NCBI GenBank assembly: GCA_017569285.1
Contig: CP069419.1
Coordinates: 744,001 to 808,000 of the forward strand
DNA from: Clostridiales bacterium
GTDB lineage: Bacteria; Bacillota; Clostridia; Christensenellales; Aristaeellaceae
Reading direction: 5' to 3'
Length of the DNA stretch: 64,000 bases
In this document: piece after piece, positions 1-64,000 of the stretch
Layout of the letters: every line of letters starts with the position of its first letter
Numbering within the stretch: the stretch's first letter is position 1
Made by a program: the position numbers and the translations under genes
The notes under the pieces: model-generated
The model's database searches: none
Told to the model about the DNA's origin: nothing
The model's input: the letters and a program-made list of their open reading frames with translations, nothing else

Positions 1-1
1 G

Positions 2-973
2 CCGCTGGGCAGCGGTTTCAATTCCAAGTCCCTGCTGCACGAAGGCATCCTGGAGCTCATCGCGGAGCTTTCCGCGCACGGGCTCACCGTATGGCCGTAC
101 CGGGTGCTGGAGCTTCTGTTCATCTTCTCCGGCGGACTGACCGTCGCGTATATGACCAAGCTGTATATCTGCCTGTTCATCGAGAAGAACGCGGATCCGG
201 AGCTGCAGGCAAAGTATGACGCGATGAACGGCCGGTATATCCGGAAACCGGCGGCAGCCGCCCTGCTCGCCGCGTCGGTTCCCCTTCCGTTCCTGGGGCT
301 GTTCGGTTCCGCCCTGCTCAGTCCGTGTGCGGAACGGTCCATGCCGTTCTTCGGCCAGGGTTCTCCCGGGCATATCCATTATTTCTCGGGTGAGAACCTG
401 ATCGGTGCGGCGGAAAGCATTGCCGTGGGCGCGCTGGTTTACCTGCTGGTGGTCCGTCCGCTCCTGATGGCGTCATCCGCAAATCAGTCCGCATTCGGGA
501 AACGCGTATATGTCAACCGCTGGCCTGCCTGGCTGGACCTGGAGGACAAGGTCTACCGTCCCCTGCTCAGCGCGCTGACAGCCGGCTCCTCCTTCGTGTT
601 CCGTTTCATTGCGTCCATTCCGGACAGTAAACTCATCCGCGTATGGATTCCGGCCGCGTTTACCGCGTTTTTCCGGTTCCTGGCCGCCGCCCCGGAAAGC
701 CGTCCGGTTCTTGTATGGATTCCCCGGCTGCTGACTGCGGCCACCCGCTTCCTTTCGGAGATTACCGATTATGTCGCCCTGTTGATCCGCAGGCTGCTGG
801 ATTCTGGCCGTGCCCGGACGCAGGATTCCCCGTCCGGCGGTTTCCTGCCGGCGGAAAGAAGGCGGCTGATCACGCTCGCCGGCCACAATGTCGGCCGGAG
901 CCTGACCTTTGGCCTGATTCTCACTGCAGCCGGACTGCTGCTCATGATTGTCTATCTTCTCATTCGTTTCTGA
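2..973 (+). CDS. Proton-conducting membrane subunit, NuoL/MrpA-like (3' part)
   Basis: The frame is open from the left edge, so the N-terminus is missing and about 323 residues are visible. The visible start carries GFNSKSLLHEG, which resembles the lysine-containing channel helices of antiporter-like subunits of complex I, Mrp antiporters and membrane-bound hydrogenases. Several hydrophobic segments follow, then a long amphipathic stretch with two repeated blocks (PDSKLIRVWIP and PESRPVLVWIP, about 30 residues apart) and a final membrane helix. Proteins of this family move H+ or Na+ across the membrane, coupled to a redox partner. The partner genes lie outside the window, so the complex type is not decided. 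A strong terminator follows the stop codon. Confidence 0.7.
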   Translation, partial: PLGSGFNSKSLLHEGILELIAELSAHGLTVWPYRVLELLFIFSGGLTVAYMTKLYICLFIEKNADPELQAKYDAMNGRYIRKPAAAALLAASVPLPFLGLFGSALLSPCAERSMPFFGQGSPGHIHYFSGENLIGAAESIAVGALVYLLVVRPLLMASSANQSAFGKRVYVNRWPAWLDLEDKVYRPLLSALTAGSSFVFRFIASIPDSKLIRVWIPAAFTAFFRFLAAAPESRPVLVWIPRLLTAATRFLSEITDYVALLIRRLLDSGRARTQDSPSGGFLPAERRRLITLAGHNVGRSLTFGLILTAAGLLLMIVYLLIRF

Positions 974-991
974 TCATATTTCCGTTCCCGG

Positions 992-1031
992 ATATGCCGG
1001 CAGGGCCTGCCGGCATATTTCATGTTTTTTT
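992..1031 (+). terminator. Rho-independent terminator after the NuoL-like gene
   Basis: A perfect 12-bp stem (992-1003 with 1007-1018) has a 3-base loop and is followed by a T-rich tail (TTT, then seven T at 1025-1031). It separates the upstream operon from iorA. Confidence 0.85.
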
Positions 1032-1043
1032 CCGGCAGTTTTC

Positions 1044-1072
1044 TTCTCATCCGTATGGTTTTGTGCTATTCT
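1044..1072 (+). promoter_or_regulatory. Probable promoter of iorA-iorB-paaK
   Basis: TTCTCA (1044-1049), a 17-base spacer and TATTCT (1067-1072), with TG one base upstream of the -10 (extended -10). The start codon of iorA lies 31 bases downstream. Only read by eye. Confidence 0.5.
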
Positions 1073-1103
1073 TTTGCGCAGAGATTCCTGAAGGAGTGAA
1101 CGT

Positions 1104-2912
1104 ATGCATACCGCCTTTCTGATGGGGAATGAAGCCATCGCGATGGGGGCGCTGGCGGCCGGTGTCAACCTGGTCTGCGGCTATCCCGGCACCCCCTCGA
1201 CCGAGGTTCTGGAAACCGTTGCCAAAAACCGCGGCGATTCCGTCTATGTGGAATGGTCCGTCAATGAAAAAACCGCCATGGAAGTGGCGGCCGGTGCGTC
1301 CTATGCCGGCGCCCGGGCACTGGTCACCATGAAGCAGATGGGCCTCAACGTGGCGTCCGATCCGCTGATGTGCCTGGAGTATATCGGTGTAAAGGGCGGC
1401 CTGGTTGTCCTCGTTGCGGACGACCCCGGTCCCATCTCTTCCCAGACCGAACAGGACACCCGCAGCTTTGCCTCTTTCTCCAAGGTTCCTGTCTTCGATC
1501 CTTCCTCCGCGCAGGAGGCATACGATATGATGCGCGAGGCGTTCGCCTTCTCCGAGGAATACCACACCCCGGTTTTCCTCCGGCCGACCACCCGCGTTTC
1601 CCACGGCTATGCCTCCATCCGCGTGCTGGATGCGGAAGAGTACGAAATCCACACGCCGGACGGGTTTGTCCGGGATCCGGCCCGATGGGTCATCTTCCCG
1701 CGCTTTTCCTTTGCCAGCCACCGCAGGATTGAGGAGCGCAACACCGCGCTCTCCGATGTCCTGTCGGATTATGCCCCCAACCGGATTGAGCCCGGGGATC
1801 CGGCCTGCCGCAAAGGCATCGCCACCGGCGGTATCAGCTGGACGTATGTCATGGAAGCCCGGGAAAAGCTCGGCAAATGCCGGGTGCTGAAAGTCGCGAC
1901 GCCTTTCCCGTTCCCGGAAAAGAAAGCCGTTGAGTTCCTCTCCGGCCTGGATGAAGTGCTCTGTGTCGAGGAACTGGATCCCGTTATTGAGCGGGCACTC
2001 ATCTATGTCTGCGGAAAGTACGGCCTCTCTATCCGGATTCTCGGAAAGCAGACCGGCCATATCCCGCTGTCCGGCGAAAACACCCGGGACAGCGTGGCCG
2101 CCGCGGCTGCGGCTTTCCTGGATCTCCCGCTCCCTGCCGTTTCCGAATCCACTCCGCCTCCCCTGCCGGTCCGTCCGCCGGTGCTCTGCGCCGGCTGTCC
2201 GCACCGGGCCTCCTTCTATGCCGTCAAGCAGGCCATGAAGGGCCGGAAAACCATCTTTTGCGGGGATATCGGCTGTTACACACTCGGCAATGCCATGCCG
2301 CTGGACATGGTGGATACCTGCCTGTGCATGGGCGCCGGTCTCGGTATCGCCCAGGGCATCCGCCATCTGGAGGCGGATCGTACCTGCTTTGCGTTTGTCG
2401 GGGATTCCACATTCTTCGCCTCTGCCCTGCCCGGTGTCGTGAATGCCGTCTATAATCAGGCAGAATTCACTCTGGTGGTGCTGGACAATTCCACCACCGC
2501 GATGACCGGCCATCAGCCGCATCCCGGTACCGGCCGCACCATGATGGGCGAAGTGGTTGAAAAAGTCAGCATTGAAAATGTCCTGCGCGGCATCGGCGTC
2601 ACGGAAGTGGTCACCGTGGATCCGCTGGATCATGCCCGTGCTGTGGAAGCGGTCCGGGGCATTGCGGACCTTCCCGGCGTCAAGGCGGTTATTTTCCGCT
2701 CCCCCTGTATCGCGCTCTCAAAGCCGCAGGGGTGCCTGTCCGTGGATGCTGCAAAATGTATCGGCTGCAAAAAGTGTATCCGGGAGATCGGCTGCCCGGC
2801 CCTCAGCATATCCGGCGGCAAAGCGGTCATTGACCCGGCACAGTGCACCGGCTGCGGCCTTTGCGCGCAGCTCTGCCCGGTCCATGCAATGGAGGTGAGT
2901 TCCCGTGCGTAA
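1104..2912 (+). CDS. iorA: Indolepyruvate ferredoxin oxidoreductase, alpha subunit
   Basis: 602 aa, the usual length for the family. With IorB it oxidatively decarboxylates aryl-pyruvates (from Trp, Phe, Tyr) to aryl-acetyl-CoA and reduces ferredoxin, using thiamine pyrophosphate in the cytoplasm. The N-terminal pyruvate:ferredoxin-like domain begins at once (GYPGTPSTEV). The TPP-binding half includes CAGCPHR near residue 360 and GDIGCYTLG near 386. The C-terminus holds two 4Fe-4S motifs, CIGCKKCIREIGCP (about 551) and CTGCGLCAQLCP (about 579). The ATG follows a GAAGGAG ribosome site. The last 8 bases overlap iorB, so the pair is translationally coupled. PaaK next door suggests use of the arylacetate product. 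Confidence 0.95.
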   Translation: MHTAFLMGNEAIAMGALAAGVNLVCGYPGTPSTEVLETVAKNRGDSVYVEWSVNEKTAMEVAAGASYAGARALVTMKQMGLNVASDPLMCLEYIGVKGGLVVLVADDPGPISSQTEQDTRSFASFSKVPVFDPSSAQEAYDMMREAFAFSEEYHTPVFLRPTTRVSHGYASIRVLDAEEYEIHTPDGFVRDPARWVIFPRFSFASHRRIEERNTALSDVLSDYAPNRIEPGDPACRKGIATGGISWTYVMEAREKLGKCRVLKVATPFPFPEKKAVEFLSGLDEVLCVEELDPVIERALIYVCGKYGLSIRILGKQTGHIPLSGENTRDSVAAAAAAFLDLPLPAVSESTPPPLPVRPPVLCAGCPHRASFYAVKQAMKGRKTIFCGDIGCYTLGNAMPLDMVDTCLCMGAGLGIAQGIRHLEADRTCFAFVGDSTFFASALPGVVNAVYNQAEFTLVVLDNSTTAMTGHQPHPGTGRTMMGEVVEKVSIENVLRGIGVTEVVTVDPLDHARAVEAVRGIADLPGVKAVIFRSPCIALSKPQGCLSVDAAKCIGCKKCIREIGCPALSISGGKAVIDPAQCTGCGLCAQLCPVHAMEVSSRA

Positions 2913-3477
2913 GGATATTATCCTCTGCGGCGTCGGCGGCCAGGGAACCGTCCTGGCTTCCCGCCTCATTTCTGCCGCCGCCATGGCCCGAAGCATCCCC
3001 GTCATGTCCGCGGAAACCATCGGCATGGCGCAGCGGGGCGGCAGTGTGTTCAGCCATCTGCGCATGGGGGAAGGCATTTATTCCCCGATGATTGCCCGCG
3101 GTGAAGCAGACCTGATCATCGGCTTTGAACCCGGAGAGGCGGTCCGCCTCCTGCCCTTCCTGAAGCCGGGCGGACAGATGATCGTGTCCGACCGGGCCGT
3201 GATGCCGGTCACCGCTTCCCTGTCCGGTACCGAATACCAGGCGCAGGATATGCTGGATTACCTGTCCGCGCATGTGGCGGACCTCCGCGTGATCGACGCG
3301 GAACGTGCCATGCAGGAAATCGGCTCCCCGAAGGTGCTCAACCTGATCCTGCTGGGCGCTGCCGTCCGCGGCGGCGCGCTGGGGCTGGATGAAGCGGACC
3401 TGGAAGCCGCCGTCCGTTCCCGGATCCCGCAGAAATTCCATGAACTCAATCTCCGGGCGCTGGCCTGGGCAAAATAA
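2905..3477 (+). CDS. iorB: Indolepyruvate ferredoxin oxidoreductase, beta subunit
   Basis: 190 aa, a gamma-type pyruvate:ferredoxin oxidoreductase domain that is the obligate partner of IorA. The N-terminus shows the glycine-rich motif CGVGGQGTVLASRLIS, followed by SAETIGMAQRGGSV, both typical of this subunit. The GTG start lies inside the 3' end of iorA, and its ribosome site GGAGGTGAG is within iorA codons. It is followed 20 bases later by paaK, so the three genes probably form one transcript. Confidence 0.94.
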   Translation: MRKDIILCGVGGQGTVLASRLISAAAMARSIPVMSAETIGMAQRGGSVFSHLRMGEGIYSPMIARGEADLIIGFEPGEAVRLLPFLKPGGQMIVSDRAVMPVTASLSGTEYQAQDMLDYLSAHVADLRVIDAERAMQEIGSPKVLNLILLGAAVRGGALGLDEADLEAAVRSRIPQKFHELNLRALAWAK

Positions 3478-3497
3478 TACGAAAGAAGGAATCTGTC

Positions 3498-4733
3498 ATG
3501 CGTATTTCCGAATCCCAACTGCAGCTGGTCAACAGGCAGATTTCAGCACTGCGCGCTGCAAAGAATTTCTACGGCCGCAAGCTGGAAGATGCCGGCATCA
3601 CCGGCGTCTCCTCCCCAGAGGAGTTCGAAGCCCTGCCCTTCTCCGAGAAGAATGACCTGCGGGAAGCTTATCCCCTCGGCCTGATGACCGCGCCGGAGGA
3701 TCAGATCGTCCGCATCCATTCCTCCTCGGGTACCACCGGCCTTCCCGTCATCATTCCCTACACCGCGAAGGACGTGGAAGACTGGGCCATCATGTTTGCC
3801 CGCTGCTATGAGTACGCCGGCATCACGAACATGGACCGCATCCAGATTACACCCGGTTACGGTCTCTGGACGGCCGGCATCGGCTTCCAGGCCGGTGCGG
3901 AGCGTCTCGGCGCCATGGTCATCCCGATGGGCCCCGGCAACACGGAGAAGCAGCTGCAGATGATGCAGGACATGGGCTCCACCGTGCTCTGCTCCACCTC
4001 CTCCTATGCGCTGCTCCTCTCCGAGGAAATTGAGAAGCGCGGCCTGAAGGACAAGATCCACCTGAAGAAAGGTGTCATCGGGTCCGAACGCTGGAGTGAG
4101 AAAATGCGCACCCGCATTGCGGAGTCCCTGGGGATCGAACTGTACGATATCTACGGCCTCACGGAAATCTACGGCCCCGGCATCGGCATCAACTGCAAAT
4201 ACAATACCGGCATGCACTACTGGGATGACTACCTCTACATCGAGATCATCGATCCGCATACCCTGAAGCCCGTTCCGGACGGGGAAATGGGTGAGATCGT
4301 CATCACCACCCTGGTCAAGGAAGGGGCGCCGCTCATCCGTTACCGCACCCATGACCTGTCCCGCATCATCCCCGGCGAATGCCCCTGCGGCAGCAAACAT
4401 CCCCGCCTGGATACCATCATGGGCCGCACCGACGATATGATGAAGATCAAGGGCGTCAACGTCTTCCCGAGCCAGATCGAGGAAATCCTCCAGTCCTTCC
4501 CGGAGGCTTCCAGCGAATACCAGATCCGGATCTCCCACCTGGACGGCAAGGATACCATGCGGATCTATGTCGAAACCAACGGCTCCGTGGATTTCCAGGA
4601 CCTGGCCAACCGTATCGCCGCAAAGGTCAAGAGCGTCATCGGCTTCACCCCGATCGTCAAGGTCGTGGAAAACGGCCTGCTTCCCCGCAGTGAAAAGAAA
4701 ACCAAGCGCGTCATCGACGAGCGGTACGACTGA
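3498..4733 (+). CDS. paaK: Phenylacetate-CoA ligase family enzyme
   Basis: 411 aa, slightly short of typical PaaK (about 430). It belongs to the adenylate-forming enzymes that join an aryl-acetate to CoA using ATP. Motifs seen: phosphate-binding SSSGTTG at 75-81, YGLTEIYGPGIG in the middle, and RTDDMMKIKGVNVFP before the C-terminal swivel domain. Start ATG with GAAAGAAGG upstream. Beside iorAB it either activates aryl-acetates for assimilation or runs in reverse to gain ATP from aryl-acetyl-CoA; the sequence cannot tell the direction. A terminator follows 35 bases after the stop. Confidence 0.92.
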   Translation: MRISESQLQLVNRQISALRAAKNFYGRKLEDAGITGVSSPEEFEALPFSEKNDLREAYPLGLMTAPEDQIVRIHSSSGTTGLPVIIPYTAKDVEDWAIMFARCYEYAGITNMDRIQITPGYGLWTAGIGFQAGAERLGAMVIPMGPGNTEKQLQMMQDMGSTVLCSTSSYALLLSEEIEKRGLKDKIHLKKGVIGSERWSEKMRTRIAESLGIELYDIYGLTEIYGPGIGINCKYNTGMHYWDDYLYIEIIDPHTLKPVPDGEMGEIVITTLVKEGAPLIRYRTHDLSRIIPGECPCGSKHPRLDTIMGRTDDMMKIKGVNVFPSQIEEILQSFPEASSEYQIRISHLDGKDTMRIYVETNGSVDFQDLANRIAAKVKSVIGFTPIVKVVENGLLPRSEKKTKRVIDERYD

Positions 4734-4749
4734 CCGCCGTCTCCCGCGT

Positions 4750-4781
4750 TTTAGGTTCATTTTAAAAACCTCCCTTACAAT
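4750..4781 (+). promoter_or_regulatory. Possible activator-dependent promoter of the two-component operon
   Basis: Two hexamers, TTTAGG (4750-4755) and TTTAAA (4761-4766), are spaced 11 bases apart as in many OmpR/PhoB-type direct-repeat sites, with TACAAT (4776-4781) downstream and no good -35. The -10 sits inside the upstream terminator hairpin. Autoregulation by the response regulator at 4898 is an inference. Confidence 0.3.
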
Positions 4782-4815
4782 CATCCTGTCGGATGCGGTA
4801 AGGGAGGATTTTTTC
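4769..4815 (+). terminator. Rho-independent terminator of iorA-iorB-paaK
   Basis: A perfect 10-bp stem (4769-4778 with 4798-4807) with a 19-base loop, then ATTTTTTC. It lies between paaK and the response regulator, both on the plus strand. Confidence 0.75.
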
Positions 4816-4897
4816 TCTGCGGCAGAGAAAGAATTCCATAAAAAAGAACCCTGCCTGTGTGTTGCTGTGAAATCGCCCGATCGGGCCGGAGGTATGG

Positions 4898-5572
4898 ATG
4901 AGGCTGTTGTTTGCGGAGGATGACCGGGACCTGTCCGCGGCGGTCAAAGCGCTGCTGGAACGGTCCGGCTATGTGGTGGATGCCGTTTTCGACGGCGCCG
5001 AGGCGGTGGATTACGCCGCCTCGGAGAACTATGACGGTATTATCATGGACTGGATGATGCCTGAGATGGACGGAGTGGAAGCCCTGAAGAGGATCCGCGC
5101 CTCCGGGAGCAATGTGCCCTGTATGCTGCTCACCGCCCGGGACGCTTTTGAAGACCGGATTGCGGGGCTGGATGCCGGGGCGGATGATTACCTGCCGAAG
5201 CCCTTCAATGCCGGCGAACTGATGGCCCGTGTCCGGGCCATGCTGCGGCGCCGGGAAAACTATGTGCCGGATACCCTCCGCTTTGAGGATCTTACACTGG
5301 ACAAAGGCAGCTGCGAACTTTCCTGCGGCAGCCGTTCCGTCCACCTGACCGGGAAATCATACCAGCTCATGGAGCTTTTCATGGAAAACCCGCGTCTCCT
5401 TTTCTCCGTCCAGCAGCTCATGGATAAGGTCTGGGGCTGGGATGCTGAGGCGGAAATCAATGTCGTATGGGTCAACATCTCCCAGCTGCGCAAAAAGCTG
5501 GCTGAGCTCGGTTCCGGAACAGAAATCCGGGTTCACCGCGGAACAGGCTACTCACTGGAGAAGAAATCATGA
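4898..5572 (+). CDS. OmpR/PhoB-family response regulator
   Basis: 224 aa. The receiver domain (about 1-118) has acidic pocket ED(D) at 7-9, phosphoacceptor Asp51 in IIMDWMMPEMDG, a conserved Thr in LLTARDA and Lys in DDYLPKPF. The winged-helix DNA-binding domain (about 125-222) contains LTGKSYQLMELF and ends with the GTGYSL signature. ATG with GGAGGT six bases upstream (GCCGGAGGTATG). The final ATGA overlaps the start of the kinase gene by 4 bases, a typical translational coupling. The signal and target genes are not shown by the sequence. Confidence 0.93.
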   Translation: MRLLFAEDDRDLSAAVKALLERSGYVVDAVFDGAEAVDYAASENYDGIIMDWMMPEMDGVEALKRIRASGSNVPCMLLTARDAFEDRIAGLDAGADDYLPKPFNAGELMARVRAMLRRRENYVPDTLRFEDLTLDKGSCELSCGSRSVHLTGKSYQLMELFMENPRLLFSVQQLMDKVWGWDAEAEINVVWVNISQLRKKLAELGSGTEIRVHRGTGYSLEKKS

Positions 5573-6885
5573 TCAGGCAATTGCAGAAACGGTTTATCCG
5601 GATCGCCGTCCTGGCCCTTACCGTGGCTATGGTGCTGGTGGTCTGCATCGTCAACCTGGCCAACTGGATCAGCGTGCGTGCCGAACTGGATGACACGCTG
5701 GCTTCATTGTCCGCAAATACGCTTCCCTCAGCTTCCGTTCCGTCAGAAAGTCCCTTTCCGGATCTTCCGGCTCCCGGTTCAGGGACGGAAAACCGTCTCA
5801 ATTCCCGGCGGGATCCCGGTTTCCGGAATGAATGGGACGGTTTTCGCAGCCGGCATGCACGTAACATGGCCAGTGAGACCAACTGGTTTACTGCCTGGCT
5901 GGATTCCGGGAATATAATTGCCGGTATGAACCTGGAAAACATGCCCGTCCTGGATGAAGAAAGCGCTGCAGACCTGGTCTGCCAGGCGCTGGCTGCCGGA
6001 ACGGACAACGGTTATATCGGAGACTACCTGTTCCGGGTGCAGGATCTGGAAAACCGCTCCCGCGTGATCATCATGGACTGTGAAACCCGCCTGGCATCCG
6101 TGCGGACCCTTGCGCTCATCTCCGGGATCGCCTGCCTGGGCGGAATCCTGCTGGCCCTGGTCATCGTGATCCTTGCCAGCCGGAAAGCGGTTGAGCCCAC
6201 CATCCGGAACATGGAACAGCAGAAGGAATTCATCACCAACGCCAGCCATGAGCTGAAAACCCCGCTCACAGTCATCTCCACCAATATGGAGCTGCTGAAT
6301 ATGGAAAACCCGGACAATCCCTGGGTCCACAGCACACAGAAACAGACTTCCGCCCTGCGCCGCCTGGTGGATGAGCTGGTTTACCTTTCCCGCATGGAGG
6401 AGGAGCATCCGGCCCTGACGATGGAAACGGTGGCAATCGGATCTCTGCTGGAGGAGACCGCTGAGCCCTTCACCGCCATGGCGGAATTCAACGGGAAGGA
6501 AATGACCGTCCGGGCCGATCCGTCCCTGAATGTTACCGGCGACCGGGCTTCCCTGCAGCGGCTGCTCTCCACCCTGTGCGACAACGCAGTCAAGTATGCT
6601 TCGGAAAACGGCTCCATCCTGGCCGAAGCTTTCCGGGACGGCCGGAATGCCATACTGCGCGTCTCCAACACAGTGGAAACGCCCCTCACGAAGGAGCAGT
6701 GTGATCAGCTGTTCCTCCGCTTCTACCGGGCGGATCCTTCCCGCAGCAAGGAAAAGCAGTCCGGCTTCGGCATTGGGCTGTCCATTGCGGCCGCCATCGC
6801 GGAGAAACACGGCGGAACCATCCGCGCCGCCATGGAGGATTCCCGCCTGGTCCTCACCTGTACCCTCCCCCGGGAAAAAGCATAA
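5569..6885 (+). CDS. Two-component sensor histidine kinase
   Basis: 438 aa. Membrane helix at about 10-32, an extracytoplasmic region of about 140 residues rich in Pro and Ser, and a second helix at about 178-203. The dimerisation/phosphotransfer domain carries His227 in NASHELKTPLTV, and the HATPase domain has N-box LCDNAVKYA and the GFGIGLSIAAAI G2 box. The usual G1 box (DxGxG) is not recognisable: the sequence reads VSNTVETPLTKEQ. I believe some clostridial kinases share this, so activity is still likely. Co-translated with the response regulator upstream. Inserted in the membrane; ligand unknown. Confidence 0.92.
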   Translation: MIRQLQKRFIRIAVLALTVAMVLVVCIVNLANWISVRAELDDTLASLSANTLPSASVPSESPFPDLPAPGSGTENRLNSRRDPGFRNEWDGFRSRHARNMASETNWFTAWLDSGNIIAGMNLENMPVLDEESAADLVCQALAAGTDNGYIGDYLFRVQDLENRSRVIIMDCETRLASVRTLALISGIACLGGILLALVIVILASRKAVEPTIRNMEQQKEFITNASHELKTPLTVISTNMELLNMENPDNPWVHSTQKQTSALRRLVDELVYLSRMEEEHPALTMETVAIGSLLEETAEPFTAMAEFNGKEMTVRADPSLNVTGDRASLQRLLSTLCDNAVKYASENGSILAEAFRDGRNAILRVSNTVETPLTKEQCDQLFLRFYRADPSRSKEKQSGFGIGLSIAAAIAEKHGGTIRAAMEDSRLVLTCTLPREKA

Positions 6886-6898
6886 CAGAAATGCAGCA

Positions 6899-6931
6899 AA
6901 AAACGGTGCGCCTTGCCGGCGCACCGTTTTT
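6899..6931. terminator. Bidirectional terminator between kinase and RsbW-like gene
   Basis: A near-perfect stem of about 14 bp (AAACGGTGCGCC with GGCGCACCGTTT) with the loop TTGCC, A-rich on the left and T-rich on the right. It serves the kinase gene on plus and the RsbW-like gene on minus. Confidence 0.85.
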
Positions 6932-6947
6932 CATTTCCCCTGTGCTG

Positions 6948-7355
6948 TCAGATCAGCTTATGGATGGTCAGGATATTCTTTCCGTTCCGGTATTCATATT
7001 CCATCCCGTCCATCGTTTTCCGGACCAGGTGGATGCCCAGTCCGCCGATGCTGCGCCGCTCCAGCGGCACATGCGTATCGGGAGTGCTCCGCTCCAGCGG
7101 GTTGAACGGGACGCCGCTGTCCGTGAAGGTGATGCTGACTTCCTTGGCCGCTTCGTCATAGGCAAAGGCAACCGCGGCCTCTCCGCTTTTCGGGGTATAG
7201 GCATACCGGGCAATATTGCTGAACAGCTCGTCCACCGCCACGTCAATCTGCATCTGGGCGCGGAGGGGGCACGCGACCTTCTCCAGCTGTTCCTCAATAA
7301 ACGCAATCACCTGGGGAATATTCCCGATTTCCGCCTTCAGGGTTATTTCCTTCAT
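6948..7355 (-). CDS. RsbW/SpoIIAB-like ATP-binding regulator
   Basis: 135 aa, a single HATPase (GHKL) domain of the anti-sigma-factor serine kinase type. N-box DELFSNIARYAY, G1 DSGVPFNP and G2 GGLGIHLVRKTMDG are visible. Such proteins bind a sigma factor or phosphorylate a STAS-domain antagonist in the cytoplasm. Neither a sigma factor nor a STAS protein is beside it, so it is an orphan here. GGGAGG lies upstream of the ATG. It has its own promoter (7479-7507) and shares a bidirectional terminator with the kinase gene. Partner and role are unknown. Confidence 0.8.
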   Translation of the reverse strand: MKEITLKAEIGNIPQVIAFIEEQLEKVACPLRAQMQIDVAVDELFSNIARYAYTPKSGEAAVAFAYDEAAKEVSITFTDSGVPFNPLERSTPDTHVPLERRSIGGLGIHLVRKTMDGMEYEYRNGKNILTIHKLI

Positions 7356-7478
7356 GCCCGCCGCCTCCCGGTTCCTGGTGAATGGTTGATTCAGCGGGCG
7401 GTGCCTGCCCCGGATTTACAGGTTTCGCGCCGCGCCCGCAAGGATTCTCTTTGTCATGCTGCTTCTGTTTCTGCATTC

Positions 7479-7507
7479 AGTATAAGGCTTCCGCCCATAA
7501 TTGTCCA
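7479..7507 (-). promoter_or_regulatory. Promoter of the RsbW-like gene
   Basis: On the minus strand: TGGACA (7502-7507), a 17-base spacer and TATACT (7479-7484). About 120 bases of leader precede the start codon. It sits just after the gyrA terminator. Confidence 0.65.
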
Positions 7508-7512
7508 GCACA

Positions 7513-7543
7513 GAAAAAGAGGCACTCCGTCAGGAGTGCCTCT
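7513..7543 (-). terminator. Terminator of gyrB-gyrA
   Basis: An 11-bp perfect stem (7518-7528 with 7533-7543) with a 4-base loop. On the minus strand it is followed by a run of five T. Confidence 0.88.
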
Positions 7544-7584
7544 TGGTTCGTCGTATCTCCGGTTTTTCGGCCGGTTTTTGGGGC

Positions 7585-10149
7585 TTATTCCGGATCTGCC
7601 GGGGTTTCACCTGTTACAGGCTGTTCCGTGGCCGGGGCGCCTTCTGCAGCCGTTTCCGGCGTTTTTTCGGCAGCTGCCTCTTCCGTGGTTTCCATCGCTT
7701 CGTCATTTTCGTCTGGCGTTTCATCTTCCTTTTCCGCGCGGCACACGCCGACCACGGTGCTGCCCTCGCTCAGGCGCATGATCCGCACGCCCTGCGTGGT
7801 CCGGCCGCAGACGCGGATATCCGCAGCCCGGGCCCGGATGATCGTGCCGTCGTCTGTAATCAGCAGGATATCCTCTTCCTCGTGCACAAACAGCAGCGCA
7901 GTCAGGTCACCGGTCTTTTCCGTCAGGTTGATCGCGCGGACACCCTTGCCGTTCCGGCCCTGTTCGCGGTATTCATCCGGATCGGTCCGTTTTCCGTAGC
8001 CGAGGGATGTGATTGCCAGCACGGTGGTGTCCGGTTCCACGGCGGCGATGTCGATCACCTCGTCATCCTCCGCCAGGCGGATGGACCGCACGCCGATGGA
8101 GTTCCGGCCCAGGTTGCGCACATGGCGCTCATTGAAGCGGATGGACATACCCTTCCGGGTCGCCAGCAGCATCTCGTCATCGCCCGTGCTCAGCCGTACG
8201 CCGATCAGCTCGTCGCCTTCCTTCAGGGCAATCGCGATCAGGCCATTCTTCCGCAGGTTGCGGAATTCGTCCAGCGCGGTTTTCTTGATCATACCGCCGC
8301 GCGTGGCCATTACCAGGTTGTACTCCCGCTCCGCCTCCCGGGGCATCGGCAGCATGGTGGAAATCTTCTCCCCGGCCGCGATCTGCAGCAGGTTGATGAT
8401 CGCCGTTCCGCGGGCCTGCCGTCCGGCTTCCGGAATCTGGTAGCACTTCAGGCTGAATACGCGTCCGGTATTGGTAAAGAACATGATCTCCTGGTGCGTG
8501 CTGGTCACGAACATCTGGGTTGTGTAGTCGGTGTCCTTCACGTTCATGCCGCTCACGCCGCGTCCGCCGCGGTGCTGGGCCCGGTATACGGAGGAGGAAA
8601 CCCGCTTCACATACCCTTCATGGGTCATGGTGACCACCATGTTCTCTTCCTGGATCAGGTCCTCAATATCGATATCATCCTCGGCGATCGTCAGCTCGCT
8701 CCGGCGCTCATCGCCGAATTTGTCGCGAATCTCGCTGATCTCGTTCTTGATCACGTCCATCAGCAGGTGTTCATCTCCCAGGATCGCGGTCAGCCGCTCA
8801 ATCGTCTTTTCCAGCTCCTGGTATTCCTCCAGCAGGCGCTCGCGCTCCAGGCCGGTCAGGCGGGCCAGGCGCATGTCCAGGATTGCCTGGGCCTGCTTCT
8901 CGGAAAACTCGAACCGCAGCATCAGGGCTTCCTTGGCGGTGGCGGTATCCTTGCTGGCGCGGATGATGGCCACGATTTCATCAATGTGGTCCAGTGCCTT
9001 CAGCAGGCCTTCCAGGATATGGGCCCGGCTCTGCGCTTTGTTCAGTTCAAACCGGGTCCGCCGGGTCACCACGTCCTTCTGGTGCTCCAGGTAATAGTAG
9101 ATCATCTCCCGCAGGTTCAGCACCTGCGGCTTGCCATTCACCAGGGCCAGCATGTTGGCGCCGAAGTTTTCCTGCATGGGGGTGTGCTTGTACAGCATGT
9201 TCAGCACCACCTGGGGCTGGACATCCCGCTTCAGTTCCACCACAATCCGCATGCCCTGGCGGTCATTGGATTCGTCCCGGATATCGCTGATGCCTTCGAT
9301 CTTCTTCTCGTGCACCAGGTCGGCGATTTTCTTCACCAGGACGGATTTGTTCACCTGGTAGGGAATTTCGGTTACGATGATCCGGCTGCGGCCGCCGCCC
9401 ATGTCTTCCACATTGGTGCGGGCCCGCATGGTGATCCGGCCGTGTCCGGTCTGGTAGGCTTCCCGGATACCGGTCCGCCCGATGATCAGGCCGCCGGTCG
9501 GGAAATCCGGTCCCTTGATGTGCTGCATCAGGTCTTCCACCGTGCAGTCCGGATTGTCGATCATGCAGATCACACCGTTGATGACTTCCGTCAGGTTATG
9601 CGGCGGAATGTTGGTAGCCATACCGACGGCGATACCGTTGGAGCCGTTCACCAGCAGGTTCGGGAAGCGTGCCGGCAGCACGGAGGGCTGCTGCAGCGTT
9701 TCATCGAAGTTGGGATAGAAATCAACGGTATCCTTGTCGATGCCGTCCAGCAGGAACATCGTCAGCTTCTGCAGCCGCGCCTCAGTATAACGCATCGCAG
9801 CGGCGCCGTCGCCGTCCACGCTGCCGAAGTTACCCTGGCCTTCCACCAGCGGATAGCGGATGTTGAAGGGCTGGGCCATACGCACCATCGCGTCGTACAC
9901 GGAGGAGTCGCCGTGGGGGTGGAATTTACCGAGTACGTCGCCGACCACACGGGCGCTCTTGCGGGTGGGTTTATCCGGCGTCATGCCCAGTTCCTCGGAC
10001 ATGTCGTACAGGATTCTCCGGTGAACCGGCTTCAGGCCGTCCCGGACGTCCGGGAGGGCACGGTCCACGATAACGGCCATGGCGTAGGAGATGAAGCTTT
10101 TTTTCATCTCCTGTTCCAGATTTACGGGTATCAGCTTATCCTGAATCAT
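7585..10149 (-). CDS. gyrA: DNA gyrase subunit A
   Basis: 854 aa from the ATG at 10149, chosen because GAGGA stands 7 bases upstream and the gyrB stop lies just before it; an in-frame TTG at 10173 would overlap gyrB. The subunit cuts and rejoins DNA during ATP-driven negative supercoiling. Catalytic Tyr121 is in AAAMRYTE. The quinolone region reads [12 protein letters not shown], with Ser82 and Asp86 matching E. coli Ser83 and Asp87, so no classical resistance change. The C-terminal beta-pinwheel contains the GyrA box (QGRNGKG). The tail is acidic and Thr/Ala/Glu-rich (from [16 protein letters not shown]). Confidence 0.97.
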
Positions 10150-10162
10150 CTTCTTATCCTCA

Positions 10163-12244
<2,082 letters not shown>

Positions 12245-12251
12245 TCAATTT

Positions 12252-12280
12252 ATTATACCACTTTTTCGTACAGATTGGAA
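12252..12280 (-). promoter_or_regulatory. Promoter of gyrB-gyrA
   Basis: On the minus strand: TTCCAA (12275-12280), a 17-base spacer and TATAAT (12252-12257) with an extended -10 (TGGTATAAT). The leader is about 110 bases. An AT-rich stretch (12281-12310) lies upstream. Confidence 0.75.
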
Positions 12281-12335
12281 GCATTTTTTCAAAATTTTCC
12301 TTCCTATATTTATGTACAGTCAATCCCGGACAACA

Positions 12336-12362
12336 GAAAAAGCCGCCCGGAACCGGGCGGCC
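12336..12362 (-). terminator. Terminator of the uxa/kdg operon
   Basis: A GC-rich stem (12342-12350 with 12353-12361, apical loop GGAACC), followed on the minus strand by a T-run. It lies just past the uxaC stop. Confidence 0.82.
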
Positions 12363-12417
12363 TGTGCGGACGGGTTTCATCCGCTGTGATCCGTGGCTTC
12401 CGCCTGTGCGGATGCCC

Positions 12418-13827
12418 TTATTTCGTTTTGAAGCCGAAGTAATTCTTCGCGTTTTCGTAGCTGATGCCGCGGACAATCTCCTTCAGCGTGTCATAATCTT
12501 CGGGATAGAATCCTTCCTCCACCCATTCGCCGAAAATACGGCACAGAATGCGCCGGAAGTACTCATGCCGGGGATAACTCAGGAAGGAGCGGCTGTCGGT
12601 CAGCATGCCCACAAATCCGGCCAGGTAGCCCAGGTTTCCGAGGGACTTCAGCTGTTCCGTCATTCCGTCGAAGTGGTCGTTGAACCACCAGGCGGAACCG
12701 TGCTGGATCCGGCCCACCGCGGTATCGTTCTGGAAGCATCCCAGGATCGTGTCGATGGCCGCGTTGTCGTTGGTGTTCAGGCTGTACAGGATCGTTTTCG
12801 GCAGCTTTCCGGCATCCTCCAGTGCCCCGAGGAACGCGGCAGTCTGGGTGGAAGGCGCGGTGTTGTCCACGCAGTCAAAGCCCGTATCCGGGCCCATTTT
12901 CCGGAATGTCACCGGGTTGTTGTCCCGGCGGCAGCCGTAGTGCAGCTGGCTCACCCAGTTCCGGTCAAAATATTCACCGGACAGGAACATCATGCACGCG
13001 GTTTTGAATTCGGCTTCCGTCTGCGCGTCCGGCAGCTTTCCGGCCATGCGGGCGGCAAAGATCTCCTCCACCCGTTCTTCCGCTGCCGGGGCATACATGA
13101 CGTAGTTCAGCCCGTGGTCGCTCAGCTTGCAGCCGTGCGCCTCAAAATGATCCAGCCGGCTATGCAGGGCCTTTTTCAGGTCGGCAAAGGTGCGGATTTC
13201 GATGCCCGCTGCCTTGCCCAGCTGGGCGATATAATCCGTCCAGGTCTCCTTTTCCAGGTTCATCGCCTTGTCCGGGCGCCATGCCGGCAGCACCGTCACC
13301 GGGAAGGAATTGTCCGCCGCCAGCTTCTCATGGTATTCCAGGCTGTCCACCGGGTCGTCCGTCGTGCAGATCACCGCGACGTTGCTCATGCGGATCAGTC
13401 CGCGGGCGGAATATCCTTCACTCCGCAGTTTCGCATTCGCAATTTCCCATACTTCGGGCGCGGTTTTCTCGTTCAGGATGCCTTCATACCCGAAGAACCG
13501 GCGCAGTTCCAGGTGGCTCCAGTGGTACAGCGGGTTGCCGACCGCCCGGCCCAGCACGGTGGCGTATTTCAGGAATTTCTCATAGTCCGGGGCATCGCCG
13601 GTGATGTACTTTTCGGACACTCCCGCGGAACGCATCAGGCGCCACTTGTAGTGGTCGCCCCCAAGCCACACCTGGGTGATATTGTCATACCGGATATCTT
13701 CCCAGATTTCCTTCGGGCTCAGGTGGCAGTGATAGTCGATGATCGGGCAGGCTTCTGCCGCTTCATGGAACAGTTTCTTCGCGGCTTCCGTATTCAGCAG
13801 GAAATCCTTGGTCAGAAAATCTTTCAT
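12418..13827 (-). CDS. uxaC: Glucuronate/galacturonate isomerase
   Basis: 469 aa, full length. It interconverts D-galacturonate with D-tagaturonate (and glucuronate with fructuronate), the first cytoplasmic step of hexuronate breakdown. The amidohydrolase-like fold shows the metal motif DYHCHLSPKEIWED near residue 32, with RHEYFRRILC near the C-terminus. ATG preceded by GGAAGGAAGG. It is the last gene of the set uxaB-uxaA-kdgA-kdgK-uxaC, read from 18659 downwards. Confidence 0.96.
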   Translation of the reverse strand: MKDFLTKDFLLNTEAAKKLFHEAAEACPIIDYHCHLSPKEIWEDIRYDNITQVWLGGDHYKWRLMRSAGVSEKYITGDAPDYEKFLKYATVLGRAVGNPLYHWSHLELRRFFGYEGILNEKTAPEVWEIANAKLRSEGYSARGLIRMSNVAVICTTDDPVDSLEYHEKLAADNSFPVTVLPAWRPDKAMNLEKETWTDYIAQLGKAAGIEIRTFADLKKALHSRLDHFEAHGCKLSDHGLNYVMYAPAAEERVEEIFAARMAGKLPDAQTEAEFKTACMMFLSGEYFDRNWVSQLHYGCRRDNNPVTFRKMGPDTGFDCVDNTAPSTQTAAFLGALEDAGKLPKTILYSLNTNDNAAIDTILGCFQNDTAVGRIQHGSAWWFNDHFDGMTEQLKSLGNLGYLAGFVGMLTDSRSFLSYPRHEYFRRILCRIFGEWVEEGFYPEDYDTLKEIVRGISYENAKNYFGFKTK

Positions 13828-13841
13828 GGTTCCTTCCTTCC

Positions 13842-13864
13842 GCTGCCCGGTACTACCGGGCAGC
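13842..13864 (-). other. Intercistronic hairpin kdgK/uxaC
   Basis: A perfect 9-bp stem (13842-13850 with 13856-13864) and 5-base loop with no T-run, just upstream of the uxaC ribosome site. It could protect the transcript end or cause partial termination. Confidence 0.5.
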
Positions 13865-13894
13865 CTGAAAATATGTTTGTGCGGCGGGGGCGGA

Positions 13895-14992
13895 TTACCG
13901 CTTCACCCGGGCGCTGCCGTTCTTGATGATGGATTCCACTTCTTCCTTGCTGGCCATGCTGGTATCGCCGGGGGTGGTCATCGCCAGCGCACCGTGGGCG
14001 GCGCCGTAATTGACCGCCTGTTCCGGATCGCCGGTCGTCATCAGGCCGTAGATCAGTCCGGAGGCAAAGGAATCGCCGCCGCCGACACGGTCCAGGATTT
14101 CCAGGTTGTCAAATGCTTTGGACATATGGACTTCTCCGTCCGCCCAGCAGATCGCCTTCCAGTCGTTTACGGTCGCGGTTTTCACCGTGCGCAGCGTGGT
14201 GGCAATGGCCTTGAAGTTGGGATACTGCTTCGCCGCTTCCGCGATCATCTTGTAGTATCCGTCCAGGTTCAGTTCCTTCAGGTTCTCGTCGTTTCCTTCG
14301 ACCTGGAGTCCCAGGCAGGCGGTGAAGTCCTCTTCGTTGCCGATCATCACATCCACGTACTTCGCGACTTCCCGGTTGACCTCCCGTGCTTTTTCCAGGC
14401 CGCCGATGGCGGACCACATGGAAGGCCGGTAATTCAGGTCATAGGAGACCAGCGTCCCGTATTTCTTTGCGGCCTTGCAGGCGGCAATCACGGTCTCGCA
14501 GCTCTGCTCGCTCAGCGCGGCATAGATACCGCCCGTATGCAGCCAGCGGACGCCCAGCTTGCCGAACACATATTCAAAATCAAAATCTTCCGGAGTTGCC
14601 TTGGAGATGGCGGTGTTGGCCCGGTCGGAGCAGCCCACGGCGCCCCGGATGCCGAATCCGCGTTCCGTAAAGTTCAGGCCGTTCCGGCAGATCCGGCCGA
14701 TACCGTCTGTCTTTTTCCAGCAGATCAGGCTCGTGTCCACGCCGCCCTGCTCGATCAGGTCCTTCAGCAGCTTGCCGACTTCGTTGTCCGCAAACGCGGT
14801 CAGCACGCCGGTTTTCAGGCCGAAACACTTGTGCAGGCCCCGGACCACATTGTATTCGCCGCCGCCTTCCCAGGCTTTGAATTCCCGCGCGGTGCGGATC
14901 CGGCCCTCGCCGGGGTCCAGCCGAAGCATGATTTCACCCAGGGACACAGCGTCATAACGGCATTCTTCAGCAGGTCTCAGATTCAGATTCAT
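13895..14992 (-). CDS. kdgK: 2-keto-3-deoxygluconate kinase (PfkB family)
   Basis: 365 aa, somewhat longer than E. coli KdgK (about 309). It phosphorylates KDG to 2-keto-3-deoxy-6-phosphogluconate with ATP. The PfkB N-terminal signature is seen as GGGEYNVVRGL, and the C-terminal signature with catalytic Asp as RVGGGDSFASGLIYGL. The substrate is deduced from context, as PfkB proteins look alike: it is 6 bases downstream of kdgA and inside the hexuronate operon. Both pectin branches encoded here converge on its substrate. Confidence 0.93.
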   Translation of the reverse strand: MNLNLRPAEECRYDAVSLGEIMLRLDPGEGRIRTAREFKAWEGGGEYNVVRGLHKCFGLKTGVLTAFADNEVGKLLKDLIEQGGVDTSLICWKKTDGIGRICRNGLNFTERGFGIRGAVGCSDRANTAISKATPEDFDFEYVFGKLGVRWLHTGGIYAALSEQSCETVIAACKAAKKYGTLVSYDLNYRPSMWSAIGGLEKAREVNREVAKYVDVMIGNEEDFTACLGLQVEGNDENLKELNLDGYYKMIAEAAKQYPNFKAIATTLRTVKTATVNDWKAICWADGEVHMSKAFDNLEILDRVGGGDSFASGLIYGLMTTGDPEQAVNYGAAHGALAMTTPGDTSMASKEEVESIIKNGSARVKR

Positions 14993-14998
14993 TTTCCA

Positions 14999-15637
14999 TT
15001 ACCCCCTGATTTCTTTCACGATGCCGGCAGCTTCCCGCACCAGCGTCTCAATTTCGTCAAACTTGCCTTCCTTCACCAGGGAACCGGACACCATCCAGCT
15101 GCCGCCGCAGGCGACAATCCGGTTGTATGCCAGGTAATCCCGCACATTGGCTGCGCTGATTCCGCCGGTCGGCATAAAGTTCACGCCCACATACGGAGCC
15201 GCCAGTGCCTTGATCATCTTCAGGCCGCCGGAGGGTTCCGCCGGGAAGAATTTCAGCACGTCCAGGTCAAACTGCAGCGCGGCTTCGATTTCCGTGGGGG
15301 TGCATACGCCGGGTGTCATCGGAACGCCCTTTTTCAGCACATGCTCCGTTACTTTGGGATTGAAACCCGGGCTGACGATAAACTTTGCGCCGGCATCGAT
15401 GGCCCGGTCCGCCTGCTCGCAGGTCAGCACGGTCCCCGCGCCGATAATCATATCCGGGAACGCTTTCGCCATCTGCCGGATGGATTCCTCCGCCGCCGCG
15501 GTCCGGAAAGTCACCTCTGCGCAGGGCAGTCCGCCTTTCACCAGGCGCTCCGCCAGGGGCAGTGCGTCCTCCGCCCGGTCCAGTACCACCACCGGTACAA
15601 TGCCCAGCTTCTGCAGTTGCTTCATCATTTCAGTCAT
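14999..15637 (-). CDS. kdgA: KHG/KDPG aldolase
   Basis: 212 aa, the normal length. It cleaves 2-keto-3-deoxy-6-phosphogluconate to pyruvate and glyceraldehyde-3-phosphate through a Schiff base. The catalytic Lys is in DVLKFFPAEPSGG (about residue 128). AGTVLTCEQA and FIVSPGFNPKV are also conserved. ATG with AGGAAACC upstream. It is placed between uxaA and kdgK, closing the KDG route. Confidence 0.95.
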   Translation of the reverse strand: MTEMMKQLQKLGIVPVVVLDRAEDALPLAERLVKGGLPCAEVTFRTAAAEESIRQMAKAFPDMIIGAGTVLTCEQADRAIDAGAKFIVSPGFNPKVTEHVLKKGVPMTPGVCTPTEIEAALQFDLDVLKFFPAEPSGGLKMIKALAAPYVGVNFMPTGGISAANVRDYLAYNRIVACGGSWMVSGSLVKEGKFDEIETLVREAAGIVKEIRG

Positions 15638-15672
15638 CCTGGTTTCCTCCCATATCTTCAGTATTCAGGTCT

Positions 15673-17154
15673 TTACAGTGTAACGCCCTTTTTGAATATT
15701 GCCAGGTCATGGAATCCGTTCCGTTCGTTCCGTGTCGGTTCGCCGGACGCGGTTTCCAGCACCTTTTCCAGCAGCTCATTTCCCAACTCATCCAGCGTCA
15801 TTCCGTCCAGCAGCCTTCCGGCGTCAAAATCAATCCATCCGCTCTTCCGCTGGGCCAGCGGCGTATTCGAGGAGATCTTGATGGTCGGCACCGGGCATCC
15901 GAACGGCGTTCCGCGTCCGGTGGAGAACAGGATGATCTGCGCGCCGGATACCGCCAGCGCCGTGGACGCCACCAGGTCGTTTCCGGGGGCGGACAGCAGG
16001 TTCAGCCCCTGTGCCGTAACCGGTTCCCCATAGGCGAGCACACCCTTCACCGGGGAGGATCCGCTCTTCTGGGTGCAGCCCAGGGCTTTGTCCTCCAGCG
16101 TGGTAATACCGCCGGCCTTGTTGCCCGGCGACGGGTTCTCGTAAACCGGCATATGGTACGACTCGAAGTATCCCTTGAAGTCGTTGATCAGCCGTACGGT
16201 TTTCCCGAAAAGCTCCTCACTTTCACAGCGGTCCATCAGGATGGTTTCCGCGCCGAACATTTCCGGCACTTCCGTCAGGATCGTGCTCCCGCCCATTCCG
16301 GTCAGCAGGTCGCTGAATACGCCGATGGTCGGATTGGCGGTAATTCCGCTCAGTCCGTCGGATCCGCCGCACTTCAGGCCGACCACCAGTTGGTCGGCGC
16401 CGCATTCCGTGCGCCGGTCCTGCTGCATCTGTTCCGCCAGCTCCGCCAGCAGGCGCATGCCTTCCGCCAGTTCATCCTCTGCCTCCTGGCAGACGAGGAA
16501 CCGCACGCGGCTCTCGTCATAGTCGCCCATCAGCGGCCGGATCTGTTCAATCCCGCTGTTTTCGCATCCGAGACCCAGCAGCAGGACACCGCCGGCGTTC
16601 GGATGGGTGGCCAGCGCAGCCAGCACCTTCCGGGTATTGTCCTGGTCATCCCCCAGTTGGCTGCAGCCGTAGGGATGCGGGAACGCGTAAATACCCTCCA
16701 CCGGTCCGCCCGCCAGGGACTGCGCACGCTGCACCAGCGCCTTGGCTACGTCGTTCACGCAGCCGACCGTCGGGATAATCCACAGCTCATTCCGGATACC
16801 GGGGCGGCCGTTTTTCCGGGGATAGCCCTGGAATACGGCAGTTTCCCGCTTCTTTACCTCCGGATGGGACGGATGCCAGGTGTATTCCTTTTCCCCGCTC
16901 AGCAGGGTGCGCAGGTTATGGGTGTGCACATGCTGCCCCCTGGCAATGTCCTGCGTCGCCTCGCCAATCGGAAAGCCGTACTTGATCACCGCTTCCCCCG
17001 CCCGGATATCCCGCAGCGCGGTCTTGTGCCCCATGGGAAGGTCATCCAGCAGCGTCACCTCGGTGTCCCCGCAGGAAACGGTTTCCCCGGCCTTCAGCGG
17101 CTTCAGCGCCACAGCGACCATATCCCTTTCGGTAATGCGTACTAGTTCGTTCAT
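15673..17154 (-). CDS. uxaA: Altronate dehydratase
   Basis: 493 aa from the ATG at 17154, chosen because GGGAG precedes it and the uxaB stop is only 17 bases before; a longer frame running back into uxaB is not used. It dehydrates D-altronate to KDG. A short N-terminal SAF-type domain (1-90; MGHKTALRDIRAGE, HVHTHNL) is followed by the large C-terminal domain with GRPGIRNELWIIPTVGCVN, KCGGSDGLSGI and GRGTPFGCPVPTIK. Iron-dependent in known homologues. Confidence 0.95.
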   Translation of the reverse strand: MNELVRITERDMVAVALKPLKAGETVSCGDTEVTLLDDLPMGHKTALRDIRAGEAVIKYGFPIGEATQDIARGQHVHTHNLRTLLSGEKEYTWHPSHPEVKKRETAVFQGYPRKNGRPGIRNELWIIPTVGCVNDVAKALVQRAQSLAGGPVEGIYAFPHPYGCSQLGDDQDNTRKVLAALATHPNAGGVLLLGLGCENSGIEQIRPLMGDYDESRVRFLVCQEAEDELAEGMRLLAELAEQMQQDRRTECGADQLVVGLKCGGSDGLSGITANPTIGVFSDLLTGMGGSTILTEVPEMFGAETILMDRCESEELFGKTVRLINDFKGYFESYHMPVYENPSPGNKAGGITTLEDKALGCTQKSGSSPVKGVLAYGEPVTAQGLNLLSAPGNDLVASTALAVSGAQIILFSTGRGTPFGCPVPTIKISSNTPLAQRKSGWIDFDAGRLLDGMTLDELGNELLEKVLETASGEPTRNERNGFHDLAIFKKGVTL

Positions 17155-17171
17155 CCTGTCTCCCTCTTCTG

Positions 17172-18659
17172 TCACAGGCAGCTTTTGAAAGCCGCCAGGG
17201 CACCTTCCCTGCGGATCAGGCCCAGCTGTTCTGCCACACAGCTTTCCAGCCCGGCCACTTCGGTCAGGTTCCGTCCCCACATTTCCGTATTCGTCAGCAC
17301 GGCATGGGTCAGTTCCTCCGCCGTATCGTTCCGGTGGGCCCAGTAGAACTCCAGCACCGGCCGGTCGTCGCTGACCGTGTACTCATTTCCCTTCGGCCGG
17401 CGGCATACCAGGCCTTTTTCATTCAGCTCCTGAATATCGCTGGAATAGAATGCGATATAGGCCGCCAGGCTCGTCGTCAGGCAGGCCGGCAGTTTTCCCT
17501 TTTCGTCGATGTATTCCAGGAAGGACGGCATATTGCGTGCCCGCCATTTCGAGGTGGAGTTCAGGCTGATGCTCATCAGCTCATGGTTCACAAACGGGTT
17601 GTTGAACCGGTCCTGCACCGCCGCGGCAAACTCATCCAGGTCCTTCTTGTCCAGCGGCAGGGTCGGAATCACTTCTTCATTCAGCATTTTGTTCATGAAT
17701 CCGCGCACGGTGTCATCATGCATGCAGTCCCGCACAATATCGAATCCCGCCAGGTAGGCGCCCAGCACAAAGCCGGTATGCGCACCGTTCAGGATCCGCA
17801 CCTTCCGCTTCTTGTAGGGGGTCACGTCCGGCACCACGATCACGGGAACGCCGGCCTTCTTGAACGGCAGGCGGTCTTCCAGTCCGTCCGGTCCTTCGAT
17901 GACCCAGATGCCGAATACCTCGCCCACGTCCGTCAGCGGATCGTCATATCCGTTGGCTTCCGCCAGCGCGGCCACTTCCTTCGGATCGCGGATCCGTCCG
18001 GGAACAATCCGGTCCACCAGGGTGGAGCAGAAGATGTTCTCCCCGTTCACCCAGCGGACAAACTCCGCTTCCAGCTTCCAGTCCTCCGCGTACTGGTTCA
18101 CGCACTTCAGCAGCTCCTTGCCGTTGTTGTCAATCAGCTCGCAGCTCAGCACAGTCACGCCCGGCATTCCAGCGCGGTACCGTTCATACAGCACCCGGGT
18201 TAACTTCGCGGGGAAGCTCACCGGCGGTTCCTGGTCAAACCGGCTCTCGGTTTCGTGCACAATACCGGCCTCGGTGGTATTGCTCACGATAATTTCCAGG
18301 TCGGCGCTCCGGGCCAGCTCCAGCACCTTGTCCCATTCCCCGTAGGGATTCACGCACCGGCTCACGCAGCTGATGACGCGCTTGTCATCCACCTTCCGGC
18401 CGTTCTCGCTGCCCCGCAGGTACAGCGTGTACAAGCCTTCCTGCTGGTTGATCAGGTCCGTCAGGCCCTGCGCGATCGGCTGGACCAGCACCACCTTGCC
18501 GTTAAACCCGGCTTTTTCATTGGCAATATCAATGAAATCGTCCACAAATGCCCGCAGGAAGTTGCCTTCCCCGAACTGCATCACCTTTTCCGGGGCATTC
18601 TCCAGGATATACCCCTTGTATCCGGATTCCTTCAGTACCTGGTAATTCAGCTGTGCCAT
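17172..18659 (-). CDS. uxaB: Tagaturonate reductase
   Basis: 495 aa, mannitol-dehydrogenase family. It reduces D-tagaturonate to D-altronate with NADH. The N-terminal Rossmann region has MQFGEGNFLRAFVDDFID. The catalytic-domain motifs KKRKVRILNGAHTG and NPFVNHELMSISLNSTSKW match tagaturonate reductase better than fructuronate reductase. It is the first gene of the hexuronate operon, driven by the promoter at 18699-18727. Its presence with UxaA, without UxuA/UxuB in this window, points to galacturonate as the main uronate used here. Confidence 0.94.
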   Translation of the reverse strand: MAQLNYQVLKESGYKGYILENAPEKVMQFGEGNFLRAFVDDFIDIANEKAGFNGKVVLVQPIAQGLTDLINQQEGLYTLYLRGSENGRKVDDKRVISCVSRCVNPYGEWDKVLELARSADLEIIVSNTTEAGIVHETESRFDQEPPVSFPAKLTRVLYERYRAGMPGVTVLSCELIDNNGKELLKCVNQYAEDWKLEAEFVRWVNGENIFCSTLVDRIVPGRIRDPKEVAALAEANGYDDPLTDVGEVFGIWVIEGPDGLEDRLPFKKAGVPVIVVPDVTPYKKRKVRILNGAHTGFVLGAYLAGFDIVRDCMHDDTVRGFMNKMLNEEVIPTLPLDKKDLDEFAAAVQDRFNNPFVNHELMSISLNSTSKWRARNMPSFLEYIDEKGKLPACLTTSLAAYIAFYSSDIQELNEKGLVCRRPKGNEYTVSDDRPVLEFYWAHRNDTAEELTHAVLTNTEMWGRNLTEVAGLESCVAEQLGLIRREGALAAFKSCL

Positions 18660-18698
18660 TGCAATCCCCTCGTTTTCATGTCAATAATTGATAAAGGT

Positions 18699-18727
18699 AA
18701 CATACTGCAATTTTAGTTTCGCGTCAA
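18699..18727 (-). promoter_or_regulatory. Promoter of uxaB-uxaA-kdgA-kdgK-uxaC
   Basis: Minus strand: TTGACG (18722-18727), a 17-base spacer and TATGTT (18699-18704). About 40 bases upstream lies a perfect inverted repeat CTATG-N7-CATAG (18769-18785), a possible regulator site. Confidence 0.72.
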
Positions 18728-18845
18728 TCATTGTCCGCTGCCTTCCGGCCCGATATTTTCTCACCATCCTATGCTCAGATCATAGCACGGCTTCCCGGTC
18801 CGGTACATGAATGGAACGGCCTTTTTCCCTCCCGTTTCGGATGTG

Positions 18846-19829
18846 TTAATCCAGCTGCCATCCATCCTCCCCGCCGAGCACTTTTTCCCGGGTGATTCCG
18901 GCGGCTTCCCTATCGGAAATCCGCTTCTGGGCCGGGTGGCGTGTCTCCTGGTCCGCCCGGATGCCGGTGGTATGCCATTCCCCGCAGCGTCCGGTAATCA
19001 CCCGCTCTTCATCCCAGTCCCGGAAGCCTTCCGGCGCCACATGTTCGTCCATCTCACATTCCAGGAATACTGTCCTGGCAAATTTCCGCCAGGGCCGTCC
19101 GAGGAATCCCTCTCCCGGTCCGCACTCACCGGTCAGGCGGCACCGGCGGAACACAAAGCCGAACGGCTGGGCCTCGTTGGTGTTCGCCGCGGTATACCAT
19201 CCGCCGCGCTCGTTCATGATCAGGACGCACCGCTCAAACCAGCACCGGTACGGTCCGAAAATGAAGTCCACGTCTCCCTGGATCAGGCAGTCCTCGAAGT
19301 ACTGCCGGCTTTCTGTCAGCGGGCCGTCCTCCACCCGGGGGAAGCGCTCCGCGTTTCCGGTCCGGATCCCGACGTCCTCCGTAACATTCGGCATACGCAG
19401 CGGCCCGCAGAACAGCGTATCCTGGTGGGCTTCCAGGCGGCAGTTCCGCCAGATTCCCCGGTCGCCGGCTGCGTAAACCGCCACTGCCTGGCCAACCTCC
19501 CGGCCGTCTCCCGCGTCATTCCGGATGGTCAGGTTTTCCACCCGGATATCCCGGCCGGTCGTCATCAGTGTGGAGGAAAGGAAAGTCCCCTTCTCGGTCC
19601 CGTCCGGGTACAGATCTTTCGCGCATCCGTTCCACGCGATCACGGTCCGGTCCCGGTCTTCGCCAGCCAGCCGGATACCGTCCCGGTGGATCACCACTTT
19701 CTCCCGGTATTCGCCGGCCTTCACCAGAATCCGGACCGGTTCTCCCGTCCCTTCCGGAACGGCGTCCACCGCCTCCTGGATCCGGGTAAAATCCCCGCTC
19801 CCGTCCTTTGCCACAATCATCATGCGCAT
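18846..19829 (-). CDS. Pectinesterase (CE8), cytoplasmic form
   Basis: 327 aa. Pectin methylesterases remove methyl groups from galacturonan, giving methanol. The N-terminus (MIVAKDGSGDFTRIQEAVDA) is typical of the beta-helix start with no signal peptide. Active-site motifs in order: AHQDTLFCG (about 133), GDVDFIFG (about 183) and GRPWR (about 241). Without a secretion signal it must act on imported methylated oligogalacturonides. It is divergent from the araC-type gene; AGGA stands just before the ATG. Its own promoter is unclear, and the opposite strand of the araC promoter shows a weak one. The stop is 119 bases before the promoter of uxaB, so read-through into the uxa genes is possible. 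Confidence 0.9.
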   Translation of the reverse strand: MRMMIVAKDGSGDFTRIQEAVDAVPEGTGEPVRILVKAGEYREKVVIHRDGIRLAGEDRDRTVIAWNGCAKDLYPDGTEKGTFLSSTLMTTGRDIRVENLTIRNDAGDGREVGQAVAVYAAGDRGIWRNCRLEAHQDTLFCGPLRMPNVTEDVGIRTGNAERFPRVEDGPLTESRQYFEDCLIQGDVDFIFGPYRCWFERCVLIMNERGGWYTAANTNEAQPFGFVFRRCRLTGECGPGEGFLGRPWRKFARTVFLECEMDEHVAPEGFRDWDEERVITGRCGEWHTTGIRADQETRHPAQKRISDREAAGITREKVLGGEDGWQLD

Positions 19830-19925
19830 ATCATTCCTGTTCCTGTTTCAGCCGGTTTCCCGGCTGTTATTCCGCCTGTGGTAATCCTGCCGTTTGGTCC
19901 CTGTTCTGTTTTCTCCATGAAAAAC

Positions 19926-19954
19926 TTGTACCGGAACCGATCCCGTGATACAAT
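19926..19954 (+). promoter_or_regulatory. Promoter of the AraC-type gene (maybe two-way)
   Basis: TTGTAC (19926-19931), a 17-base spacer and TACAAT (19949-19954). The element is almost self-complementary: the minus strand reads TTGTAT-17-TACAAG, so it might also serve the pectinesterase gene. Confidence 0.6.
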
Positions 19955-20005
19955 AATAGAAAGTCGCTGAATCATACCGGAAACACCCCGAAGGGAGGGG
20001 CCTGT

Positions 20006-20794
20006 GTGAACGAAATCACCTATGTGGGCAAGCATACGACCGTCTTCACCGTATCCCGGCACGCGCATGAAAGCTGGGAGTTTGTTTACTGCACCGGCGG
20101 CGCCGGTTCCTTCCTGTTCGACGACCGCCGCCTGGATTACCGCACCGGGGATGTGGTCGTCATTCCCCCGATGATTCCCCACGCCAACGCCGGTGCCGAC
20201 GGGTTCCAGAACATCCATGTCAACATGGTTTCCCCCGCCGTTCCGTTTACAGCCCCGCTCGTGGTGCCGGATGATTCCAACCACTTCCTGCTGGATGTGT
20301 TCAACGCCGTATATTTCCATTTCTACTCCGACCGGAAGGAAGCCGCTTCCCTCCTGTCGGTTTACGGCGACCTGCTCAGCTGCTGCCTCACCGCCTACCA
20401 GACCAGCCGTTCCCTGACGCCGATTGTGGCGCAGATTGAAAACAACATCATCGCCAATTATGCCGACAGCTCCTATGAGCTGGATACCTATATGCATTCC
20501 CTGCCCTTCAGCTACGATTATCTCCGGAAGATGTTCCAGAAGGAGCTGGGCATCACGCCGCACCGTTACCTGATGGACAAGCGCCTGAAAATGGCGGCCG
20601 AGCTGCTGGTAACCGACGATGCCGGAGCCCGCACGGTCGGCGATATCGCGCTGCTGTGCGGTTTCCATGATCCGCTGTATTTTTCCCGGATGTTCAAGGC
20701 CAAGTATGGCACAGCCCCGCGCAATTACCTGGAGTCCCGCCTGAAACAGCCCATCGTCCGTCCGGATGAAAACAGCGTCCGGGTCCAGCTGTAA
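20006..20794 (+). CDS. AraC-family transcriptional regulator
   Basis: 262 aa from a GTG preceded by AGGGAGGGG. The N-terminal cupin-like ligand domain contains HAHESWEFVYCTGG and GDVVVIPPMIPH. The C-terminal double helix-turn-helix (about 160-258) contains YLRKMFQKELGITPHRYL and VGDIALLCGFHDPLYFSRMFK. The only plus-strand gene between 7 and 43 kb, it sits in the middle of the pectin island and probably senses an uronate or oligogalacturonide and activates the flanking operons. The ligand and binding sites are not shown. A two-way terminator separates it from the convergent ATPase gene. Confidence 0.9.
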   Translation: MNEITYVGKHTTVFTVSRHAHESWEFVYCTGGAGSFLFDDRRLDYRTGDVVVIPPMIPHANAGADGFQNIHVNMVSPAVPFTAPLVVPDDSNHFLLDVFNAVYFHFYSDRKEAASLLSVYGDLLSCCLTAYQTSRSLTPIVAQIENNIIANYADSSYELDTYMHSLPFSYDYLRKMFQKELGITPHRYLMDKRLKMAAELLVTDDAGARTVGDIALLCGFHDPLYFSRMFKAKYGTAPRNYLESRLKQPIVRPDENSVRVQL

Positions 20795-20802
20795 CCGCAC
20801 AG

Positions 20803-20834
20803 AAAAACAGCAGGCGTTTGCCCGCTGTTTTTTT
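20803..20834. terminator. Two-way terminator between araC-type and ATPase genes
   Basis: A stem with one mismatch (AAACAGCAGGC with GCCCGCTGTTT) flanked by five A on the left and eight T on the right. It can end transcripts from both sides. Confidence 0.8.
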
Positions 20835-20836
20835 GT

Positions 20837-21910
20837 TTACAGCACTTTTTCCGTTTCGCCGTCAAAGAAATACATGCTCTCCGCGGGAATCCAGAAGGTG
20901 ATCGTCCCGTCCGTTTCCGGTGTGTCATGGCTGTCCACCTTGAGGATGGCATGCTGTTCCCAGGATGTGATATACACGTTGGTATAGTCGCCCAGCATCT
21001 CGGTCAGTTCCACCTGGCATTCCATGCGGGCGGCGTTTTCCTTTTCCTGCAGCACAACCGCTTCAGGCCGGAAGCCGAATACGATATCCTTTCCTTCCAT
21101 GGCCGCGATGTCCGGCCGGAACGCCGCCAGGTCAATGCGCTGGTTTCCGAACACAATGGCGCCGTCTTTCACGGTTTCCCGTGCGAAGTTCATGGGCGGT
21201 TCGCCGATGAACCCGGCCACAAATACGTTCTCCGGCTTGAAATACAGCTCGTAGGGAGTCCCGACCTGCTGGATATATCCGTCCTTCATCACAACGATCC
21301 GATCCGCCAGCGTCATGGCCTCTGTCTGGTCATGGGTCACGTAGATCGTGGTGGAGCCGGTCTCCTGGTGGATCTGGGCGATCTCCGAGCGCATGGTCAC
21401 ACGCTGCTTCGCGTCCAGGTTGCTCAGCGGTTCGTCCATCAGGAAGATCCCGACCTTTCGGATCAGTGCCCGTCCGATCGCCACACGCTGGCGCTGGCCG
21501 CCGGAAAGCGCACGGGGAAGCCGGTCCAGGTATTCTGTCAGGCCCAGGATCTTCGCGGTCTTCTGCACCCGCTCCTCAATCACATCCTCATCCACGCCCT
21601 GCAGTGTCAGGCCGAATGCGATGTTGTCATATACAGTCATCTGGGGATACAGCGCATAGCTCTGGAATACCATGGCAACTTCCCGCTCCCGGGGGCCCTT
21701 TTCGTTGGCCCGCTCCCCGTTGATCAGGAATTCACCGCTGGAGATGTTCTCCAGTCCGGCGATCATCCGCAGCGTCGTGGACTTTCCGCATCCGGAAGGC
21801 CCGACGAAAACCACGAATTCACCCTCTTCGATATCCAGGTTGAAGTTGTGCACCGCGTGGAACCCGTTGGGGTAAATCTTGTTCACATTCTTCAGGGATA
21901 AAGTTGCCAC
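20837..21910 (-). CDS. Sugar ABC transporter ATPase, MsmK/UgpC type (copy 1)
   Basis: 357 aa from the GTG at 21910, picked because GAGGAGG lies 8 bases upstream; the frame is open further up but overlaps the GH105 gene. It hydrolyses ATP for CUT1 sugar importers. Walker A GPSGCGKST, signature LSGGQRQRVAIGRAL, Walker B IFLMDEP and an H-loop ahead of DQTEAMTLADR are all intact. The C-terminal TOBE/regulatory domain spans about 240-357. It is the last gene of the importer operon and one of two such ATPases there (see 24329). Spacing to the GH105 stop is only 5 bases. Confidence 0.92.
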   Translation of the reverse strand: MATLSLKNVNKIYPNGFHAVHNFNLDIEEGEFVVFVGPSGCGKSTTLRMIAGLENISSGEFLINGERANEKGPREREVAMVFQSYALYPQMTVYDNIAFGLTLQGVDEDVIEERVQKTAKILGLTEYLDRLPRALSGGQRQRVAIGRALIRKVGIFLMDEPLSNLDAKQRVTMRSEIAQIHQETGSTTIYVTHDQTEAMTLADRIVVMKDGYIQQVGTPYELYFKPENVFVAGFIGEPPMNFARETVKDGAIVFGNQRIDLAAFRPDIAAMEGKDIVFGFRPEAVVLQEKENAARMECQVELTEMLGDYTNVYITSWEQHAILKVDSHDTPETDGTITFWIPAESMYFFDGETEKVL

Positions 21911-21915
21911 GAGGG

Positions 21916-23067
21916 TTACCTCCTCCTCATTTCTGTATAGCACATCAGCAGCGGAGCAATGCCTTTTGCCTCGTTCCGCACAATCGGTTCAGAAAGATAG
22001 TAGGCCACGGAGCCGTCCCGCCGCCGGTTGTTTTCCGGTCCCAGTCCGGCCACCAGGCAGATATTGTTCAGGTTCAGGTTCCCGTCCGAGAAAGAGAGGT
22101 TCGTCCGGACAATCCCCTCGAACGTTTTCTGCCCCTGGTCTCCCGTGGCCGGCGGAAGGATTCCCAGCCGGGCTCCCTTCAGCATCGCGTAGGCAGCCAT
22201 GGAGCTTCCGCTGGTCTCCAGGTAGTTTCCTTCCGCGTCCGGCCGGTCCACCACCTGGTAATACATCCCGGTCTCTTCGTCCGCAAACGGCAGGATATCC
22301 CGTGCCAGGTCGGACAGCGTTTCCCTCAGCAGTCCGGTTTCACTTTCCGGAATGATTTCGCACAGGTCGGCCAGGGCCGCGAAGAACCAGCCGATCGCCC
22401 GCAGCCAGAAGCTCCGGCTCAGCCCCGTTTCCGGATCCGCCCAAAAGGCCTTCCGGCTGGCGTCATATCCGTGGTAGTACAGTCCGGTTTTCCGGTCGCG
22501 CATTCGTTCCCGGACCACCGAAACCTGCTTCAGGATATCGGAATAGTCCCCGTTTCCGAAATGCTTCTCGTACAGGGCGGCAAAGGGCTGCGCCATATAG
22601 ATGCCGTCCAGCCATACCTGGTTCGGATAAATCTGCTTGTGCCACCAGGAGCCTTCTTCGGTCCGGGGCTGGCTGTCCAGCGCTTTCCGGAGGAAGTCCG
22701 CCGCGCGGCGGTATTTTTCCTTGCCTGTGGTGTCATACAGTTCAAACAGCACCCGGCCTTCATTGATATCGTCCAGCATATGCTCCTCCGTCCGGAAGGT
22801 CTGGATTGAACCGTCCTCCAGGATAAAGGAATCGATGAACGACTCCGCAAAGTCAAAATAGCGCTTTTCCCCGGTAATCTGCGCCATGTTGAGCAGGGCG
22901 GTCATCATGCACCCGTCCACATAGTTCCATTTCACGGGTTTGTTGGCCCTGTGCTGTTCCACATTCCAGGCCGTATATTCTGGGGAGGATTCGGCCACCA
23001 GCCGGTCAATATACCGGTCCAGGTCCGTGTATGCTGAATCTGCCAATCGGAACGTCCTTCCTTTCAT
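21916..23067 (-). CDS. Unsaturated uronyl hydrolase, GH105 (YteR-like)
   Basis: 383 aa. It removes the 4,5-unsaturated uronic acid from the non-reducing end of pectin or rhamnogalacturonan oligosaccharides made by lyases, by hydration. The (alpha/alpha)6 fold motifs KWNYVDGCMMTALL and YPNQVWLDGIYMAQPF (catalytic Asp) are present. No signal peptide, so cytoplasmic. The ATG at 23067 lacks a good ribosome site, while a TTG at 23046 has GGAAGG 9 bases upstream and may be the real start. The product feeds KduI-KduD encoded at 31.4-33.3 kb. Confidence 0.9.
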   Translation of the reverse strand: MKGRTFRLADSAYTDLDRYIDRLVAESSPEYTAWNVEQHRANKPVKWNYVDGCMMTALLNMAQITGEKRYFDFAESFIDSFILEDGSIQTFRTEEHMLDDINEGRVLFELYDTTGKEKYRRAADFLRKALDSQPRTEEGSWWHKQIYPNQVWLDGIYMAQPFAALYEKHFGNGDYSDILKQVSVVRERMRDRKTGLYYHGYDASRKAFWADPETGLSRSFWLRAIGWFFAALADLCEIIPESETGLLRETLSDLARDILPFADEETGMYYQVVDRPDAEGNYLETSGSSMAAYAMLKGARLGILPPATGDQGQKTFEGIVRTNLSFSDGNLNLNNICLVAGLGPENNRRRDGSVAYYLSEPIVRNEAKGIAPLLMCYTEMRRR

Positions 23068-23098
23068 GGTCCGTAATACCGGTCTGTTTCCGGCATGT

Positions 23099-23755
23099 TC
23101 AGGAACCGGCGGATATCTTCTGCTTCGCGTCTGCCAGGATCCGTCCGCCCAGGCGCTTGCTGCCCAGGAACAGCAGGTCCCAGGCCGTCACAAAAATGCC
23201 GAACAGGATCGGTTCCACTCCGATGGCGGCTCCGGCCTGTTCACTTCCTCCGGCCGCCAGCAGGTTGATCCCGTTGTATGTCATGATCGTGCAGGCAGTC
23301 AGCAGGATTGCGTATACTACGTCCAGCGGCAGGAAATACAGCTTCTTTCCCGGAAACATCATCCACCGGTCATACGCTCCGGGAGTCTTTGCGATAAACC
23401 GGTAAATATTATTCGTCATCAGGTTGGTTGCCAGTCCCAGGGTGATTCCGATCACCAGCAGCTGGTCCCACGGGTTGATGGCGATCGTGCTGATGCCCCA
23501 GATGAAGAAATAACAGATCATGCCGGCAATCCACAGCTTGATCAGGATCGCCTTCACCCAGTCGGACAGCTTGATTTTCGGTCCGCTGCGGTACTTCCTG
23601 AGCTCTGCCGCAGGTACCGGAGGTGAGTTTTCCTCGTCCGCCGTCACCAGGTCCTCAACAGCCTGTTTCTTCAGCCGGTAGTAAGCCGAGGTGTCCTTTT
23701 CCCCTTCCGGGTTCCGCGGCATCCGCTTTTGGATTTCAGGATGATTCTTCCCCAT
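23099..23755 (-). CDS. Membrane protein of unknown family in importer operon (219 aa)
   Basis: Not recognised. 219 aa from the ATG at 23755 (7 bases after the previous stop; GAGGA upstream). A charged cytoplasmic N-terminal part (1-60) is followed by about four membrane helices, roughly 65-88, 93-112, 138-160 and 178-198, and a short basic tail. Notable stretches: TNLMTNNIYRFIAKTPGAY between helices 2 and 3, and FGIFVTAWDLLFLG. No ABC permease EAA loop and no transport signature was seen. Its place between sugar-uptake genes suggests an accessory role in importing or sensing pectin fragments; this is inference only. Confidence 0.75.
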   Translation of the reverse strand: MGKNHPEIQKRMPRNPEGEKDTSAYYRLKKQAVEDLVTADEENSPPVPAAELRKYRSGPKIKLSDWVKAILIKLWIAGMICYFFIWGISTIAINPWDQLLVIGITLGLATNLMTNNIYRFIAKTPGAYDRWMMFPGKKLYFLPLDVVYAILLTACTIMTYNGINLLAAGGSEQAGAAIGVEPILFGIFVTAWDLLFLGSKRLGGRILADAKQKISAGS

Positions 23756-23762
23756 ATGTCCG

Positions 23763-24332
23763 TCACGCGTCCTCGCCGCTGATGTCAATGGTTCCCATAT
23801 CCTTGTTTTCTGCCACTTCAATACTGGTGTTGATCTTCCGCAGCAGTTTGGAATACACGGGCAGAAGTGCGAACAGCGCGGCGCCGATAATCAGCAGGAT
23901 CCGGTGGACAGCCACCACATGCTGGGTAACCGCCACAAACGCGTTTTTCCCTGTGGGCACAATCGGGCTCTCCGCGCGCGTCAGCGCTGCCACGATCCGG
24001 CCGTCATAGTAATAATCGCAGAATATCAGGATCGCAAGCATCACAAACGTCAGGATCACCATCGGTACAACCGCTTTTTTCCGGTGGGGAAACGCGTTCA
24101 GGAAGCAGACCAGGCTCAGTGTGGAAAGAAGCATCACGGCGAAGGATGACAGGCCCATGTGCGGTCCGTTGATCAGTGCCGTGGTATTGGCGATGGAGCT
24201 GAGATTAAAGGAATAGTAAACAAACGCAAGCGCCAGCACTGCCAGGGCAATCATCTGGGGCTTCCTTTTCAGTGCCACCAGGCGTTTTCTGAAAAACTCC
24301 CTGATCCGGGAAGGCTGCTTTGCCATGGTCAT
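23763..24332 (-). CDS. Membrane protein of unknown family in importer operon (189 aa)
   Basis: Not recognised. 189 aa with four predicted helices (about 25-42, 59-78, 85-104 and 142-159), a basic N-terminus (RIREFFRKRLVALKRK) and an acidic cytoplasmic tail. The ATG at 24332 overlaps the stop of the ATPase gene by 4 bases; a second ATG two codons later has better spacing to GGAGGGG. The helix 3-4 loop holds YYYDGRIVAALTRAESP. No known motif. It is coupled in translation to the ATPase at 24329, which argues for a joint function. Confidence 0.75.
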   Translation of the reverse strand: MTMAKQPSRIREFFRKRLVALKRKPQMIALAVLALAFVYYSFNLSSIANTTALINGPHMGLSSFAVMLLSTLSLVCFLNAFPHRKKAVVPMVILTFVMLAILIFCDYYYDGRIVAALTRAESPIVPTGKNAFVAVTQHVVAVHRILLIIGAALFALLPVYSKLLRKINTSIEVAENKDMGTIDISGEDA

Positions 24333-25402
24333 TTCCCCTCCTTCCGGATAGCGCGGGTGGTTTCGGGATCAAAGAACAGTTTCCTTGTGAAATGCACCGG
24401 TACAAGGTCGCCGTTTTTGTAGTTCATCCAGTTGCGGAATTTGGCGGTAATCCGCACACCATCCGCAATCGTCCCGTGCACCAGCGTATTCATGCCCAGG
24501 TTCTCATTCGAGCTGACCCGGATATTCAGGTTGCCACCTTCTGCGATGTACTCGGGCCGCACACCCAGGATCACGGGTTTCCCGTTCCGGGGCGCCAACA
24601 GCGCCTGCTCATCTGCCTCCAGGGGGACTTCAAATCCCTTCCCTTTCAGCTTTCCGTCTTCAAAAACAGTATCCAGCATGTTCATCGGCGGCAGGCCGAT
24701 AAACGTTGCCACAAAGGTGTTGTCCGGTGAGTCATACAGTTCCAGCGGCGTGCCAATCTGCTGGACGTGGCCCATGCTCATGCATACAATCCGGTCCGCC
24801 AGGGTCAGCGCTTCCGTCTGGTCATGCGTCACATACAGGATCGTCGCGTTCAGCCGCTTGTGCAGCAGCAGGATTTCCCGCCGGGTCGCCCCGCGCAGCT
24901 TCGCGTCCAGGTTGCTCAGCGGTTCATCAAACAGGAACACCTTCGGGCTGCGGACAATCGCGCGGCCCATGGCCACCCGCTGCCGCTGTCCGCCGGAGAG
25001 CTGGGACGGCTTCTTGTTCAGCTGGGCGGTCAGGTCCAGGATTTCCGCGGCCGCCATGACCTTTTTATGGATCACGTTCGGGTTTTCCCGGCGCAGTGTC
25101 AGGGAGAACGCCATGTTTTCATAAATCGTCATATGGCCGTACAGGGCGTAGTTCTGGAACACCATCGCCATATCCCGGTCCTTGGCCGGGGCCGCGGTGA
25201 TGTCCCGGCCGTCCAACAGCAGTTTCCCGTGGGAAATGTCCTCCAGTCCGGCTACCATGCGCAGCGTGGTGGATTTTCCGCATCCGGAAGGACCGACCAG
25301 CACGATCAGCTCGCCGTCTGCCACATCCAGGTTGAAATCATAAACCGCCTGGACATTGTTGTCGTAGATTTTATCCAGATGCTGCAGTTGAAGCTCTGCC
25401 AT
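24329..25402 (-). CDS. Sugar ABC transporter ATPase, MsmK/UgpC type (copy 2)
   Basis: 357 aa. Walker A GPSGCGKST, signature LSGGQRQRVAMGRAI, Walker B VFLFDEP and the DQTEALTLADRI region are intact, with a C-terminal regulatory domain. It is the same family as copy 1 (20837) but clearly diverged. Either the importer uses a heterodimer of the two, or each serves a different permease pair. ATG with GGAGGAAAT upstream. It overlaps the next membrane gene by 4 bases. Confidence 0.92.
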   Translation of the reverse strand: MAELQLQHLDKIYDNNVQAVYDFNLDVADGELIVLVGPSGCGKSTTLRMVAGLEDISHGKLLLDGRDITAAPAKDRDMAMVFQNYALYGHMTIYENMAFSLTLRRENPNVIHKKVMAAAEILDLTAQLNKKPSQLSGGQRQRVAMGRAIVRSPKVFLFDEPLSNLDAKLRGATRREILLLHKRLNATILYVTHDQTEALTLADRIVCMSMGHVQQIGTPLELYDSPDNTFVATFIGLPPMNMLDTVFEDGKLKGKGFEVPLEADEQALLAPRNGKPVILGVRPEYIAEGGNLNIRVSSNENLGMNTLVHGTIADGVRITAKFRNWMNYKNGDLVPVHFTRKLFFDPETTRAIRKEGK

Positions 25403-25414
25403 TTCATTTCCTCC

Positions 25415-25882
25415 TTACGCCTGCAAAGAGGCAAGATGCGCGGACAGGGCCCGGCTTTTCTTCAGGTTGATCACCGCACCCGCGAACAGGCAGGCGGCGG
25501 ACAGGGCCAGGCAGACTACTGTAAAGATAAACTGGGCGTTTCCCATCACCGGTTCGCTGTTGATAATCGTCCGGTGGGCATCCATGGGGATGATGAAGAT
25601 CCGCGCGATCTGGAGGATGCCCAGTACAATCATCACCCAGGAATAGACTGTTTGGTACTTCTTGACACCCTCCGAGCACAGGAATGCCGCCAGCAGGAAA
25701 ACCAGGTTGTAGATGATGGAGCCCCCGATGGTCGCTGTATAGTAATAGGTCCCCACATCTGATTTATAGATACTGATGAAGAACAGAACGTCAAAAACAA
25801 TCGCCAGCAGCGCCAGCCGGGAGGAGGCTGTGTTCTTTGTATACCTCATTCGGTCAAGCTGTACGGAACGGTCATCGTTCAT
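25415..25882 (-). CDS. Membrane protein of unknown family in importer operon (155 aa)
   Basis: Not recognised. 155 aa with four predicted helices (about 23-38, 53-69, 79-98 and 119-139). Short polar loops with KSDVGTYYYTATIGG after helix 1. The start overlaps the stop of the 197-aa gene by 4 bases (ATGA), so the two are translated together. No signature of a permease, channel or enzyme. Possible accessory or signalling subunit of the importer (inference). Confidence 0.72.
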   Translation of the reverse strand: MNDDRSVQLDRMRYTKNTASSRLALLAIVFDVLFFISIYKSDVGTYYYTATIGGSIIYNLVFLLAAFLCSEGVKKYQTVYSWVMIVLGILQIARIFIIPMDAHRTIINSEPVMGNAQFIFTVVCLALSAACLFAGAVINLKKSRALSAHLASLQA

Positions 25883-26472
25883 GCTGACACCGCCTTTCCC
25901 GAGGAGGCAAGAAGTTCTTTCTCTCCCCGCATCATTCTCTTCTTCCAGATAAAGTTCACAATCAGGAGAATGGCCGTGGCAACGGCCAGGATACAGACAA
26001 CATAATGAATATCAAACCAGAAGGTGGAATCGGTATAGGTGCCGTACCGGGAAAGCCGTTTTTCCAGTGCGGCGAAATCAACCGTGGAAAGGTACTGGCT
26101 TCTGAAGGCGCTCACCTGGATGTGGCACCATACAGCCATAAAAAGTTCAGCCGCGGCATTGATGAAGGTGGCGGCCGCGTTGCCGGCGTAGTATTTCCGG
26201 CGTGAATGCGTATTGGTAATAAACAGCAGGCAGGCCAGTACGATCATGCCGATGGAAGCCCGCAGCAGCGTGCGGTTGAAGGGCTGCATGTCGTAATAGA
26301 TCCGGGCGCCGGACACCTTGGCGGAATCCAGGTTGTTCGGATTGGGAATCATGGAATACAGCGTGTCATAAAGGTCTGTCATGATCCCCAGTGAATAAAC
26401 AAAGAACAGCGCGCCGGCAATAAGTGCGGCAAAGCACACAATTTTCTGGAAGGCAACCTGTTTCTTATACAT
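25879..26472 (-). CDS. Membrane protein of unknown family in importer operon (197 aa)
   Basis: Not recognised. 197 aa with predicted helices at about 10-31, 70-90, 98-116 and 155-177. A loop of about 40 residues after helix 1 (SMIPNPNNLDSAKVSG) probably faces outside, and another lies between helices 3 and 4 (STVDFAALEKRLSRYG). The basic C-terminal tail (WKKRMMRGEKE) is probably cytoplasmic. Directly downstream of the solute-binding protein gene, with a strong hairpin in between. With the 155-aa partner it may form a two-subunit membrane unit (inference). Confidence 0.72.
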   Translation of the reverse strand: MYKKQVAFQKIVCFAALIAGALFFVYSLGIMTDLYDTLYSMIPNPNNLDSAKVSGARIYYDMQPFNRTLLRASIGMIVLACLLFITNTHSRRKYYAGNAAATFINAAAELFMAVWCHIQVSAFRSQYLSTVDFAALEKRLSRYGTYTDSTFWFDIHYVVCILAVATAILLIVNFIWKKRMMRGEKELLASSGKAVSA

Positions 26473-26502
26473 AATTGATCCTTGCCCCTTCAGAAAGGGC
26501 CC

Positions 26503-26530
26503 GGCGCCCGCGCCGCTCAGCGCGGGCGCC
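26503..26530 (-). other. Strong hairpin downstream of the solute-binding protein gene
   Basis: A 10-bp all-GC stem (26503-26512 with 26521-26530), with no clear T-run after it on the minus strand. The position fits a 3' stabiliser or partial terminator that raises binding-protein mRNA over the downstream genes. Confidence 0.6.
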
Positions 26531-26568
26531 CGGTCCTGGTCTAAATCACATAACAGCCGAAGCAGTCA

Positions 26569-28632
26569 TTACTTTGATGCGTTGTAGTAATCCTTCAGGC
26601 GCATCCAGGCATCGTTCTTCAGTTCAGTGTAGGTGAATCCGTACCAGTCATTTTCCACAACTGCAGCCTGTTCCGCGGCGGTCAGTCCGTTCGGGATGCC
26701 GTTCACGACGATATCGTCAAACAGGTTGAAGTCGCCGCTGAAGTTGGAGCTCAGGTCGCTCAGCTTGTTCAGCTCGTCGGTCTCGGTGGTGTACTGCGGC
26801 AGCGTGGTGGGCACGGAGGTGTACCAGGGATTCTCGGTCAGCGCCAGCTCCGGATGCTTGATGGTTCCGAGGGCGATGGCGGCGGACAGCTTCCCGGCGC
26901 CTTCCTTGCCGACCTCATGCGTGCACTGGTATTCGAAGGCCTGGCTCTTGATGAAGGACAGCGTGGAGCCCAGGTAGCGGCGGGCAAAGTTGGTGTAGTT
27001 GCCGTTTGCCAGCGCCCACAGGTTCTCCAGGGTGCCGTCAGCGACCACGGGCATTTCCTTGCCGTTGAAGTTGAAGGTTTCGTAGCTGCCGTCATCCTTG
27101 GTCTTGATGAAGGCGTCCGGACCGTAACTCATCAGGATCTGGCCCTTTTCGGAATAGGTGTAGTCAATCAGGGCGAGCAGGGCATTCAGCTTGGCTTCAT
27201 CGTCGCCGACACCCTTCTTGGAAATCGCCCAGCAGTTGCCGTTCTTCACAGAACGCCAGCTCTCAGTGAAGCGCATGTACACGCCTTCCTCGTTGGTCCC
27301 GTCAAACCAGCGGGAAACGGGGATCATAATGGCCATGTACTTCTCACCTTCCTGCAGGGAGGTGTTCAGGATGGTCTGGGTCTGGTTGTAGTCGTAGGAC
27401 ATGAAGCCCAGGTCATCCGGAATGTAGTTCTTGGTGGAGGAAGTGGCGGCCTTGGTCATGAAGTCGGCAGAGATCAGGCCTTCCATCGCGATGTCGTGCA
27501 TCCGCGCGGCAGCGGCATAGGCGTCTTCACTCTGGCGGGCATCATGCAGGTCTCCGTCGGTTCCGACATACAGGAAATCCTGGCGGGATTCATAGCCGCG
27601 TACGCCGAAGAGCAGTCCGCCCAGGCGGTGGATGTCATAGCGGCGGCCGGCGGAATTCTCCTCGCGGGAGAACAGGCCCTGGATCAGGTCTGTGCCGTTC
27701 AGGGACTGGGGGTTGGTAACAACGCAGCGCAGCAGGGCGACCATTTCGTCGGCATCCCAACAGGCGTCGTATCCGCAGAACAGGTTGGACCGGGTGGCTC
27801 CGTAGTATCCATTATAGGTCTTGTCGATATACTCACGCAGCATATTGACCGCTTCAACGCCGCTCATGACGCCCTTTTCATTCATCTTCGCAACGATGTT
27901 GCCGTAGGCGTCATAGTCCTTGGTCAGGGTCTGGACACCGCTGCCGTCCGCGGTGGGCGTTTCGATCTCGATCTTGCCTTCGGTGGGCATGAAGGGCTGG
28001 TAAACGGGAGCAGCCGTATCCTTGCAGGCAGCGGCTTCAAAAGCGCCTTCGCCGTCCAGCAGCTTCTGCAGGTAGTCCACACGCATCAGGGGCATCTTTT
28101 CGATGTCGTTCACACCGTCAAAGTACGGAGCAAAGTAGAACGCGCCGGTATCGGTGTTCGCGGTGATGGACAGCCGGACAATGGGGTTCTCGTCCAGGTA
28201 CTTCATCACGTTCGGGATCTTGTCGGTGTATTCCTCCAGGTTGACCAGGCTGCCGGTTTCGCCGTACGCGTTGACGGTTGCGGACGGGCCGAGCACCATG
28301 TCAACGTTTTCCAGCTGTTCTTTCCAGTAGTCAAATTCCTTGGCGTCGTTGTTGCCCTGGTAGGGGGTTCCGTCCACGATCACGTTGTTGCCGGTGATCT
28401 CAGACAGGATTTTTTCCATCTCCACCCAGGTGGGCTTCAGGTCGCCGGTGTGGTAGGTGTTTCCGTCGGCCAGGGTAATTCCTTCGCCGGCAATATCCGG
28501 GCTGAAGGCAAGACCGGTGTTCGCGTTGTTATAGCCGACGGCCATACGCAACGTAACATCCTCAGCGCTTGCGGCTGCCGCCAGTGTCAGCAGCATCGCA
28601 CATGCCAGGACCAGGGATAAAAGTTTCTTCAT
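26569..28632 (-). CDS. Large extracellular solute-binding protein of the pectin importer
   Basis: 687 aa, longer than the usual LplA/YtcQ-type binding proteins (about 500). Signal peptide MKKLLSLVLACAMLLTLAAAASA, apparently cut before ED by signal peptidase I. The expected lipobox cysteine is missing at the end of the h-region, and the only early Cys (residue 11) is in a poor context. The mature part shows binding-protein features (WVEMEKILSEITGNNV, DLGFMSYDYNQTQTI). It would capture oligogalacturonides for the permeases at 28726 and 29631. How it stays at the membrane is not explained by sequence. Confidence 0.88.
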   Translation of the reverse strand: MKKLLSLVLACAMLLTLAAAASAEDVTLRMAVGYNNANTGLAFSPDIAGEGITLADGNTYHTGDLKPTWVEMEKILSEITGNNVIVDGTPYQGNNDAKEFDYWKEQLENVDMVLGPSATVNAYGETGSLVNLEEYTDKIPNVMKYLDENPIVRLSITANTDTGAFYFAPYFDGVNDIEKMPLMRVDYLQKLLDGEGAFEAAACKDTAAPVYQPFMPTEGKIEIETPTADGSGVQTLTKDYDAYGNIVAKMNEKGVMSGVEAVNMLREYIDKTYNGYYGATRSNLFCGYDACWDADEMVALLRCVVTNPQSLNGTDLIQGLFSREENSAGRRYDIHRLGGLLFGVRGYESRQDFLYVGTDGDLHDARQSEDAYAAAARMHDIAMEGLISADFMTKAATSSTKNYIPDDLGFMSYDYNQTQTILNTSLQEGEKYMAIMIPVSRWFDGTNEEGVYMRFTESWRSVKNGNCWAISKKGVGDDEAKLNALLALIDYTYSEKGQILMSYGPDAFIKTKDDGSYETFNFNGKEMPVVADGTLENLWALANGNYTNFARRYLGSTLSFIKSQAFEYQCTHEVGKEGAGKLSAAIALGTIKHPELALTENPWYTSVPTTLPQYTTETDELNKLSDLSSNFSGDFNLFDDIVVNGIPNGLTAAEQAAVVENDWYGFTYTELKNDAWMRLKDYYNASK

Positions 28633-28725
28633 ATGGGGGTGCCTCCTTCAAATAATAATATGGGTTTTTATTTCCTTCACACCGGGTTTCATACGCCCCG
28701 GTGAAGAATAACCAAAGATGCCGGA

Positions 28726-29616
28726 TTACTCCTTTACGCCGCCGGCGTTGGTGCCTTTGGCGAAATATTTCTGGATAAACGGATAGATGATCAGGATCGG
28801 GATAATGGAACAGACGATCAGTGCGAAGATTACCGAATCCGGCGCGTAGTTCGCGGTCCAGCCGCCCAGCTGCTCCAGGTCTGTATACTGTTCCAGCTGG
28901 TTTCGGATAAACACCTGCAGGGGCTGCTCATTGGCGTTGGAGATCATCTGCCGTGCCCAGAAGTAACCGTTCCAGCGGCTGATGGCGAAGAACAGCGCCA
29001 CAGTCGCAATGGTGGATTTGCTCATCGGGATGAACACCTTGGTCAGCACCTGCATTTCCGTCGCTCCGTCCACGATGGCTGCCTCCTCAATTTCGGAGGG
29101 AACATTTTCAAAGGCATTGCGCAGCAGGATAATGTTCATGGCTGCCATACCCATGGCGATAACGACCAGCCATTTGTCATCCATGATTCCCACGGAGTTG
29201 AAAACGGATTTCGTGGCCAGGTAGTTCAGGTACTGCGGAACAATACCTGCGGAGAACCACATCGTGAATACCAGGAAGAAGTTGAACGCCTTCCGGAAAA
29301 GCAGCCGTTTCTTGCTCAGTGCGTAACCGCCGAGGATTGCGATGCCAAGGGACCAGATCGTTCCGTAGATCGTCAGGAACAGCGTATTGGAATAGGCGTT
29401 CCAGAACTGGTTGTTGCCGAACATGGACGCGAAGGCATCAAACTGCACGTTTTTCGGAAACAGGATCAGTTCCTGGTATTCCACCGCGTGCCGTCCGCTG
29501 ATGGAAGCCGATACCGCGTAGAGGAACGGATACAGGCACATCAGCGCGAACATCGTCAGGAACAGGTAGCTGAAGATTTTGAATATCAGCTCGGAGATTT
29601 CAAGTCTTCTTTTCAT
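28726..29616 (-). CDS. Carbohydrate ABC permease, LplC/YtcP type
   Basis: 296 aa, six membrane helices. The cytoplasmic ATPase-contact (EAA) loop reads IEEAAIVDGATEMQVLTKVF. The N-terminus IFSYLFLTMFALMCLYPFLYAV and the YFAKGTNAGGVKE tail are typical of the LplC/YtcP group, which goes with binding proteins of the LplA type. It pairs with the permease at 29631 (14 bases upstream) to form the channel for the binding protein at 26569. Confidence 0.93.
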   Translation of the reverse strand: MKRRLEISELIFKIFSYLFLTMFALMCLYPFLYAVSASISGRHAVEYQELILFPKNVQFDAFASMFGNNQFWNAYSNTLFLTIYGTIWSLGIAILGGYALSKKRLLFRKAFNFFLVFTMWFSAGIVPQYLNYLATKSVFNSVGIMDDKWLVVIAMGMAAMNIILLRNAFENVPSEIEEAAIVDGATEMQVLTKVFIPMSKSTIATVALFFAISRWNGYFWARQMISNANEQPLQVFIRNQLEQYTDLEQLGGWTANYAPDSVIFALIVCSIIPILIIYPFIQKYFAKGTNAGGVKE

Positions 29617-29630
29617 TCGTCAAAACCTCC

Positions 29631-30704
29631 TTAATACAGGCTCACATTGGAGGCCTTGCGGGCAATGGTGTTTGCGCCGATCACCAGCAGCATGCCCACC
29701 ACGTTGTTCAGCATTTCCGCCGTGGAAGCGAGACCGCTCTGGTTCTGGGTCGTCTTGATCCGCCAGGCAAAGGTGGAAATGACTTCGGAGGTCTGGTAGA
29801 TTTGCACCCGCTGCTCATTAAGGAGCAGGACCTTTTCATATCCGATGCTCAGCATGGAGCCGATCCGGGTAATCAGCATGATTACGATGGTGCTCAGGAT
29901 GCCGGGCAGCACCACATACCGCATCTGCGCCCATTTGTTGGCGCCGTCGATCTGGGCCGCCTCGTAACTGGTCGGTGAAATAGCGATGATCGCTGCGAAG
30001 AATACGATGCTGTCGTATCCGGCCGTCTCCCATATGCCGCTCACCTGGTAGATTGCGCGGAAATAAGCCGGATCATTCAGCAGGCCGGCCTGCGCGGTTT
30101 CCCGCGAGATCAGGCCCAGTGAAGCCAGCAGCTGGGAAAGGATTCCGGGAGGTGCCCCCGTTGTGGAGCTGCCCTGCTGGATCAGCATGATCACCAGGGA
30201 GGTCATCACAACGGTGGACATGAATTTGGGTAGATAGGTGAATACCTGCAGGCCGCTGCGCAGCAGGTCGGACTTGACTTCGTTGAAGAACAGCGCCAGC
30301 AGGATCGGCATCGGGAATCCGAAGAGGAGCCCGTAGAAGCTCAGCAGGAAGGTGTTCCGCATCGCCCGCCAGAATTCGTTGCTCAGGTTTGTGTATGTTC
30401 CGGATCCGATCAGCAGCGCCTTGATGTTGGAGAAGCCCAGGAAGTTCTGGTCCGCCACAGGCTTCACCACGTCGGTCACCTTGAAGGCGCCGAGCAGCTC
30501 ATACATCGGCATATAGCGCCAGAAAAGGAAGACCAGGAGCATGGGGACCAGCATCAGATAGAGACGCCAGTCCTTCAGGACCGTGCGTCCGATGTGAAGC
30601 CAGTTATGCTTCTCAACGTCATCCCGAACCGCCTGTTCGGGATCCTCCCGCCAGGTACCGGCCGCCTCGTCGTAAATCAGGTAATCCCCTGCCTGACGCT
30701 TCAT
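29631..30704 (-). CDS. Carbohydrate ABC permease, LplB/YteP type
   Basis: 357 aa from the ATG at 30704, set because GGAGG is 7 bases upstream; a longer open frame upstream has no such site. A cytoplasmic N-terminal extension of about 50 residues (DYLIYDEAAGTWREDPEQA) precedes six helices. The EAA loop is YEAAQIDGANKWAQMRYVVL. The C-terminus (GANTIARKASNVSLY) is typical of this permease group. It works with the 28726 permease. The N-terminal extension is longer than in the common family and could be a contact site for an extra subunit (inference). Confidence 0.93.
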   Translation of the reverse strand: MKRQAGDYLIYDEAAGTWREDPEQAVRDDVEKHNWLHIGRTVLKDWRLYLMLVPMLLVFLFWRYMPMYELLGAFKVTDVVKPVADQNFLGFSNIKALLIGSGTYTNLSNEFWRAMRNTFLLSFYGLLFGFPMPILLALFFNEVKSDLLRSGLQVFTYLPKFMSTVVMTSLVIMLIQQGSSTTGAPPGILSQLLASLGLISRETAQAGLLNDPAYFRAIYQVSGIWETAGYDSIVFFAAIIAISPTSYEAAQIDGANKWAQMRYVVLPGILSTIVIMLITRIGSMLSIGYEKVLLLNEQRVQIYQTSEVISTFAWRIKTTQNQSGLASTAEMLNNVVGMLLVIGANTIARKASNVSLY

Positions 30705-30747
30705 ACGCATTCCTCCGTTCAGGGTCTTGCTTCGTTTCACCGGGGTT

Positions 30748-31317
30748 TCAGTGGTTTTCCTCTTCCGCAATCCGCCGTACGTAATGCGGCTGGTCTTCCA
30801 GCACGCCGTCTGGCCGGGATGCAATCCAGATGATCAGAGCTGTAAACAGGTAGGTAATGACATCTGTGGTGATGTACAGCGGAAGCGCCTCCGGCGGCGT
30901 TCCCGTAATCAGGGCCGTCAGCGCGCGTCCCGCATGCATGGCCAGCACCGTCAGGAGTCCGAAAAGGAAATCCCGCAGGATATTCCCGTGCAGTGATTCC
31001 CATCCCCATTTCCGCAGGAGCGGCCATACCGCCAGTGCAGCCAGGTTCCCGATCCCGTAAATCAGGAACTGGGTACCGGTCCCCTTCTGCACCAGTACGG
31101 TCACAATTCCGCCGAGCACCGCGTGCAGCGCGCACCAGGGTCCCCACCGGACCATCACGATCGCGGTCACTGCCGGCACCACGGAAACAGTCCATGCCGC
31201 CGCGGAAAACCATTCAGTGGCCGCGCGGATAATCAGTGTCTCGGTCAGCATCATGATTACCGCAAATATTGATAAATCAATAATCCTGTACTGTCCGAGA
31301 GTCCTTCGGGTCTGCAC
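30748..31317 (-). CDS. Small membrane protein, possibly ECF S-component-like
   Basis: 189 aa from the GTG at 31317, chosen because GGAGG is 7 bases upstream and the promoter is close. Five or six hydrophobic segments: IIDLSIFAVIMMLTETLII, VSVVPAVTAIVMV, ALHAVLGGIVTVLV, FLIYGIGNLAAL, FLFGLLTVLAMHA and TDVITYLFTALIIWIA. Size and layout recall substrate-binding S-components of ECF importers, but no family signature was certain. First gene of the importer operon; a cytoplasmic tail of about 25 charged residues. Alternative: an unknown integral membrane protein. Confidence 0.6.
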   Translation of the reverse strand: MQTRRTLGQYRIIDLSIFAVIMMLTETLIIRAATEWFSAAAWTVSVVPAVTAIVMVRWGPWCALHAVLGGIVTVLVQKGTGTQFLIYGIGNLAALAVWPLLRKWGWESLHGNILRDFLFGLLTVLAMHAGRALTALITGTPPEALPLYITTDVITYLFTALIIWIASRPDGVLEDQPHYVRRIAEEENH

Positions 31318-31365
31318 AGTATTTCCTCCGTTGTTTTTGGCTGTTCTGGTCTCTATTCGCATTGT

Positions 31366-31394
31366 ATTATACATCAATTTGTTTTGTTTTGCAA
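31366..31394 (-). promoter_or_regulatory. Promoter of the pectin importer operon
   Basis: Minus strand: TTGCAA (31389-31394), a 17-base spacer and TATAAT (31366-31371). About 40 bases of leader precede the GTG at 31317. Downstream, no strong terminator is seen before 20834. Confidence 0.8.
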
Positions 31395-31443
31395 AGACAA
31401 AAAGAGCTGTGCTTATGGATAATTCAGTTCAATTTTTGCAAAA

Positions 31444-32241
31444 TCAGGGCTGTTTTCCGATGTAGGCAAGGATACCGCCGTCCACATACAGGATATGGCC
31501 GTTCACAAAATTGCTGGCGTCAGAAGCCAGGAAAACTGCCGGTCCCTGCAGGTCTTCCGGGGTGCCCCAGCGGGCCGCGGGCGTCTTGGCAATAATAAAC
31601 TGGTCAAACGGATGGCGGCTGCCGTCCGGCTGTTTTTCGCGCAGGGGAGCAGTCTGGGGTGTGGCAATATAGCCCGGTCCGATGCCGTTGCACTGGATAT
31701 TGTGCTCGCCGTATTCGGAGCAGATATTCCGGGTCAGCATCTTCAGGCCGCCCTTGGCTGCCGCATAGGCGGAAACGGTTTCCCGGCCCAGCTCACTCAT
31801 CATGCTGCAGATGTTGATGATCTTTCCGTGGCCCTTCGCGATCATGGACGGAATCACCGCCTTGGCCACGATAAACGGAGCATTCAGGTCCACGTCGATC
31901 ACCTTCCGGAATTCCGCCGCGCTCATTTCAATCATGGGGATCCGGCGGATAATGCCGGCATTGTTCACCAGGATGTCGATCACGCCGACTTCCTGCTCAA
32001 TCTGCTTAACCAGTGCCTGCACCGCTTCCTCGTTGGTCACGTCGCAGACATAGCCCTTCGCGTCAATTCCTTTTTCCGCATAGGACTTCAGGCCCTTGTC
32101 AACCAGTTCCTGGTTGATGTCATTGAAAACGATGGTTGCGCCCGCGGCCGCATAGGCTTCCGCGATAGCGAAGCCGATTCCGTAGCTGGCGCCGGTAATC
32201 CACGCGATTTTTCCCTTCAGGCTGAAAGCGTTCATATCCAT
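31444..32241 (-). CDS. kduD: 2-dehydro-3-deoxy-D-gluconate 5-dehydrogenase (KduD)
   Basis: 265 aa short-chain dehydrogenase. Cofactor motif GASYGIGFAI, NNAG (ILVNNAGIIRR) and catalytic Tyr/Lys in SAYAAAKGG are all present. It reduces the 2,5-diketo-3-deoxygluconate made by KduI to KDG with NAD(P)H. Next to kduI and a GH28, so KduD is preferred over gluconate 5-dehydrogenase, a close relative. GGAAGGAAAC precedes the ATG. No strong terminator follows, so read-through to the importer operon is possible. Confidence 0.9.
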   Translation of the reverse strand: MDMNAFSLKGKIAWITGASYGIGFAIAEAYAAAGATIVFNDINQELVDKGLKSYAEKGIDAKGYVCDVTNEEAVQALVKQIEQEVGVIDILVNNAGIIRRIPMIEMSAAEFRKVIDVDLNAPFIVAKAVIPSMIAKGHGKIINICSMMSELGRETVSAYAAAKGGLKMLTRNICSEYGEHNIQCNGIGPGYIATPQTAPLREKQPDGSRHPFDQFIIAKTPAARWGTPEDLQGPAVFLASDASNFVNGHILYVDGGILAYIGKQP

Positions 32242-32346
32242 TTTTGTTTCCTTCCTTTCCTTGTCCTTGATTGGTAGGAGCTATTGTCAATTCACTAAAT
32301 GCTTGCTTCTTTCTGCCCATCCGGCACAAGATACCGAAGGGGACGA

Positions 32347-32471
32347 AGCTCTGACGACCCGCAGTGCGGGGAGTTTCGTCAGAGCTGAGATCAAACTCTA
32401 AGGAGCAAGCTTCACAGTATGAAGTTGCGACTATAGAGTTTGCGGGGTGGGGGCGATCGGAAAGCCCCCAC
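32347..32471 (-). repeat. Triple-hairpin intergenic element between kduI and kduD
   Basis: Three adjacent perfect inverted repeats. (a) AGCTCTGACGA/TCGTCAGAGCT, 11 bp (32347-32357 and 32376-32386), with an inner CCCGC/GCGGG hairpin. (b) CAAACTCTA/TAGAGTTTG, 9 bp (32392-32400 and 32434-32442), enclosing CTTCA/TGAAG. (c) GTGGGGGC/GCCCCCAC, 8 bp (32447-32454 and 32464-32471). The open frame across it shows no protein family. It may be a dispersed repeat, a regulatory RNA or an mRNA-processing site. Confidence 0.6.
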
Positions 32472-32473
32472 AC

Positions 32474-33316
32474 TTACCTCAGTTCGGTTGTCGGGATGTT
32501 GTCCATATCGTCAAACGCCTGGTTCTCTCCGCCCATCGCCCAGATGAACGTGTAATTGCTGGTGCCCGCGCCGGCGTGGATGGACCAGGAGGGAGAAATC
32601 ACCGCCTGCTCGTTCTGCATCACGATGTGCCGGGTTTCCTGCCCTTCGCCCATCATATGGAATACCACATTGTCCTTCGGCACTTCAAAGTAGAAATAAA
32701 CCTCCATCCGGCGCTCATGGGTATGGGCCGGCATGGTGTTCCATACGCTTCCGGTCTCCAGGACTGTCATGCCCATGCTCAGCTGGCAGGTCTTCAGGAC
32801 CGACGGATGGATAAACTGGTTGATCACCCGCTTGTTGCTGGTCGCCGCGTCGCCGCAGGGCTTCTTCGCCGCGTCCGCAATCTTGATCAGCCGGTTCTCA
32901 TAGCTGCAGTGAGCGGGAGCAGAAACAATATAGAACTTCGCCGGATTCTCCGCGTCATTGCTCTCAAAGTACACTTCCTTCGCACCCCGGGTCAGGTACA
33001 GGCAGTCCTTGTATCCCAGTTCATAAACCTGGCCGTCCGCGGTGACCTTTCCGGCGCCGCCGACATTGAACATGCCGCACTCCCGGCGTTCCAGGAAGAA
33101 TTCCGTGCCGAAATTGTGCCAGATGTCAATTCCCTTGTCGATGGAAACCTTTTCCTTCACCGGCATGATTCCCAGCGTAACCATCCGGTCCACGTGGCTG
33201 TACACCGCCGTCACCTGGTCCGCCTCAAAAAGCTTCTCAATCAGGAATTCCTTCCGGACTTCCTCCGTCGTATACCGTTTGAAATCCCGCTGGTTGCAGC
33301 TGTACCGAATGTCCAT
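32474..33316 (-). CDS. kduI: 5-keto-4-deoxyuronate isomerase
   Basis: 280 aa, full length, cupin fold. It isomerises 5-keto-4-deoxyuronate (from unsaturated galacturonate) to 2,5-diketo-3-deoxygluconate. The Zn site is seen as AHTHERRMEVYFYFEV, with a further His in SWSIHAGAG. The N-terminus DIRYSCNQRDFKRYTTEEVR matches the family. 15 bases after the GH28 stop. The next gene, kduD, uses its product, though 232 bases with a triple hairpin separate them. Confidence 0.96.
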   Translation of the reverse strand: MDIRYSCNQRDFKRYTTEEVRKEFLIEKLFEADQVTAVYSHVDRMVTLGIMPVKEKVSIDKGIDIWHNFGTEFFLERRECGMFNVGGAGKVTADGQVYELGYKDCLYLTRGAKEVYFESNDAENPAKFYIVSAPAHCSYENRLIKIADAAKKPCGDAATSNKRVINQFIHPSVLKTCQLSMGMTVLETGSVWNTMPAHTHERRMEVYFYFEVPKDNVVFHMMGEGQETRHIVMQNEQAVISPSWSIHAGAGTSNYTFIWAMGGENQAFDDMDNIPTTELR

Positions 33317-33331
33317 GTGTGTTCCCTCCGT

Positions 33332-34894
33332 TTATTTTTTATCGTGGATATCGAGTTTTTCAACTTCCAGGGTATCCAGCAGTTCGCCTTCCACCCCGGT
33401 CGTCTGTATATTTTCCAGGGTCAGTCCCCGGATATACTTAGCGATAATTCCCCGCCGGCAGCATTCCTCCACTCCCAGTGCCATTGCCGGAACGAGGGGC
33501 TTCGCTTCCGGATCGAAATCAAACCGGCAGTTCCGCAGTGTCAGCTGCTTCATCGGTTTCTCCGGCAGTCCCATTGCGTATGCCACGCAGGCTTTGCACC
33601 CGGTGGCATCCACCCGCTCAAAGCAGACCGTCCCGATTTCCGGTGTGGTCTCGTCCGCCGGCAGTTTTTCCCGGCTCTGCACGCGTTCGCTTTTTCCGTC
33701 CGCATCGCAGAAGTAGAAGCTGTTGACGATCAGCGGCATCTTTACGCCGTCCATCCGGATGTCCTGGAAAAGGATGTCATCCACGATTCCGTCCTTTCCC
33801 CGGTCCCGCCGGGTTTTGATCCGCAGTGCCCGGTCGTTTCCCTTCATATAACAATGATGAGCCCGGACCTTCCGCACGCCGCCGGCCATCTCGCTGCCGA
33901 CTGTCACGCCGCCATGTCCGTCCAGCAGGGCGCACCATCCGATTTCCAGGTTCTCGCACGGCCTTTTGTATTTCCGGCCCAGGCCGATCTTCCCGCTCTT
34001 GATGGCGATGCAGTCATCGCCGACCGAGATCTCCGCGCCGAGCAGACGCACATTCCGGCAGCTTTCCGGATCGAATCCATCGGTATTGGGGCTGTCCCAG
34101 GGGGCCTTTACCCGGATATCGATGAAATCCAGGTCTTCGCTGAACGCCGGATGGATGTTCCAGCTGGGGCTGTTCATAAACGTCAGTCCCTGGACCAGCA
34201 TTCCCTTGCAGCGCTGGGTGTAGAGCAGGTTCCCGCGGCTGGCAATCCGGATTTCCTTGGGCCGGATCCACCAGTCGCCCTCATTCGCCCGTCCGTCAAT
34301 GATTCCCTCGCCGATAATCGCGACATCCGTCAGGTCAATACCGTTCAGCGCGCCTGCGAATCCATCCACGGCGCATCCTTCAAACATGCCCAGCAGGACT
34401 TCCCCGTCGTTGTTGTCCGCCGGTGTGCTCCCCGGCAGTACCGGAAAACGGTTCCGGTCGGTCAGCAGCCGCAGGGCAGCCCCGTCCTGGATTTCAAGCG
34501 TCATCCGGCTTTTCAGGAACAGCGGTCCGGTTACATAATCTCCCGGCGGTACCACAACCCGGCCGTCGTCCGGGCAGCACAGGATTGCCGCCTGCAGCAT
34601 GGCCGTGTCCTCGGTTTCCCCGTCGCCCTTTGCGCCGAAATCCCGCACATCCAGCGTGCAGGTTTCCTTCCGGGTCCGGAAGTTCAATGTTTCCCGGCTG
34701 CCGTCCCCGTTCTCAATCTGAAGCTCATATTCCGTATCCGGTTCCAGGTCAAAAAGGGATGCGACGGATCGGTATTCCTCTCCCAGCCGCTCCCCGTCCA
34801 GGTACAGCACATGCTTTTCCCGGGCTTCATACAGTCCATCCGGATCCAGCAGAACGCTGCAGCTGCGGGAAGTAACGCACAATGTCCTTGTCAT
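33332..34894 (-). CDS. Polygalacturonase-type glycosidase, GH28, cytoplasmic
   Basis: 520 aa. Residues 1-90 look like a fibronectin-like sandwich (YELQIENGDGSRETLNF), followed by the right-handed beta-helix. GH28 catalytic motifs in order: PNTDGFDPES, GDDCIAIKSG, GHGGVTVGSE and RIKTRR. There is no signal peptide. N-terminal sandwich plus helix is common in exo-acting enzymes, which release mono- or digalacturonate from the end; the exact substrate is uncertain. First gene of GH28-kduI-kduD, with a promoter at 34983-35012. The ribosome site (AAGGAGG) is unusually far, 13 bases from the ATG. Confidence 0.88.
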   Translation of the reverse strand: MTRTLCVTSRSCSVLLDPDGLYEAREKHVLYLDGERLGEEYRSVASLFDLEPDTEYELQIENGDGSRETLNFRTRKETCTLDVRDFGAKGDGETEDTAMLQAAILCCPDDGRVVVPPGDYVTGPLFLKSRMTLEIQDGAALRLLTDRNRFPVLPGSTPADNNDGEVLLGMFEGCAVDGFAGALNGIDLTDVAIIGEGIIDGRANEGDWWIRPKEIRIASRGNLLYTQRCKGMLVQGLTFMNSPSWNIHPAFSEDLDFIDIRVKAPWDSPNTDGFDPESCRNVRLLGAEISVGDDCIAIKSGKIGLGRKYKRPCENLEIGWCALLDGHGGVTVGSEMAGGVRKVRAHHCYMKGNDRALRIKTRRDRGKDGIVDDILFQDIRMDGVKMPLIVNSFYFCDADGKSERVQSREKLPADETTPEIGTVCFERVDATGCKACVAYAMGLPEKPMKQLTLRNCRFDFDPEAKPLVPAMALGVEECCRRGIIAKYIRGLTLENIQTTGVEGELLDTLEVEKLDIHDKK

Positions 34895-34982
34895 GCCCTT
34901 GTCTCAGCCTCCTTCGGTGATCCGGCAGCCTGCCGGATTGAGCCGGGTCGGTCATATGAAACATTTGTCTGCTTTCAGGTAT

Positions 34983-35012
34983 ACTATATCGAAAATGCCG
35001 CGGAATTTTCAA
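34983..35012 (-). promoter_or_regulatory. Promoter of GH28-kduI-kduD
   Basis: Minus strand: TTGAAA (35007-35012), an 18-base spacer and TATAGT (34983-34988). AT-rich sequence (GTTTAAAACG) lies just upstream. Confidence 0.65.
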
Positions 35013-35086
35013 GCGTTTTAAACGATGTTCTCCGTTTCCGGTCAGATCATATCCGTTTTGTGAATGTCCCGGTTCAGGGGAAAAAG

Positions 35087-35118
35087 CAAGGGCGCCGGAT
35101 ATGCTCCGACGCCCGTTT
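35087..35118. terminator. Terminator after tldE
   Basis: A stem GGGCGCCGGA/TCCGACGCCC with one mismatch and a 5-base loop. A-rich on the left (AAAAAGCAA), and GTTTTTCC on the right. On the minus strand it ends the 78-aa/tadA/ydcF/tldD/tldE transcript. Confidence 0.75.
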
Positions 35119-35125
35119 TTCCATA

Positions 35126-36424
35126 TTACTTACCGGAGATTACCACACCGTCTGCGGCCAGGTACGGCAGCACCGTACTGCCGTCGCAGCAGGTTTCGCG
35201 GGATACCGCTCGGATGTTCTTCACCAGTTCGCCCAGGTTGCCGTTCACCATGGTCTCGGTTACAGCGCTCTTTACTTTGCCGTTCTCAATCAGGAAGCTG
35301 TTCTTCGCCACCCCGGAGAATTCGCCGTTCGTTCCCGGATCACCGCCGGAGAAACCGCCGAGCAGCAGTCCCTGTTTCACTGATGCGATCATGTCCGCCA
35401 GCGGTGTGTTTCCGTTTTCTACCACCAGGTCGAACCCGGTATTCCGGACCACCGGCCGCCCGGTCTTCTTCGATGCATAGAGGTTCAGCAGGTGTGTTTT
35501 CAGCACACCGTGGTCAATCAGCGTAACGTTTTCTGAACGGTAACCGTCCGATGTGCCCCGTTCACCGCTGACAATCCGCTCGTCATAAGGGTTCAGGCTT
35601 ACGGTCAGCAGTTCGCTGCCCACCTGCTCCCCGACCTTGTCCAGCCACAGGCTGGTGCCGTCCATTACCACGCTGTTGCCGGCGTAGTTGTCAATCAGCA
35701 TTTCAATGAACTCAGCAGCCATCCAGGGGGTGAGAATCACCGTGCCCTCAAATTTACCTTCCAGTGTTTCCGGATGAATGCTGTCCCGTACACTCTCCAG
35801 GTGGGTCCGGATACTGCCGGTTTCGATCAGCGGCCGTTCCAGGTTGTCAACCGTCACATTCGTATAGTCCAGGCCGGTCGTGGTATCCCCTTCGACTGCG
35901 CACATTTCAATATCCAGGCCGTACTGTCCGCCGAATCCCTCGAATTCAGTGCCGTTCGTATTCCGGCTGAACCAGTGCCATTTATCATAGGAAGCGAATA
36001 TTGCCGTAATCCGCACGGTCGGATAGTCTTTCGCCACCGTATCGAGGAATTCACGGATCCGATCTGCAAACCGGTCCAGGTCTGCCTGTTCCGTACCCTG
36101 CCGGAACAGATCCGTGCCCTGGTCCGGTGCGATATCATGGCACTCATCCTCCGGAGAGGATTCTGCTGCAGCAATACCGTCCGCGGCCAGCTTCCGCAGT
36201 CCTTCCTCCGTAATATCATTCCCGTTGACCGAACCCATCCGGTTCCCGGAAAAAACTTTCAGCGAGGCGACGTTGTTGAAAACCGTGCGCATCAGCTTGA
36301 AGTCGCCGTTCAGGATGTTGATTTCCTGCTTTTCGGATTCGGAAACCGTGTAACTGTATTTCCTGATTTTCCCTTCGGCCAGGATCTGTTCCAGCAGGTC
36401 CGCCGTTTTCTTCATATTGTTCAT
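35126..36424 (-). CDS. tldE: TldE/PmbA-family protease-like protein
   Basis: 432 aa. TldE lacks the zinc motif and forms a complex with TldD that degrades unfolded or modified peptides, as known for the microcin B17 and CcdA systems. Seen here: LLEQILAEGKIRKYSYT at the N-terminus and the C-terminal substrate region ending DGVVISGK. The glycine-rich TLPLA-like block GGFSGGDPGTNGEFSGVAKN is typical. It lies 27 bases after tldD. No peptide-modification gene cluster is nearby, so a housekeeping role is likely. Confidence 0.92.
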   Translation of the reverse strand: MNNMKKTADLLEQILAEGKIRKYSYTVSESEKQEINILNGDFKLMRTVFNNVASLKVFSGNRMGSVNGNDITEEGLRKLAADGIAAAESSPEDECHDIAPDQGTDLFRQGTEQADLDRFADRIREFLDTVAKDYPTVRITAIFASYDKWHWFSRNTNGTEFEGFGGQYGLDIEMCAVEGDTTTGLDYTNVTVDNLERPLIETGSIRTHLESVRDSIHPETLEGKFEGTVILTPWMAAEFIEMLIDNYAGNSVVMDGTSLWLDKVGEQVGSELLTVSLNPYDERIVSGERGTSDGYRSENVTLIDHGVLKTHLLNLYASKKTGRPVVRNTGFDLVVENGNTPLADMIASVKQGLLLGGFSGGDPGTNGEFSGVAKNSFLIENGKVKSAVTETMVNGNLGELVKNIRAVSRETCCDGSTVLPYLAADGVVISGK

Positions 36425-36451
36425 ATGGTTCTCCTCCCGTTCTTCTTCCGC

Positions 36452-37837
36452 TCAGCGTCCGCCGATCATGATCTTGCAGCGCATATGCGGTCCGCCCATG
36501 CCCACCGGCATCGGCTGTTTTTTGCCGCAGAATCCGCTGCTTGCCCATTCCACCTCATCGGATACCATATCCACAGTCTTCAGCATTTCAAACGCCACGC
36601 CCGTCACCGTTGTATCCAGCAGGGCCCGGCCCAGCTTGCCGTTTTTGATCTCATATCCGCAGGTTACGCCGAACATAAACTCCCCGGTCAGGTCCGCCTG
36701 GCCGTTTCCCGAGTCAATCAGGTAATATCCGTCATCCACGGAGGCAATCATATCCTCTACTGTACTGGTGCCCGACAGGATGCACGTATTCCGCATCCGG
36801 ATCACCGGTTCATCGCTGAATGACCACGCCCGCGCGTTTCCTTTCGGCGCCATATGGTACCGTTCCGCACTCTCCCGGTCGTTCATGTACCCGGTCAGGA
36901 TCCCGTTCCGGATCAGCTCCGCGTCCTCCGCCCGGGTTCCCTCATCGTCCAGGTAAACGGGCAGGGGCGCAGTCTCTCCGTTATATGTATGGGCAAAGTC
37001 CACCATGGTCACCAGGTCGGATGCCACCCGCTTGTTCAGGTTCGGTCCAGCCACGCTTCCACCGTCCACCAGGTCGGCTTCCACGGTATGTCCGACTGCT
37101 TCATGTGCCAGCATACCGCCCATATTGCCTCCCAGCACCACCGTTTTGTATCCGGCTTCGGCGTACACGCCTTCCCGCTTGTCCATCAGCCGCTGGTACA
37201 ACCTGTCAAGTTCCGGATAGTACACTTCCACATTGCTGAAATAATCTGCGAAGCTGCCGTAACCGCCGAAGGGTTTGAACAGCTCCACCGGCACGCCCGC
37301 GTCGGATTCCGCGTCCAGCATCACATAGATATAGCAGCGCGGTACGGTCACATGCCCGCAGTACGCGTCCGAAGAACAGATGATTTTATCCATGGAATCC
37401 TCGGTGTACACAATCGTCCGGCTGGTCAGCTTCGGGTAATGCTCCTCGATGTACCGGTCAATCTGCCGGCACGCTTCGATAATCCGCTGCTGCTCCGTAT
37501 CCACGATGTCCCGGTTCAGCGGAACCGTACCGGTTCCCGTGGACGGGGGCAGGATAAGCTTCCGGTCGGTATGACGGGAAAGGAACCGCGCGTTGTCCGT
37601 TGCCGCCCGGATCACCTTTTCCGCTGCGTCCGGCGTATACTCGGCGATCGAGGCAAAACCGAACAGGCCGTCCAAATTGACCCGCGCGTTGACTCCCCGG
37701 CTTTCACTGCGGGAATTCTGCACTATATTGCCCTTCAGCAGTACCACCCTGCGGTTCCGGTTTTCATGTCCCCGCAGCACAGTCTGGCCCTTGTCTGAAA
37801 ACAGGGCCGCTTTGGTTCCGATAATATCCTGTAACAT
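36452..37837 (-). CDS. tldD: TldD-family metalloprotease
   Basis: 461 aa, normal size. The metal motif HEAVGHTVEADL (HExxxH) is in GGMLAHEAVGHT, about residue 230, and marks the catalytic subunit of TldDE. C-terminal Cys/His-rich part with GVTCGYEIKNGKLGRAL. ATG with GGAGGAAAAG upstream. It follows the YdcF-like gene by 36 bases in the same transcript. Confidence 0.94.
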   Translation of the reverse strand: MLQDIIGTKAALFSDKGQTVLRGHENRNRRVVLLKGNIVQNSRSESRGVNARVNLDGLFGFASIAEYTPDAAEKVIRAATDNARFLSRHTDRKLILPPSTGTGTVPLNRDIVDTEQQRIIEACRQIDRYIEEHYPKLTSRTIVYTEDSMDKIICSSDAYCGHVTVPRCYIYVMLDAESDAGVPVELFKPFGGYGSFADYFSNVEVYYPELDRLYQRLMDKREGVYAEAGYKTVVLGGNMGGMLAHEAVGHTVEADLVDGGSVAGPNLNKRVASDLVTMVDFAHTYNGETAPLPVYLDDEGTRAEDAELIRNGILTGYMNDRESAERYHMAPKGNARAWSFSDEPVIRMRNTCILSGTSTVEDMIASVDDGYYLIDSGNGQADLTGEFMFGVTCGYEIKNGKLGRALLDTTVTGVAFEMLKTVDMVSDEVEWASSGFCGKKQPMPVGMGGPHMRCKIMIGGR

Positions 37838-37873
37838 ATAGTCTTTTCCTCCAATGATGATTCTGTTTTTCGG

Positions 37874-38752
37874 TCAGTCAGCCGTCCCGAAGCGGCTGAT
37901 CAGCATATCCAGCTGGTTCAGCGCCATACTTCTTCCGGTTTCAAGGCGCACCGACTCGCTTCCCTTGTAATTGTAGTTTGCAATAACCTCCACAGGATAC
38001 CCTTCCTCCCGGGAGATCGCGGCCATTGCGCGGATCAGCATCTGGCTCCACCGCTGGTGGAAATGGGACGTTACAACCGTGCAGGCATGCACATCCTGTT
38101 CCTTCATGATTGTCAGCGCGTTGATCACGTTGTCCACGGTAATCTTTGCCTCCGGGTCCGTAAATACGCGTTCCGGGGCAATCCCGCACTCCCCGGTCAG
38201 GTATTCTTTCATCTCGCCGGCTTCGGTGTGGTTTTCCGGATTGCTTCCCCCGGTTGCGCCGCCGGTGCAGATGACAATGCTGTCCGGCCAGGACCGCGCC
38301 GCTGCCGCTGCCGCGTCGCACCGGCCCTTCAGCTCCGGCTGCATCCGGCCCCTGCTCAGCGCGTATCCCATCACGATGAAAGCATGCTTTCCGCATTCCG
38401 CAATACCGGAGTCCTCCAGTTCCGGCGCGTACTCCCCGCCCTGGTAGATAATGAACGGGTAATTCTCATTCACCATCACGTTCTCCCAGCAGTCCATGAT
38501 GGCCGCCGCAATCGCGTAGTCCGATTCGCTGACCTTCCGGATTTTTTCCAGGTCCGCAGCGATTTTCTTCTGCCGGGACAGGCTTTCCTTCAGGTTCTCC
38601 TTTTTCAGCAGGCCGGTGATATCCTTCAGGATTTTGATGCTTTTCCGCTGAAAGCAGTATCGCTCCGCAGCTGCAGCCGGGGCAGCAAAAAGCATGAGAA
38701 GCGAAACCACTGCCAGGGCAGCGGCCAGGATATGTCTTCCTCTCGTCCTCAT
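37874..38752 (-). CDS. Exported YdcF/SanA-like (DUF218) protein
   Basis: 292 aa. Signal peptide about 1-29 (ILAAALAVVSLLMLFAAPAAAA). The DUF218 domain shows AFIVMGYALSRGRMQPELK, IVICTGGATGG and VVTSHFHQRWSQMLIRAM. The family is linked to cell-envelope functions (SanA, YdcF), with a Rossmann-like fold and no agreed reaction. It lies 27 bases after tadA. Exported, so acting outside the membrane. Role unknown. Confidence 0.85.
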   Translation of the reverse strand: MRTRGRHILAAALAVVSLLMLFAAPAAAAERYCFQRKSIKILKDITGLLKKENLKESLSRQKKIAADLEKIRKVSESDYAIAAAIMDCWENVMVNENYPFIIYQGGEYAPELEDSGIAECGKHAFIVMGYALSRGRMQPELKGRCDAAAAAARSWPDSIVICTGGATGGSNPENHTEAGEMKEYLTGECGIAPERVFTDPEAKITVDNVINALTIMKEQDVHACTVVTSHFHQRWSQMLIRAMAAISREEGYPVEVIANYNYKGSESVRLETGRSMALNQLDMLISRFGTAD

Positions 38753-38779
38753 GTTCTTCCCCTCCGCGGTTGTTTCTCC

Positions 38780-39253
38780 CTAATGTGCCTCTTGCCCCGG
38801 CTTCCGCTTCTGCCGGAAGCTTCCGGAAAGCAGTTCCGCATACGGTTCCGTATCCGGATCCTGCTCCCACTCGGTCGTGCTGTGCAGCGCCGGATCCGCC
38901 GGCAGGTCATAAATGCTGCCGCAGCAGCCCTTCTCCGCATCCGCCGCGCCGAACACACACCGGCCCACCCGGCTCATTACCATCGCTCCGGCGCACATGG
39001 GGCATGGCTCCAGGGTCACATACAGCGTGCAGTCATTCAGCCGCCAGTCGCCCTTTTCCGCTGCGCCGTGCCGCATGCACAGCAGTTCGGCATGGGCGGT
39101 CGGATCGTGGGCCTGCTCCCGGCGGTTATGGTCCGCCCACAGCAGCGTATCCCCGCGGAACAGAGCGGCGCCCACCGGGATTTCTCCCTCCTCCAGGGCT
39201 TTTTCCGCTTCCCGCATGGCCACCGCCATCCGTTTCCGGTCTTCCTGTGTCAT
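38780..39253 (-). CDS. tadA: tRNA-specific adenosine deaminase
   Basis: 157 aa from the ATG at 39253 (GGAGGA 6 bases upstream). It deaminates A34 to inosine in tRNA-Arg(ACG), allowing wobble reading. Zinc and catalytic motifs PTAHAELLCM (HAE) and EPCPMCAGAM (PCxxC) are present. Length is normal. The C-terminus has a longer, acidic then basic tail (from STTEWEQDPDTEPYAE). Confidence 0.95.
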   Translation of the reverse strand: MTQEDRKRMAVAMREAEKALEEGEIPVGAALFRGDTLLWADHNRREQAHDPTAHAELLCMRHGAAEKGDWRLNDCTLYVTLEPCPMCAGAMVMSRVGRCVFGAADAEKGCCGSIYDLPADPALHSTTEWEQDPDTEPYAELLSGSFRQKRKPGQEAH

Positions 39254-39284
39254 CCGTACTCCTCCGTATATGCCCGTCCCGGGT

Positions 39285-39521
39285 TCAGGAAAGCTTTTCC
39301 AGCCGATCCTGGATATCATCCATCAGGTCGTCGATGTCTTCCACAGTCTCCAGCCACTCATCGTATTCGTCGCTTTCCTCGTCATCGTCCGGTTCATCCG
39401 TTTCCATCGCGCTGATCTCGTCGTACAGCTCCTCCAGCCGGGCCAGCAGTTCACGCAGCTCGTCCGCATTCATCTCCTCAATCCGGAGATTATCCAGGTC
39501 TTCCAGTGTCAGTTTCTCCAT
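39285..39521 (-). CDS. Small acidic coiled-coil protein (78 aa)
   Basis: 78 aa, strongly acidic (DEPDDDEESDEYDEW), with heptad-like Leu/Ile at both ends (ELRELLARLEELYDEI, DDLMDDIQDRLEKL). Probably two helices forming a hairpin. Good ribosome site (AGGAGGA) and its own promoter, and it is the first gene before tadA. Family not recognised. It could be a partner or chaperone-like protein for a basic protein or RNA enzyme (inference). Confidence 0.7.
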   Translation of the reverse strand: MEKLTLEDLDNLRIEEMNADELRELLARLEELYDEISAMETDEPDDDEESDEYDEWLETVEDIDDLMDDIQDRLEKLS

Positions 39522-39560
39522 GGAAGAAGTCCTCCTGTTCGATTCTGCCTCAGTAGGATG

Positions 39561-39589
39561 ATTATACCAGAACCCAGCCCTTTTTGAAA
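39561..39589 (-). promoter_or_regulatory. Promoter of the 78-aa/tadA/ydcF/tldD/tldE operon
   Basis: Minus strand: TTTCAA (39584-39589), a 17-base spacer and TATAAT (39561-39566) with an extended TGG before the -10. It lies 40 bases upstream of the ATG at 39521. Confidence 0.8.
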
Positions 39590-39643
39590 GGGCAGGCCGT
39601 CTGTCCGGCTGCCCCGTCCTGCCGGAAAACGGCCGGATAATCT

Positions 39644-39676
39644 GAAAAGCCTGCGCGGCCGGTTGGCCGCGCAGGC
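39644..39676 (-). terminator. Terminator after the 411-aa secreted protein gene
   Basis: A perfect 12-bp GC-rich stem (39649-39660 with 39665-39676) with loop GGTT, followed by TTTT on the minus strand. Confidence 0.82.
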
Positions 39677-39702
39677 AGGTTCACCGCAGCATCACTGCCG
39701 CC

Positions 39703-40938
39703 TTACGGTTCAGAAATCCGCACCATGATATAGGGAACGTCCGCGTTCACCTTGTGGAATCCCTGCTCTTCATTGGTTCCGAAAATACTCATGGTGGCTG
39801 GCAGCCATGCGCCGTCTTCCATGGGGATCACCTCATCCAGCGTAATATAGCTGAATTCCTGGCTCAGGTTCTTTTCTTTCCCGGCCGCTTCCTTCAGTCC
39901 CGGGAAATCCTCCGCTTTCAGTGTCAGCTCCGTCATTCCCAGTTCCTTTCCCGCTTCATCAAACCAGCGGAAAGGGAAAGAATTAGGTTCATCGACGGGT
40001 GAGCTGTACCGCACGGCAATTTTCCCGTTGTATGCGAATACATCCGATGGATACAGCCCGTCCTGTGCTTCCAGTCCGGCAGTCCACATGGCACGGCCTT
40101 CCGCGTCGAACCGGACCAGGTAATTCCTGCCTTCAAACATGTCCGGTTCAGTTCCGGGTACATTCTCCTGCAGCAAAGCCGCAAACCCGCCGTCCGCGGT
40201 CATCGCGGCATCTCCCAGCCGGGACATTCCCGCGTTCGCCTGCTGGAAGTCCAGCACCGTCTCCCAGACTGTCCGGTCGGATACGCCTTCCAGCTTCTGC
40301 AGCTTCGCGTGATATTGATCCTGTGAATCATTTCCGTAGAGAATCAGTTCATTTTTCCCACTGATCAGGTCCCCGATGCCGTCCTTCATAATCATGCCGT
40401 CATACCGCGCCGTCACATTTCCGTTCCAGTCAAGCAGCAGCGTCTCGGCAGGATCATTGCCCCGCGTCCGGTACGCCATCAGGAAGGAAGGCTCTGCGGC
40501 ATAATCCGTGTATTCTTCCGGAATTGCGAATTCCTTTCCGGTAAATGTTCCGTCCTGGGTTAAGAACAGGACCTTCTTGTTCCATACTTTATCGTACTGG
40601 ACCACCGCGATGGTTCCGTCCTCCAGGACCGTGCCCAGGGAAATGCTGTTGTCCGCGGTTCCTGCGCTGAGGGTCTTCTTCCAGCAGACGCTTCGGTCTG
40701 TGTTCAGGCATACCAGGATCGCATGGGAGCTGATGCTGTCCGTTCCGTCCGTTTCGCCGCCGCCCATCAGGATACGGCCGTCCGGCATGGTGCACAGGTA
40801 GGAAAGCCAGCCGCTGTGATAGCTGCCGATATCGGAGATTGTCTCCGCGCAGGCTGTGCCGACAGCCAGCAGCAGGCCAAGGGCCAGTGCCAGCATCCGT
40901 TTCAGTATATGGTTTCCGTTTGTTTTCTGGGTCTTCAT
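39703..40938 (-). CDS. Secreted protein with repeated beta-propeller-like blades
   Basis: 411 aa from the ATG at 40938 (AGGAAAGG upstream). Signal peptide 1-31 (MLALALGLLLAVGTACA before ET). The mature part is beta-rich, with repeated patterns like MPDGRILMGGGETDG, LEDGTIAVVQYDK and TADGGFAALLQEN at roughly 60-70 residue steps, as in PQQ- or WD-like propellers. No catalytic motif or membrane anchor. Family not certain. It follows the nnr gene by 117 bases and may be on the same transcript. Confidence 0.72.
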   Translation of the reverse strand: MKTQKTNGNHILKRMLALALGLLLAVGTACAETISDIGSYHSGWLSYLCTMPDGRILMGGGETDGTDSISSHAILVCLNTDRSVCWKKTLSAGTADNSISLGTVLEDGTIAVVQYDKVWNKKVLFLTQDGTFTGKEFAIPEEYTDYAAEPSFLMAYRTRGNDPAETLLLDWNGNVTARYDGMIMKDGIGDLISGKNELILYGNDSQDQYHAKLQKLEGVSDRTVWETVLDFQQANAGMSRLGDAAMTADGGFAALLQENVPGTEPDMFEGRNYLVRFDAEGRAMWTAGLEAQDGLYPSDVFAYNGKIAVRYSSPVDEPNSFPFRWFDEAGKELGMTELTLKAEDFPGLKEAAGKEKNLSQEFSYITLDEVIPMEDGAWLPATMSIFGTNEEQGFHKVNADVPYIMVRISEP

Positions 40939-41055
40939 GTTTCTGTTTCCTTTCCTGGGCAGGTTGCCCATCACCCATTCAAACGGACGAAACCGGATTT
41001 TCCATCCCGGAACCATTTTCTCTGCTTCTCCATATGCAGAATATGGAAAGGCCGG

Positions 41056-42567
41056 TCATTTCCTGACCGGCCTTTCCGCTGTTTCCAGTGCCCTGACAAC
41101 CTCGGCAATACTCCCCGCCGTATCCCCGGCCGTCATGGCCGCCTCACCGTATTTCCCGGCAGCAGTTTCCCCGGCCCGGCCGTTGATCCAGGCTGCTCCG
41201 GCTGCCGCCTTCAGCAGCTCGTCCGGATGGGCGGCCGCCACCGCCGCCAAGATGCCGCTGAGCACGTCCCCGCTTCCCGCGGTCGCCATTCCCGGCGTTC
41301 CACGGTCGGCGATCCATGTTTCTTTTCCGTCCGTCACAATGGTGCCGGGACCCTTCAGCAGCAGGATCACCCCGTGCTCCCCGGCAAAATCCTCCGCCAG
41401 CGCCACCGGGGAGTTCTGGATTTCCGCCGCGGTTTTTCCGCTCAGCCGGGCAAACTCCCCGATATGGGGCGTCAGGATAACCTTCCCTGCCGCGTTCTTC
41501 ACCCGTTCCGTCCCGATGGCGGCCAGGGCGTTCAGCCCGTCCGCGTCCAGGATCAGAGTGCCTTCATAGTTTTCCGTCAGGTACCGCACCGTTTTTTCCG
41601 TTTCCCCGCTCATCCCGGCGCCCATTCCGAACGCCGCCGTCTTCGTTCCCCGGAGGGCTTCCCGGAATTCCTCTTCCCGGAATACCATATTGCCGGCATC
41701 CTCCGCCAGCGGGAACAGCGTCGCTTCCAGGATGTCCGGTATCATCTTTTCACACAGGCTGCGCGGCGCACACAGGCGCACCACACCCGCGCCGCTCCGC
41801 ATGGCCGCGTTGGCCATGGCCGCCAGCCGGATCGCTCCGGAATAGCGGAACGAGCCGCCGATCAGCGCGATATATCCGTATATACCTTTATGGCTGAAGT
41901 GTTTTCTCGCCGGGAACAGTTCCGCCGCATCCGCCTCTTCCGTCAGCTGGATTCCATGTCCCAGCGGCGGAATGCCGATGTCGATGTTCACTTTTTCCGC
42001 CATGATATCCTTCGCCATATTCAGGAAATGTCCCGGCTTCCAGCTGCCGATGGAAACCGTCAGGTCGCTGTGCACCGCCGTTTCCGCCATGCCGTTATTC
42101 CCGTTCAGGCCGCTGTTGATATCCGCGCTCACCGTATAGGCGCCGCTTTCGTTGATCATCCGGATCATCCGTGCCGCTTCGCCGGCGGCACTGCCGTGGA
42201 ATCCGGTGCCGAATATGCAGTCCGCGATGCTGCCGTAACCGTCCAGGGAGGTTACATCCGCCCACATGCGGATGGGTATCTTCTTTTCCGCGCACCGGTC
42301 AAACCAGTACAGGCCGTCCGGTGTAAACTTTTCCTCCTGCAACAGGATTTCACAGGGAATACCCGCGTCCGCCAGCAGCCCGGCCAGCACAAATCCGTCC
42401 CCGGCATTATTCCCCGTTCCGCAGACAACCGCTGCCGGTGCTTTCCATTTCCCGGCCCGGAAAATTCCCTCTCCGGCCCGGCGCATCAACTCACGTCCCG
42501 ATGTGCCTGCTGAAATGGCCGCCGCATCGCTCTGCCGCATTTCGGCTGTTGTCAGTATCTCCTGCAT
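41056..42567 (-). CDS. nnr: Bifunctional NAD(P)H-hydrate epimerase/dehydratase
   Basis: 503 aa. The N-terminal half (1-210) is the YjeF_N epimerase (AAVVCGTGNNAGDGFVLAG). The C-terminal half is the ADP-dependent dehydratase (GGSFRYSGAIRLAAMA, GMATAGSGDVLSGILAA, GTIVTDGKETWIADRG). Together they repair NADH and NADPH hydrates in the cytoplasm. A strong promoter with a palindromic spacer is upstream (42591-42618). A long hairpin (41045-41077) overlaps its last codons, without a T-run. Confidence 0.95.
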   Translation of the reverse strand: MQEILTTAEMRQSDAAAISAGTSGRELMRRAGEGIFRAGKWKAPAAVVCGTGNNAGDGFVLAGLLADAGIPCEILLQEEKFTPDGLYWFDRCAEKKIPIRMWADVTSLDGYGSIADCIFGTGFHGSAAGEAARMIRMINESGAYTVSADINSGLNGNNGMAETAVHSDLTVSIGSWKPGHFLNMAKDIMAEKVNIDIGIPPLGHGIQLTEEADAAELFPARKHFSHKGIYGYIALIGGSFRYSGAIRLAAMANAAMRSGAGVVRLCAPRSLCEKMIPDILEATLFPLAEDAGNMVFREEEFREALRGTKTAAFGMGAGMSGETEKTVRYLTENYEGTLILDADGLNALAAIGTERVKNAAGKVILTPHIGEFARLSGKTAAEIQNSPVALAEDFAGEHGVILLLKGPGTIVTDGKETWIADRGTPGMATAGSGDVLSGILAAVAAAHPDELLKAAAGAAWINGRAGETAAGKYGEAAMTAGDTAGSIAEVVRALETAERPVRK

Positions 42568-42590
42568 GCAATCTCCCCCTGTCGCTTCCT

Positions 42591-42618
42591 ACAATAACCG
42601 GTTGCTCCGGTTTGTCAA
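42591..42618 (-). promoter_or_regulatory. Promoter of nnr with palindrome in the spacer
   Basis: Minus strand: TTGACA (42613-42618), a 16-base spacer and TATTGT (42591-42596). AACCGG-N5-CCGGTT (42596-42612), a perfect dyad, fills the spacer and could be a repressor site. Confidence 0.72.
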
Positions 42619-42623
42619 GGGAT

Positions 42624-42662
42624 AAAAAAGGAAGAAACCGGGCCGGCATACAGCCGGTCCGG
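42624..42662 (-). terminator. Terminator of the aldo/keto reductase gene
   Basis: A stem CCGGGCCGGC/GCCGGTCCGG (one G-T pair) with a short loop. On the minus strand it is followed by TTTC and then a run of six T. Confidence 0.78.
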
Positions 42663-42680
42663 CAATGATTCCTGTCCTTG

Positions 42681-43805
42681 TTATGTGTCCAGCAGCCCGG
42701 AGGCTTCCTTCAGCAGGTCGATAATCGGAAGGTGCTGTGGGCATACGCCCTCGCACTGGCCGCAGCCGATGCATTCGGAGGCCCGGCCGTGGCCCTGGCC
42801 AACCACGCCGTTGTAGAAGTTTTTCGGCCGGAACACTTCATTATATAAACGCATCGTATTGACTGCCCGGAACACGTCCGGGATGGAGATCCGCATCGGG
42901 CATCCATCCGTACAGTAACGGCATGCGGTACATCCGATCTGCGGGACATTCAGCATTTCCGTGCGCACTTCCTCCACCAGCGTCTTCTCTTTTTCGCTCA
43001 GCGGTTCGAAATTGCGGAACGTGTTGATGTTGTCCTGCATCTGGTCTTCTGTGCTCATGCCGGAAAGAATGGTCATCACACCGGGCAGGGAGCCCACATA
43101 GCGCAGCGCCCAGGAGGCAACCGACTTTTCCGGCCGTGCCGCCTTGTATTTTGCTTCCAGCTCGGGCCTCAGGCTGGCCAGGCTGCCACCCTTCACCGGT
43201 TCCATAATCACCATCGGGATATTCCGTTCGTGCAGGATTTCATACAGCCGCCCGGAGCAGACCACCGGATTGTTCCAGTCCGCATAGTTCAGCTGGATCT
43301 GGACAAACTCCACTTCCGGATGCTTATCCAGGATCCGGATCAGGTATTCGGGGCTGCCATGGAAGGAGAAACCGAAATGCCGGATCTTTCCTTCCGCTTT
43401 CTTTTGCAGGCCCCAGCTGAAGCAGTTCAGCCTCTCGTAGGTATCGCCGTTGCTGCCGTCCTCAATGGAATGCAGCAGGTAGAAATCAAAATAATCCAGC
43501 CCGCACCGTTCCAGCTGCTCGTTGAAGATCCGGTCCCGGTCCGCTTCGGTTTTCAGGCACCACGCCGGCAGCTTGGTCGCCACCATGAAACTGTCCCGGG
43601 GATGGCGTTTCGCCAGGGCTTCCTTTACGGCCTTTTCCGAGTTCCCGCCGTGATAGACGTACGCGGTGTCAAAATAGTTCATGCCGGCTTCCAGGTAGGC
43701 GTCCGCCATCCGGCAAACGTGGCCGATATCAATGGCTCCGTCCTTCTGGGGCAGCCGCATCATGCCAAAGCCCAGTTTGGGCATCTTTTCCAGGTCAATC
43801 GCCAT
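42681..43805 (-). CDS. Aldo/keto reductase with two C-terminal 4Fe-4S clusters
   Basis: 374 aa from the ATG at 43805 (AAAGG 7 bases upstream). AKR barrel: LGFGMMRLPQ, catalytic Asp/Tyr in NYFDTAYVYHGG, Lys in MVATKLPA and His in FSFHGSP. The C-terminus carries CTACRYCTDGCP and CIGCGQCEGVCPQ, i.e. two ferredoxin-type clusters. It is likely an NAD(P)H- or ferredoxin-linked carbonyl reductase. A promoter with a 19-base spacer and dyad lies upstream (MerR style), suggesting induction by aldehyde or redox stress. Confidence 0.92.
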   Translation of the reverse strand: MAIDLEKMPKLGFGMMRLPQKDGAIDIGHVCRMADAYLEAGMNYFDTAYVYHGGNSEKAVKEALAKRHPRDSFMVATKLPAWCLKTEADRDRIFNEQLERCGLDYFDFYLLHSIEDGSNGDTYERLNCFSWGLQKKAEGKIRHFGFSFHGSPEYLIRILDKHPEVEFVQIQLNYADWNNPVVCSGRLYEILHERNIPMVIMEPVKGGSLASLRPELEAKYKAARPEKSVASWALRYVGSLPGVMTILSGMSTEDQMQDNINTFRNFEPLSEKEKTLVEEVRTEMLNVPQIGCTACRYCTDGCPMRISIPDVFRAVNTMRLYNEVFRPKNFYNGVVGQGHGRASECIGCGQCEGVCPQHLPIIDLLKEASGLLDT

Positions 43806-43849
43806 TCGGGAACCTTTTTTCTGTATCATTGCTCTTTTGTCTGGAATGG

Positions 43850-43880
43850 ATCATAAGGCTTTGAGTTTACTCTAAGTCAA
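43850..43880 (-). promoter_or_regulatory. MerR-type promoter of the aldo/keto reductase gene
   Basis: Minus strand: TTGACT (43875-43880), a 19-base spacer and TATGAT (43850-43855). CTTTGAGT-TT-ACTCTAAG (43859-43876), a 7-of-8 dyad, lies inside the spacer. Such overlong spacers with a central dyad are twisted by MerR-family activators. No MerR gene is present in the window. Confidence 0.65.
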
Positions 43881-43897
43881 GGAAAACTTTCCGTCCC

Positions 43898-43926
43898 TTG
43901 ACGCTGCCGGGGCGTGCGGCTACAAT
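43898..43926 (+). promoter_or_regulatory. Promoter of the MATE transporter gene
   Basis: TTGACG (43898-43903), a 17-base spacer and TACAAT (43921-43926). It is back to back with the aldo/keto reductase promoter, with 17 bases between their -35 boxes (43881-43897). Confidence 0.75.
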
Positions 43927-43960
43927 GCTGGAAGAAATAACGATTCGGGAAGGTGTTAAT

Positions 43961-45328
43961 TTGGCTGCTGATAAGGGCGATTTCTCCCGGGGAAAGGTTT
44001 CGGGAATCATCCTGCGCCTCGGCCTGCCGATGATGCTGGCGGAGCTGGTCCACGTCCTGTACAACATCGTGGACCGGATGTACGTCGGCCATATGCCGGA
44101 AGGGAGCACGCTCGCGCTGACCGCGCTGGGCATCTCGTTCCCGCTCATCACGCTCATCGGGGCCTTCGCCAATCTGTTCAGCACCGGCGGTGCAACGCTG
44201 GCCACCATCGCCCGGGGGGAAGGAAACCACGAAAAAGCGGAATCCATCATCAACACGTCTTTTACCATGCTGGTCCTGGTTGGCGCATTCCTGACTGCGG
44301 CTCTGTATATTTCGGCGCCGGCAGTCCTGTCGCTGCTCGGCGGTGATGAGGAAACGCTGCCGCCGGCGCTTGCCTATTTCCGGATTTATGTGCTCGGCTC
44401 CGTCCCGGTGCTCATCAGCCTGGGAATGAATCCGTTCATCAACGCACAGGGCTTCCCGAAGATCGGGATGGTCACCGTCATCATCGGTGCGGGGCTGAAT
44501 ATCCTCCTGGATCCGCTTCTGATCTATGCGCTGAATCTGGGGATCCGCGGGGCGGCCTGGGCCACCGTTATTTCCCAGGGGGTCAGCGCCGCCTGGGTGC
44601 TGCTGTTCCTCCGCGGCCGGAAGGCGGTTCTCCGCCTGACCGGTTTCCGGGTCGATCGATCGCAGCTCGGCAGCATCCTGAAGCTGGGAGCCACCGGTTT
44701 CTGCTTCCGCATCACCAACAGTATTACCCAGGCCATCGTGAATGTGATGCTGAAAGCCTGGGGCGGCGTACTGAGCACCCTGTATGTCGGTGCGATGAGC
44801 CTGATCAATTCCCTGCGGGAGATCGTCAGCCTGCCGAACAGCGGCATCGTTATGGGCGGCCAGAATGTCATGAGCTTCAACTACGGTTCCCGCCTCTGGC
44901 ACCGGGTCTCGGAGAGCATCCGCTTCACCTTCCTCAGCGGTCTCGGAATCAATGTGGTTCTTTGGGCGGTGCTGATGCTTTGGCCGGATCCGCTGATCCG
45001 GATCTTCACCTCGGACGAGGCGCTGATTGCACTCACCATCCGGTGCGCCCGGATCTATTTCGGCGCGTTCCCATTCATGGCCCTGCAGCAGGCGGGCCAG
45101 TCCACATTCGTCGCACTCAATTATCCAAAATACGCACTCTTTTTCTCCCTTCTGCGGAAAATCGCGCTCGTTGCCCCGCTGACCCTGCTGCTCCCGCCTG
45201 CCGGGCTGGGGGTGGAAGGCGTCTTCTGGGCGGAGCTCATCAGCCAGCTGACCGGTGCCACAGCCTGTTTCCTGACCATGCGCCGCGTCATCTGGAAGGA
45301 AATGGACCGGAGGGCCCGTCAGAGCTGA
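43961..45328 (+). CDS. MATE-family multidrug efflux transporter
   Basis: 455 aa, 12 predicted membrane helices. The start is the TTG at 43961 with GGAAGGTG just upstream; an in-frame TTG at 43898 and an ATG at 43925 lie within the promoter and cannot be translated from it. MATE hallmarks: GLPMMLAELVHVLYNIVDRMYVGHM, with Asp in helix 1-2, and internal repeats QAIVNVMLKAWGG and NSGIVMGGQNVMSFNYG. It exports drugs or toxic compounds using Na+ or H+. Substrate unknown. Divergent from the aldo/keto reductase gene, possibly the same stress response. Confidence 0.9.
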   Translation: MAADKGDFSRGKVSGIILRLGLPMMLAELVHVLYNIVDRMYVGHMPEGSTLALTALGISFPLITLIGAFANLFSTGGATLATIARGEGNHEKAESIINTSFTMLVLVGAFLTAALYISAPAVLSLLGGDEETLPPALAYFRIYVLGSVPVLISLGMNPFINAQGFPKIGMVTVIIGAGLNILLDPLLIYALNLGIRGAAWATVISQGVSAAWVLLFLRGRKAVLRLTGFRVDRSQLGSILKLGATGFCFRITNSITQAIVNVMLKAWGGVLSTLYVGAMSLINSLREIVSLPNSGIVMGGQNVMSFNYGSRLWHRVSESIRFTFLSGLGINVVLWAVLMLWPDPLIRIFTSDEALIALTIRCARIYFGAFPFMALQQAGQSTFVALNYPKYALFFSLLRKIALVAPLTLLLPPAGLGVEGVFWAELISQLTGATACFLTMRRVIWKEMDRRARQS

Positions 45329-45419
45329 AACCACCGGCTTCCGGCAGCCGTATTTTCCGAAAAAACCGGACCTTTCTCCCGGCTCCGGCGGGATTGTCCG
45401 GATTACTTTGCGATTTCTC

Positions 45420-45448
45420 TTGACAGGATTGTTTTTTTGTTGTATTAA
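45420..45448 (+). promoter_or_regulatory. Promoter of the GntR gene with flanking dyad
   Basis: TTGACA (45420-45425), a 17-base spacer and TATTAA (45443-45448). ACAGGAT (45423-45429) and ATCCTGT (45451-45457) form an inverted repeat around the promoter, a possible autoregulation site. Confidence 0.72.
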
Positions 45449-45497
45449 TTATCCTGTATCCAAAAAACATTCCGCAGACGCGGAGGAGGGATTGCCA

Positions 45498-46184
45498 ATG
45501 TCTCTGACGTTTCAGCCCATGACGGAGAGTCGTCCGATCCGTGAAATCGCTTATGATGTGCTGAAAAAGGCCATTATTACCGGGGAAATTCCCGCCGGCG
45601 AACGGATTGTCGAGACCGAATACGCCGACAGACTCCATATTTCCCGTACCCCGCTGCGGGAAGCGCTCCGCAAGCTGGAGCGGGACGGGCTCGTTGAATA
45701 TGTGATGCGCCGCGGCGTTGTGGTGCATGCCTTCACCACCGAGGATGTGGACCAGATCTACACGATCCGCAACTCCCTGGAAATGCTGACGCTGCCCTAT
45801 ATTATTGAGAACGCGACCGCCGAGGATATTGCTGCCCTTCGGGAAAAGCTCGCTGCCATGGACGCGCTGATCGCCCGGGACGATATCGAGGGTCTCTCTC
45901 CCCTGGCGCGTGATTTCCATACCTGCCTCACCGCAATCTCCGGCAAAAACCGGATCCTGCGGGTCATTGAGGGGCAGGATGAGTATATCCGCCGTTTCTC
46001 CGCCATGGCCATCCAGCAGGAGAACCGCCGCTCTTCCGCCCATGAGGAACACCACAAGCTGGTGGACCTGGTCGAGAAGAAGGACCTCCCCGCCCTGGAG
46101 GAACTGATGCGCCACCACATTGAGCGGAGCAAGGAATGCTGCCTCGCCGCCCTGAAAGCCCGAAAGCAGAACCGCGATCTGTAA
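45498..46184 (+). CDS. GntR-family regulator, FadR/FCD subgroup
   Basis: 228 aa from the ATG at 45498 (GGAGGAGGGA upstream). The N-terminal winged helix includes ITGEIPAGERIVETEYADRL and SRTPLREALRKLERDGLV. The C-terminal all-helical FCD domain includes DVDQIYTIRNSLEMLTL, then His/Asp metal-site residues (DFHTCL, EEHHKLV, RHHIERS). FCD ligands are usually small carboxylates. It is the first gene after the MATE gene. Targets unknown. The promoter dyad suggests self-regulation. Confidence 0.9.
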   Translation: MSLTFQPMTESRPIREIAYDVLKKAIITGEIPAGERIVETEYADRLHISRTPLREALRKLERDGLVEYVMRRGVVVHAFTTEDVDQIYTIRNSLEMLTLPYIIENATAEDIAALREKLAAMDALIARDDIEGLSPLARDFHTCLTAISGKNRILRVIEGQDEYIRRFSAMAIQQENRRSSAHEEHHKLVDLVEKKDLPALEELMRHHIERSKECCLAALKARKQNRDL

Positions 46185-46201
46185 GCATGCAGAAAAAAGC
46201 C

Positions 46202-46230
46202 TTGCAATTTGCGCACCGGTGTGCTATCCT
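46202..46230 (+). promoter_or_regulatory. Promoter of secG
   Basis: TTGCAA (46202-46207), a 17-base spacer and TATCCT (46225-46230). The secG ATG is 33 bases downstream. Confidence 0.65.
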
Positions 46231-46262
46231 TTGAAGGCTGATTTGGTAAGGGAGGGTTATCC

Positions 46263-46490
46263 ATGAGTATTGCTATTTCTATCGCGCTGATTATCGCGGC
46301 GCTGGTGATGATCGTTACAGTTCTGCTTCAGTCTTCCGACGAATCCGGCATCAGTGCGCTGTCCGGCCAGTCCAACAGCTACTTCAGCAAGTCCAAGGCC
46401 AAGACGTTCGAAGCTCGTCTCGCCCTGGGCACGAAAATTGCCGCCGCCGCGTTTGTGGTCCTGGCGATCCTGAAGCTGATCGTGAAATAA
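46263..46490 (+). CDS. secG: Protein-export membrane protein SecG
   Basis: 75 aa, usual size. Two membrane helices (IALIIAALVMIVTVLLQ and IAAAAFVVLAILKLIV) around the conserved polar loop LQSSDESGISALSGQSNSYF. It is the small subunit of the SecYEG channel. GGGAGGG precedes the ATG. Unlike many Firmicutes, rnr and smpB do not follow: a terminator and fumC do. Confidence 0.92.
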   Translation: MSIAISIALIIAALVMIVTVLLQSSDESGISALSGQSNSYFSKSKAKTFEARLALGTKIAAAAFVVLAILKLIVK

Positions 46491-46505
46491 TCTGCACCGT
46501 ATCTC

Positions 46506-46535
46506 AAAAGCCGCTTCCCCGTGAAGCGGCTTTTT
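46506..46535 (+). terminator. Terminator of secG
   Basis: An 8-bp stem GCCGCTTC/GAAGCGGC (46510-46517 with 46523-46530) with loop CCCGT, then five T. Confidence 0.85.
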
Positions 46536-46538
46536 CCA

Positions 46539-46567
46539 TTGAAATGCCCCCGGAAAAATGGTATTTT
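46539..46567 (+). promoter_or_regulatory. Promoter of fumC-alaX-cca
   Basis: TTGAAA (46539-46544), a 17-base spacer and TATTTT (46562-46567). The transcript leader is only about 17 bases. Confidence 0.6.
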
Positions 46568-46590
46568 TATGGGGAAAAGGAGCGATGTCC

Positions 46591-47969
<1,379 letters not shown>

Positions 47970-47973
<4 letters not shown>

Positions 47974-49160
47974 CCGAACGCCTGTATTATGACGACGCGT
48001 ACCTGTGGTCCTTTGCTGCAAAAGTCACCGCCGTATTTCCCGCGAAAACGGACGGCCGGTGGCTGGTTTCCCTGGACCGCAGCGCCTTCTATCCCACTTC
48101 CGGCGGCCAGCCCTTTGATACGGGCCGGATCCTCTTCCCCGGCGGGGAAGCCCGGGTTCTGGATGTGGAAGCGGATCCATCTGGCGAGGTATGGCACCTT
48201 GTGGATCGGGAAATCCCCGCCGGTATGGAAGTCCGCGGGGAAATCGACGTCCCCCGGCGGCTGGACCATATGGAACAGCATGGCGGCGAGCATATGCTGG
48301 CCGGCGCCGTCTGGGAAAAGCTCGGCGGAACCACAATCGGCCTACATCTCGGCGCAGAGGATTCCACCATCGACGTCACGCTGCCCGATGAGCGCACGCG
48401 CCTGACGGAAGAGGAGATCACCCTGCTCGAGGATACCGTCAATGACCGGATCCGGCTGGATGCGCCGATCCGCTGCTGGTTCCCGGATGAGGAAGAGCTT
48501 GCTTCCCTGCCCCTGCGGAAAAAGCCGACGGTCACGGAGCATGTCCGGATTGTCGCCATGGGGGATTTTGAGATGGTCGCCTGCGGCGGAACCCATCCGG
48601 CTTCCACCGGCCGAATCGGGCTGGTCAAGATCACCGGTGTGGTTCCGGCCCGCGGCAAGGTGCGGATTGCTTTTGTCTGCGGCGGCCGTGCGGTCCGGTT
48701 GTTCCAGCGCTATATGCGTGCGGCGGACAAAACCAGCGCGGCGCTCAGCTGCCCGGTGGAGAAGCTTTCGCGCGCGGCATCCGAGCTGAACAGCCGCCTG
48801 GCGGAAGCGGAACGAAAAGCCCGCCGTTTTGAAACCCAGGAAATCCTTTCCCGGATCCGGGATGCGGAAAGCGCCACGGACCTGCGGGGAGTCACGCTGG
48901 CCGCAGTCAACCTGGAGGAGACGGACACAAAGGCGGTTGCCGCCGCTGTCTCCGCGTATATTGAGGAACCGGGGAAAGCACTCCTGCTGGAATCCGGCGG
49001 GAAGCTCACATTCGCCCGCAGCGCGGATGTCCGGATTGACATGAATGAACTGATCCGCCGGGTCGGCCGGGGCGGCGGGCGGCCGGATATGGCCGGTGGT
49101 GCCGGTATCCCGGAATGTGTCGGTGTGGCCCGAAAGATCCTGATGACGGAATACAGGTAA
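47970..49160 (+). CDS. Alanyl-tRNA editing protein (AlaX with DHHA1 domain)
   Basis: 396 aa. It resembles the AlaRS editing half without the synthetase: an N-terminal barrel with [13 protein letters not shown], zinc site HGGEH (HxxxH) and CGGTHP (CxxxH), and a C-terminal DHHA1 domain (from about 270; ending [11 protein letters not shown]). It clears mischarged Ser- or Gly-tRNA-Ala. ATGA overlap with fumC. Placed near cca, another tRNA gene. Confidence 0.9.
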
Positions 49161-49172
49161 AGGGAAACAGTT

Positions 49173-49412
49173 ATGGAAGAAAAAGATCTGATCCGGATCC
49201 GCTGGCATGTGGACCGGACGGTGGATCCCGCGGTGTTTATGCTCGTCTGCACGCATCCGGATTATCCGGACCTGCAGGTCAGCATCTCCTCCGCGGAGGT
49301 ATCCGAACGGGTTGCCAAAGCCCGCCTGATGCAGGAAATGTACGAACTGGGAGCCTCCCGCGGCATCCCCCCGAAATTACTGCGCTTCAAGATCAACGGA
49401 ATTGAGGAATAA
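49173..49412 (+). CDS. Hypothetical protein (79 aa)
   Basis: 79 aa, no family recognised. Soluble, mixed charge, with helix-like SAEVSERVAKARLMQEMYELG. AGGGAAACAG precedes the ATG. The last base of its stop (TAATG) is the first base of the cca start. The operon position suggests a link to tRNA maturation (inference). Confidence 0.6.
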   Translation: MEEKDLIRIRWHVDRTVDPAVFMLVCTHPDYPDLQVSISSAEVSERVAKARLMQEMYELGASRGIPPKLLRFKINGIEE

Positions 49413-50767
49413 TGATGGAAGAGCTCACGATCACCCTGCCTGCGGACGTGGCCGCCCTGCTGGCCATGCTCCGGGACGCCGGCTATCCCGCATATGCGGT
49501 CGGCGGCTGTGTTCGGGATGCCCTTCTGGGAATTGAACCCCATGACTGGGACATCTGCACCTCCGCCCTTCCGGCGCAGATGCAGCAGGTTTTCCGCAGC
49601 CTGCATACCGTGGAAACCGGGCTGAAGCACGGCACCCTGACAGTCGTGGTCAACCACGTTCCCTATGAAATCACCACCTTCCGGGTAGACGGCGCATATA
49701 CCGACCACCGCCATCCGGATGCCGTTTCCTTTGTGGACAATATCGCGGAGGATCTTTCCCGCCGCGATTTCACCGTCAACGCCATGGCCTGGTCTCCGGA
49801 CGCAGGCCTGGTCGACCTGTTCGGCGGCCGGGAAGACCTGGCAGCCGGCACCATCCGTTGTGTCGGCGAGCCCGCGCTCCGTTTTGATGAGGATGCCCTG
49901 CGCATTCTCCGGGCGCTGCGGTTCGCCGCCGTATATGATTTCACGATTGATCCCGCCACGGACGAGGCCGCGCGGAAGCTGGCTCCCTCGCTTGCCGGGG
50001 TCGCCGGTGAACGGATCCGGGAAGAGCTGCTGAAGCTCCTGTGCGGCCGGGGGGCCGGACGGATCCTGCGGGCCTATCCGGATATCCTTTCGGAAATCAT
50101 TCCGGAAATCCGCCCGATGGTCGGCTATGACCAGAAGAACCACCATCATTCATATGACCTGTGGGAGCATACCGTCCGGGCGGTGGAAAATATGCCGCCG
50201 GAGGCAGACCTCCGCCTGGCCATGCTGCTCCATGATACCGGCAAACCCATCGTCCGCACCATGGACGAACACGGCGAAGGCCATTACCGGGGACACCAGC
50301 AGGCCTCCGCGGAGATCGCGGCAAGGGCTGCCGACACCCTGCGCCTGGATAACGCCACCCGGGACCGGGTTCTCCTCATGGTCCGTTACCACGATATTCC
50401 CCTGCGTACCGAAACCGGCGAGATCAACCTGGACCGGTCTTTCCTGCTGCGGAAGCTCAACCGCTTCGGGGAAGCCGACTTGCGCGACCTGATCCGGATC
50501 CACCGGGCAGACCGCATCGCCACCGGCTACTCTTCCCCCGAGCGGGAGGACCGTCGGATGAAGGAGCGCCTGGAGGCACTGGATGCCCTCCTGGCGGAAA
50601 AGCCCTGCTACACCCTGAAGGATCTTGCGGTCAACGGGCATGACCTGCAGTCGGCCGGCCTGCACGGAAAGGAAATCGGCGAAACGCTGCAGCGCCTGCT
50701 GGAGGATGTCATGGACGGCCGGGTGGAGAATTCACGCGATGCGTTGCTTCGTGCCGTTCACAGCTGA
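49412..50767 (+). CDS. cca: CCA tRNA nucleotidyltransferase (poly A polymerase family)
   Basis: 451 aa. It adds or repairs the CCA end of tRNAs from CTP and ATP. Head domain: YAVGGCVRDALLG, DWDICTSALP, RRDFTVNAMAW. RNA-binding neck: EDALRILRALRFAA. The C-terminal HD domain has LLHDTGKP and RGHQQASAEIA, so it may also cut 2',3'-cyclic phosphates. ATGATG start with GAGG upstream. AT-rich sequence follows the stop. Confidence 0.93.
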   Translation: MMEELTITLPADVAALLAMLRDAGYPAYAVGGCVRDALLGIEPHDWDICTSALPAQMQQVFRSLHTVETGLKHGTLTVVVNHVPYEITTFRVDGAYTDHRHPDAVSFVDNIAEDLSRRDFTVNAMAWSPDAGLVDLFGGREDLAAGTIRCVGEPALRFDEDALRILRALRFAAVYDFTIDPATDEAARKLAPSLAGVAGERIREELLKLLCGRGAGRILRAYPDILSEIIPEIRPMVGYDQKNHHHSYDLWEHTVRAVENMPPEADLRLAMLLHDTGKPIVRTMDEHGEGHYRGHQQASAEIAARAADTLRLDNATRDRVLLMVRYHDIPLRTETGEINLDRSFLLRKLNRFGEADLRDLIRIHRADRIATGYSSPEREDRRMKERLEALDALLAEKPCYTLKDLAVNGHDLQSAGLHGKEIGETLQRLLEDVMDGRVENSRDALLRAVHS

Positions 50768-50840
50768 ACCGGGTCTTTTGGGAATTTTATAAATTTGTAA
50801 CATTATTAATAAAAATTTAATAATTTTTCCCAAAAAATAA

Positions 50841-50869
50841 TTGTCTTTTGGGACTTGCTGTGATAATAT
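50841..50869 (+). promoter_or_regulatory. Promoter of the rpsM ribosomal operon, with AT-rich upstream element
   Basis: TTGTCT (50841-50846), a 17-base spacer and TAATAT (50864-50869). 50785-50840 is almost pure A/T, as in strong ribosomal promoters with UP elements. An 11-base direct repeat (50773-50783, 50843-50853) overlaps the -35. Confidence 0.7.
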
Positions 50870-50875
50870 GTAGCA

Positions 50876-51137
50876 GTTAGCCCTGGTTTGCCGCCGGGCG
50901 GCTGCATCCGTTGAAAAACGGGTGTTCCGGTGGGAAATCAAACCCGTCTCTTTCAGGCGCTGGCAGACTGCACCTTCCATAGCAGTCCGTCAGTGTTGTC
51001 GTGCGCCCGCTTTCACCGGGTGCCGGCGCTGAGTAGTGTTTCACAGGGGTTCGGTTGGGTTGCCGGACCTTGGTGGAGCCCACTTTTCCTGCTTGACCCC
51101 GGTGGGTCAGAGATTATACGGAGGTGTATTACTTAAA
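50876..51137 (+). ncRNA. Long structured leader of the rpsM operon
   Basis: About 260 bases without a convincing gene. Hairpins: CCGTT-GAAA-AACGG (50908-50921), GACTGC/GCAGTC (50966-50971 and 50982-50987), GCGCC/GGCGC around an inner stem (51003-51030), a GC-rich 7-bp stem (51053-51074), and TGACCC-CGGT-GGGTCA (51094-51109), 10 bases before GGAGG. An alternative pairing AACGGGT/ACCCGT competes with the first. Autoregulation by a ribosomal protein such as S4 is inferred. Confidence 0.5.
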
Positions 51138-51515
51138 ATGGCACGCATTGCAGGTGTTGACCTGCCCAGAGAAAAGCGCGTTGAGATCGGCCTGACCTAC
51201 ATCTACGGCATCGGCCTGACCACTTCGCAGAAAATGCTCGCGGAAGTCGGCGTGAATCCCGACACCCGGGTAAAGGACCTCTCCGAGACCGAAATCAGCA
51301 AACTGCGTGAGTATATTGAGCATCACCTGAAGGTCGAAGGTGACCTTCGCCGTGAAGTGTCTCTCAATATCAAGCGCCTGATTGAAATCGGCTGCTACCG
51401 TGGCGTCCGCCACCGTCATGGACTTCCTGTCCGCGGGCAGAATACCAAGCAGAACGCCCGTACCCGCAAGGGCCCCAAGAAGACCATTGCCGGCAAGAAG
51501 AAGGCCACCAAGTAA
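51138..51515 (+). CDS. rpsM: 30S ribosomal protein S13
   Basis: 125 aa from the ATG at 51138. [17 protein letters not shown] start, [22 protein letters not shown] near the C-terminus, and a basic tail. GGAGGTG precedes the ATG. infA and rpmJ, usually just upstream, are absent; the operon begins here with its own promoter. Confidence 0.97.
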
Positions 51516-51569
51516 GCTTTTTACTGAATCGATTCCCGCCTGAGGCGGGTTACGGAGGGAGAAAAATCA

Positions 51570-51971
51570 ATGGCACCTAAGCAAAAGCTGAAGAAGGCTA
51601 CGCGTAAACGCCGTGAGCGCAAAGTCGTTGAGCGGGGCGCTGCGCATATCCGTTCTTCTTTCAACAATACCATCGTAACCATCACCGACACCCAGGGCAA
51701 TGCGCTTTCCTGGGCGAGCGCGGGTGGTCTTGGCTTCCGCGGCAGCAAGAAGTCCACTCCTTTTGCCGCGCAGATGGCCGCTGAAACCGCCGCCAAGGCC
51801 GCTATGGAATATGGCCTGCGCACGGTTGAAGTTTATGTCAAGGGCCCCGGTTCCGGCCGTGAGGCTGCTATCCGTTCCCTGCAGGCCGCCGGTCTGGATG
51901 TGAACATGATTAAGGACGTGACGCCCATTCCGCACAATGGTTGCCGTCCGCCCAAGCGCCGTCGCGTGTAA
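51570..51971 (+). CDS. rpsK: 30S ribosomal protein S11
   Basis: 133 aa. Basic N-terminus, [16 protein letters not shown] and the C-terminal [15 protein letters not shown] signature. GGAGGGAG upstream. Second gene of the alpha operon. It lies next to S7 on the ribosomal platform. Confidence 0.97.
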
Positions 51972-51991
51972 GTATAGGAGGGCATATAGAA

Positions 51992-52588
51992 ATGGCAGTT
52001 AATAAACAGCCGATCGCCAAGAAGTGCCGGAGTTTCGATATTTCCCCGGCCGTCATGGGCTATGGCAATAAGAAATCCAACCGCAATCCCGGCGGAAACC
52101 GCCGCCGCAAGGTCTCCGAATACGGCGCCCAGCTGCAGGAAAAGCAGAAGGTCAAGTTCGTGTACGGAGTGCTGGAAAAGCAGTTCCACAAGTACTACCT
52201 GAAGGCCGCCAACATGAAGGGCATCACCGGTGACAACCTCATGCAGCTGCTCGAGCTGCGGCTGGACAACGTGGTGTTCCGTCTCGGCCTGGCCAAGACC
52301 CGCCGTATGGCCCGCCAGATCGTGAATCACGGTCACATCCGGGTCAACGACATGAAGGTCGACATCCCTTCCTACCAGGTGAAGGTTGGTGACAAGATCA
52401 CCCTTCGCAAGCGCAGCGAAGAGATGGAGATGTTCAAGGTCCTGCGGGAAGGCACCACCGTGCTGACCCCCAAGTGGCTCTCCTTTGACGCCCAGAACCT
52501 GACCGGTACCGTCGCGGCTCTTCCGACCCGTGAGGATATTGACCTGCAGGTCCAGGAGAACATGATCGTCGAGTATTACTCCCGTTAA
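51992..52588 (+). CDS. rpsD: 30S ribosomal protein S4
   Basis: 198 aa from the ATG at 51992 (TAGGAGGG upstream). S4 core KVSEYGAQLQEKQKVKFVYGV and an S4 RNA-binding domain (RLDNVVFRLGLAKTRRMARQIV). The N-terminus is the variant type (MAVNKQPIAKKCRSFDI), with one Cys instead of a full zinc knuckle. Located in the alpha operon, it is the best candidate for feedback control of the leader at 50876. Confidence 0.96.
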   Translation: MAVNKQPIAKKCRSFDISPAVMGYGNKKSNRNPGGNRRRKVSEYGAQLQEKQKVKFVYGVLEKQFHKYYLKAANMKGITGDNLMQLLELRLDNVVFRLGLAKTRRMARQIVNHGHIRVNDMKVDIPSYQVKVGDKITLRKRSEEMEMFKVLREGTTVLTPKWLSFDAQNLTGTVAALPTREDIDLQVQENMIVEYYSR

Positions 52589-52683
52589 TGACTTGCCGAC
52601 AACCGAACGAACAAGGAACCGTGCGGTTGCTGCGGGCGATCCTGTCGCCTGTGCTCCGCATCCGGTATGGAGGGTAAAACGAA

Positions 52684-53631
52684 ATGATCGTCGAAATCGA
52701 AAAAGCCCGCATCGAATGTGTGGAATCCAGCCAGGACGGCACTTACGGCAAGTTCGTAATCGAGCCCCTGGAGCGCGGCTTCGGCCATACGCTCGGCAAT
52801 TCCATGCGTCGGGTACTGCTTTCTTCCCTCCCCGGCGTGGCAGTTTCTTCCGTGCACATCGAGGGTGTGCAGCATGAATTCTCCACGATTCCGGGCATCA
52901 AGGAAGATGTGACCGAAATCATCCTGAACCTGAAGTCCATTGCCTGCAGAATGTTCACGGACGGACCCAAGCAGCTGTCTATCGACGTCAAGGGTCCCTT
53001 CGAGCTGAAGGCCGGCGACATCAAGACGGATGATGAAGTCGAAGTTGTCAACCCGGACCTGCATATCGCCACCCTGAACGAAGAAGCGCACCTGCAGATG
53101 CAGCTGACGCTCGAACGGGGCCGCGGTTATGTCAGCGCCGACAAGAACAAGACCGCCAGCATGCCCATCGGTGTGATCCCGATCGATTCCATCTTCACCC
53201 CCGTGAAGAAGGTCAACTACATCGTGGAAGACACCCGTGTCGGCCAGATCACCGACTACGACAAGCTGACGCTTGAAATCTGGACCAATGGCACGCTGAA
53301 GCCTGAAGAGGCGATTTCCAGCGCCGCCAAAATCCTCACCGAGCATCTGACCCTGTTCATCAGCCTGACCGACCGCGTCATGCCCGTAAGCATGGTCCAG
53401 CCCGAAGAGGATAAGAAAGACAAGGTTCTGGAGATGACCATCGAGGAACTGGATCTTTCCGTCCGCGCCTACAACTGCCTGAAGCGTGCCGGCATCAACA
53501 GCGTTGCTGAGCTGGTGCAGAAGAATCAGGAAGATATGATGAAGGTTCGCAACCTCGGCCGCAAGAGTCTGGAAGAAGTTGAGCAGAAGCTCAATGCGCT
53601 CGGACTGGGCCTGCGACCCAACGAAGACTAA
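52684..53631 (+). CDS. rpoA: RNA polymerase alpha subunit
   Basis: 315 aa. N-terminal assembly domain: [19 protein letters not shown], and a C-terminal UP-element-binding domain ([28 protein letters not shown]). GGAGGG upstream. A 95-base gap with small hairpins separates it from rpsD. Confidence 0.97.
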
Positions 53632-53646
53632 GAGGAGGAAAACCCC

Positions 53647-54159
53647 ATGGCTAACCAACGCAAGCTGGGTCGCACGGCTGATCAGCGCAAGGCGCTGCTC
53701 CGCAATCAGGTGACCAATCTGATCTGGAACGGCCGCATCGAGACGACCGAGGCCAAGGCCAAGGAAGTCCGCCGGATCGCGGATAAGATGATCACTCTGG
53801 CTGTGCGCGAATGCGACAACACGGTTTCCACCACCAAGGAAACCCATAACGACAAGGGCCAGCTGGTTACGCTGGACGTCGTCAACGATGCTCCTTCCCG
53901 TCTGCATGCCCGCCGGATCATGATGGCTTACCTGTATGATCTGAAGGAAACCAAGCAGCAGGATGAAAGCAAGGCGGATTACCGCGAGCGCACCAAGGAC
54001 AACAAGCATCCTGTGGTGGAAAAGCTCTTCCGGGAAATCGGACCCAAGTACAAGGCCCGCAATGCCGAAAAGAACTGCTCCGGCGGTTACACCCGCATCT
54101 ACAAGCTCGGACCGCGCCGCGGCGATGCCGCCGAGATGGTCATTCTCGAGCTCATCTGA
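53647..54159 (+). CDS. rplQ: 50S ribosomal protein L17 (long form)
   Basis: 170 aa, compared with about 112-127 in many bacteria. The core is normal ([39 protein letters not shown]). Extra residues between (about 56-140: [31 protein letters not shown]) look like a charged insert, as reported in some clostridial L17. AGGAGGAAA upstream. Last gene of the alpha operon. Confidence 0.95.
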
Positions 54160-54189
54160 TTGATTTATTTCCACACATCAAGCAAGCAC

Positions 54190-54229
54190 AGCCCTTCCCT
54201 GACGCACAAGGGGAAGGGCTTCCCTGTTT
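54190..54229 (+). terminator. Probable terminator of the alpha operon
   Basis: A 10-bp stem AGCCCTTCCC/GGGAAGGGCT (54190-54199 with 54211-54220), followed by a weak T-rich tail (TCCCTGTTTG). Confidence 0.6.
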
Positions 54230-54247
54230 GTGACCGGAGGAACCCGT

Positions 54248-54718
54248 ATGAAGGAATTGTATTCTGCTGAAATGCTGGCATCCCTGAACGGCAAACTGAA
54301 AAAGCGCTGGATCCTGGTGGGTGTCATTTCCGCGCTGCTGCTGGCCGCCTTTGTCTGGTCGGTGGTCATCCGCGTGGAATGGCTCTCCATCGTCCTCCTG
54401 GCGCTGCTTGACGTATTCCTGATCTTTTTCATCGAGATGTTCTGCAGGCCCCTGCTGGACTACCGGAAGCTGGTGGTCTCCGCCCTCTCCGGGCGCAGCC
54501 ATGACCGGGTGATGGAATATGTCCGCACAGATCCGGATCTGTCCCGCGTGGACGGGGTGTCCTGCATCAGCCTGATTTTTCTCGGGGATGCGGACAAACA
54601 CGGTTCCCGGGAACAGCTCCTATACTGGGATGAGGAAATTCCGCTTCCTGCCCTGCAGGAAGGGCAGCCCTATACGGTCCGGTTTACCGGGCGGAATATC
54701 ATCGCAATCGGTGAATAA
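54248..54718 (+). CDS. Hypothetical membrane protein (156 aa)
   Basis: 156 aa from the ATG at 54248 (GGAGGA upstream). Two helices at about 24-44 and 48-68 (WILVGVISALLLAAFVWSVV, IVLLALLDVFLIFFIEMF), then a soluble domain with RMEYVRTDPDLSRVDG-like and PYTVRFTGRNIIAIGE segments. No family recognised. Converges with the DUF4340 gene 8 bases away. Role unknown. Confidence 0.7.
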   Translation: MKELYSAEMLASLNGKLKKRWILVGVISALLLAAFVWSVVIRVEWLSIVLLALLDVFLIFFIEMFCRPLLDYRKLVVSALSGRSHDRVMEYVRTDPDLSRVDGVSCISLIFLGDADKHGSREQLLYWDEEIPLPALQEGQPYTVRFTGRNIIAIGE

Positions 54719-54726
54719 ATCTGCCC

Positions 54727-56193
54727 TTATTCCGGAATTTCCGTGGAAAAGTTGTCCCGTGTGATATAGAAAAGGGTCCCCCCGTCAATGGTCACGGCAT
54801 CATGCATGCCGTCCCAGTCACTCAGTATGATCGTATGCGCTCCGCCGTTCACCGTGCGGAGCGTTATTTTAGTGTGCGCGTTTCCGGTTTCCGCATCTGC
54901 CGGCAGTCTCCCGGTGATGTTCACCGTCAGCAGTCGGTCGTACATTGCGGTAAATGCATCCCAGGAGATTTCAGTGCCGTTCCTCAGGCAGGCCGTCCGG
55001 GCTTCACCGGTATCCTCATCCGTCACGACTTCCCGCTTCAGCGTGTATTCCGTCGTACTCCCGTTCTTCTCCACCGTCATGCTGTCCAGGCTGTTCAGCG
55101 GGGTGGCAAAGAGGTACCGGGCCGCCGTATCCAGCGGTTTCGTTTTCAGGAAGGGGGCCAGCGTCATATAGGCCACCTTGTCAATCTCATTCCCGAACCG
55201 GACATAGTGGTACAGTCCGTCTTCGCTTTCGGCGATATCAATCACCACGGTGCTCTCCGGCCGTTCCACCACATCATATACACCGTTTCCGGACACCTTG
55301 CCGGTGGATCCCGCCGCCATATGCAGGGTCAGCGTCCAGGCCGGCTGGAGCAGGCCGCGTTTTTCCAGGTTTTCCCCGGTGGCTTCCTCCACAAATATGC
55401 CCAGGTGCAGGCCTTCCGCGGCGTTTTTCAGGGTTTCAATGCTCTCGTCATCCGCGGGATACTGCATCGGTACGGTGATCTCCCAGTTTGTGGAAACGTC
55501 CCGGTCGGTGATACTGCCCCGCAGCCGCCATTCCGCGGTCACATTCCCGTCCGCTCCGGCAATCGTGATCCGGTCCAGCAGTACAGCAAAAACCTCCGGC
55601 TGGTTCACCGGATGCAGGATATCCGGTGACGGGTCCAGGTCCTCCGCCTGCCCGCGGGAAATGGCAAACAGGCGGTCGTCACCGTCTACGGTCATATAGT
55701 ACCATTCCCGGTCACCCGGTACCGGGTCGCCGAGCCGGATGGTGATCTCCTGTCCGTCCGAAAAACGGGCACGGGCGGTCACGGAGGGTTCTTCCAGGCC
55801 GAACAGTGCCTCGCTGCCCCGGTAATCCTCCGGATTGTCCGTCAGCACTTCCTCATAGGCCAGGTTGGCCAGCGATTCAAGCAGCATCTGCGCCGTTGCG
55901 GATTCAGCTGCCCAGTTCTCCTCCCCGTTCAGGTGCATCTTTCCGTCTTCTCCCCGGGTCAGCGTCCAGGATTCCTCACCCTTCCGGGTAATGGTCACGG
56001 ATTCCACTTCTTCCGTTCCGCGGTTCATCAGGATGCCCCCGGTCACGGGAAGATCCAGTATTTCCGTTTCCGTTTTCCGGGTCAGGAGCACAGCGGCAGC
56101 CACGCTGCCGGCCAGCAGCAGTGCCGCAGCCGCGATCCACAGCGCGCGCCTGTGTTTATTCCCCTTCCGGGTTTTTCGGTCAACATGTTGCAT
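54727..56193 (-). CDS. DUF4340-domain protein of a Gld-type ABC exporter
   Basis: 488 aa. A membrane anchor at about 17-38 is followed by an extracellular beta-rich region (DLPVTGGILMNRG, WYYMTVDGDDRLFAISRG), matching the DUF4340 family often found with GldA/GldF/GldG-type ABC-2 genes. It is the last gene of the operon dnaE-ATPase-permease-DUF4340. A role outside the membrane with the exporter is inferred. No enzyme motif. Confidence 0.85.
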   Translation of the reverse strand: MQHVDRKTRKGNKHRRALWIAAAALLLAGSVAAAVLLTRKTETEILDLPVTGGILMNRGTEEVESVTITRKGEESWTLTRGEDGKMHLNGEENWAAESATAQMLLESLANLAYEEVLTDNPEDYRGSEALFGLEEPSVTARARFSDGQEITIRLGDPVPGDREWYYMTVDGDDRLFAISRGQAEDLDPSPDILHPVNQPEVFAVLLDRITIAGADGNVTAEWRLRGSITDRDVSTNWEITVPMQYPADDESIETLKNAAEGLHLGIFVEEATGENLEKRGLLQPAWTLTLHMAAGSTGKVSGNGVYDVVERPESTVVIDIAESEDGLYHYVRFGNEIDKVAYMTLAPFLKTKPLDTAARYLFATPLNSLDSMTVEKNGSTTEYTLKREVVTDEDTGEARTACLRNGTEISWDAFTAMYDRLLTVNITGRLPADAETGNAHTKITLRTVNGGAHTIILSDWDGMHDAVTIDGGTLFYITRDNFSTEIPE

Positions 56194-56215
56194 GGTTGCT
56201 TCTCTTTTCTCCGGT

Positions 56216-58435
56216 TCACCGGTTCCTGCGCCGGGCCAGTACCAGCAGAGCGGCCAGCAGGACGGCTGCAGGCAGCGCCACCAGCAGGACGGATCCCAGC
56301 ATCGTGCTTCCGGTACCCAGGGTGGGATGCAGTCCCACCTTCGGCATAATGCTCAGGTTGGAAGCTTCCATATCCAGCAGGTAATCCATCACCCGGATCG
56401 TCAGCTGCTGTCCGTTGGTCATGCTCAGGATCCCCTCATTCACCAGCGCTTCGGTACAGCCGATGATAAACGCCCGGGAGAGGTGGCCTTCCGTCGTAAT
56501 CCGCCAGGACTGCAGGGCCAGTGCGAACGGGCCAGCCATTCCGGTATCGGTCAGTTCTCCCGCTGCCCCGGAAGTCATCAGGCTCGCGGTTTCCCCGCTC
56601 TGCAGCACCACGGAAGTCGTCATGTAATTGTCAGTATCCTCCGGTATTTCAAATGCGGTGGCATCCGGCATCATAATCTCAGTCATCCCGGATGCAACCA
56701 GGTCAATCGTCATGTCGGTGGACAGCATTTCTGGCAGCAGCCAGTTCCTGTACACATCATAATAGGTGTTATCCGCCGAAGCATCCGCAAAAACCACTCC
56801 TTCCACGCATTCAAATCCGCAGCTGCGCAGCAGGATCCGGTAATTCGGCATTCTCTGCATTTTCCCGTCGTCCAGGTAATCCCGCGTAAACAGGAAGCTT
56901 CCGCCCTGCCGGGCAAAGGCATTCAGTTTCTCCAGTTCGGTATCGCTCAGGTCCTGCCGCGGGCTGAAGAAAACCAGTACGTCCCGCGGATCCGGCTGGA
57001 AATCCTTATCCCCGGTGTTGGCGTATACGACCTCGTACTGATAGGCTTTCAGCAGGTTTTCAAATGTTTCCAGATCCCCGGCGCCCCATTCATCATGCCC
57101 CTGGATGATGACAACCTGCGGTACCCGTTCCCGGGTCACATAGTGGATGGCTTCGGTCAGGAGGACTTCGGAATTCCACATTGCGCTTACTTCGGAAGTC
57201 TCCGTCTCGGTCAGCCAGGTGGCATATTCCGCCGGACCGATCAGCCGGGATCGGCCGGTATCCTCACACCAGACAATCAGTCCTTCATCCTGCGGTGTTC
57301 CCTTGTCGGTTGTAAAGCGGGAGACCAGCGCCGGGTTCAGTGCGATGTCCGCCTGTTCCCAGGTGATCCGGGAGCTGGCTGCTGCATAACGGTCCAGCAG
57401 CTCCATCAGCGGGACATCCTCGTCTCCGTTCCGGAACAGTGCCCAGATATGCACGTCATGCCCAACGTTTTCCAGCACATCCTGTGTCTTTTCACTGTAG
57501 GTGCTTGCGCTGTTGAACGACAGGTCAATCCGCAGCCCATTCCGCTTTTCCAGCGCGTCCGCGCCGATGCAGAGGGCGGTCAGGGATAGTGCAAGCATCA
57601 CCAGCAGCATAGCGGATACCCCGCTGTATTTCCATTTCTTCACCCGGATTTTCCGGCTTTCCCGGTCCGCGGCTTTCTTCTTCCGGATCCCGCGGCGGAT
57701 CCGCTGCATCACGGATTCCTCCGGCTTCCCGGTGCCGGTCCTTCTCCGGTCCAGGCAGTACACGGTCAGCGTCAGGAACAGGGCGATGAATGCCAGGTCA
57801 AAGATGATACACGCAAAGCTCAGCTGTCCTGCCTGGAACGTCATATTACGCCTGTACAGGGATACAAACTTCAGGATATCGGACACCCAGACGTTTCGCA
57901 CAGCGGTCTGCAGCAGGTCGAGAATCCACAGCATGAAATTGGCGCCGAATGCCAGCACCGCCGCGGTCACCGGTGTCGCCGCGCAGCCCGACAGGAACAG
58001 GTCCATCGCGGCAAAGGCGCATCCTTCCAGGATGAATCCCAGGTAGTTCACCGCCAGTTCCGCGGGGAATACCTGTCCGTACAGCGCCACAATCAGGACG
58101 TACGGCAGTGTCAATCCGGCTGTGATCAGCAGCACTGTTACCGCCGCCAGGTACTTGCCTGACACAATGCCCGGCAGGGAAACCGGACTGGTCAGCAGCA
58201 GCTGGTCCGTTTTTTTCTGCCGTTCCTCCGCCAGCAGCCGCATCGTCAGGATCGGGCTCACCAGCATCCAGATCGCGCTGATTTCCGTGAAGAATCCCGG
58301 CAGGTTGCTGCTTCTCCGGCTCAGGATATCCAGGTAAAAAAGAACCGAGGAAATCGCGAGGAACACGCCCAGGAACACGTAACCCACCGGGGTATGGAAA
58401 TACCCCCGCATCTCCCGTTTCCAGATGGCCTTCAC
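56216..58435 (-). CDS. ABC-2 permease fused to a GldG-type domain
   Basis: 739 aa. Residues 1-235 are an ABC-2 (GldF-like) permease with six helices (WKREMRGYFHTPVGYVFLG, LTSPVSLPGIVSGKYLAAV). From about 285 to 739 a GldG-like domain follows: one helix, a large outer domain (VVIIQGHDEWGAGDLETFEN, YANTGDKDFQPDPRDVLVFF), and a C-terminal helix ending ARRRNR. The two are separate genes in Bacteroidetes; fusion makes one subunit here. The role in gliding does not apply to a clostridium; lipid or peptide export is possible. Confidence 0.88.
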   Translation of the reverse strand: MKAIWKREMRGYFHTPVGYVFLGVFLAISSVLFYLDILSRRSSNLPGFFTEISAIWMLVSPILTMRLLAEERQKKTDQLLLTSPVSLPGIVSGKYLAAVTVLLITAGLTLPYVLIVALYGQVFPAELAVNYLGFILEGCAFAAMDLFLSGCAATPVTAAVLAFGANFMLWILDLLQTAVRNVWVSDILKFVSLYRRNMTFQAGQLSFACIIFDLAFIALFLTLTVYCLDRRRTGTGKPEESVMQRIRRGIRKKKAADRESRKIRVKKWKYSGVSAMLLVMLALSLTALCIGADALEKRNGLRIDLSFNSASTYSEKTQDVLENVGHDVHIWALFRNGDEDVPLMELLDRYAAASSRITWEQADIALNPALVSRFTTDKGTPQDEGLIVWCEDTGRSRLIGPAEYATWLTETETSEVSAMWNSEVLLTEAIHYVTRERVPQVVIIQGHDEWGAGDLETFENLLKAYQYEVVYANTGDKDFQPDPRDVLVFFSPRQDLSDTELEKLNAFARQGGSFLFTRDYLDDGKMQRMPNYRILLRSCGFECVEGVVFADASADNTYYDVYRNWLLPEMLSTDMTIDLVASGMTEIMMPDATAFEIPEDTDNYMTTSVVLQSGETASLMTSGAAGELTDTGMAGPFALALQSWRITTEGHLSRAFIIGCTEALVNEGILSMTNGQQLTIRVMDYLLDMEASNLSIMPKVGLHPTLGTGSTMLGSVLLVALPAAVLLAALLVLARRRNR

Positions 58436-58453
58436 GCGGTTTCCTCCTTTCTG

Positions 58454-59395
58454 TTATTCATTGTTCCTGTCCGTCTCCCGCAGGAAAACTTCCTCCAGGG
58501 TCTCCTTTTCCACTCTCATCATCCGCACCGGAATGCCCGCTCCCGCCAGCAGCCGGAATACCCGATCCGCTGCCGCACCGGCATCCCCGCCTGCCTCCAT
58601 CACCAGCCGGGCTTCCGTCACCCCGTTCTCTTCCGCGGGCAGGAGTTCTGCCCGGATATCCGTGTCCAGGTGCTGCAGCCGCGGCATCACCGTGCCCTCT
58701 TCCCCGGCGATCTTCAGCCGGATCCGCAGCGTCCCGGTCTCCGGCTCATTCCGGTCAAAGTCGCGCACCATTCGCCCGCCGTCCAGGATAATCACCCGGG
58801 AGCACAGCTGCTGTACTTCCGACAGGATATGGCTTGAAAATACCACCGTATGCTCCGCCTGCAGCCGTCGGATCAGTTCCCGGATTTCCACCGTCTGCTT
58901 CGGATCCAGGCCGACGGTGGGCTCGTCCAGGATCAGGATTTCCGGTGATCCGCACAGCGCCTGGGCAATTCCCGCCCGCTGGCGGTAGCCTTTGCTCATA
59001 TGGCCCAGCAGGCGTCCGCGGGTTTCCTGCAGGCCGCACAGGGTCAGGATTTCCTCCACGTGCGCCGGGATCGCTTTTGCGGTCACTTCCCGCAGTTCAC
59101 ACACGAACCGGAGGTATTCCTCGGTAGTCATTTCATCATACAGTGGCGGCCGTTCCGGCAGGTATCCGATCATATGCCGGCATGCCCGGGCGGATTCCAG
59201 CATGTCCATGCCCCCGATCCGCACCGTCCCTGCCGTCGGCGGAAAATACCCCGTAATCAGGTTCAGCGCGGTGGTTTTTCCCGCGCCGTTCCGTCCCAGC
59301 AGTCCCACGGTCTCTCCCTTGCCGATATGCAGGGTCACATCCCGCAGGCCGTATATCGCGCCATATTTCTTGGTCGCATGTTCCAGTTCAATCAT
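58454..59395 (-). CDS. ABC-2 exporter ATPase (GldA/NatA-like)
   Basis: 313 aa. Walker A GRNGAGKTTALN, Walker B LILDEPTVGLDP and H-loop VFSSHILSEVQQL are clear; the signature is the degenerate MSKGYRQRAGIAQAL, as usual in this group. A C-terminal regulatory part from about 215. The ATG at 59395 overlaps the stop of dnaE by 4 bases (ATGA), so its translation is coupled to the replicative polymerase. Confidence 0.9.
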   Translation of the reverse strand: MIELEHATKKYGAIYGLRDVTLHIGKGETVGLLGRNGAGKTTALNLITGYFPPTAGTVRIGGMDMLESARACRHMIGYLPERPPLYDEMTTEEYLRFVCELREVTAKAIPAHVEEILTLCGLQETRGRLLGHMSKGYRQRAGIAQALCGSPEILILDEPTVGLDPKQTVEIRELIRRLQAEHTVVFSSHILSEVQQLCSRVIILDGGRMVRDFDRNEPETGTLRIRLKIAGEEGTVMPRLQHLDTDIRAELLPAEENGVTEARLVMEAGGDAGAAADRVFRLLAGAGIPVRMMRVEKETLEEVFLRETDRNNE

Positions 59396-62300
59396 GTCTT
59401 TCTCCGCAGGACCACGTTTTCCGCGCCCAGCGCCTCCTTCAGGCGGGCCAGCCCGTCTTCATTCCCGCTGAACCAGCTGCTGCGGGGGCACAGCAGCGTC
59501 ATTTTCTCCGCAGGAATGTGCATATAAACCGGAATGTCGCCGCTGTCCAGCGCCAGCATAGCCTGCGTCCGGTCCATATCCTTCCTCTCCAGCCGCAGGA
59601 ACAGCTTGGCTTCCGCCAGTTCCGCCGCCTTCGCGTCGGGAATCAGCGGCTGTTCCGGCTCCTTCTTCACCGGAGCTTTTTTCCAGTCATCCAGGCGGGC
59701 AATCCGCTCCGCCAGCAGCTTCGGTGCTTCCTCTTCCCGTACGCTGATCTTCCCGCTGATCACCACCGCCTCATCCTCCCGGATCAGCGGCTGGTACCGC
59801 TCAAACACCCGCGGAAATGCCAGGCACTCAATCTGGCCGGTCATATCCTCCAGCGTCAGGAAGGCCATATAGTCGCCCTTCTTGGTCGCCTTTCCCTTCA
59901 CCTCGGTCAGGATACCGCCCATATCGACAAACATACCATCCAGGTCCTGTCCGTCTTCCTCGCCGTCTTCCACGCGGGCAGCGGTCATGGTCATATCCTT
60001 CAGCACGTCGGCATAATCATCCAGCGGATGTCCGGTCATATATACGCCGGATGCTTCCTTTTCCATCTGCAGCTTCACCCGGGCCGGGCAGTCCGGCAGG
60101 TCCGGCAGGCGGATCTGCGCACCCATCATGGCCGGGCTTTCGTCCTGCCCGAACATGTCGAACAGGCTTACCTGTCCGCTCACATTCTTCTTCCGGATGG
60201 ACTGGTTGGCGTCCATCGCCGTTTCGTACACGGCCAGCATCTGCGGCCGGTTGGCGCCCATCCCGTCGAACGCGCCGGCCTTGATCAGGCTTTCCGTCAC
60301 GCGCTTGCTGCAGTCTGCCGTGTCAATCCGGCTGCAGAAATCAAAAATGTCCCGGTAAGGTCCGCCGTTTTCCCGCTCCCGGATCACGGCGTTCACGGCG
60401 TTTTCCCCGACGCTCTTCACCGCGCCCAGGCCGAACAGAATCGCGGTTTTCCCTTCCGCATCCCGGGCGACCGTAAACTTCCAGCGGCTCCGGTTGACAT
60501 GGGGCGGCAGTACAGGGATTCCCCGCCCGCGGCAGTACTGGATATAGCCGGCGATCTTGCCGGTGTTGCCGTATACGCTGTTCAGCATTGCCGCCATAAA
60601 CTGCACCGGATAGTAATGCTTCAGCCAGGCGGTCTGCATGGCGACCACGCCGTACGCGGCCGCGTGGGACTTGTTGAACGCATAGCTCGCGAAGGCGATC
60701 ATTTCATCGTAGATCTCATTGGCGACCTTCTCCGGCACGCCGTTGCGCACGCATCCGGGTACCTTCACGTTCCCGTCCGCGTCCGTCATTCCGTGCACGA
60801 AGATCTCGCGTTCCTCTTCCATGACCTTGTGCTTTTTCTTGGCCATGGCGCGGCGCACCAGGTCGCTCCGGCCGTAGCTGTACCCGGCCAGGTCCCGCAC
60901 AATCTGCATCACCTGCTCCTGGTACACCATACACCCGTAAGTTACGTCCAGGATCGGGCGCAGCTTCTCCGTCTTGTACCGGACGCTGGATGGATCCACC
61001 TTCCCGGCGATATAGCGCGGAATGGAATCCATCGGGCCGGGCCGGTACAGGGAGATCGCCGCGATAATATCCTCAAAGCAGGAGGGCTTCATGCTGGTCA
61101 GGAACCCGGTCATTCCCGCGCCTTCCATCTGGAACACGCCGTCCGTATCCCCCCGGCAGATCATCTCGTAAACAGCAGGATCATCCAGCGGGATATCCTC
61201 CGGCTTCATGTCGGTGCCGGCTTCCCGCATCATATCCAGCGTATCCCGGATCACTGTCAGCGTCCGCAGGCCCAGGAAGTCCATCTTCAGCAGGCCCAGC
61301 CGCTCAATGATGCCCATGGGATACTGCGTGGTGATCACGTCATCGTTGCGCTGCAGCGGTACGAACTCCACCACGGGTTTGCCGGTGATCAGCACGCCGG
61401 CGGCGTGCGTGGAGGCATGCCGCGGCATTCCTTCCAGCGTCATCGCCGTATCGATCAGTTCCTTTACCCGGGGCTGTTCATCCACCATCTGGCGCAGCAT
61501 GGGGGAAAGGTTCATCGCCTTTTCCAGCGTGATCCCCAGGTCCATGGGCACTGCCTTGGCCACCGCGTCCGTCTCCTGGTAGCTCATTCCCAGCACGCGC
61601 CCGACGTCGCGCACCACGCCGCGGGCTGCCATCGTACCGAAGGTGATAATCTGGCTCACATGGTCCGCGCCGTATTTCCGCGCCACATAGTCAATCACTT
61701 CCTGCCGCCGTTCATAGCAGAAGTCCACGTCAATATCCGGCATGGTCACCCGCTCCGGGTTCAGGAAGCGTTCAAACAGCAGCTGGTACTTCAGCGGATC
61801 CAGCATGGTGATGCCCAGGGAATACGCGACAATGGACCCGGCGCCGCTTCCGCGGCCCGGTCCCACCATGATTCCCTGGGATTTGGCATAGTGGATGAAA
61901 TCCCAGACGATCAGGAAGTAATCCACATAGCCCATATGTTCAATTGTAGACAGTTCATACTCCAGGCGCTGCCAGGGTTCATCCCCTTCCTTCGCCTCCG
62001 GATACAGCCGGCGGATGCCTTCGCTGCACAGCCGCCGCAGCATTTGCTCCGCGGTTTCGCCTTCGGGCACCGGATACTTCGGCAGCCGTGTCACGCCGAA
62101 CTCGAATGTCACATTGCACCGGTCAGCGATTTCCCTTGTCCGCTCCAGTGCGTCCGGCACCTGCCGGAACAGGGCGCGCATCTCTTCCTCGCTCTTGACA
62201 TACAGTTCGCTGGTCTCCATCCGCATCCGCTGGTCGTCTGCCAGCGTCTTGCCGGTCTGGATGCACATCAGCACTTCCTGTGCGTGGGCGTCCTTTTTCT

Positions 62301-62922
62301 CCAGGTAGTGGCAGTCGTTCGTCGCCACCAGCGGCACGTCCATCTCCCGCGCGATGGCGATCAGCCGGGGAAGGACCGTCTTTTCGTCCCGCAGGTTATG
62401 GTCCATGATCTCGATATAGAAGTTGTCCTTCCCGAAGATCTCCTGCATTTCCCGCACATAGGCATGGGCGCTCTCATCCTGCCCGTTCAGCAGCATCTTC
62501 GGCAGGTCGCCGCTCAGGCAGGCGCTCAGGCAGATCAGGCCCTCGTGGTGTTCCCGGATCAGGTTGTAATCGATGCGCGGTTTATAGTAGTACCCGGTCA
62601 GGAATCCTTCGCTGATCAGGTACATCAAATTCTGGTATCCTGTGTTGTTTTCGCACAGCAGGATCAGGTGGCTGTTCTCCCGTCCGGTGGGAGACCGGTC
62701 CGTCCGGTCCCGGCACACATAGGCCTCACAGCCGATAATCGGTTTGATTCCCGCGTCTGTCATCGCCGTGTAGAATTCGATCGCGCCGTAAAGCACACCG
62801 TGATCCGTCACGGCACATGAATCCATGCCCAGGTCTTTCAGCCGCTTCACCAGCGGCTGGATCCGGCAGGCGCCGTCCAGCAGGCTGTATTCCGTATGCA
62901 GATGCAGATGCGTAAAGCTCAT
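59392..62922 (-). CDS. dnaE: DNA polymerase III alpha subunit
   Basis: 1176 aa. An N-terminal PHP domain (HLHLHTEYSLLDG), the catalytic aspartates PDIDVDFCYERR in the palm, GRGSGAGSIV, helix-hairpin-helix motifs and a C-terminal OB-fold (GDYMAFLTLEDMTGQIECLAF). In Firmicutes, DnaE acts with PolC at the fork. The C-terminal end is 4 bases into the ATPase gene. Confidence 0.96.
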   Translation of the reverse strand: MSFTHLHLHTEYSLLDGACRIQPLVKRLKDLGMDSCAVTDHGVLYGAIEFYTAMTDAGIKPIIGCEAYVCRDRTDRSPTGRENSHLILLCENNTGYQNLMYLISEGFLTGYYYKPRIDYNLIREHHEGLICLSACLSGDLPKMLLNGQDESAHAYVREMQEIFGKDNFYIEIMDHNLRDEKTVLPRLIAIAREMDVPLVATNDCHYLEKKDAHAQEVLMCIQTGKTLADDQRMRMETSELYVKSEEEMRALFRQVPDALERTREIADRCNVTFEFGVTRLPKYPVPEGETAEQMLRRLCSEGIRRLYPEAKEGDEPWQRLEYELSTIEHMGYVDYFLIVWDFIHYAKSQGIMVGPGRGSGAGSIVAYSLGITMLDPLKYQLLFERFLNPERVTMPDIDVDFCYERRQEVIDYVARKYGADHVSQIITFGTMAARGVVRDVGRVLGMSYQETDAVAKAVPMDLGITLEKAMNLSPMLRQMVDEQPRVKELIDTAMTLEGMPRHASTHAAGVLITGKPVVEFVPLQRNDDVITTQYPMGIIERLGLLKMDFLGLRTLTVIRDTLDMMREAGTDMKPEDIPLDDPAVYEMICRGDTDGVFQMEGAGMTGFLTSMKPSCFEDIIAAISLYRPGPMDSIPRYIAGKVDPSSVRYKTEKLRPILDVTYGCMVYQEQVMQIVRDLAGYSYGRSDLVRRAMAKKKHKVMEEEREIFVHGMTDADGNVKVPGCVRNGVPEKVANEIYDEMIAFASYAFNKSHAAAYGVVAMQTAWLKHYYPVQFMAAMLNSVYGNTGKIAGYIQYCRGRGIPVLPPHVNRSRWKFTVARDAEGKTAILFGLGAVKSVGENAVNAVIRERENGGPYRDIFDFCSRIDTADCSKRVTESLIKAGAFDGMGANRPQMLAVYETAMDANQSIRKKNVSGQVSLFDMFGQDESPAMMGAQIRLPDLPDCPARVKLQMEKEASGVYMTGHPLDDYADVLKDMTMTAARVEDGEEDGQDLDGMFVDMGGILTEVKGKATKKGDYMAFLTLEDMTGQIECLAFPRVFERYQPLIREDEAVVISGKISVREEEAPKLLAERIARLDDWKKAPVKKEPEQPLIPDAKAAELAEAKLFLRLERKDMDRTQAMLALDSGDIPVYMHIPAEKMTLLCPRSSWFSGNEDGLARLKEALGAENVVLRRKT

Positions 62923-62937
62923 ACCGTTCCCGTATCC

Positions 62938-63393
62938 TTACTGAATGCTTTCCATGATGGTTTTGGTCATGTCCGCGGCGGTCTGGCTGGTATACCAGAA
63001 CTCAATCTGCCATACCTTGTCCCCGTCCCGCAGGATGTATCCGATGGCTTTCCCGTCCGGATTGCTGGCAGTTACCCGGTATACGATCATCTCGACTCCG
63101 TTTACCGTCGTCATCCGGGGATCGTCCACGTCATCCGCCAGGTTGGGAATCATGTCCGCCAGTTGCTGCAAGCCGCTCCCGTTTGCGGAGGTAAACAGGA
63201 TTTCCAGTCCCAGGGATTCGGAAACATAGGCAAAGTCTGCCTTGCCCGGATTCCCGGGCCCGTCATATTCCATACTGTCCGGCAGTGTCAGCGTATACCG
63301 GGTTCCCTTCAGCTGGACGTCCTGGTCCGCGAAGGCCGTCCCGGCCATCACAAGCAGCAGTACGAAAACCAGTGCGGCAATCCGTCTCATCAT
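62938..63393 (-). CDS. Small secreted protein (151 aa)
   Basis: 151 aa from the ATG at 63393 (GGGAG 9 bases upstream). Signal peptide 1-22 (IAALVFVLLLVMAGTAFA). The mature part is a compact beta domain (YTLTLPDSMEYDGPG, VEMIVYRVTASNPDGKAI, KVWQIEFWYTS). Similar small exported proteins occur in Firmicutes, function unknown. Fifteen bases upstream of dnaE, probably co-transcribed. Confidence 0.7.
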   Translation of the reverse strand: MMRRIAALVFVLLLVMAGTAFADQDVQLKGTRYTLTLPDSMEYDGPGNPGKADFAYVSESLGLEILFTSANGSGLQQLADMIPNLADDVDDPRMTTVNGVEMIVYRVTASNPDGKAIGYILRDGDKVWQIEFWYTSQTAADMTKTIMESIQ

Positions 63394-63417
63394 GAATCCC
63401 GTCTCCCTTCCAAAATA

Positions 63418-63449
63418 CAACGCGGGGCGGAAACTCCGCCCCGACGTTG
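63418..63449. terminator. Hairpin between the ABC-type permease and the secreted protein gene
   Basis: A GC-rich stem GGGGCGGA/TCCGCCCC with outer CAACG/CGTTG pairing and a 3-base loop. Only a weak T-stretch follows on the minus strand (TATTTT), so termination may be partial. Confidence 0.5.
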
Positions 63450-63508
63450 TTCAGGTCTTTTTTCAGTCGCAGCCGGAGTTTTCAGGTCCTCTTTCTCCGG
63501 TTACTATT

Positions 63509-64000
63509 TTACTGCTTCGTGTAATACTTGTCCACCGTTTTGTACATATGGGCCCGCAGTGCGAGGCACAGTACAAGCAGTGTGCCTGCCAGCACCGCGA
63601 ACACAGGCCAGATGCCCCATCCGGCGTTGATCATGAAGTAGGTGCCGACAGCCAGGAGGATCAGGATTGCCCAGCTGATCAGCATGGAGATCAGCACACC
63701 GAAGTTCTGCTTCACCGCTTCCTGCTCCGTCGTCCAGTTCAGCTTCGGATGCTTGATGTCATGGGCCAGTGCGATGCAGGCCGCGGCATACACATACAGC
63801 GCGCAGAGGACGAAAGCCAGGAGGGCTTCCAGCCTTGCGGCGGGGAATACAATCACCAGGGCAATGGTCGCGGCAAGCATACCAAGCAGGGACAGACCGC
63901 AGCCGACGGTGAACTTCGCCTTGATCAGCGTATGGCCGGATACCGGCAGGCCGATCAGGAAGTCATGGCCTTTGCCTTCACGGGTGACCGCAGTGCTCAG
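63509..64000 (-). CDS. Membrane protein, ABC-2-type exporter permease C-terminus (partial)
   Basis: The frame runs off the right edge; about 163 residues of the C-terminus are visible. TREGKGHDFLIGLPVSGHTL resembles the loop of large ABC-2 permeases (YthQ-like) that reads REGK...LKSLPVS. Four membrane helices follow (IALVIVFPAARLEALLAF, VYAAACIALAHD, LISMLISWAILILLAVG, VFAVLAGTLLVLCLAL). Partner ATPase outside the window. Confidence 0.65.
   Translation of the reverse strand: MSTAVTREGKGHDFLIGLPVSGHTLIKAKFTVGCGLSLLGMLAATIALVIVFPAARLEALLAFVLCALYVYAAACIALAHDIKHPKLNWTTEQEAVKQNFGVLISMLISWAILILLAVGTYFMINAGWGIWPVFAVLAGTLLVLCLALRAHMYKTVDKYYTKQ

Follow-up and report, generated by a model that had tools for sequence, protein, structure and literature searches.

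The window analysed here is a stretch of 64,000 nucleotides from a Clostridiales genome. Between positions 20837 and 31317 it contains an operon whose genes all lie on the minus strand. As a sequence-only reading had described, four unfamiliar 4-TM proteins (M1–M4) and two ATPases (ATP1 and ATP2) stand beside an LplB/LplC importer with its solute-binding protein (SBP). The sizes given there for M1, M2 and M3 (197, 155 and 189 aa) agree with ours, but M4, listed at 219 aa, comes to 218 aa when read from the ATG at 23755. S, at the head of the operon, is a fifth small membrane gene of the stretch, additional to those four.

31366–31394, minus strand: promoter-like site TTGCAA-17-TATAAT upstream of S, a consensus match only
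30748–31317, minus strand: S, 189-aa membrane protein, first gene of the operon, GTG start
29631–30704, minus strand: LplB-type permease with EAA loop, start ATG at 30704 picked by its spacing to GGAGGA
28726–29616, minus strand: LplC-type permease with EAA loop, AlgM2-like by profile
26569–28632, minus strand: SBP, 687-aa solute-binding protein of the AlgQ kind
26473–26568, minus strand: stem-loop in the gap between the SBP gene and M1, probably an internal terminator or processing site
25879–26472, minus strand: M1, 197-aa 4-TM protein of no recognised family, 4-nt overlap with M2
25415–25882, minus strand: M2, 155-aa 4-TM protein of no recognised family
24329–25402, minus strand: ATP1, MsmX-like ATPase, three of four MsmX TMD-contact residues kept
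23763–24332, minus strand: M3, 189-aa 4-TM protein of no recognised family, 4-nt overlap with ATP1
23099–23755, minus strand: M4, 218-aa membrane protein of no recognised family, hydrophilic N-terminal region of about 65 residues
21916–23067, minus strand: GH105/GH88 unsaturated uronyl hydrolase (PF07470, E 5.2e-86), a variable cargo gene
20837–21910, minus strand: ATP2, second ATPase, GTG start at 21910, all four MsmX TMD-contact residues replaced

The promoter-like site scores best among 12 such sites in the region, where 6.1 are expected. Both 4-nt start/stop overlaps claimed previously, at 25879–25882 and 24329–24332, are present. With start codons chosen by us, the M1/M2 overlap recurs in 59 of 79 and the ATP1/M3 overlap in 25 of 74 loci among the best 80 of 119. 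In the same best 80 the SBP–M1 gap can form a local stem at least as stable as −15 kcal/mol in 69/69 loci, and this stem-loop sets the M genes apart from the permease genes. The products had been expected to be made in fixed ratio; given so strong a stem-loop, such a ratio is possible on either side of it but not across it.

Conservation of the cassette

The loci compared, drawn from Bacillota and Spirochaetota, were the best 80 of 119 by similarity to M1, a choice which favours orthologous operons. Their shared order is S-LplB-LplC-SBP-M1-M2-ATP1-M3-M4-ATP2. The eight-gene core from LplB to M4 is colinear in all 63 loci holding it, S lies ahead of LplB in 59/59 loci with both genes, and ATP2 follows M4 in 69/69. 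Wherever a contig in this set reaches far enough, each gene is found: S (59/59), LplB (63/63), LplC (66/66), SBP (69/69), M2 (79/79), ATP1 (75/75), M3 (74/74), M4 (72/72) and ATP2 (61/61). No M1–M4 locus among the best 80 that reaches far enough lacks the sugar importer genes, which bears out the proposed tie of these proteins to an oligogalacturonide-type importer. A supposed absence of S from one genome (G851) was discarded, its 5,083-base contig stopping inside LplB.

Searches of whole genomes agree. Among 200 genomes of the family, independent searches with M1 and M4 hit 57 and 59 genomes, respectively, of which 56 are shared, while among 341 genomes of the class the strong SBP and strong M1 hits fall in the same four. 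The cassette is rare (one of 398 phylum genomes, 57 of 200 family genomes), and the bacteria that carry it, from several lineages within Bacillota and Spirochaetota, live in animal guts. M1–M4 and S are genetically associated with the importer.

The accompanying enzymes are less constant. GH105 had been placed inside the ordered unit but does not belong to it: of the 69 loci among the best 80 that have M4 as well as ATP2, nine lack GH105 in the fetched stretch and seven have it beyond ATP2. Across the best 80, enzyme genes come and go and the ten transport genes stay. In spirochaetes ATP2 starts 1–2 nt after M4 in all seven loci with both genes (two of nine loci are cut), so that the unit amounts to ten genes without an enzyme. 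Neighbourhood enzymes include GH105, GH28, KduI, pectinesterase and altronate dehydratase, which point to uronate oligosaccharides as the likely substrate, here probably derived from pectin.

Two divergent cassettes (L132 and L097) keep this plan, with M proteins at 26–36% identity in unchanged order. L132 has S, and was at one point considered to possess a single ATPase; this was rejected, because an ATPase related to ATP2 (64% identity, BLAST) is encoded on that contig, 5.6 kb from S. L097 sits beside a heparinase-type protein and different enzymes; its M2 matches weakly (E 0.002), and position alone identifies its M3. It has one ATPase and no S within 24 kb, and ATP2 and S are thus not universal.

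Components of the cassette

The transport core resembles that of the alginate importer. By profile, LplC matches AlgM2 (E 7.2e-85), and SBP matches AlgQ1/AlgQ2 at E 8.6e-23 when its profile includes L097 and at 1.4e-10 when it does not. The window SBP has no Pfam match at E<=1. It aligns to AlgQ1 in two stretches, and of the roughly 200 residues by which it exceeds AlgQ-type proteins, about 100 lie between the matched parts. Such enlargement is not peculiar to this importer class, since an ordinary operon without M1–M4 (L133) encodes an SBP of 972 aa. LplB and LplC are 11–215 nt apart in 61/61 loci of the best 80 with both complete. A loose EAA pattern is found there in 61/61 LplB and 62/65 LplC proteins, and a stricter one in 59/61 and 12/65.

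The two ATPases differ consistently. The MsmX residues D77, R104, E110 and K154 are described as permease (TMD) contacts in PMC7658222. Among the best 80 loci, ATP1 retains D77 (77/77), R104 (77/77) and K154 (76/77), with V or I in place of E110. ATP2 has D77, R104 and K154 in 0/64 each and E110 in 4/64; its residues are E/G/K/Q at site 77, Q/E/A/M/H at 104, V/I/Y/E at 110 and G/E at 154. The full MsmX set occurs in neither. Ordinary ATPases depart from it too, those of L133 (D, K, E, Q at the four sites) and L002 (D, K, E, K) both at 104 and that of L133 also at 154. The possibility that either enzyme is degenerate was rejected, as the catalytic motifs are intact in both; a strict motif pattern failed in 7/64 ATP2 proteins, which on inspection read GSSGCGKST (six) or AISGGQ (one), and in 1/77 ATP1 proteins, one that is 329 aa long and lacks the H-loop motif. 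ATP1 finds AlgS (E 2.7e-95). ATP2 is of the MalK/MsmX kind, with OB/TOBE domains and 444 bits against the UgpC model, above cut-off; ECF ATPase models give it 164–167 bits, under their cut-offs of 315–330. Because the ATPase tree has long branches, only its ATP1 and ATP2 clades were used, and in both of these Spirochaetota entries are interspersed among Bacillota. ATP2 can also sit apart from the rest of the cassette.

That M1–M4 lie outside known families was upheld: what the window M1–M4 hit in Pfam and NCBIfam at E<=1 falls without exception under the curated cut-offs, which the window S does not reach either. Relatives of M1, M2 and M3 gave single weak Pfam hits, with no family common to most among those shown; the best, 7tm_7 (E 7.7e-05), occurs in one of 49 M1 proteins. 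The M1 profile has no PDB hit at E<=10, M1 has no match among plasmids, and its predicted model of four long helices retrieves four-helix bundles of a generic kind (the best at E 0.05, with no match at E<=0.001). Each of M1–M4 has about four hydrophobic segments, and hhalign assigns all six pairings among them a probability of at most 2.9%. A duplicated pair, whether M1/M3, M2/M4 or any of the other four pairings, is accordingly rejected, and with it falls the suggestion of two 'pair plus ATPase' units; ATP1 moreover lies between M2 and M3, and ATP2 is different, specialised and sometimes apart. We also rejected the M proteins as permease halves. The EAA pattern is absent from M1 (0/80), M2 (0/79), M3 (0/74) and M4 (0/72) in the best 80 loci, and S has no EAA loop, so that none of the five is a spare channel half. 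DUF624 (YesV-type) proteins are likewise small, membrane-bound and of unknown function, and can be encoded close to an LplB/LplC importer, as in L133; the Bacillus subtilis YtcQP-YteP and YesOPQ loci carry such proteins (YesV and YteU). This family was rejected as well: the window M1–M4 and S have no PF04854 match at E<=1, and the L133 DUF624 protein, as a positive control, matches at E 1.9e-16.

For S, the AlphaFold model resembles ECF S-components in its predicted fold. Its nearest solved structures are ThiT (4tkr; TM 0.60, probability 0.99, Foldseek E 0.27) and PanT (4rfs; TM 0.57, probability 0.97, Foldseek E 0.63). The top three of 350,542 chains are S-components, at weak E-values, with 0/79 matches at E<=0.001. 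S differs from S-components in being encoded with a type I importer and in its sequence features. The window S has no Pfam match at E<=1, PF12822 included, and of the three families that any of 39 S members hits at E<=0.1, none is PF12822. An AxxxA motif in helix 1 is a feature of S-components; it occurs in the first 40 residues of only 15/59 S proteins in the best 80 loci and is not conserved. Comparing S by profile with the genome's four other ECF S-type genes told nothing either way, since true S genes, as single sequences, also fail to match one another. A PDB profile hit to EMC4 (E 0.0024, 58 positions covered) was taken as chance.

A candidate enlarged importer

The explanation we favour, with rather more confidence than doubt, is that the cassette encodes a type I ABC importer for unsaturated uronate oligosaccharides of which M1–M4, and in most members S, would be obligate extra membrane subunits. 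We infer a dedicated machine on the plan of AlgM1M2SS-AlgQ2: LplB and LplC would form the channel, the unlike pair ATP1 and ATP2 would drive it as a heterodimer, and the enlarged SBP would bring the sugar. M1–M4 and S may assemble round this core. Most likely they would contact the SBP outside and the permease and ATPases inside, and thereby aid SBP docking and, for oligosaccharides that are long and charged, control the opening of the channel or make it more stable; the product GH105 and nearby Kdu/Uxa enzymes would then degrade. M1–M4 may, as the sequence-only reading proposed, provide a further transmembrane layer or take part in sensing.

A possible but unlikely alternative is that M1–M4 constitute a separate membrane module serving the importer, a complex for assembly, retention or sensing that would, for example, hold the SBP, which in the window lineage has no lipid anchor, at the surface or report uptake to a regulator. 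The position of the M genes behind the stem-loop, away from the permease genes, is in its favour. So is the lack of a lipobox, by the pattern used, in the window SBP and 40/69 relatives in the best 80 loci. However, the 29/69 cassette SBPs of that set with a lipobox (4/69 when poorer starts were used) retain M1–M4, and several SBPs of ordinary importers of the genome (L098 and L099) lack one by eye too, although L101 has one. The genome's five ordinary LplB/LplC pairs (two in L098, one each in L099, L100 and L101) have no M1–M4 or S hit nearby in a screen of all ORFs of 80 aa or more, which indicates that such a core can work alone and is compatible with a separate module; these pairs are at the same time the control for the explanation we favour. 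Against this stand the location of ATP1 between M2 and M3 and its overlap with M3.

It is improbable that the operon instead encodes two importers, one of LplB, LplC, SBP and ATP1 and another of S, some M scaffold and ATP2. The fold predicted for S, the divergence of ATP2 from ATP1 at three MsmX contact sites and the other ECF S-type genes of the genome are suggestive of this arrangement; yet the window M proteins lack a Pfam match such as EcfT/CbiQ, ATP2 is far from ECF ATPases, AxxxA is infrequent in S, and L097, where 24 kb show a single ATPase and no S, retains the M genes. We consider it very improbable that M1–M4 are unrelated passengers of a co-transferred cluster around an ordinary importer: the mixing of Spirochaetota with Bacillota in the ATPase clades fits horizontal transfer of a block, but in the best 80 loci its enzymes vary and its ten transport genes are constant, and the M proteins keep their order even in the divergent cassettes, with M3 of L097 placed by position.

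Comparison with characterised systems helps to delimit the favoured importer. The alginate importer of Sphingomonas sp. A1 (AlgM1-AlgM2/AlgS-AlgS with AlgQ1/AlgQ2) and its Streptobacillus relative (Smon0120-0123) share with the cassette the AlgM2-, AlgQ- and AlgS-like parts and, by inference, a uronate oligosaccharide substrate. PMC5717064 describes each as an SBP, two TMDs and two ATPases and nothing more, which suggests that basic transport can do without the extras. The alginate ATPase is a homodimer, whereas the cassette has genes for two different ATPases, a larger SBP and five additional conserved membrane genes. On this genetic evidence one kind of ATPase and no further subunits is not what the best 80 loci encode, with ATP2 in 61/61 and M1–M4 in all eligible loci. 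The B. subtilis systems YtcQP-YteP and YesOPQ differ in another respect: there MsmX is common to several importers, whereas the cassette has two ATPases in or near the operon, of which ATP2 lacks the MsmX contact residues. In B. subtilis, mutations removing ytcQ and yesOPQ make growth on polygalacturonan poorer (PMC5730181). Among the open-licence PMC papers listed, none describes the cassette, as judged from titles and abstract openings.

A bolder form of our proposal, which we regard as doubtful, is a ten-protein type I ABC importer in which LplB/LplC on an ATP1/ATP2 heterodimer would be ringed by four unrelated 4-TM subunits and a protein of S-component fold. Such a machine would combine features of type I and ECF transporters, with S and the M ring as a second layer that serves both the binding and the gating of long polyanionic sugars.

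According to PMC7658222, a type I importer consists of a pair of permeases, a pair of ATPases and one binding protein. The cassette suggests an import machine larger than this textbook five-part one. Five more membrane families, as regular as the permeases, would imply that the type I plan allows additions, perhaps to handle sugars that are long and charged, and ATP1 and ATP2 suggest that an MsmX-type ATPase has split naturally into two specialised partners. Five unnamed families thereby gain a testable role, with a bearing on the use of pectin in ruminants and other plant eaters.

Operon layout and surroundings

All genes of the operon lie on the minus strand, and the promoter-like site with the top score is found immediately upstream of the first of them, S:

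30748-31317, minus, S, first gene of the operon, small membrane protein
29631-30704, minus, LplB, permease
28726-29616, minus, LplC, permease
26569-28632, minus, SBP, solute-binding protein
25879-26472, minus, M1, small membrane protein
25415-25882, minus, M2, small membrane protein
24329-25402, minus, ATP1, MsmX-like ATPase
23763-24332, minus, M3, small membrane protein
23099-23755, minus, M4, small membrane protein
21916-23067, minus, GH105, unsaturated uronyl hydrolase
20837-21910, minus, ATP2, MsmX-like ATPase

The surroundings are those of pectin catabolism, comprising KduI, GH28, a pectinesterase, an AraC-type regulator and altronate dehydratase, as well as an SDR dehydrogenase named KduD from its position. 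M1–M4 and S of the window had nothing above cut-off in Pfam or NCBIfam. Their relatives (39–49 each) yielded weak, scattered family matches at E≤0.1, the commonest among the families listed (for M1, M2 and M3, the first 25 of 43, 32 and 39) being DUF6057, in 12 of 49 M3 proteins with a best E of 0.0023.

An ordered ten-gene transport cassette

The best 80 of 119 M1 relatives, obtained in one M1 scan of genome contigs, served as the locus set. Judged by their titles, these loci belong to the Bacillota (rumen or gut Clostridia, Oscillospiraceae, Lachnospiraceae and Erysipelotrichaceae) and to the Spirochaetota, and Bullifex porci is among them as a named isolate. Wherever a locus reaches far enough, the ten transport genes, with their five unnamed membrane families, occur as an ordered cassette without exception. 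With contig ends taken into account and too-short loci (second figure) left out, S was present in 59/59 loci (21), LplB in 63/63 (17), LplC in 66/66 (14), SBP in 69/69 (11), M2 in 79/79 (1), ATP1 in 75/75 (5), M3 in 74/74 (6), M4 in 72/72 (8) and ATP2 in 61/61 (19). All 63 loci with a complete eight-gene core were colinear, S lay upstream of LplB in all 59 with both genes, and ATP2 lay downstream of M4 in 69 of 69. Among these 69, GH105 was located between M4 and ATP2 in 53, beyond ATP2 in seven, and was absent from the fetched stretch in nine; in all seven spirochaete loci with both genes, ATP2 starts 1–2 nt past M4 (two further loci are cut). Given this variable placement and the direct succession in spirochaetes, the unit consists of the ten transport genes, with the GH105 enzyme as cargo. 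Among the open-licence papers listed by topic searches, none was seen to describe this cassette.

Because the 80 loci had been chosen via M1, the association was retested by other routes. Across 200 genomes of the family, M1 matched 57 and M4 matched 59, with 56 in common (overlap counted by hand from the lists). Across 341 genomes of the class, strong matches to the long SBP (E below 1e-40) were confined to four genomes, the same four which held strong M1 matches, and the other positives (24 SBP, 3 M1) were weak and partial. S matched three of the four, the contig of the fourth stopping inside LplB. A phylum sample placed M1 in one of 398 genomes, the window's own; the cassette is thus rare and patchy in distribution. 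Around five ordinary LplB/LplC pairs of the window genome (L098, L099, L100, L101) and two elsewhere (L133, L134), no match to M1–M4 or S was found among all ORFs of at least 80 aa in the 12–18 kb read per pair.

Two divergent cassettes extend the set. The first, L132 (genome G778), holds S, LplB, LplC, an SBP ORF (9773-12739, 989 aa), M1–M4 (28–36% identity to the window), ATP1 (72%), GH28 and GH105; an ATP2 relative (64%) lies on the same contig 5.6 kb from S, adjoining a gene which by eye is UxaB-like. The second, L097 (G423, a member of the window's genus), follows the window order, with start overlaps at M1/M2, ATPase/M3 and M3/M4 and a single ATPase. Identities were 43% for LplB, 53% for LplC, 27% for SBP (683 aa), 27% for M1, 26% for M2 (E 0.002) and 30% for M4; M3, without significant similarity, was assigned by position, and no S was seen within the 24 kb read. 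In place of GH105, the genes downstream (8839-12721) encode a DUF4962 protein and a protein of heparinase II/III type, suggesting a different uronate polymer as substrate. The M genes therefore seem to belong to a wider importer class, not to pectin alone.

Permeases, binding proteins and predicted folds

LplC is of the AlgM2 kind (profile E 7.2e-85), as in the alginate importer AlgM1M2SS-AlgQ. The SBP profile finds AlgQ1/AlgQ2 (E 8.6e-23 if L097 is included, 1.4e-10 if it is left out) over two separate stretches, between which SBP has 143 residues and AlgQ1 has 42. Large size by itself does not mark out this SBP, since that of L133 (972 aa) occurs without M genes. The same ordinary operon (genome G902) encodes a DUF624 protein (2895-3614), which adds another type of unknown membrane companion to those of LplB/LplC importers.

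A simple lipobox pattern was absent from 40 of 69 cassette SBPs and present in 29. Several SBPs of the window genome seem to be without one, with ends such as ASA-E (window 26569-28632; L098 5357-7180; L099 3832-5412); that of L101 has LTACSGG. The L132 ORF has a lipobox-like start, MVGCTPK, and the SBP profile matches it in three separate stretches. SBPs without a lipobox seem odd in a host presumed to be a single-membrane bacterium.

Both permeases contain the EAA loop, which was not found in M1–M4 or S, and pairwise profile comparison showed no relation among M1–M4. In regions delimited by hand, conservation is greatest in the loop between predicted helices 2 and 3 for M1 and M3 (mean majority residue 84% and 82%) and in a helix for M2 and M4 (82% and 72%); the conserved loops may form a contact surface. 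AlphaFold2 models of S and M1 had mean pLDDT of 91 and 90. The three solved structures nearest to S, all with weak E-values, are ECF S-components: ThiT (4tkr, TM 0.60; 4muu, TM 0.42) and PanT (4rfs, TM 0.57). M1 is modelled as a bundle of four long helices, with no convincing relative among solved structures. Four ordinary ECF S-component genes of the window genome pass the PF12822 cut-off (G000:C1 649767, 2107334, 1574646, 2653614).

ATPases, expression and the proposed importer

Catalytic motifs are intact in ATP1 and ATP2, save conservative variants. At the residues reported for MsmX–permease contact (D77, R104, E110 and K154; PMC7658222), ATP1 keeps D (77/77), R (77/77) and K (76/77), with V or I at the E110 site, while ATP2 has E/G/K/Q, Q/E/A/M/H, V/I/Y/E (E in 4/64) and G (63/64), respectively. 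At the D, R and K sites, the L097 ATPase and the cassette-core ATPase of L132 agree with ATP1. A degree of variation at the contact residues is normal, as the ordinary ATPases of L133 and L002 keep D77 and E110 with K at 104, and that of L133 also has Q at 154. ATP1 and ATP2 may form a dedicated heterodimer.

The SBP–M1 gap holds a stable stem-loop, its local stem at or below -15 kcal/mol, in 69/69 loci, with z below -2 in 62/69 as against 12/39 LplC–SBP gaps. Stem-loops after SBP genes are described as internal terminators in Clostridia (PMC9045158), and by this precedent the upstream genes, SBP foremost, probably outproduce M1–M4 and the ATPases. Overlaps of M1/M2 (59/79 loci) and ATP1/M3 (25/74) are frequent, as in translational coupling.

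We infer that M1–M4, together with S in the cassettes that have it, belong as subunits to an enlarged type I importer that would take up uronate oligosaccharides.
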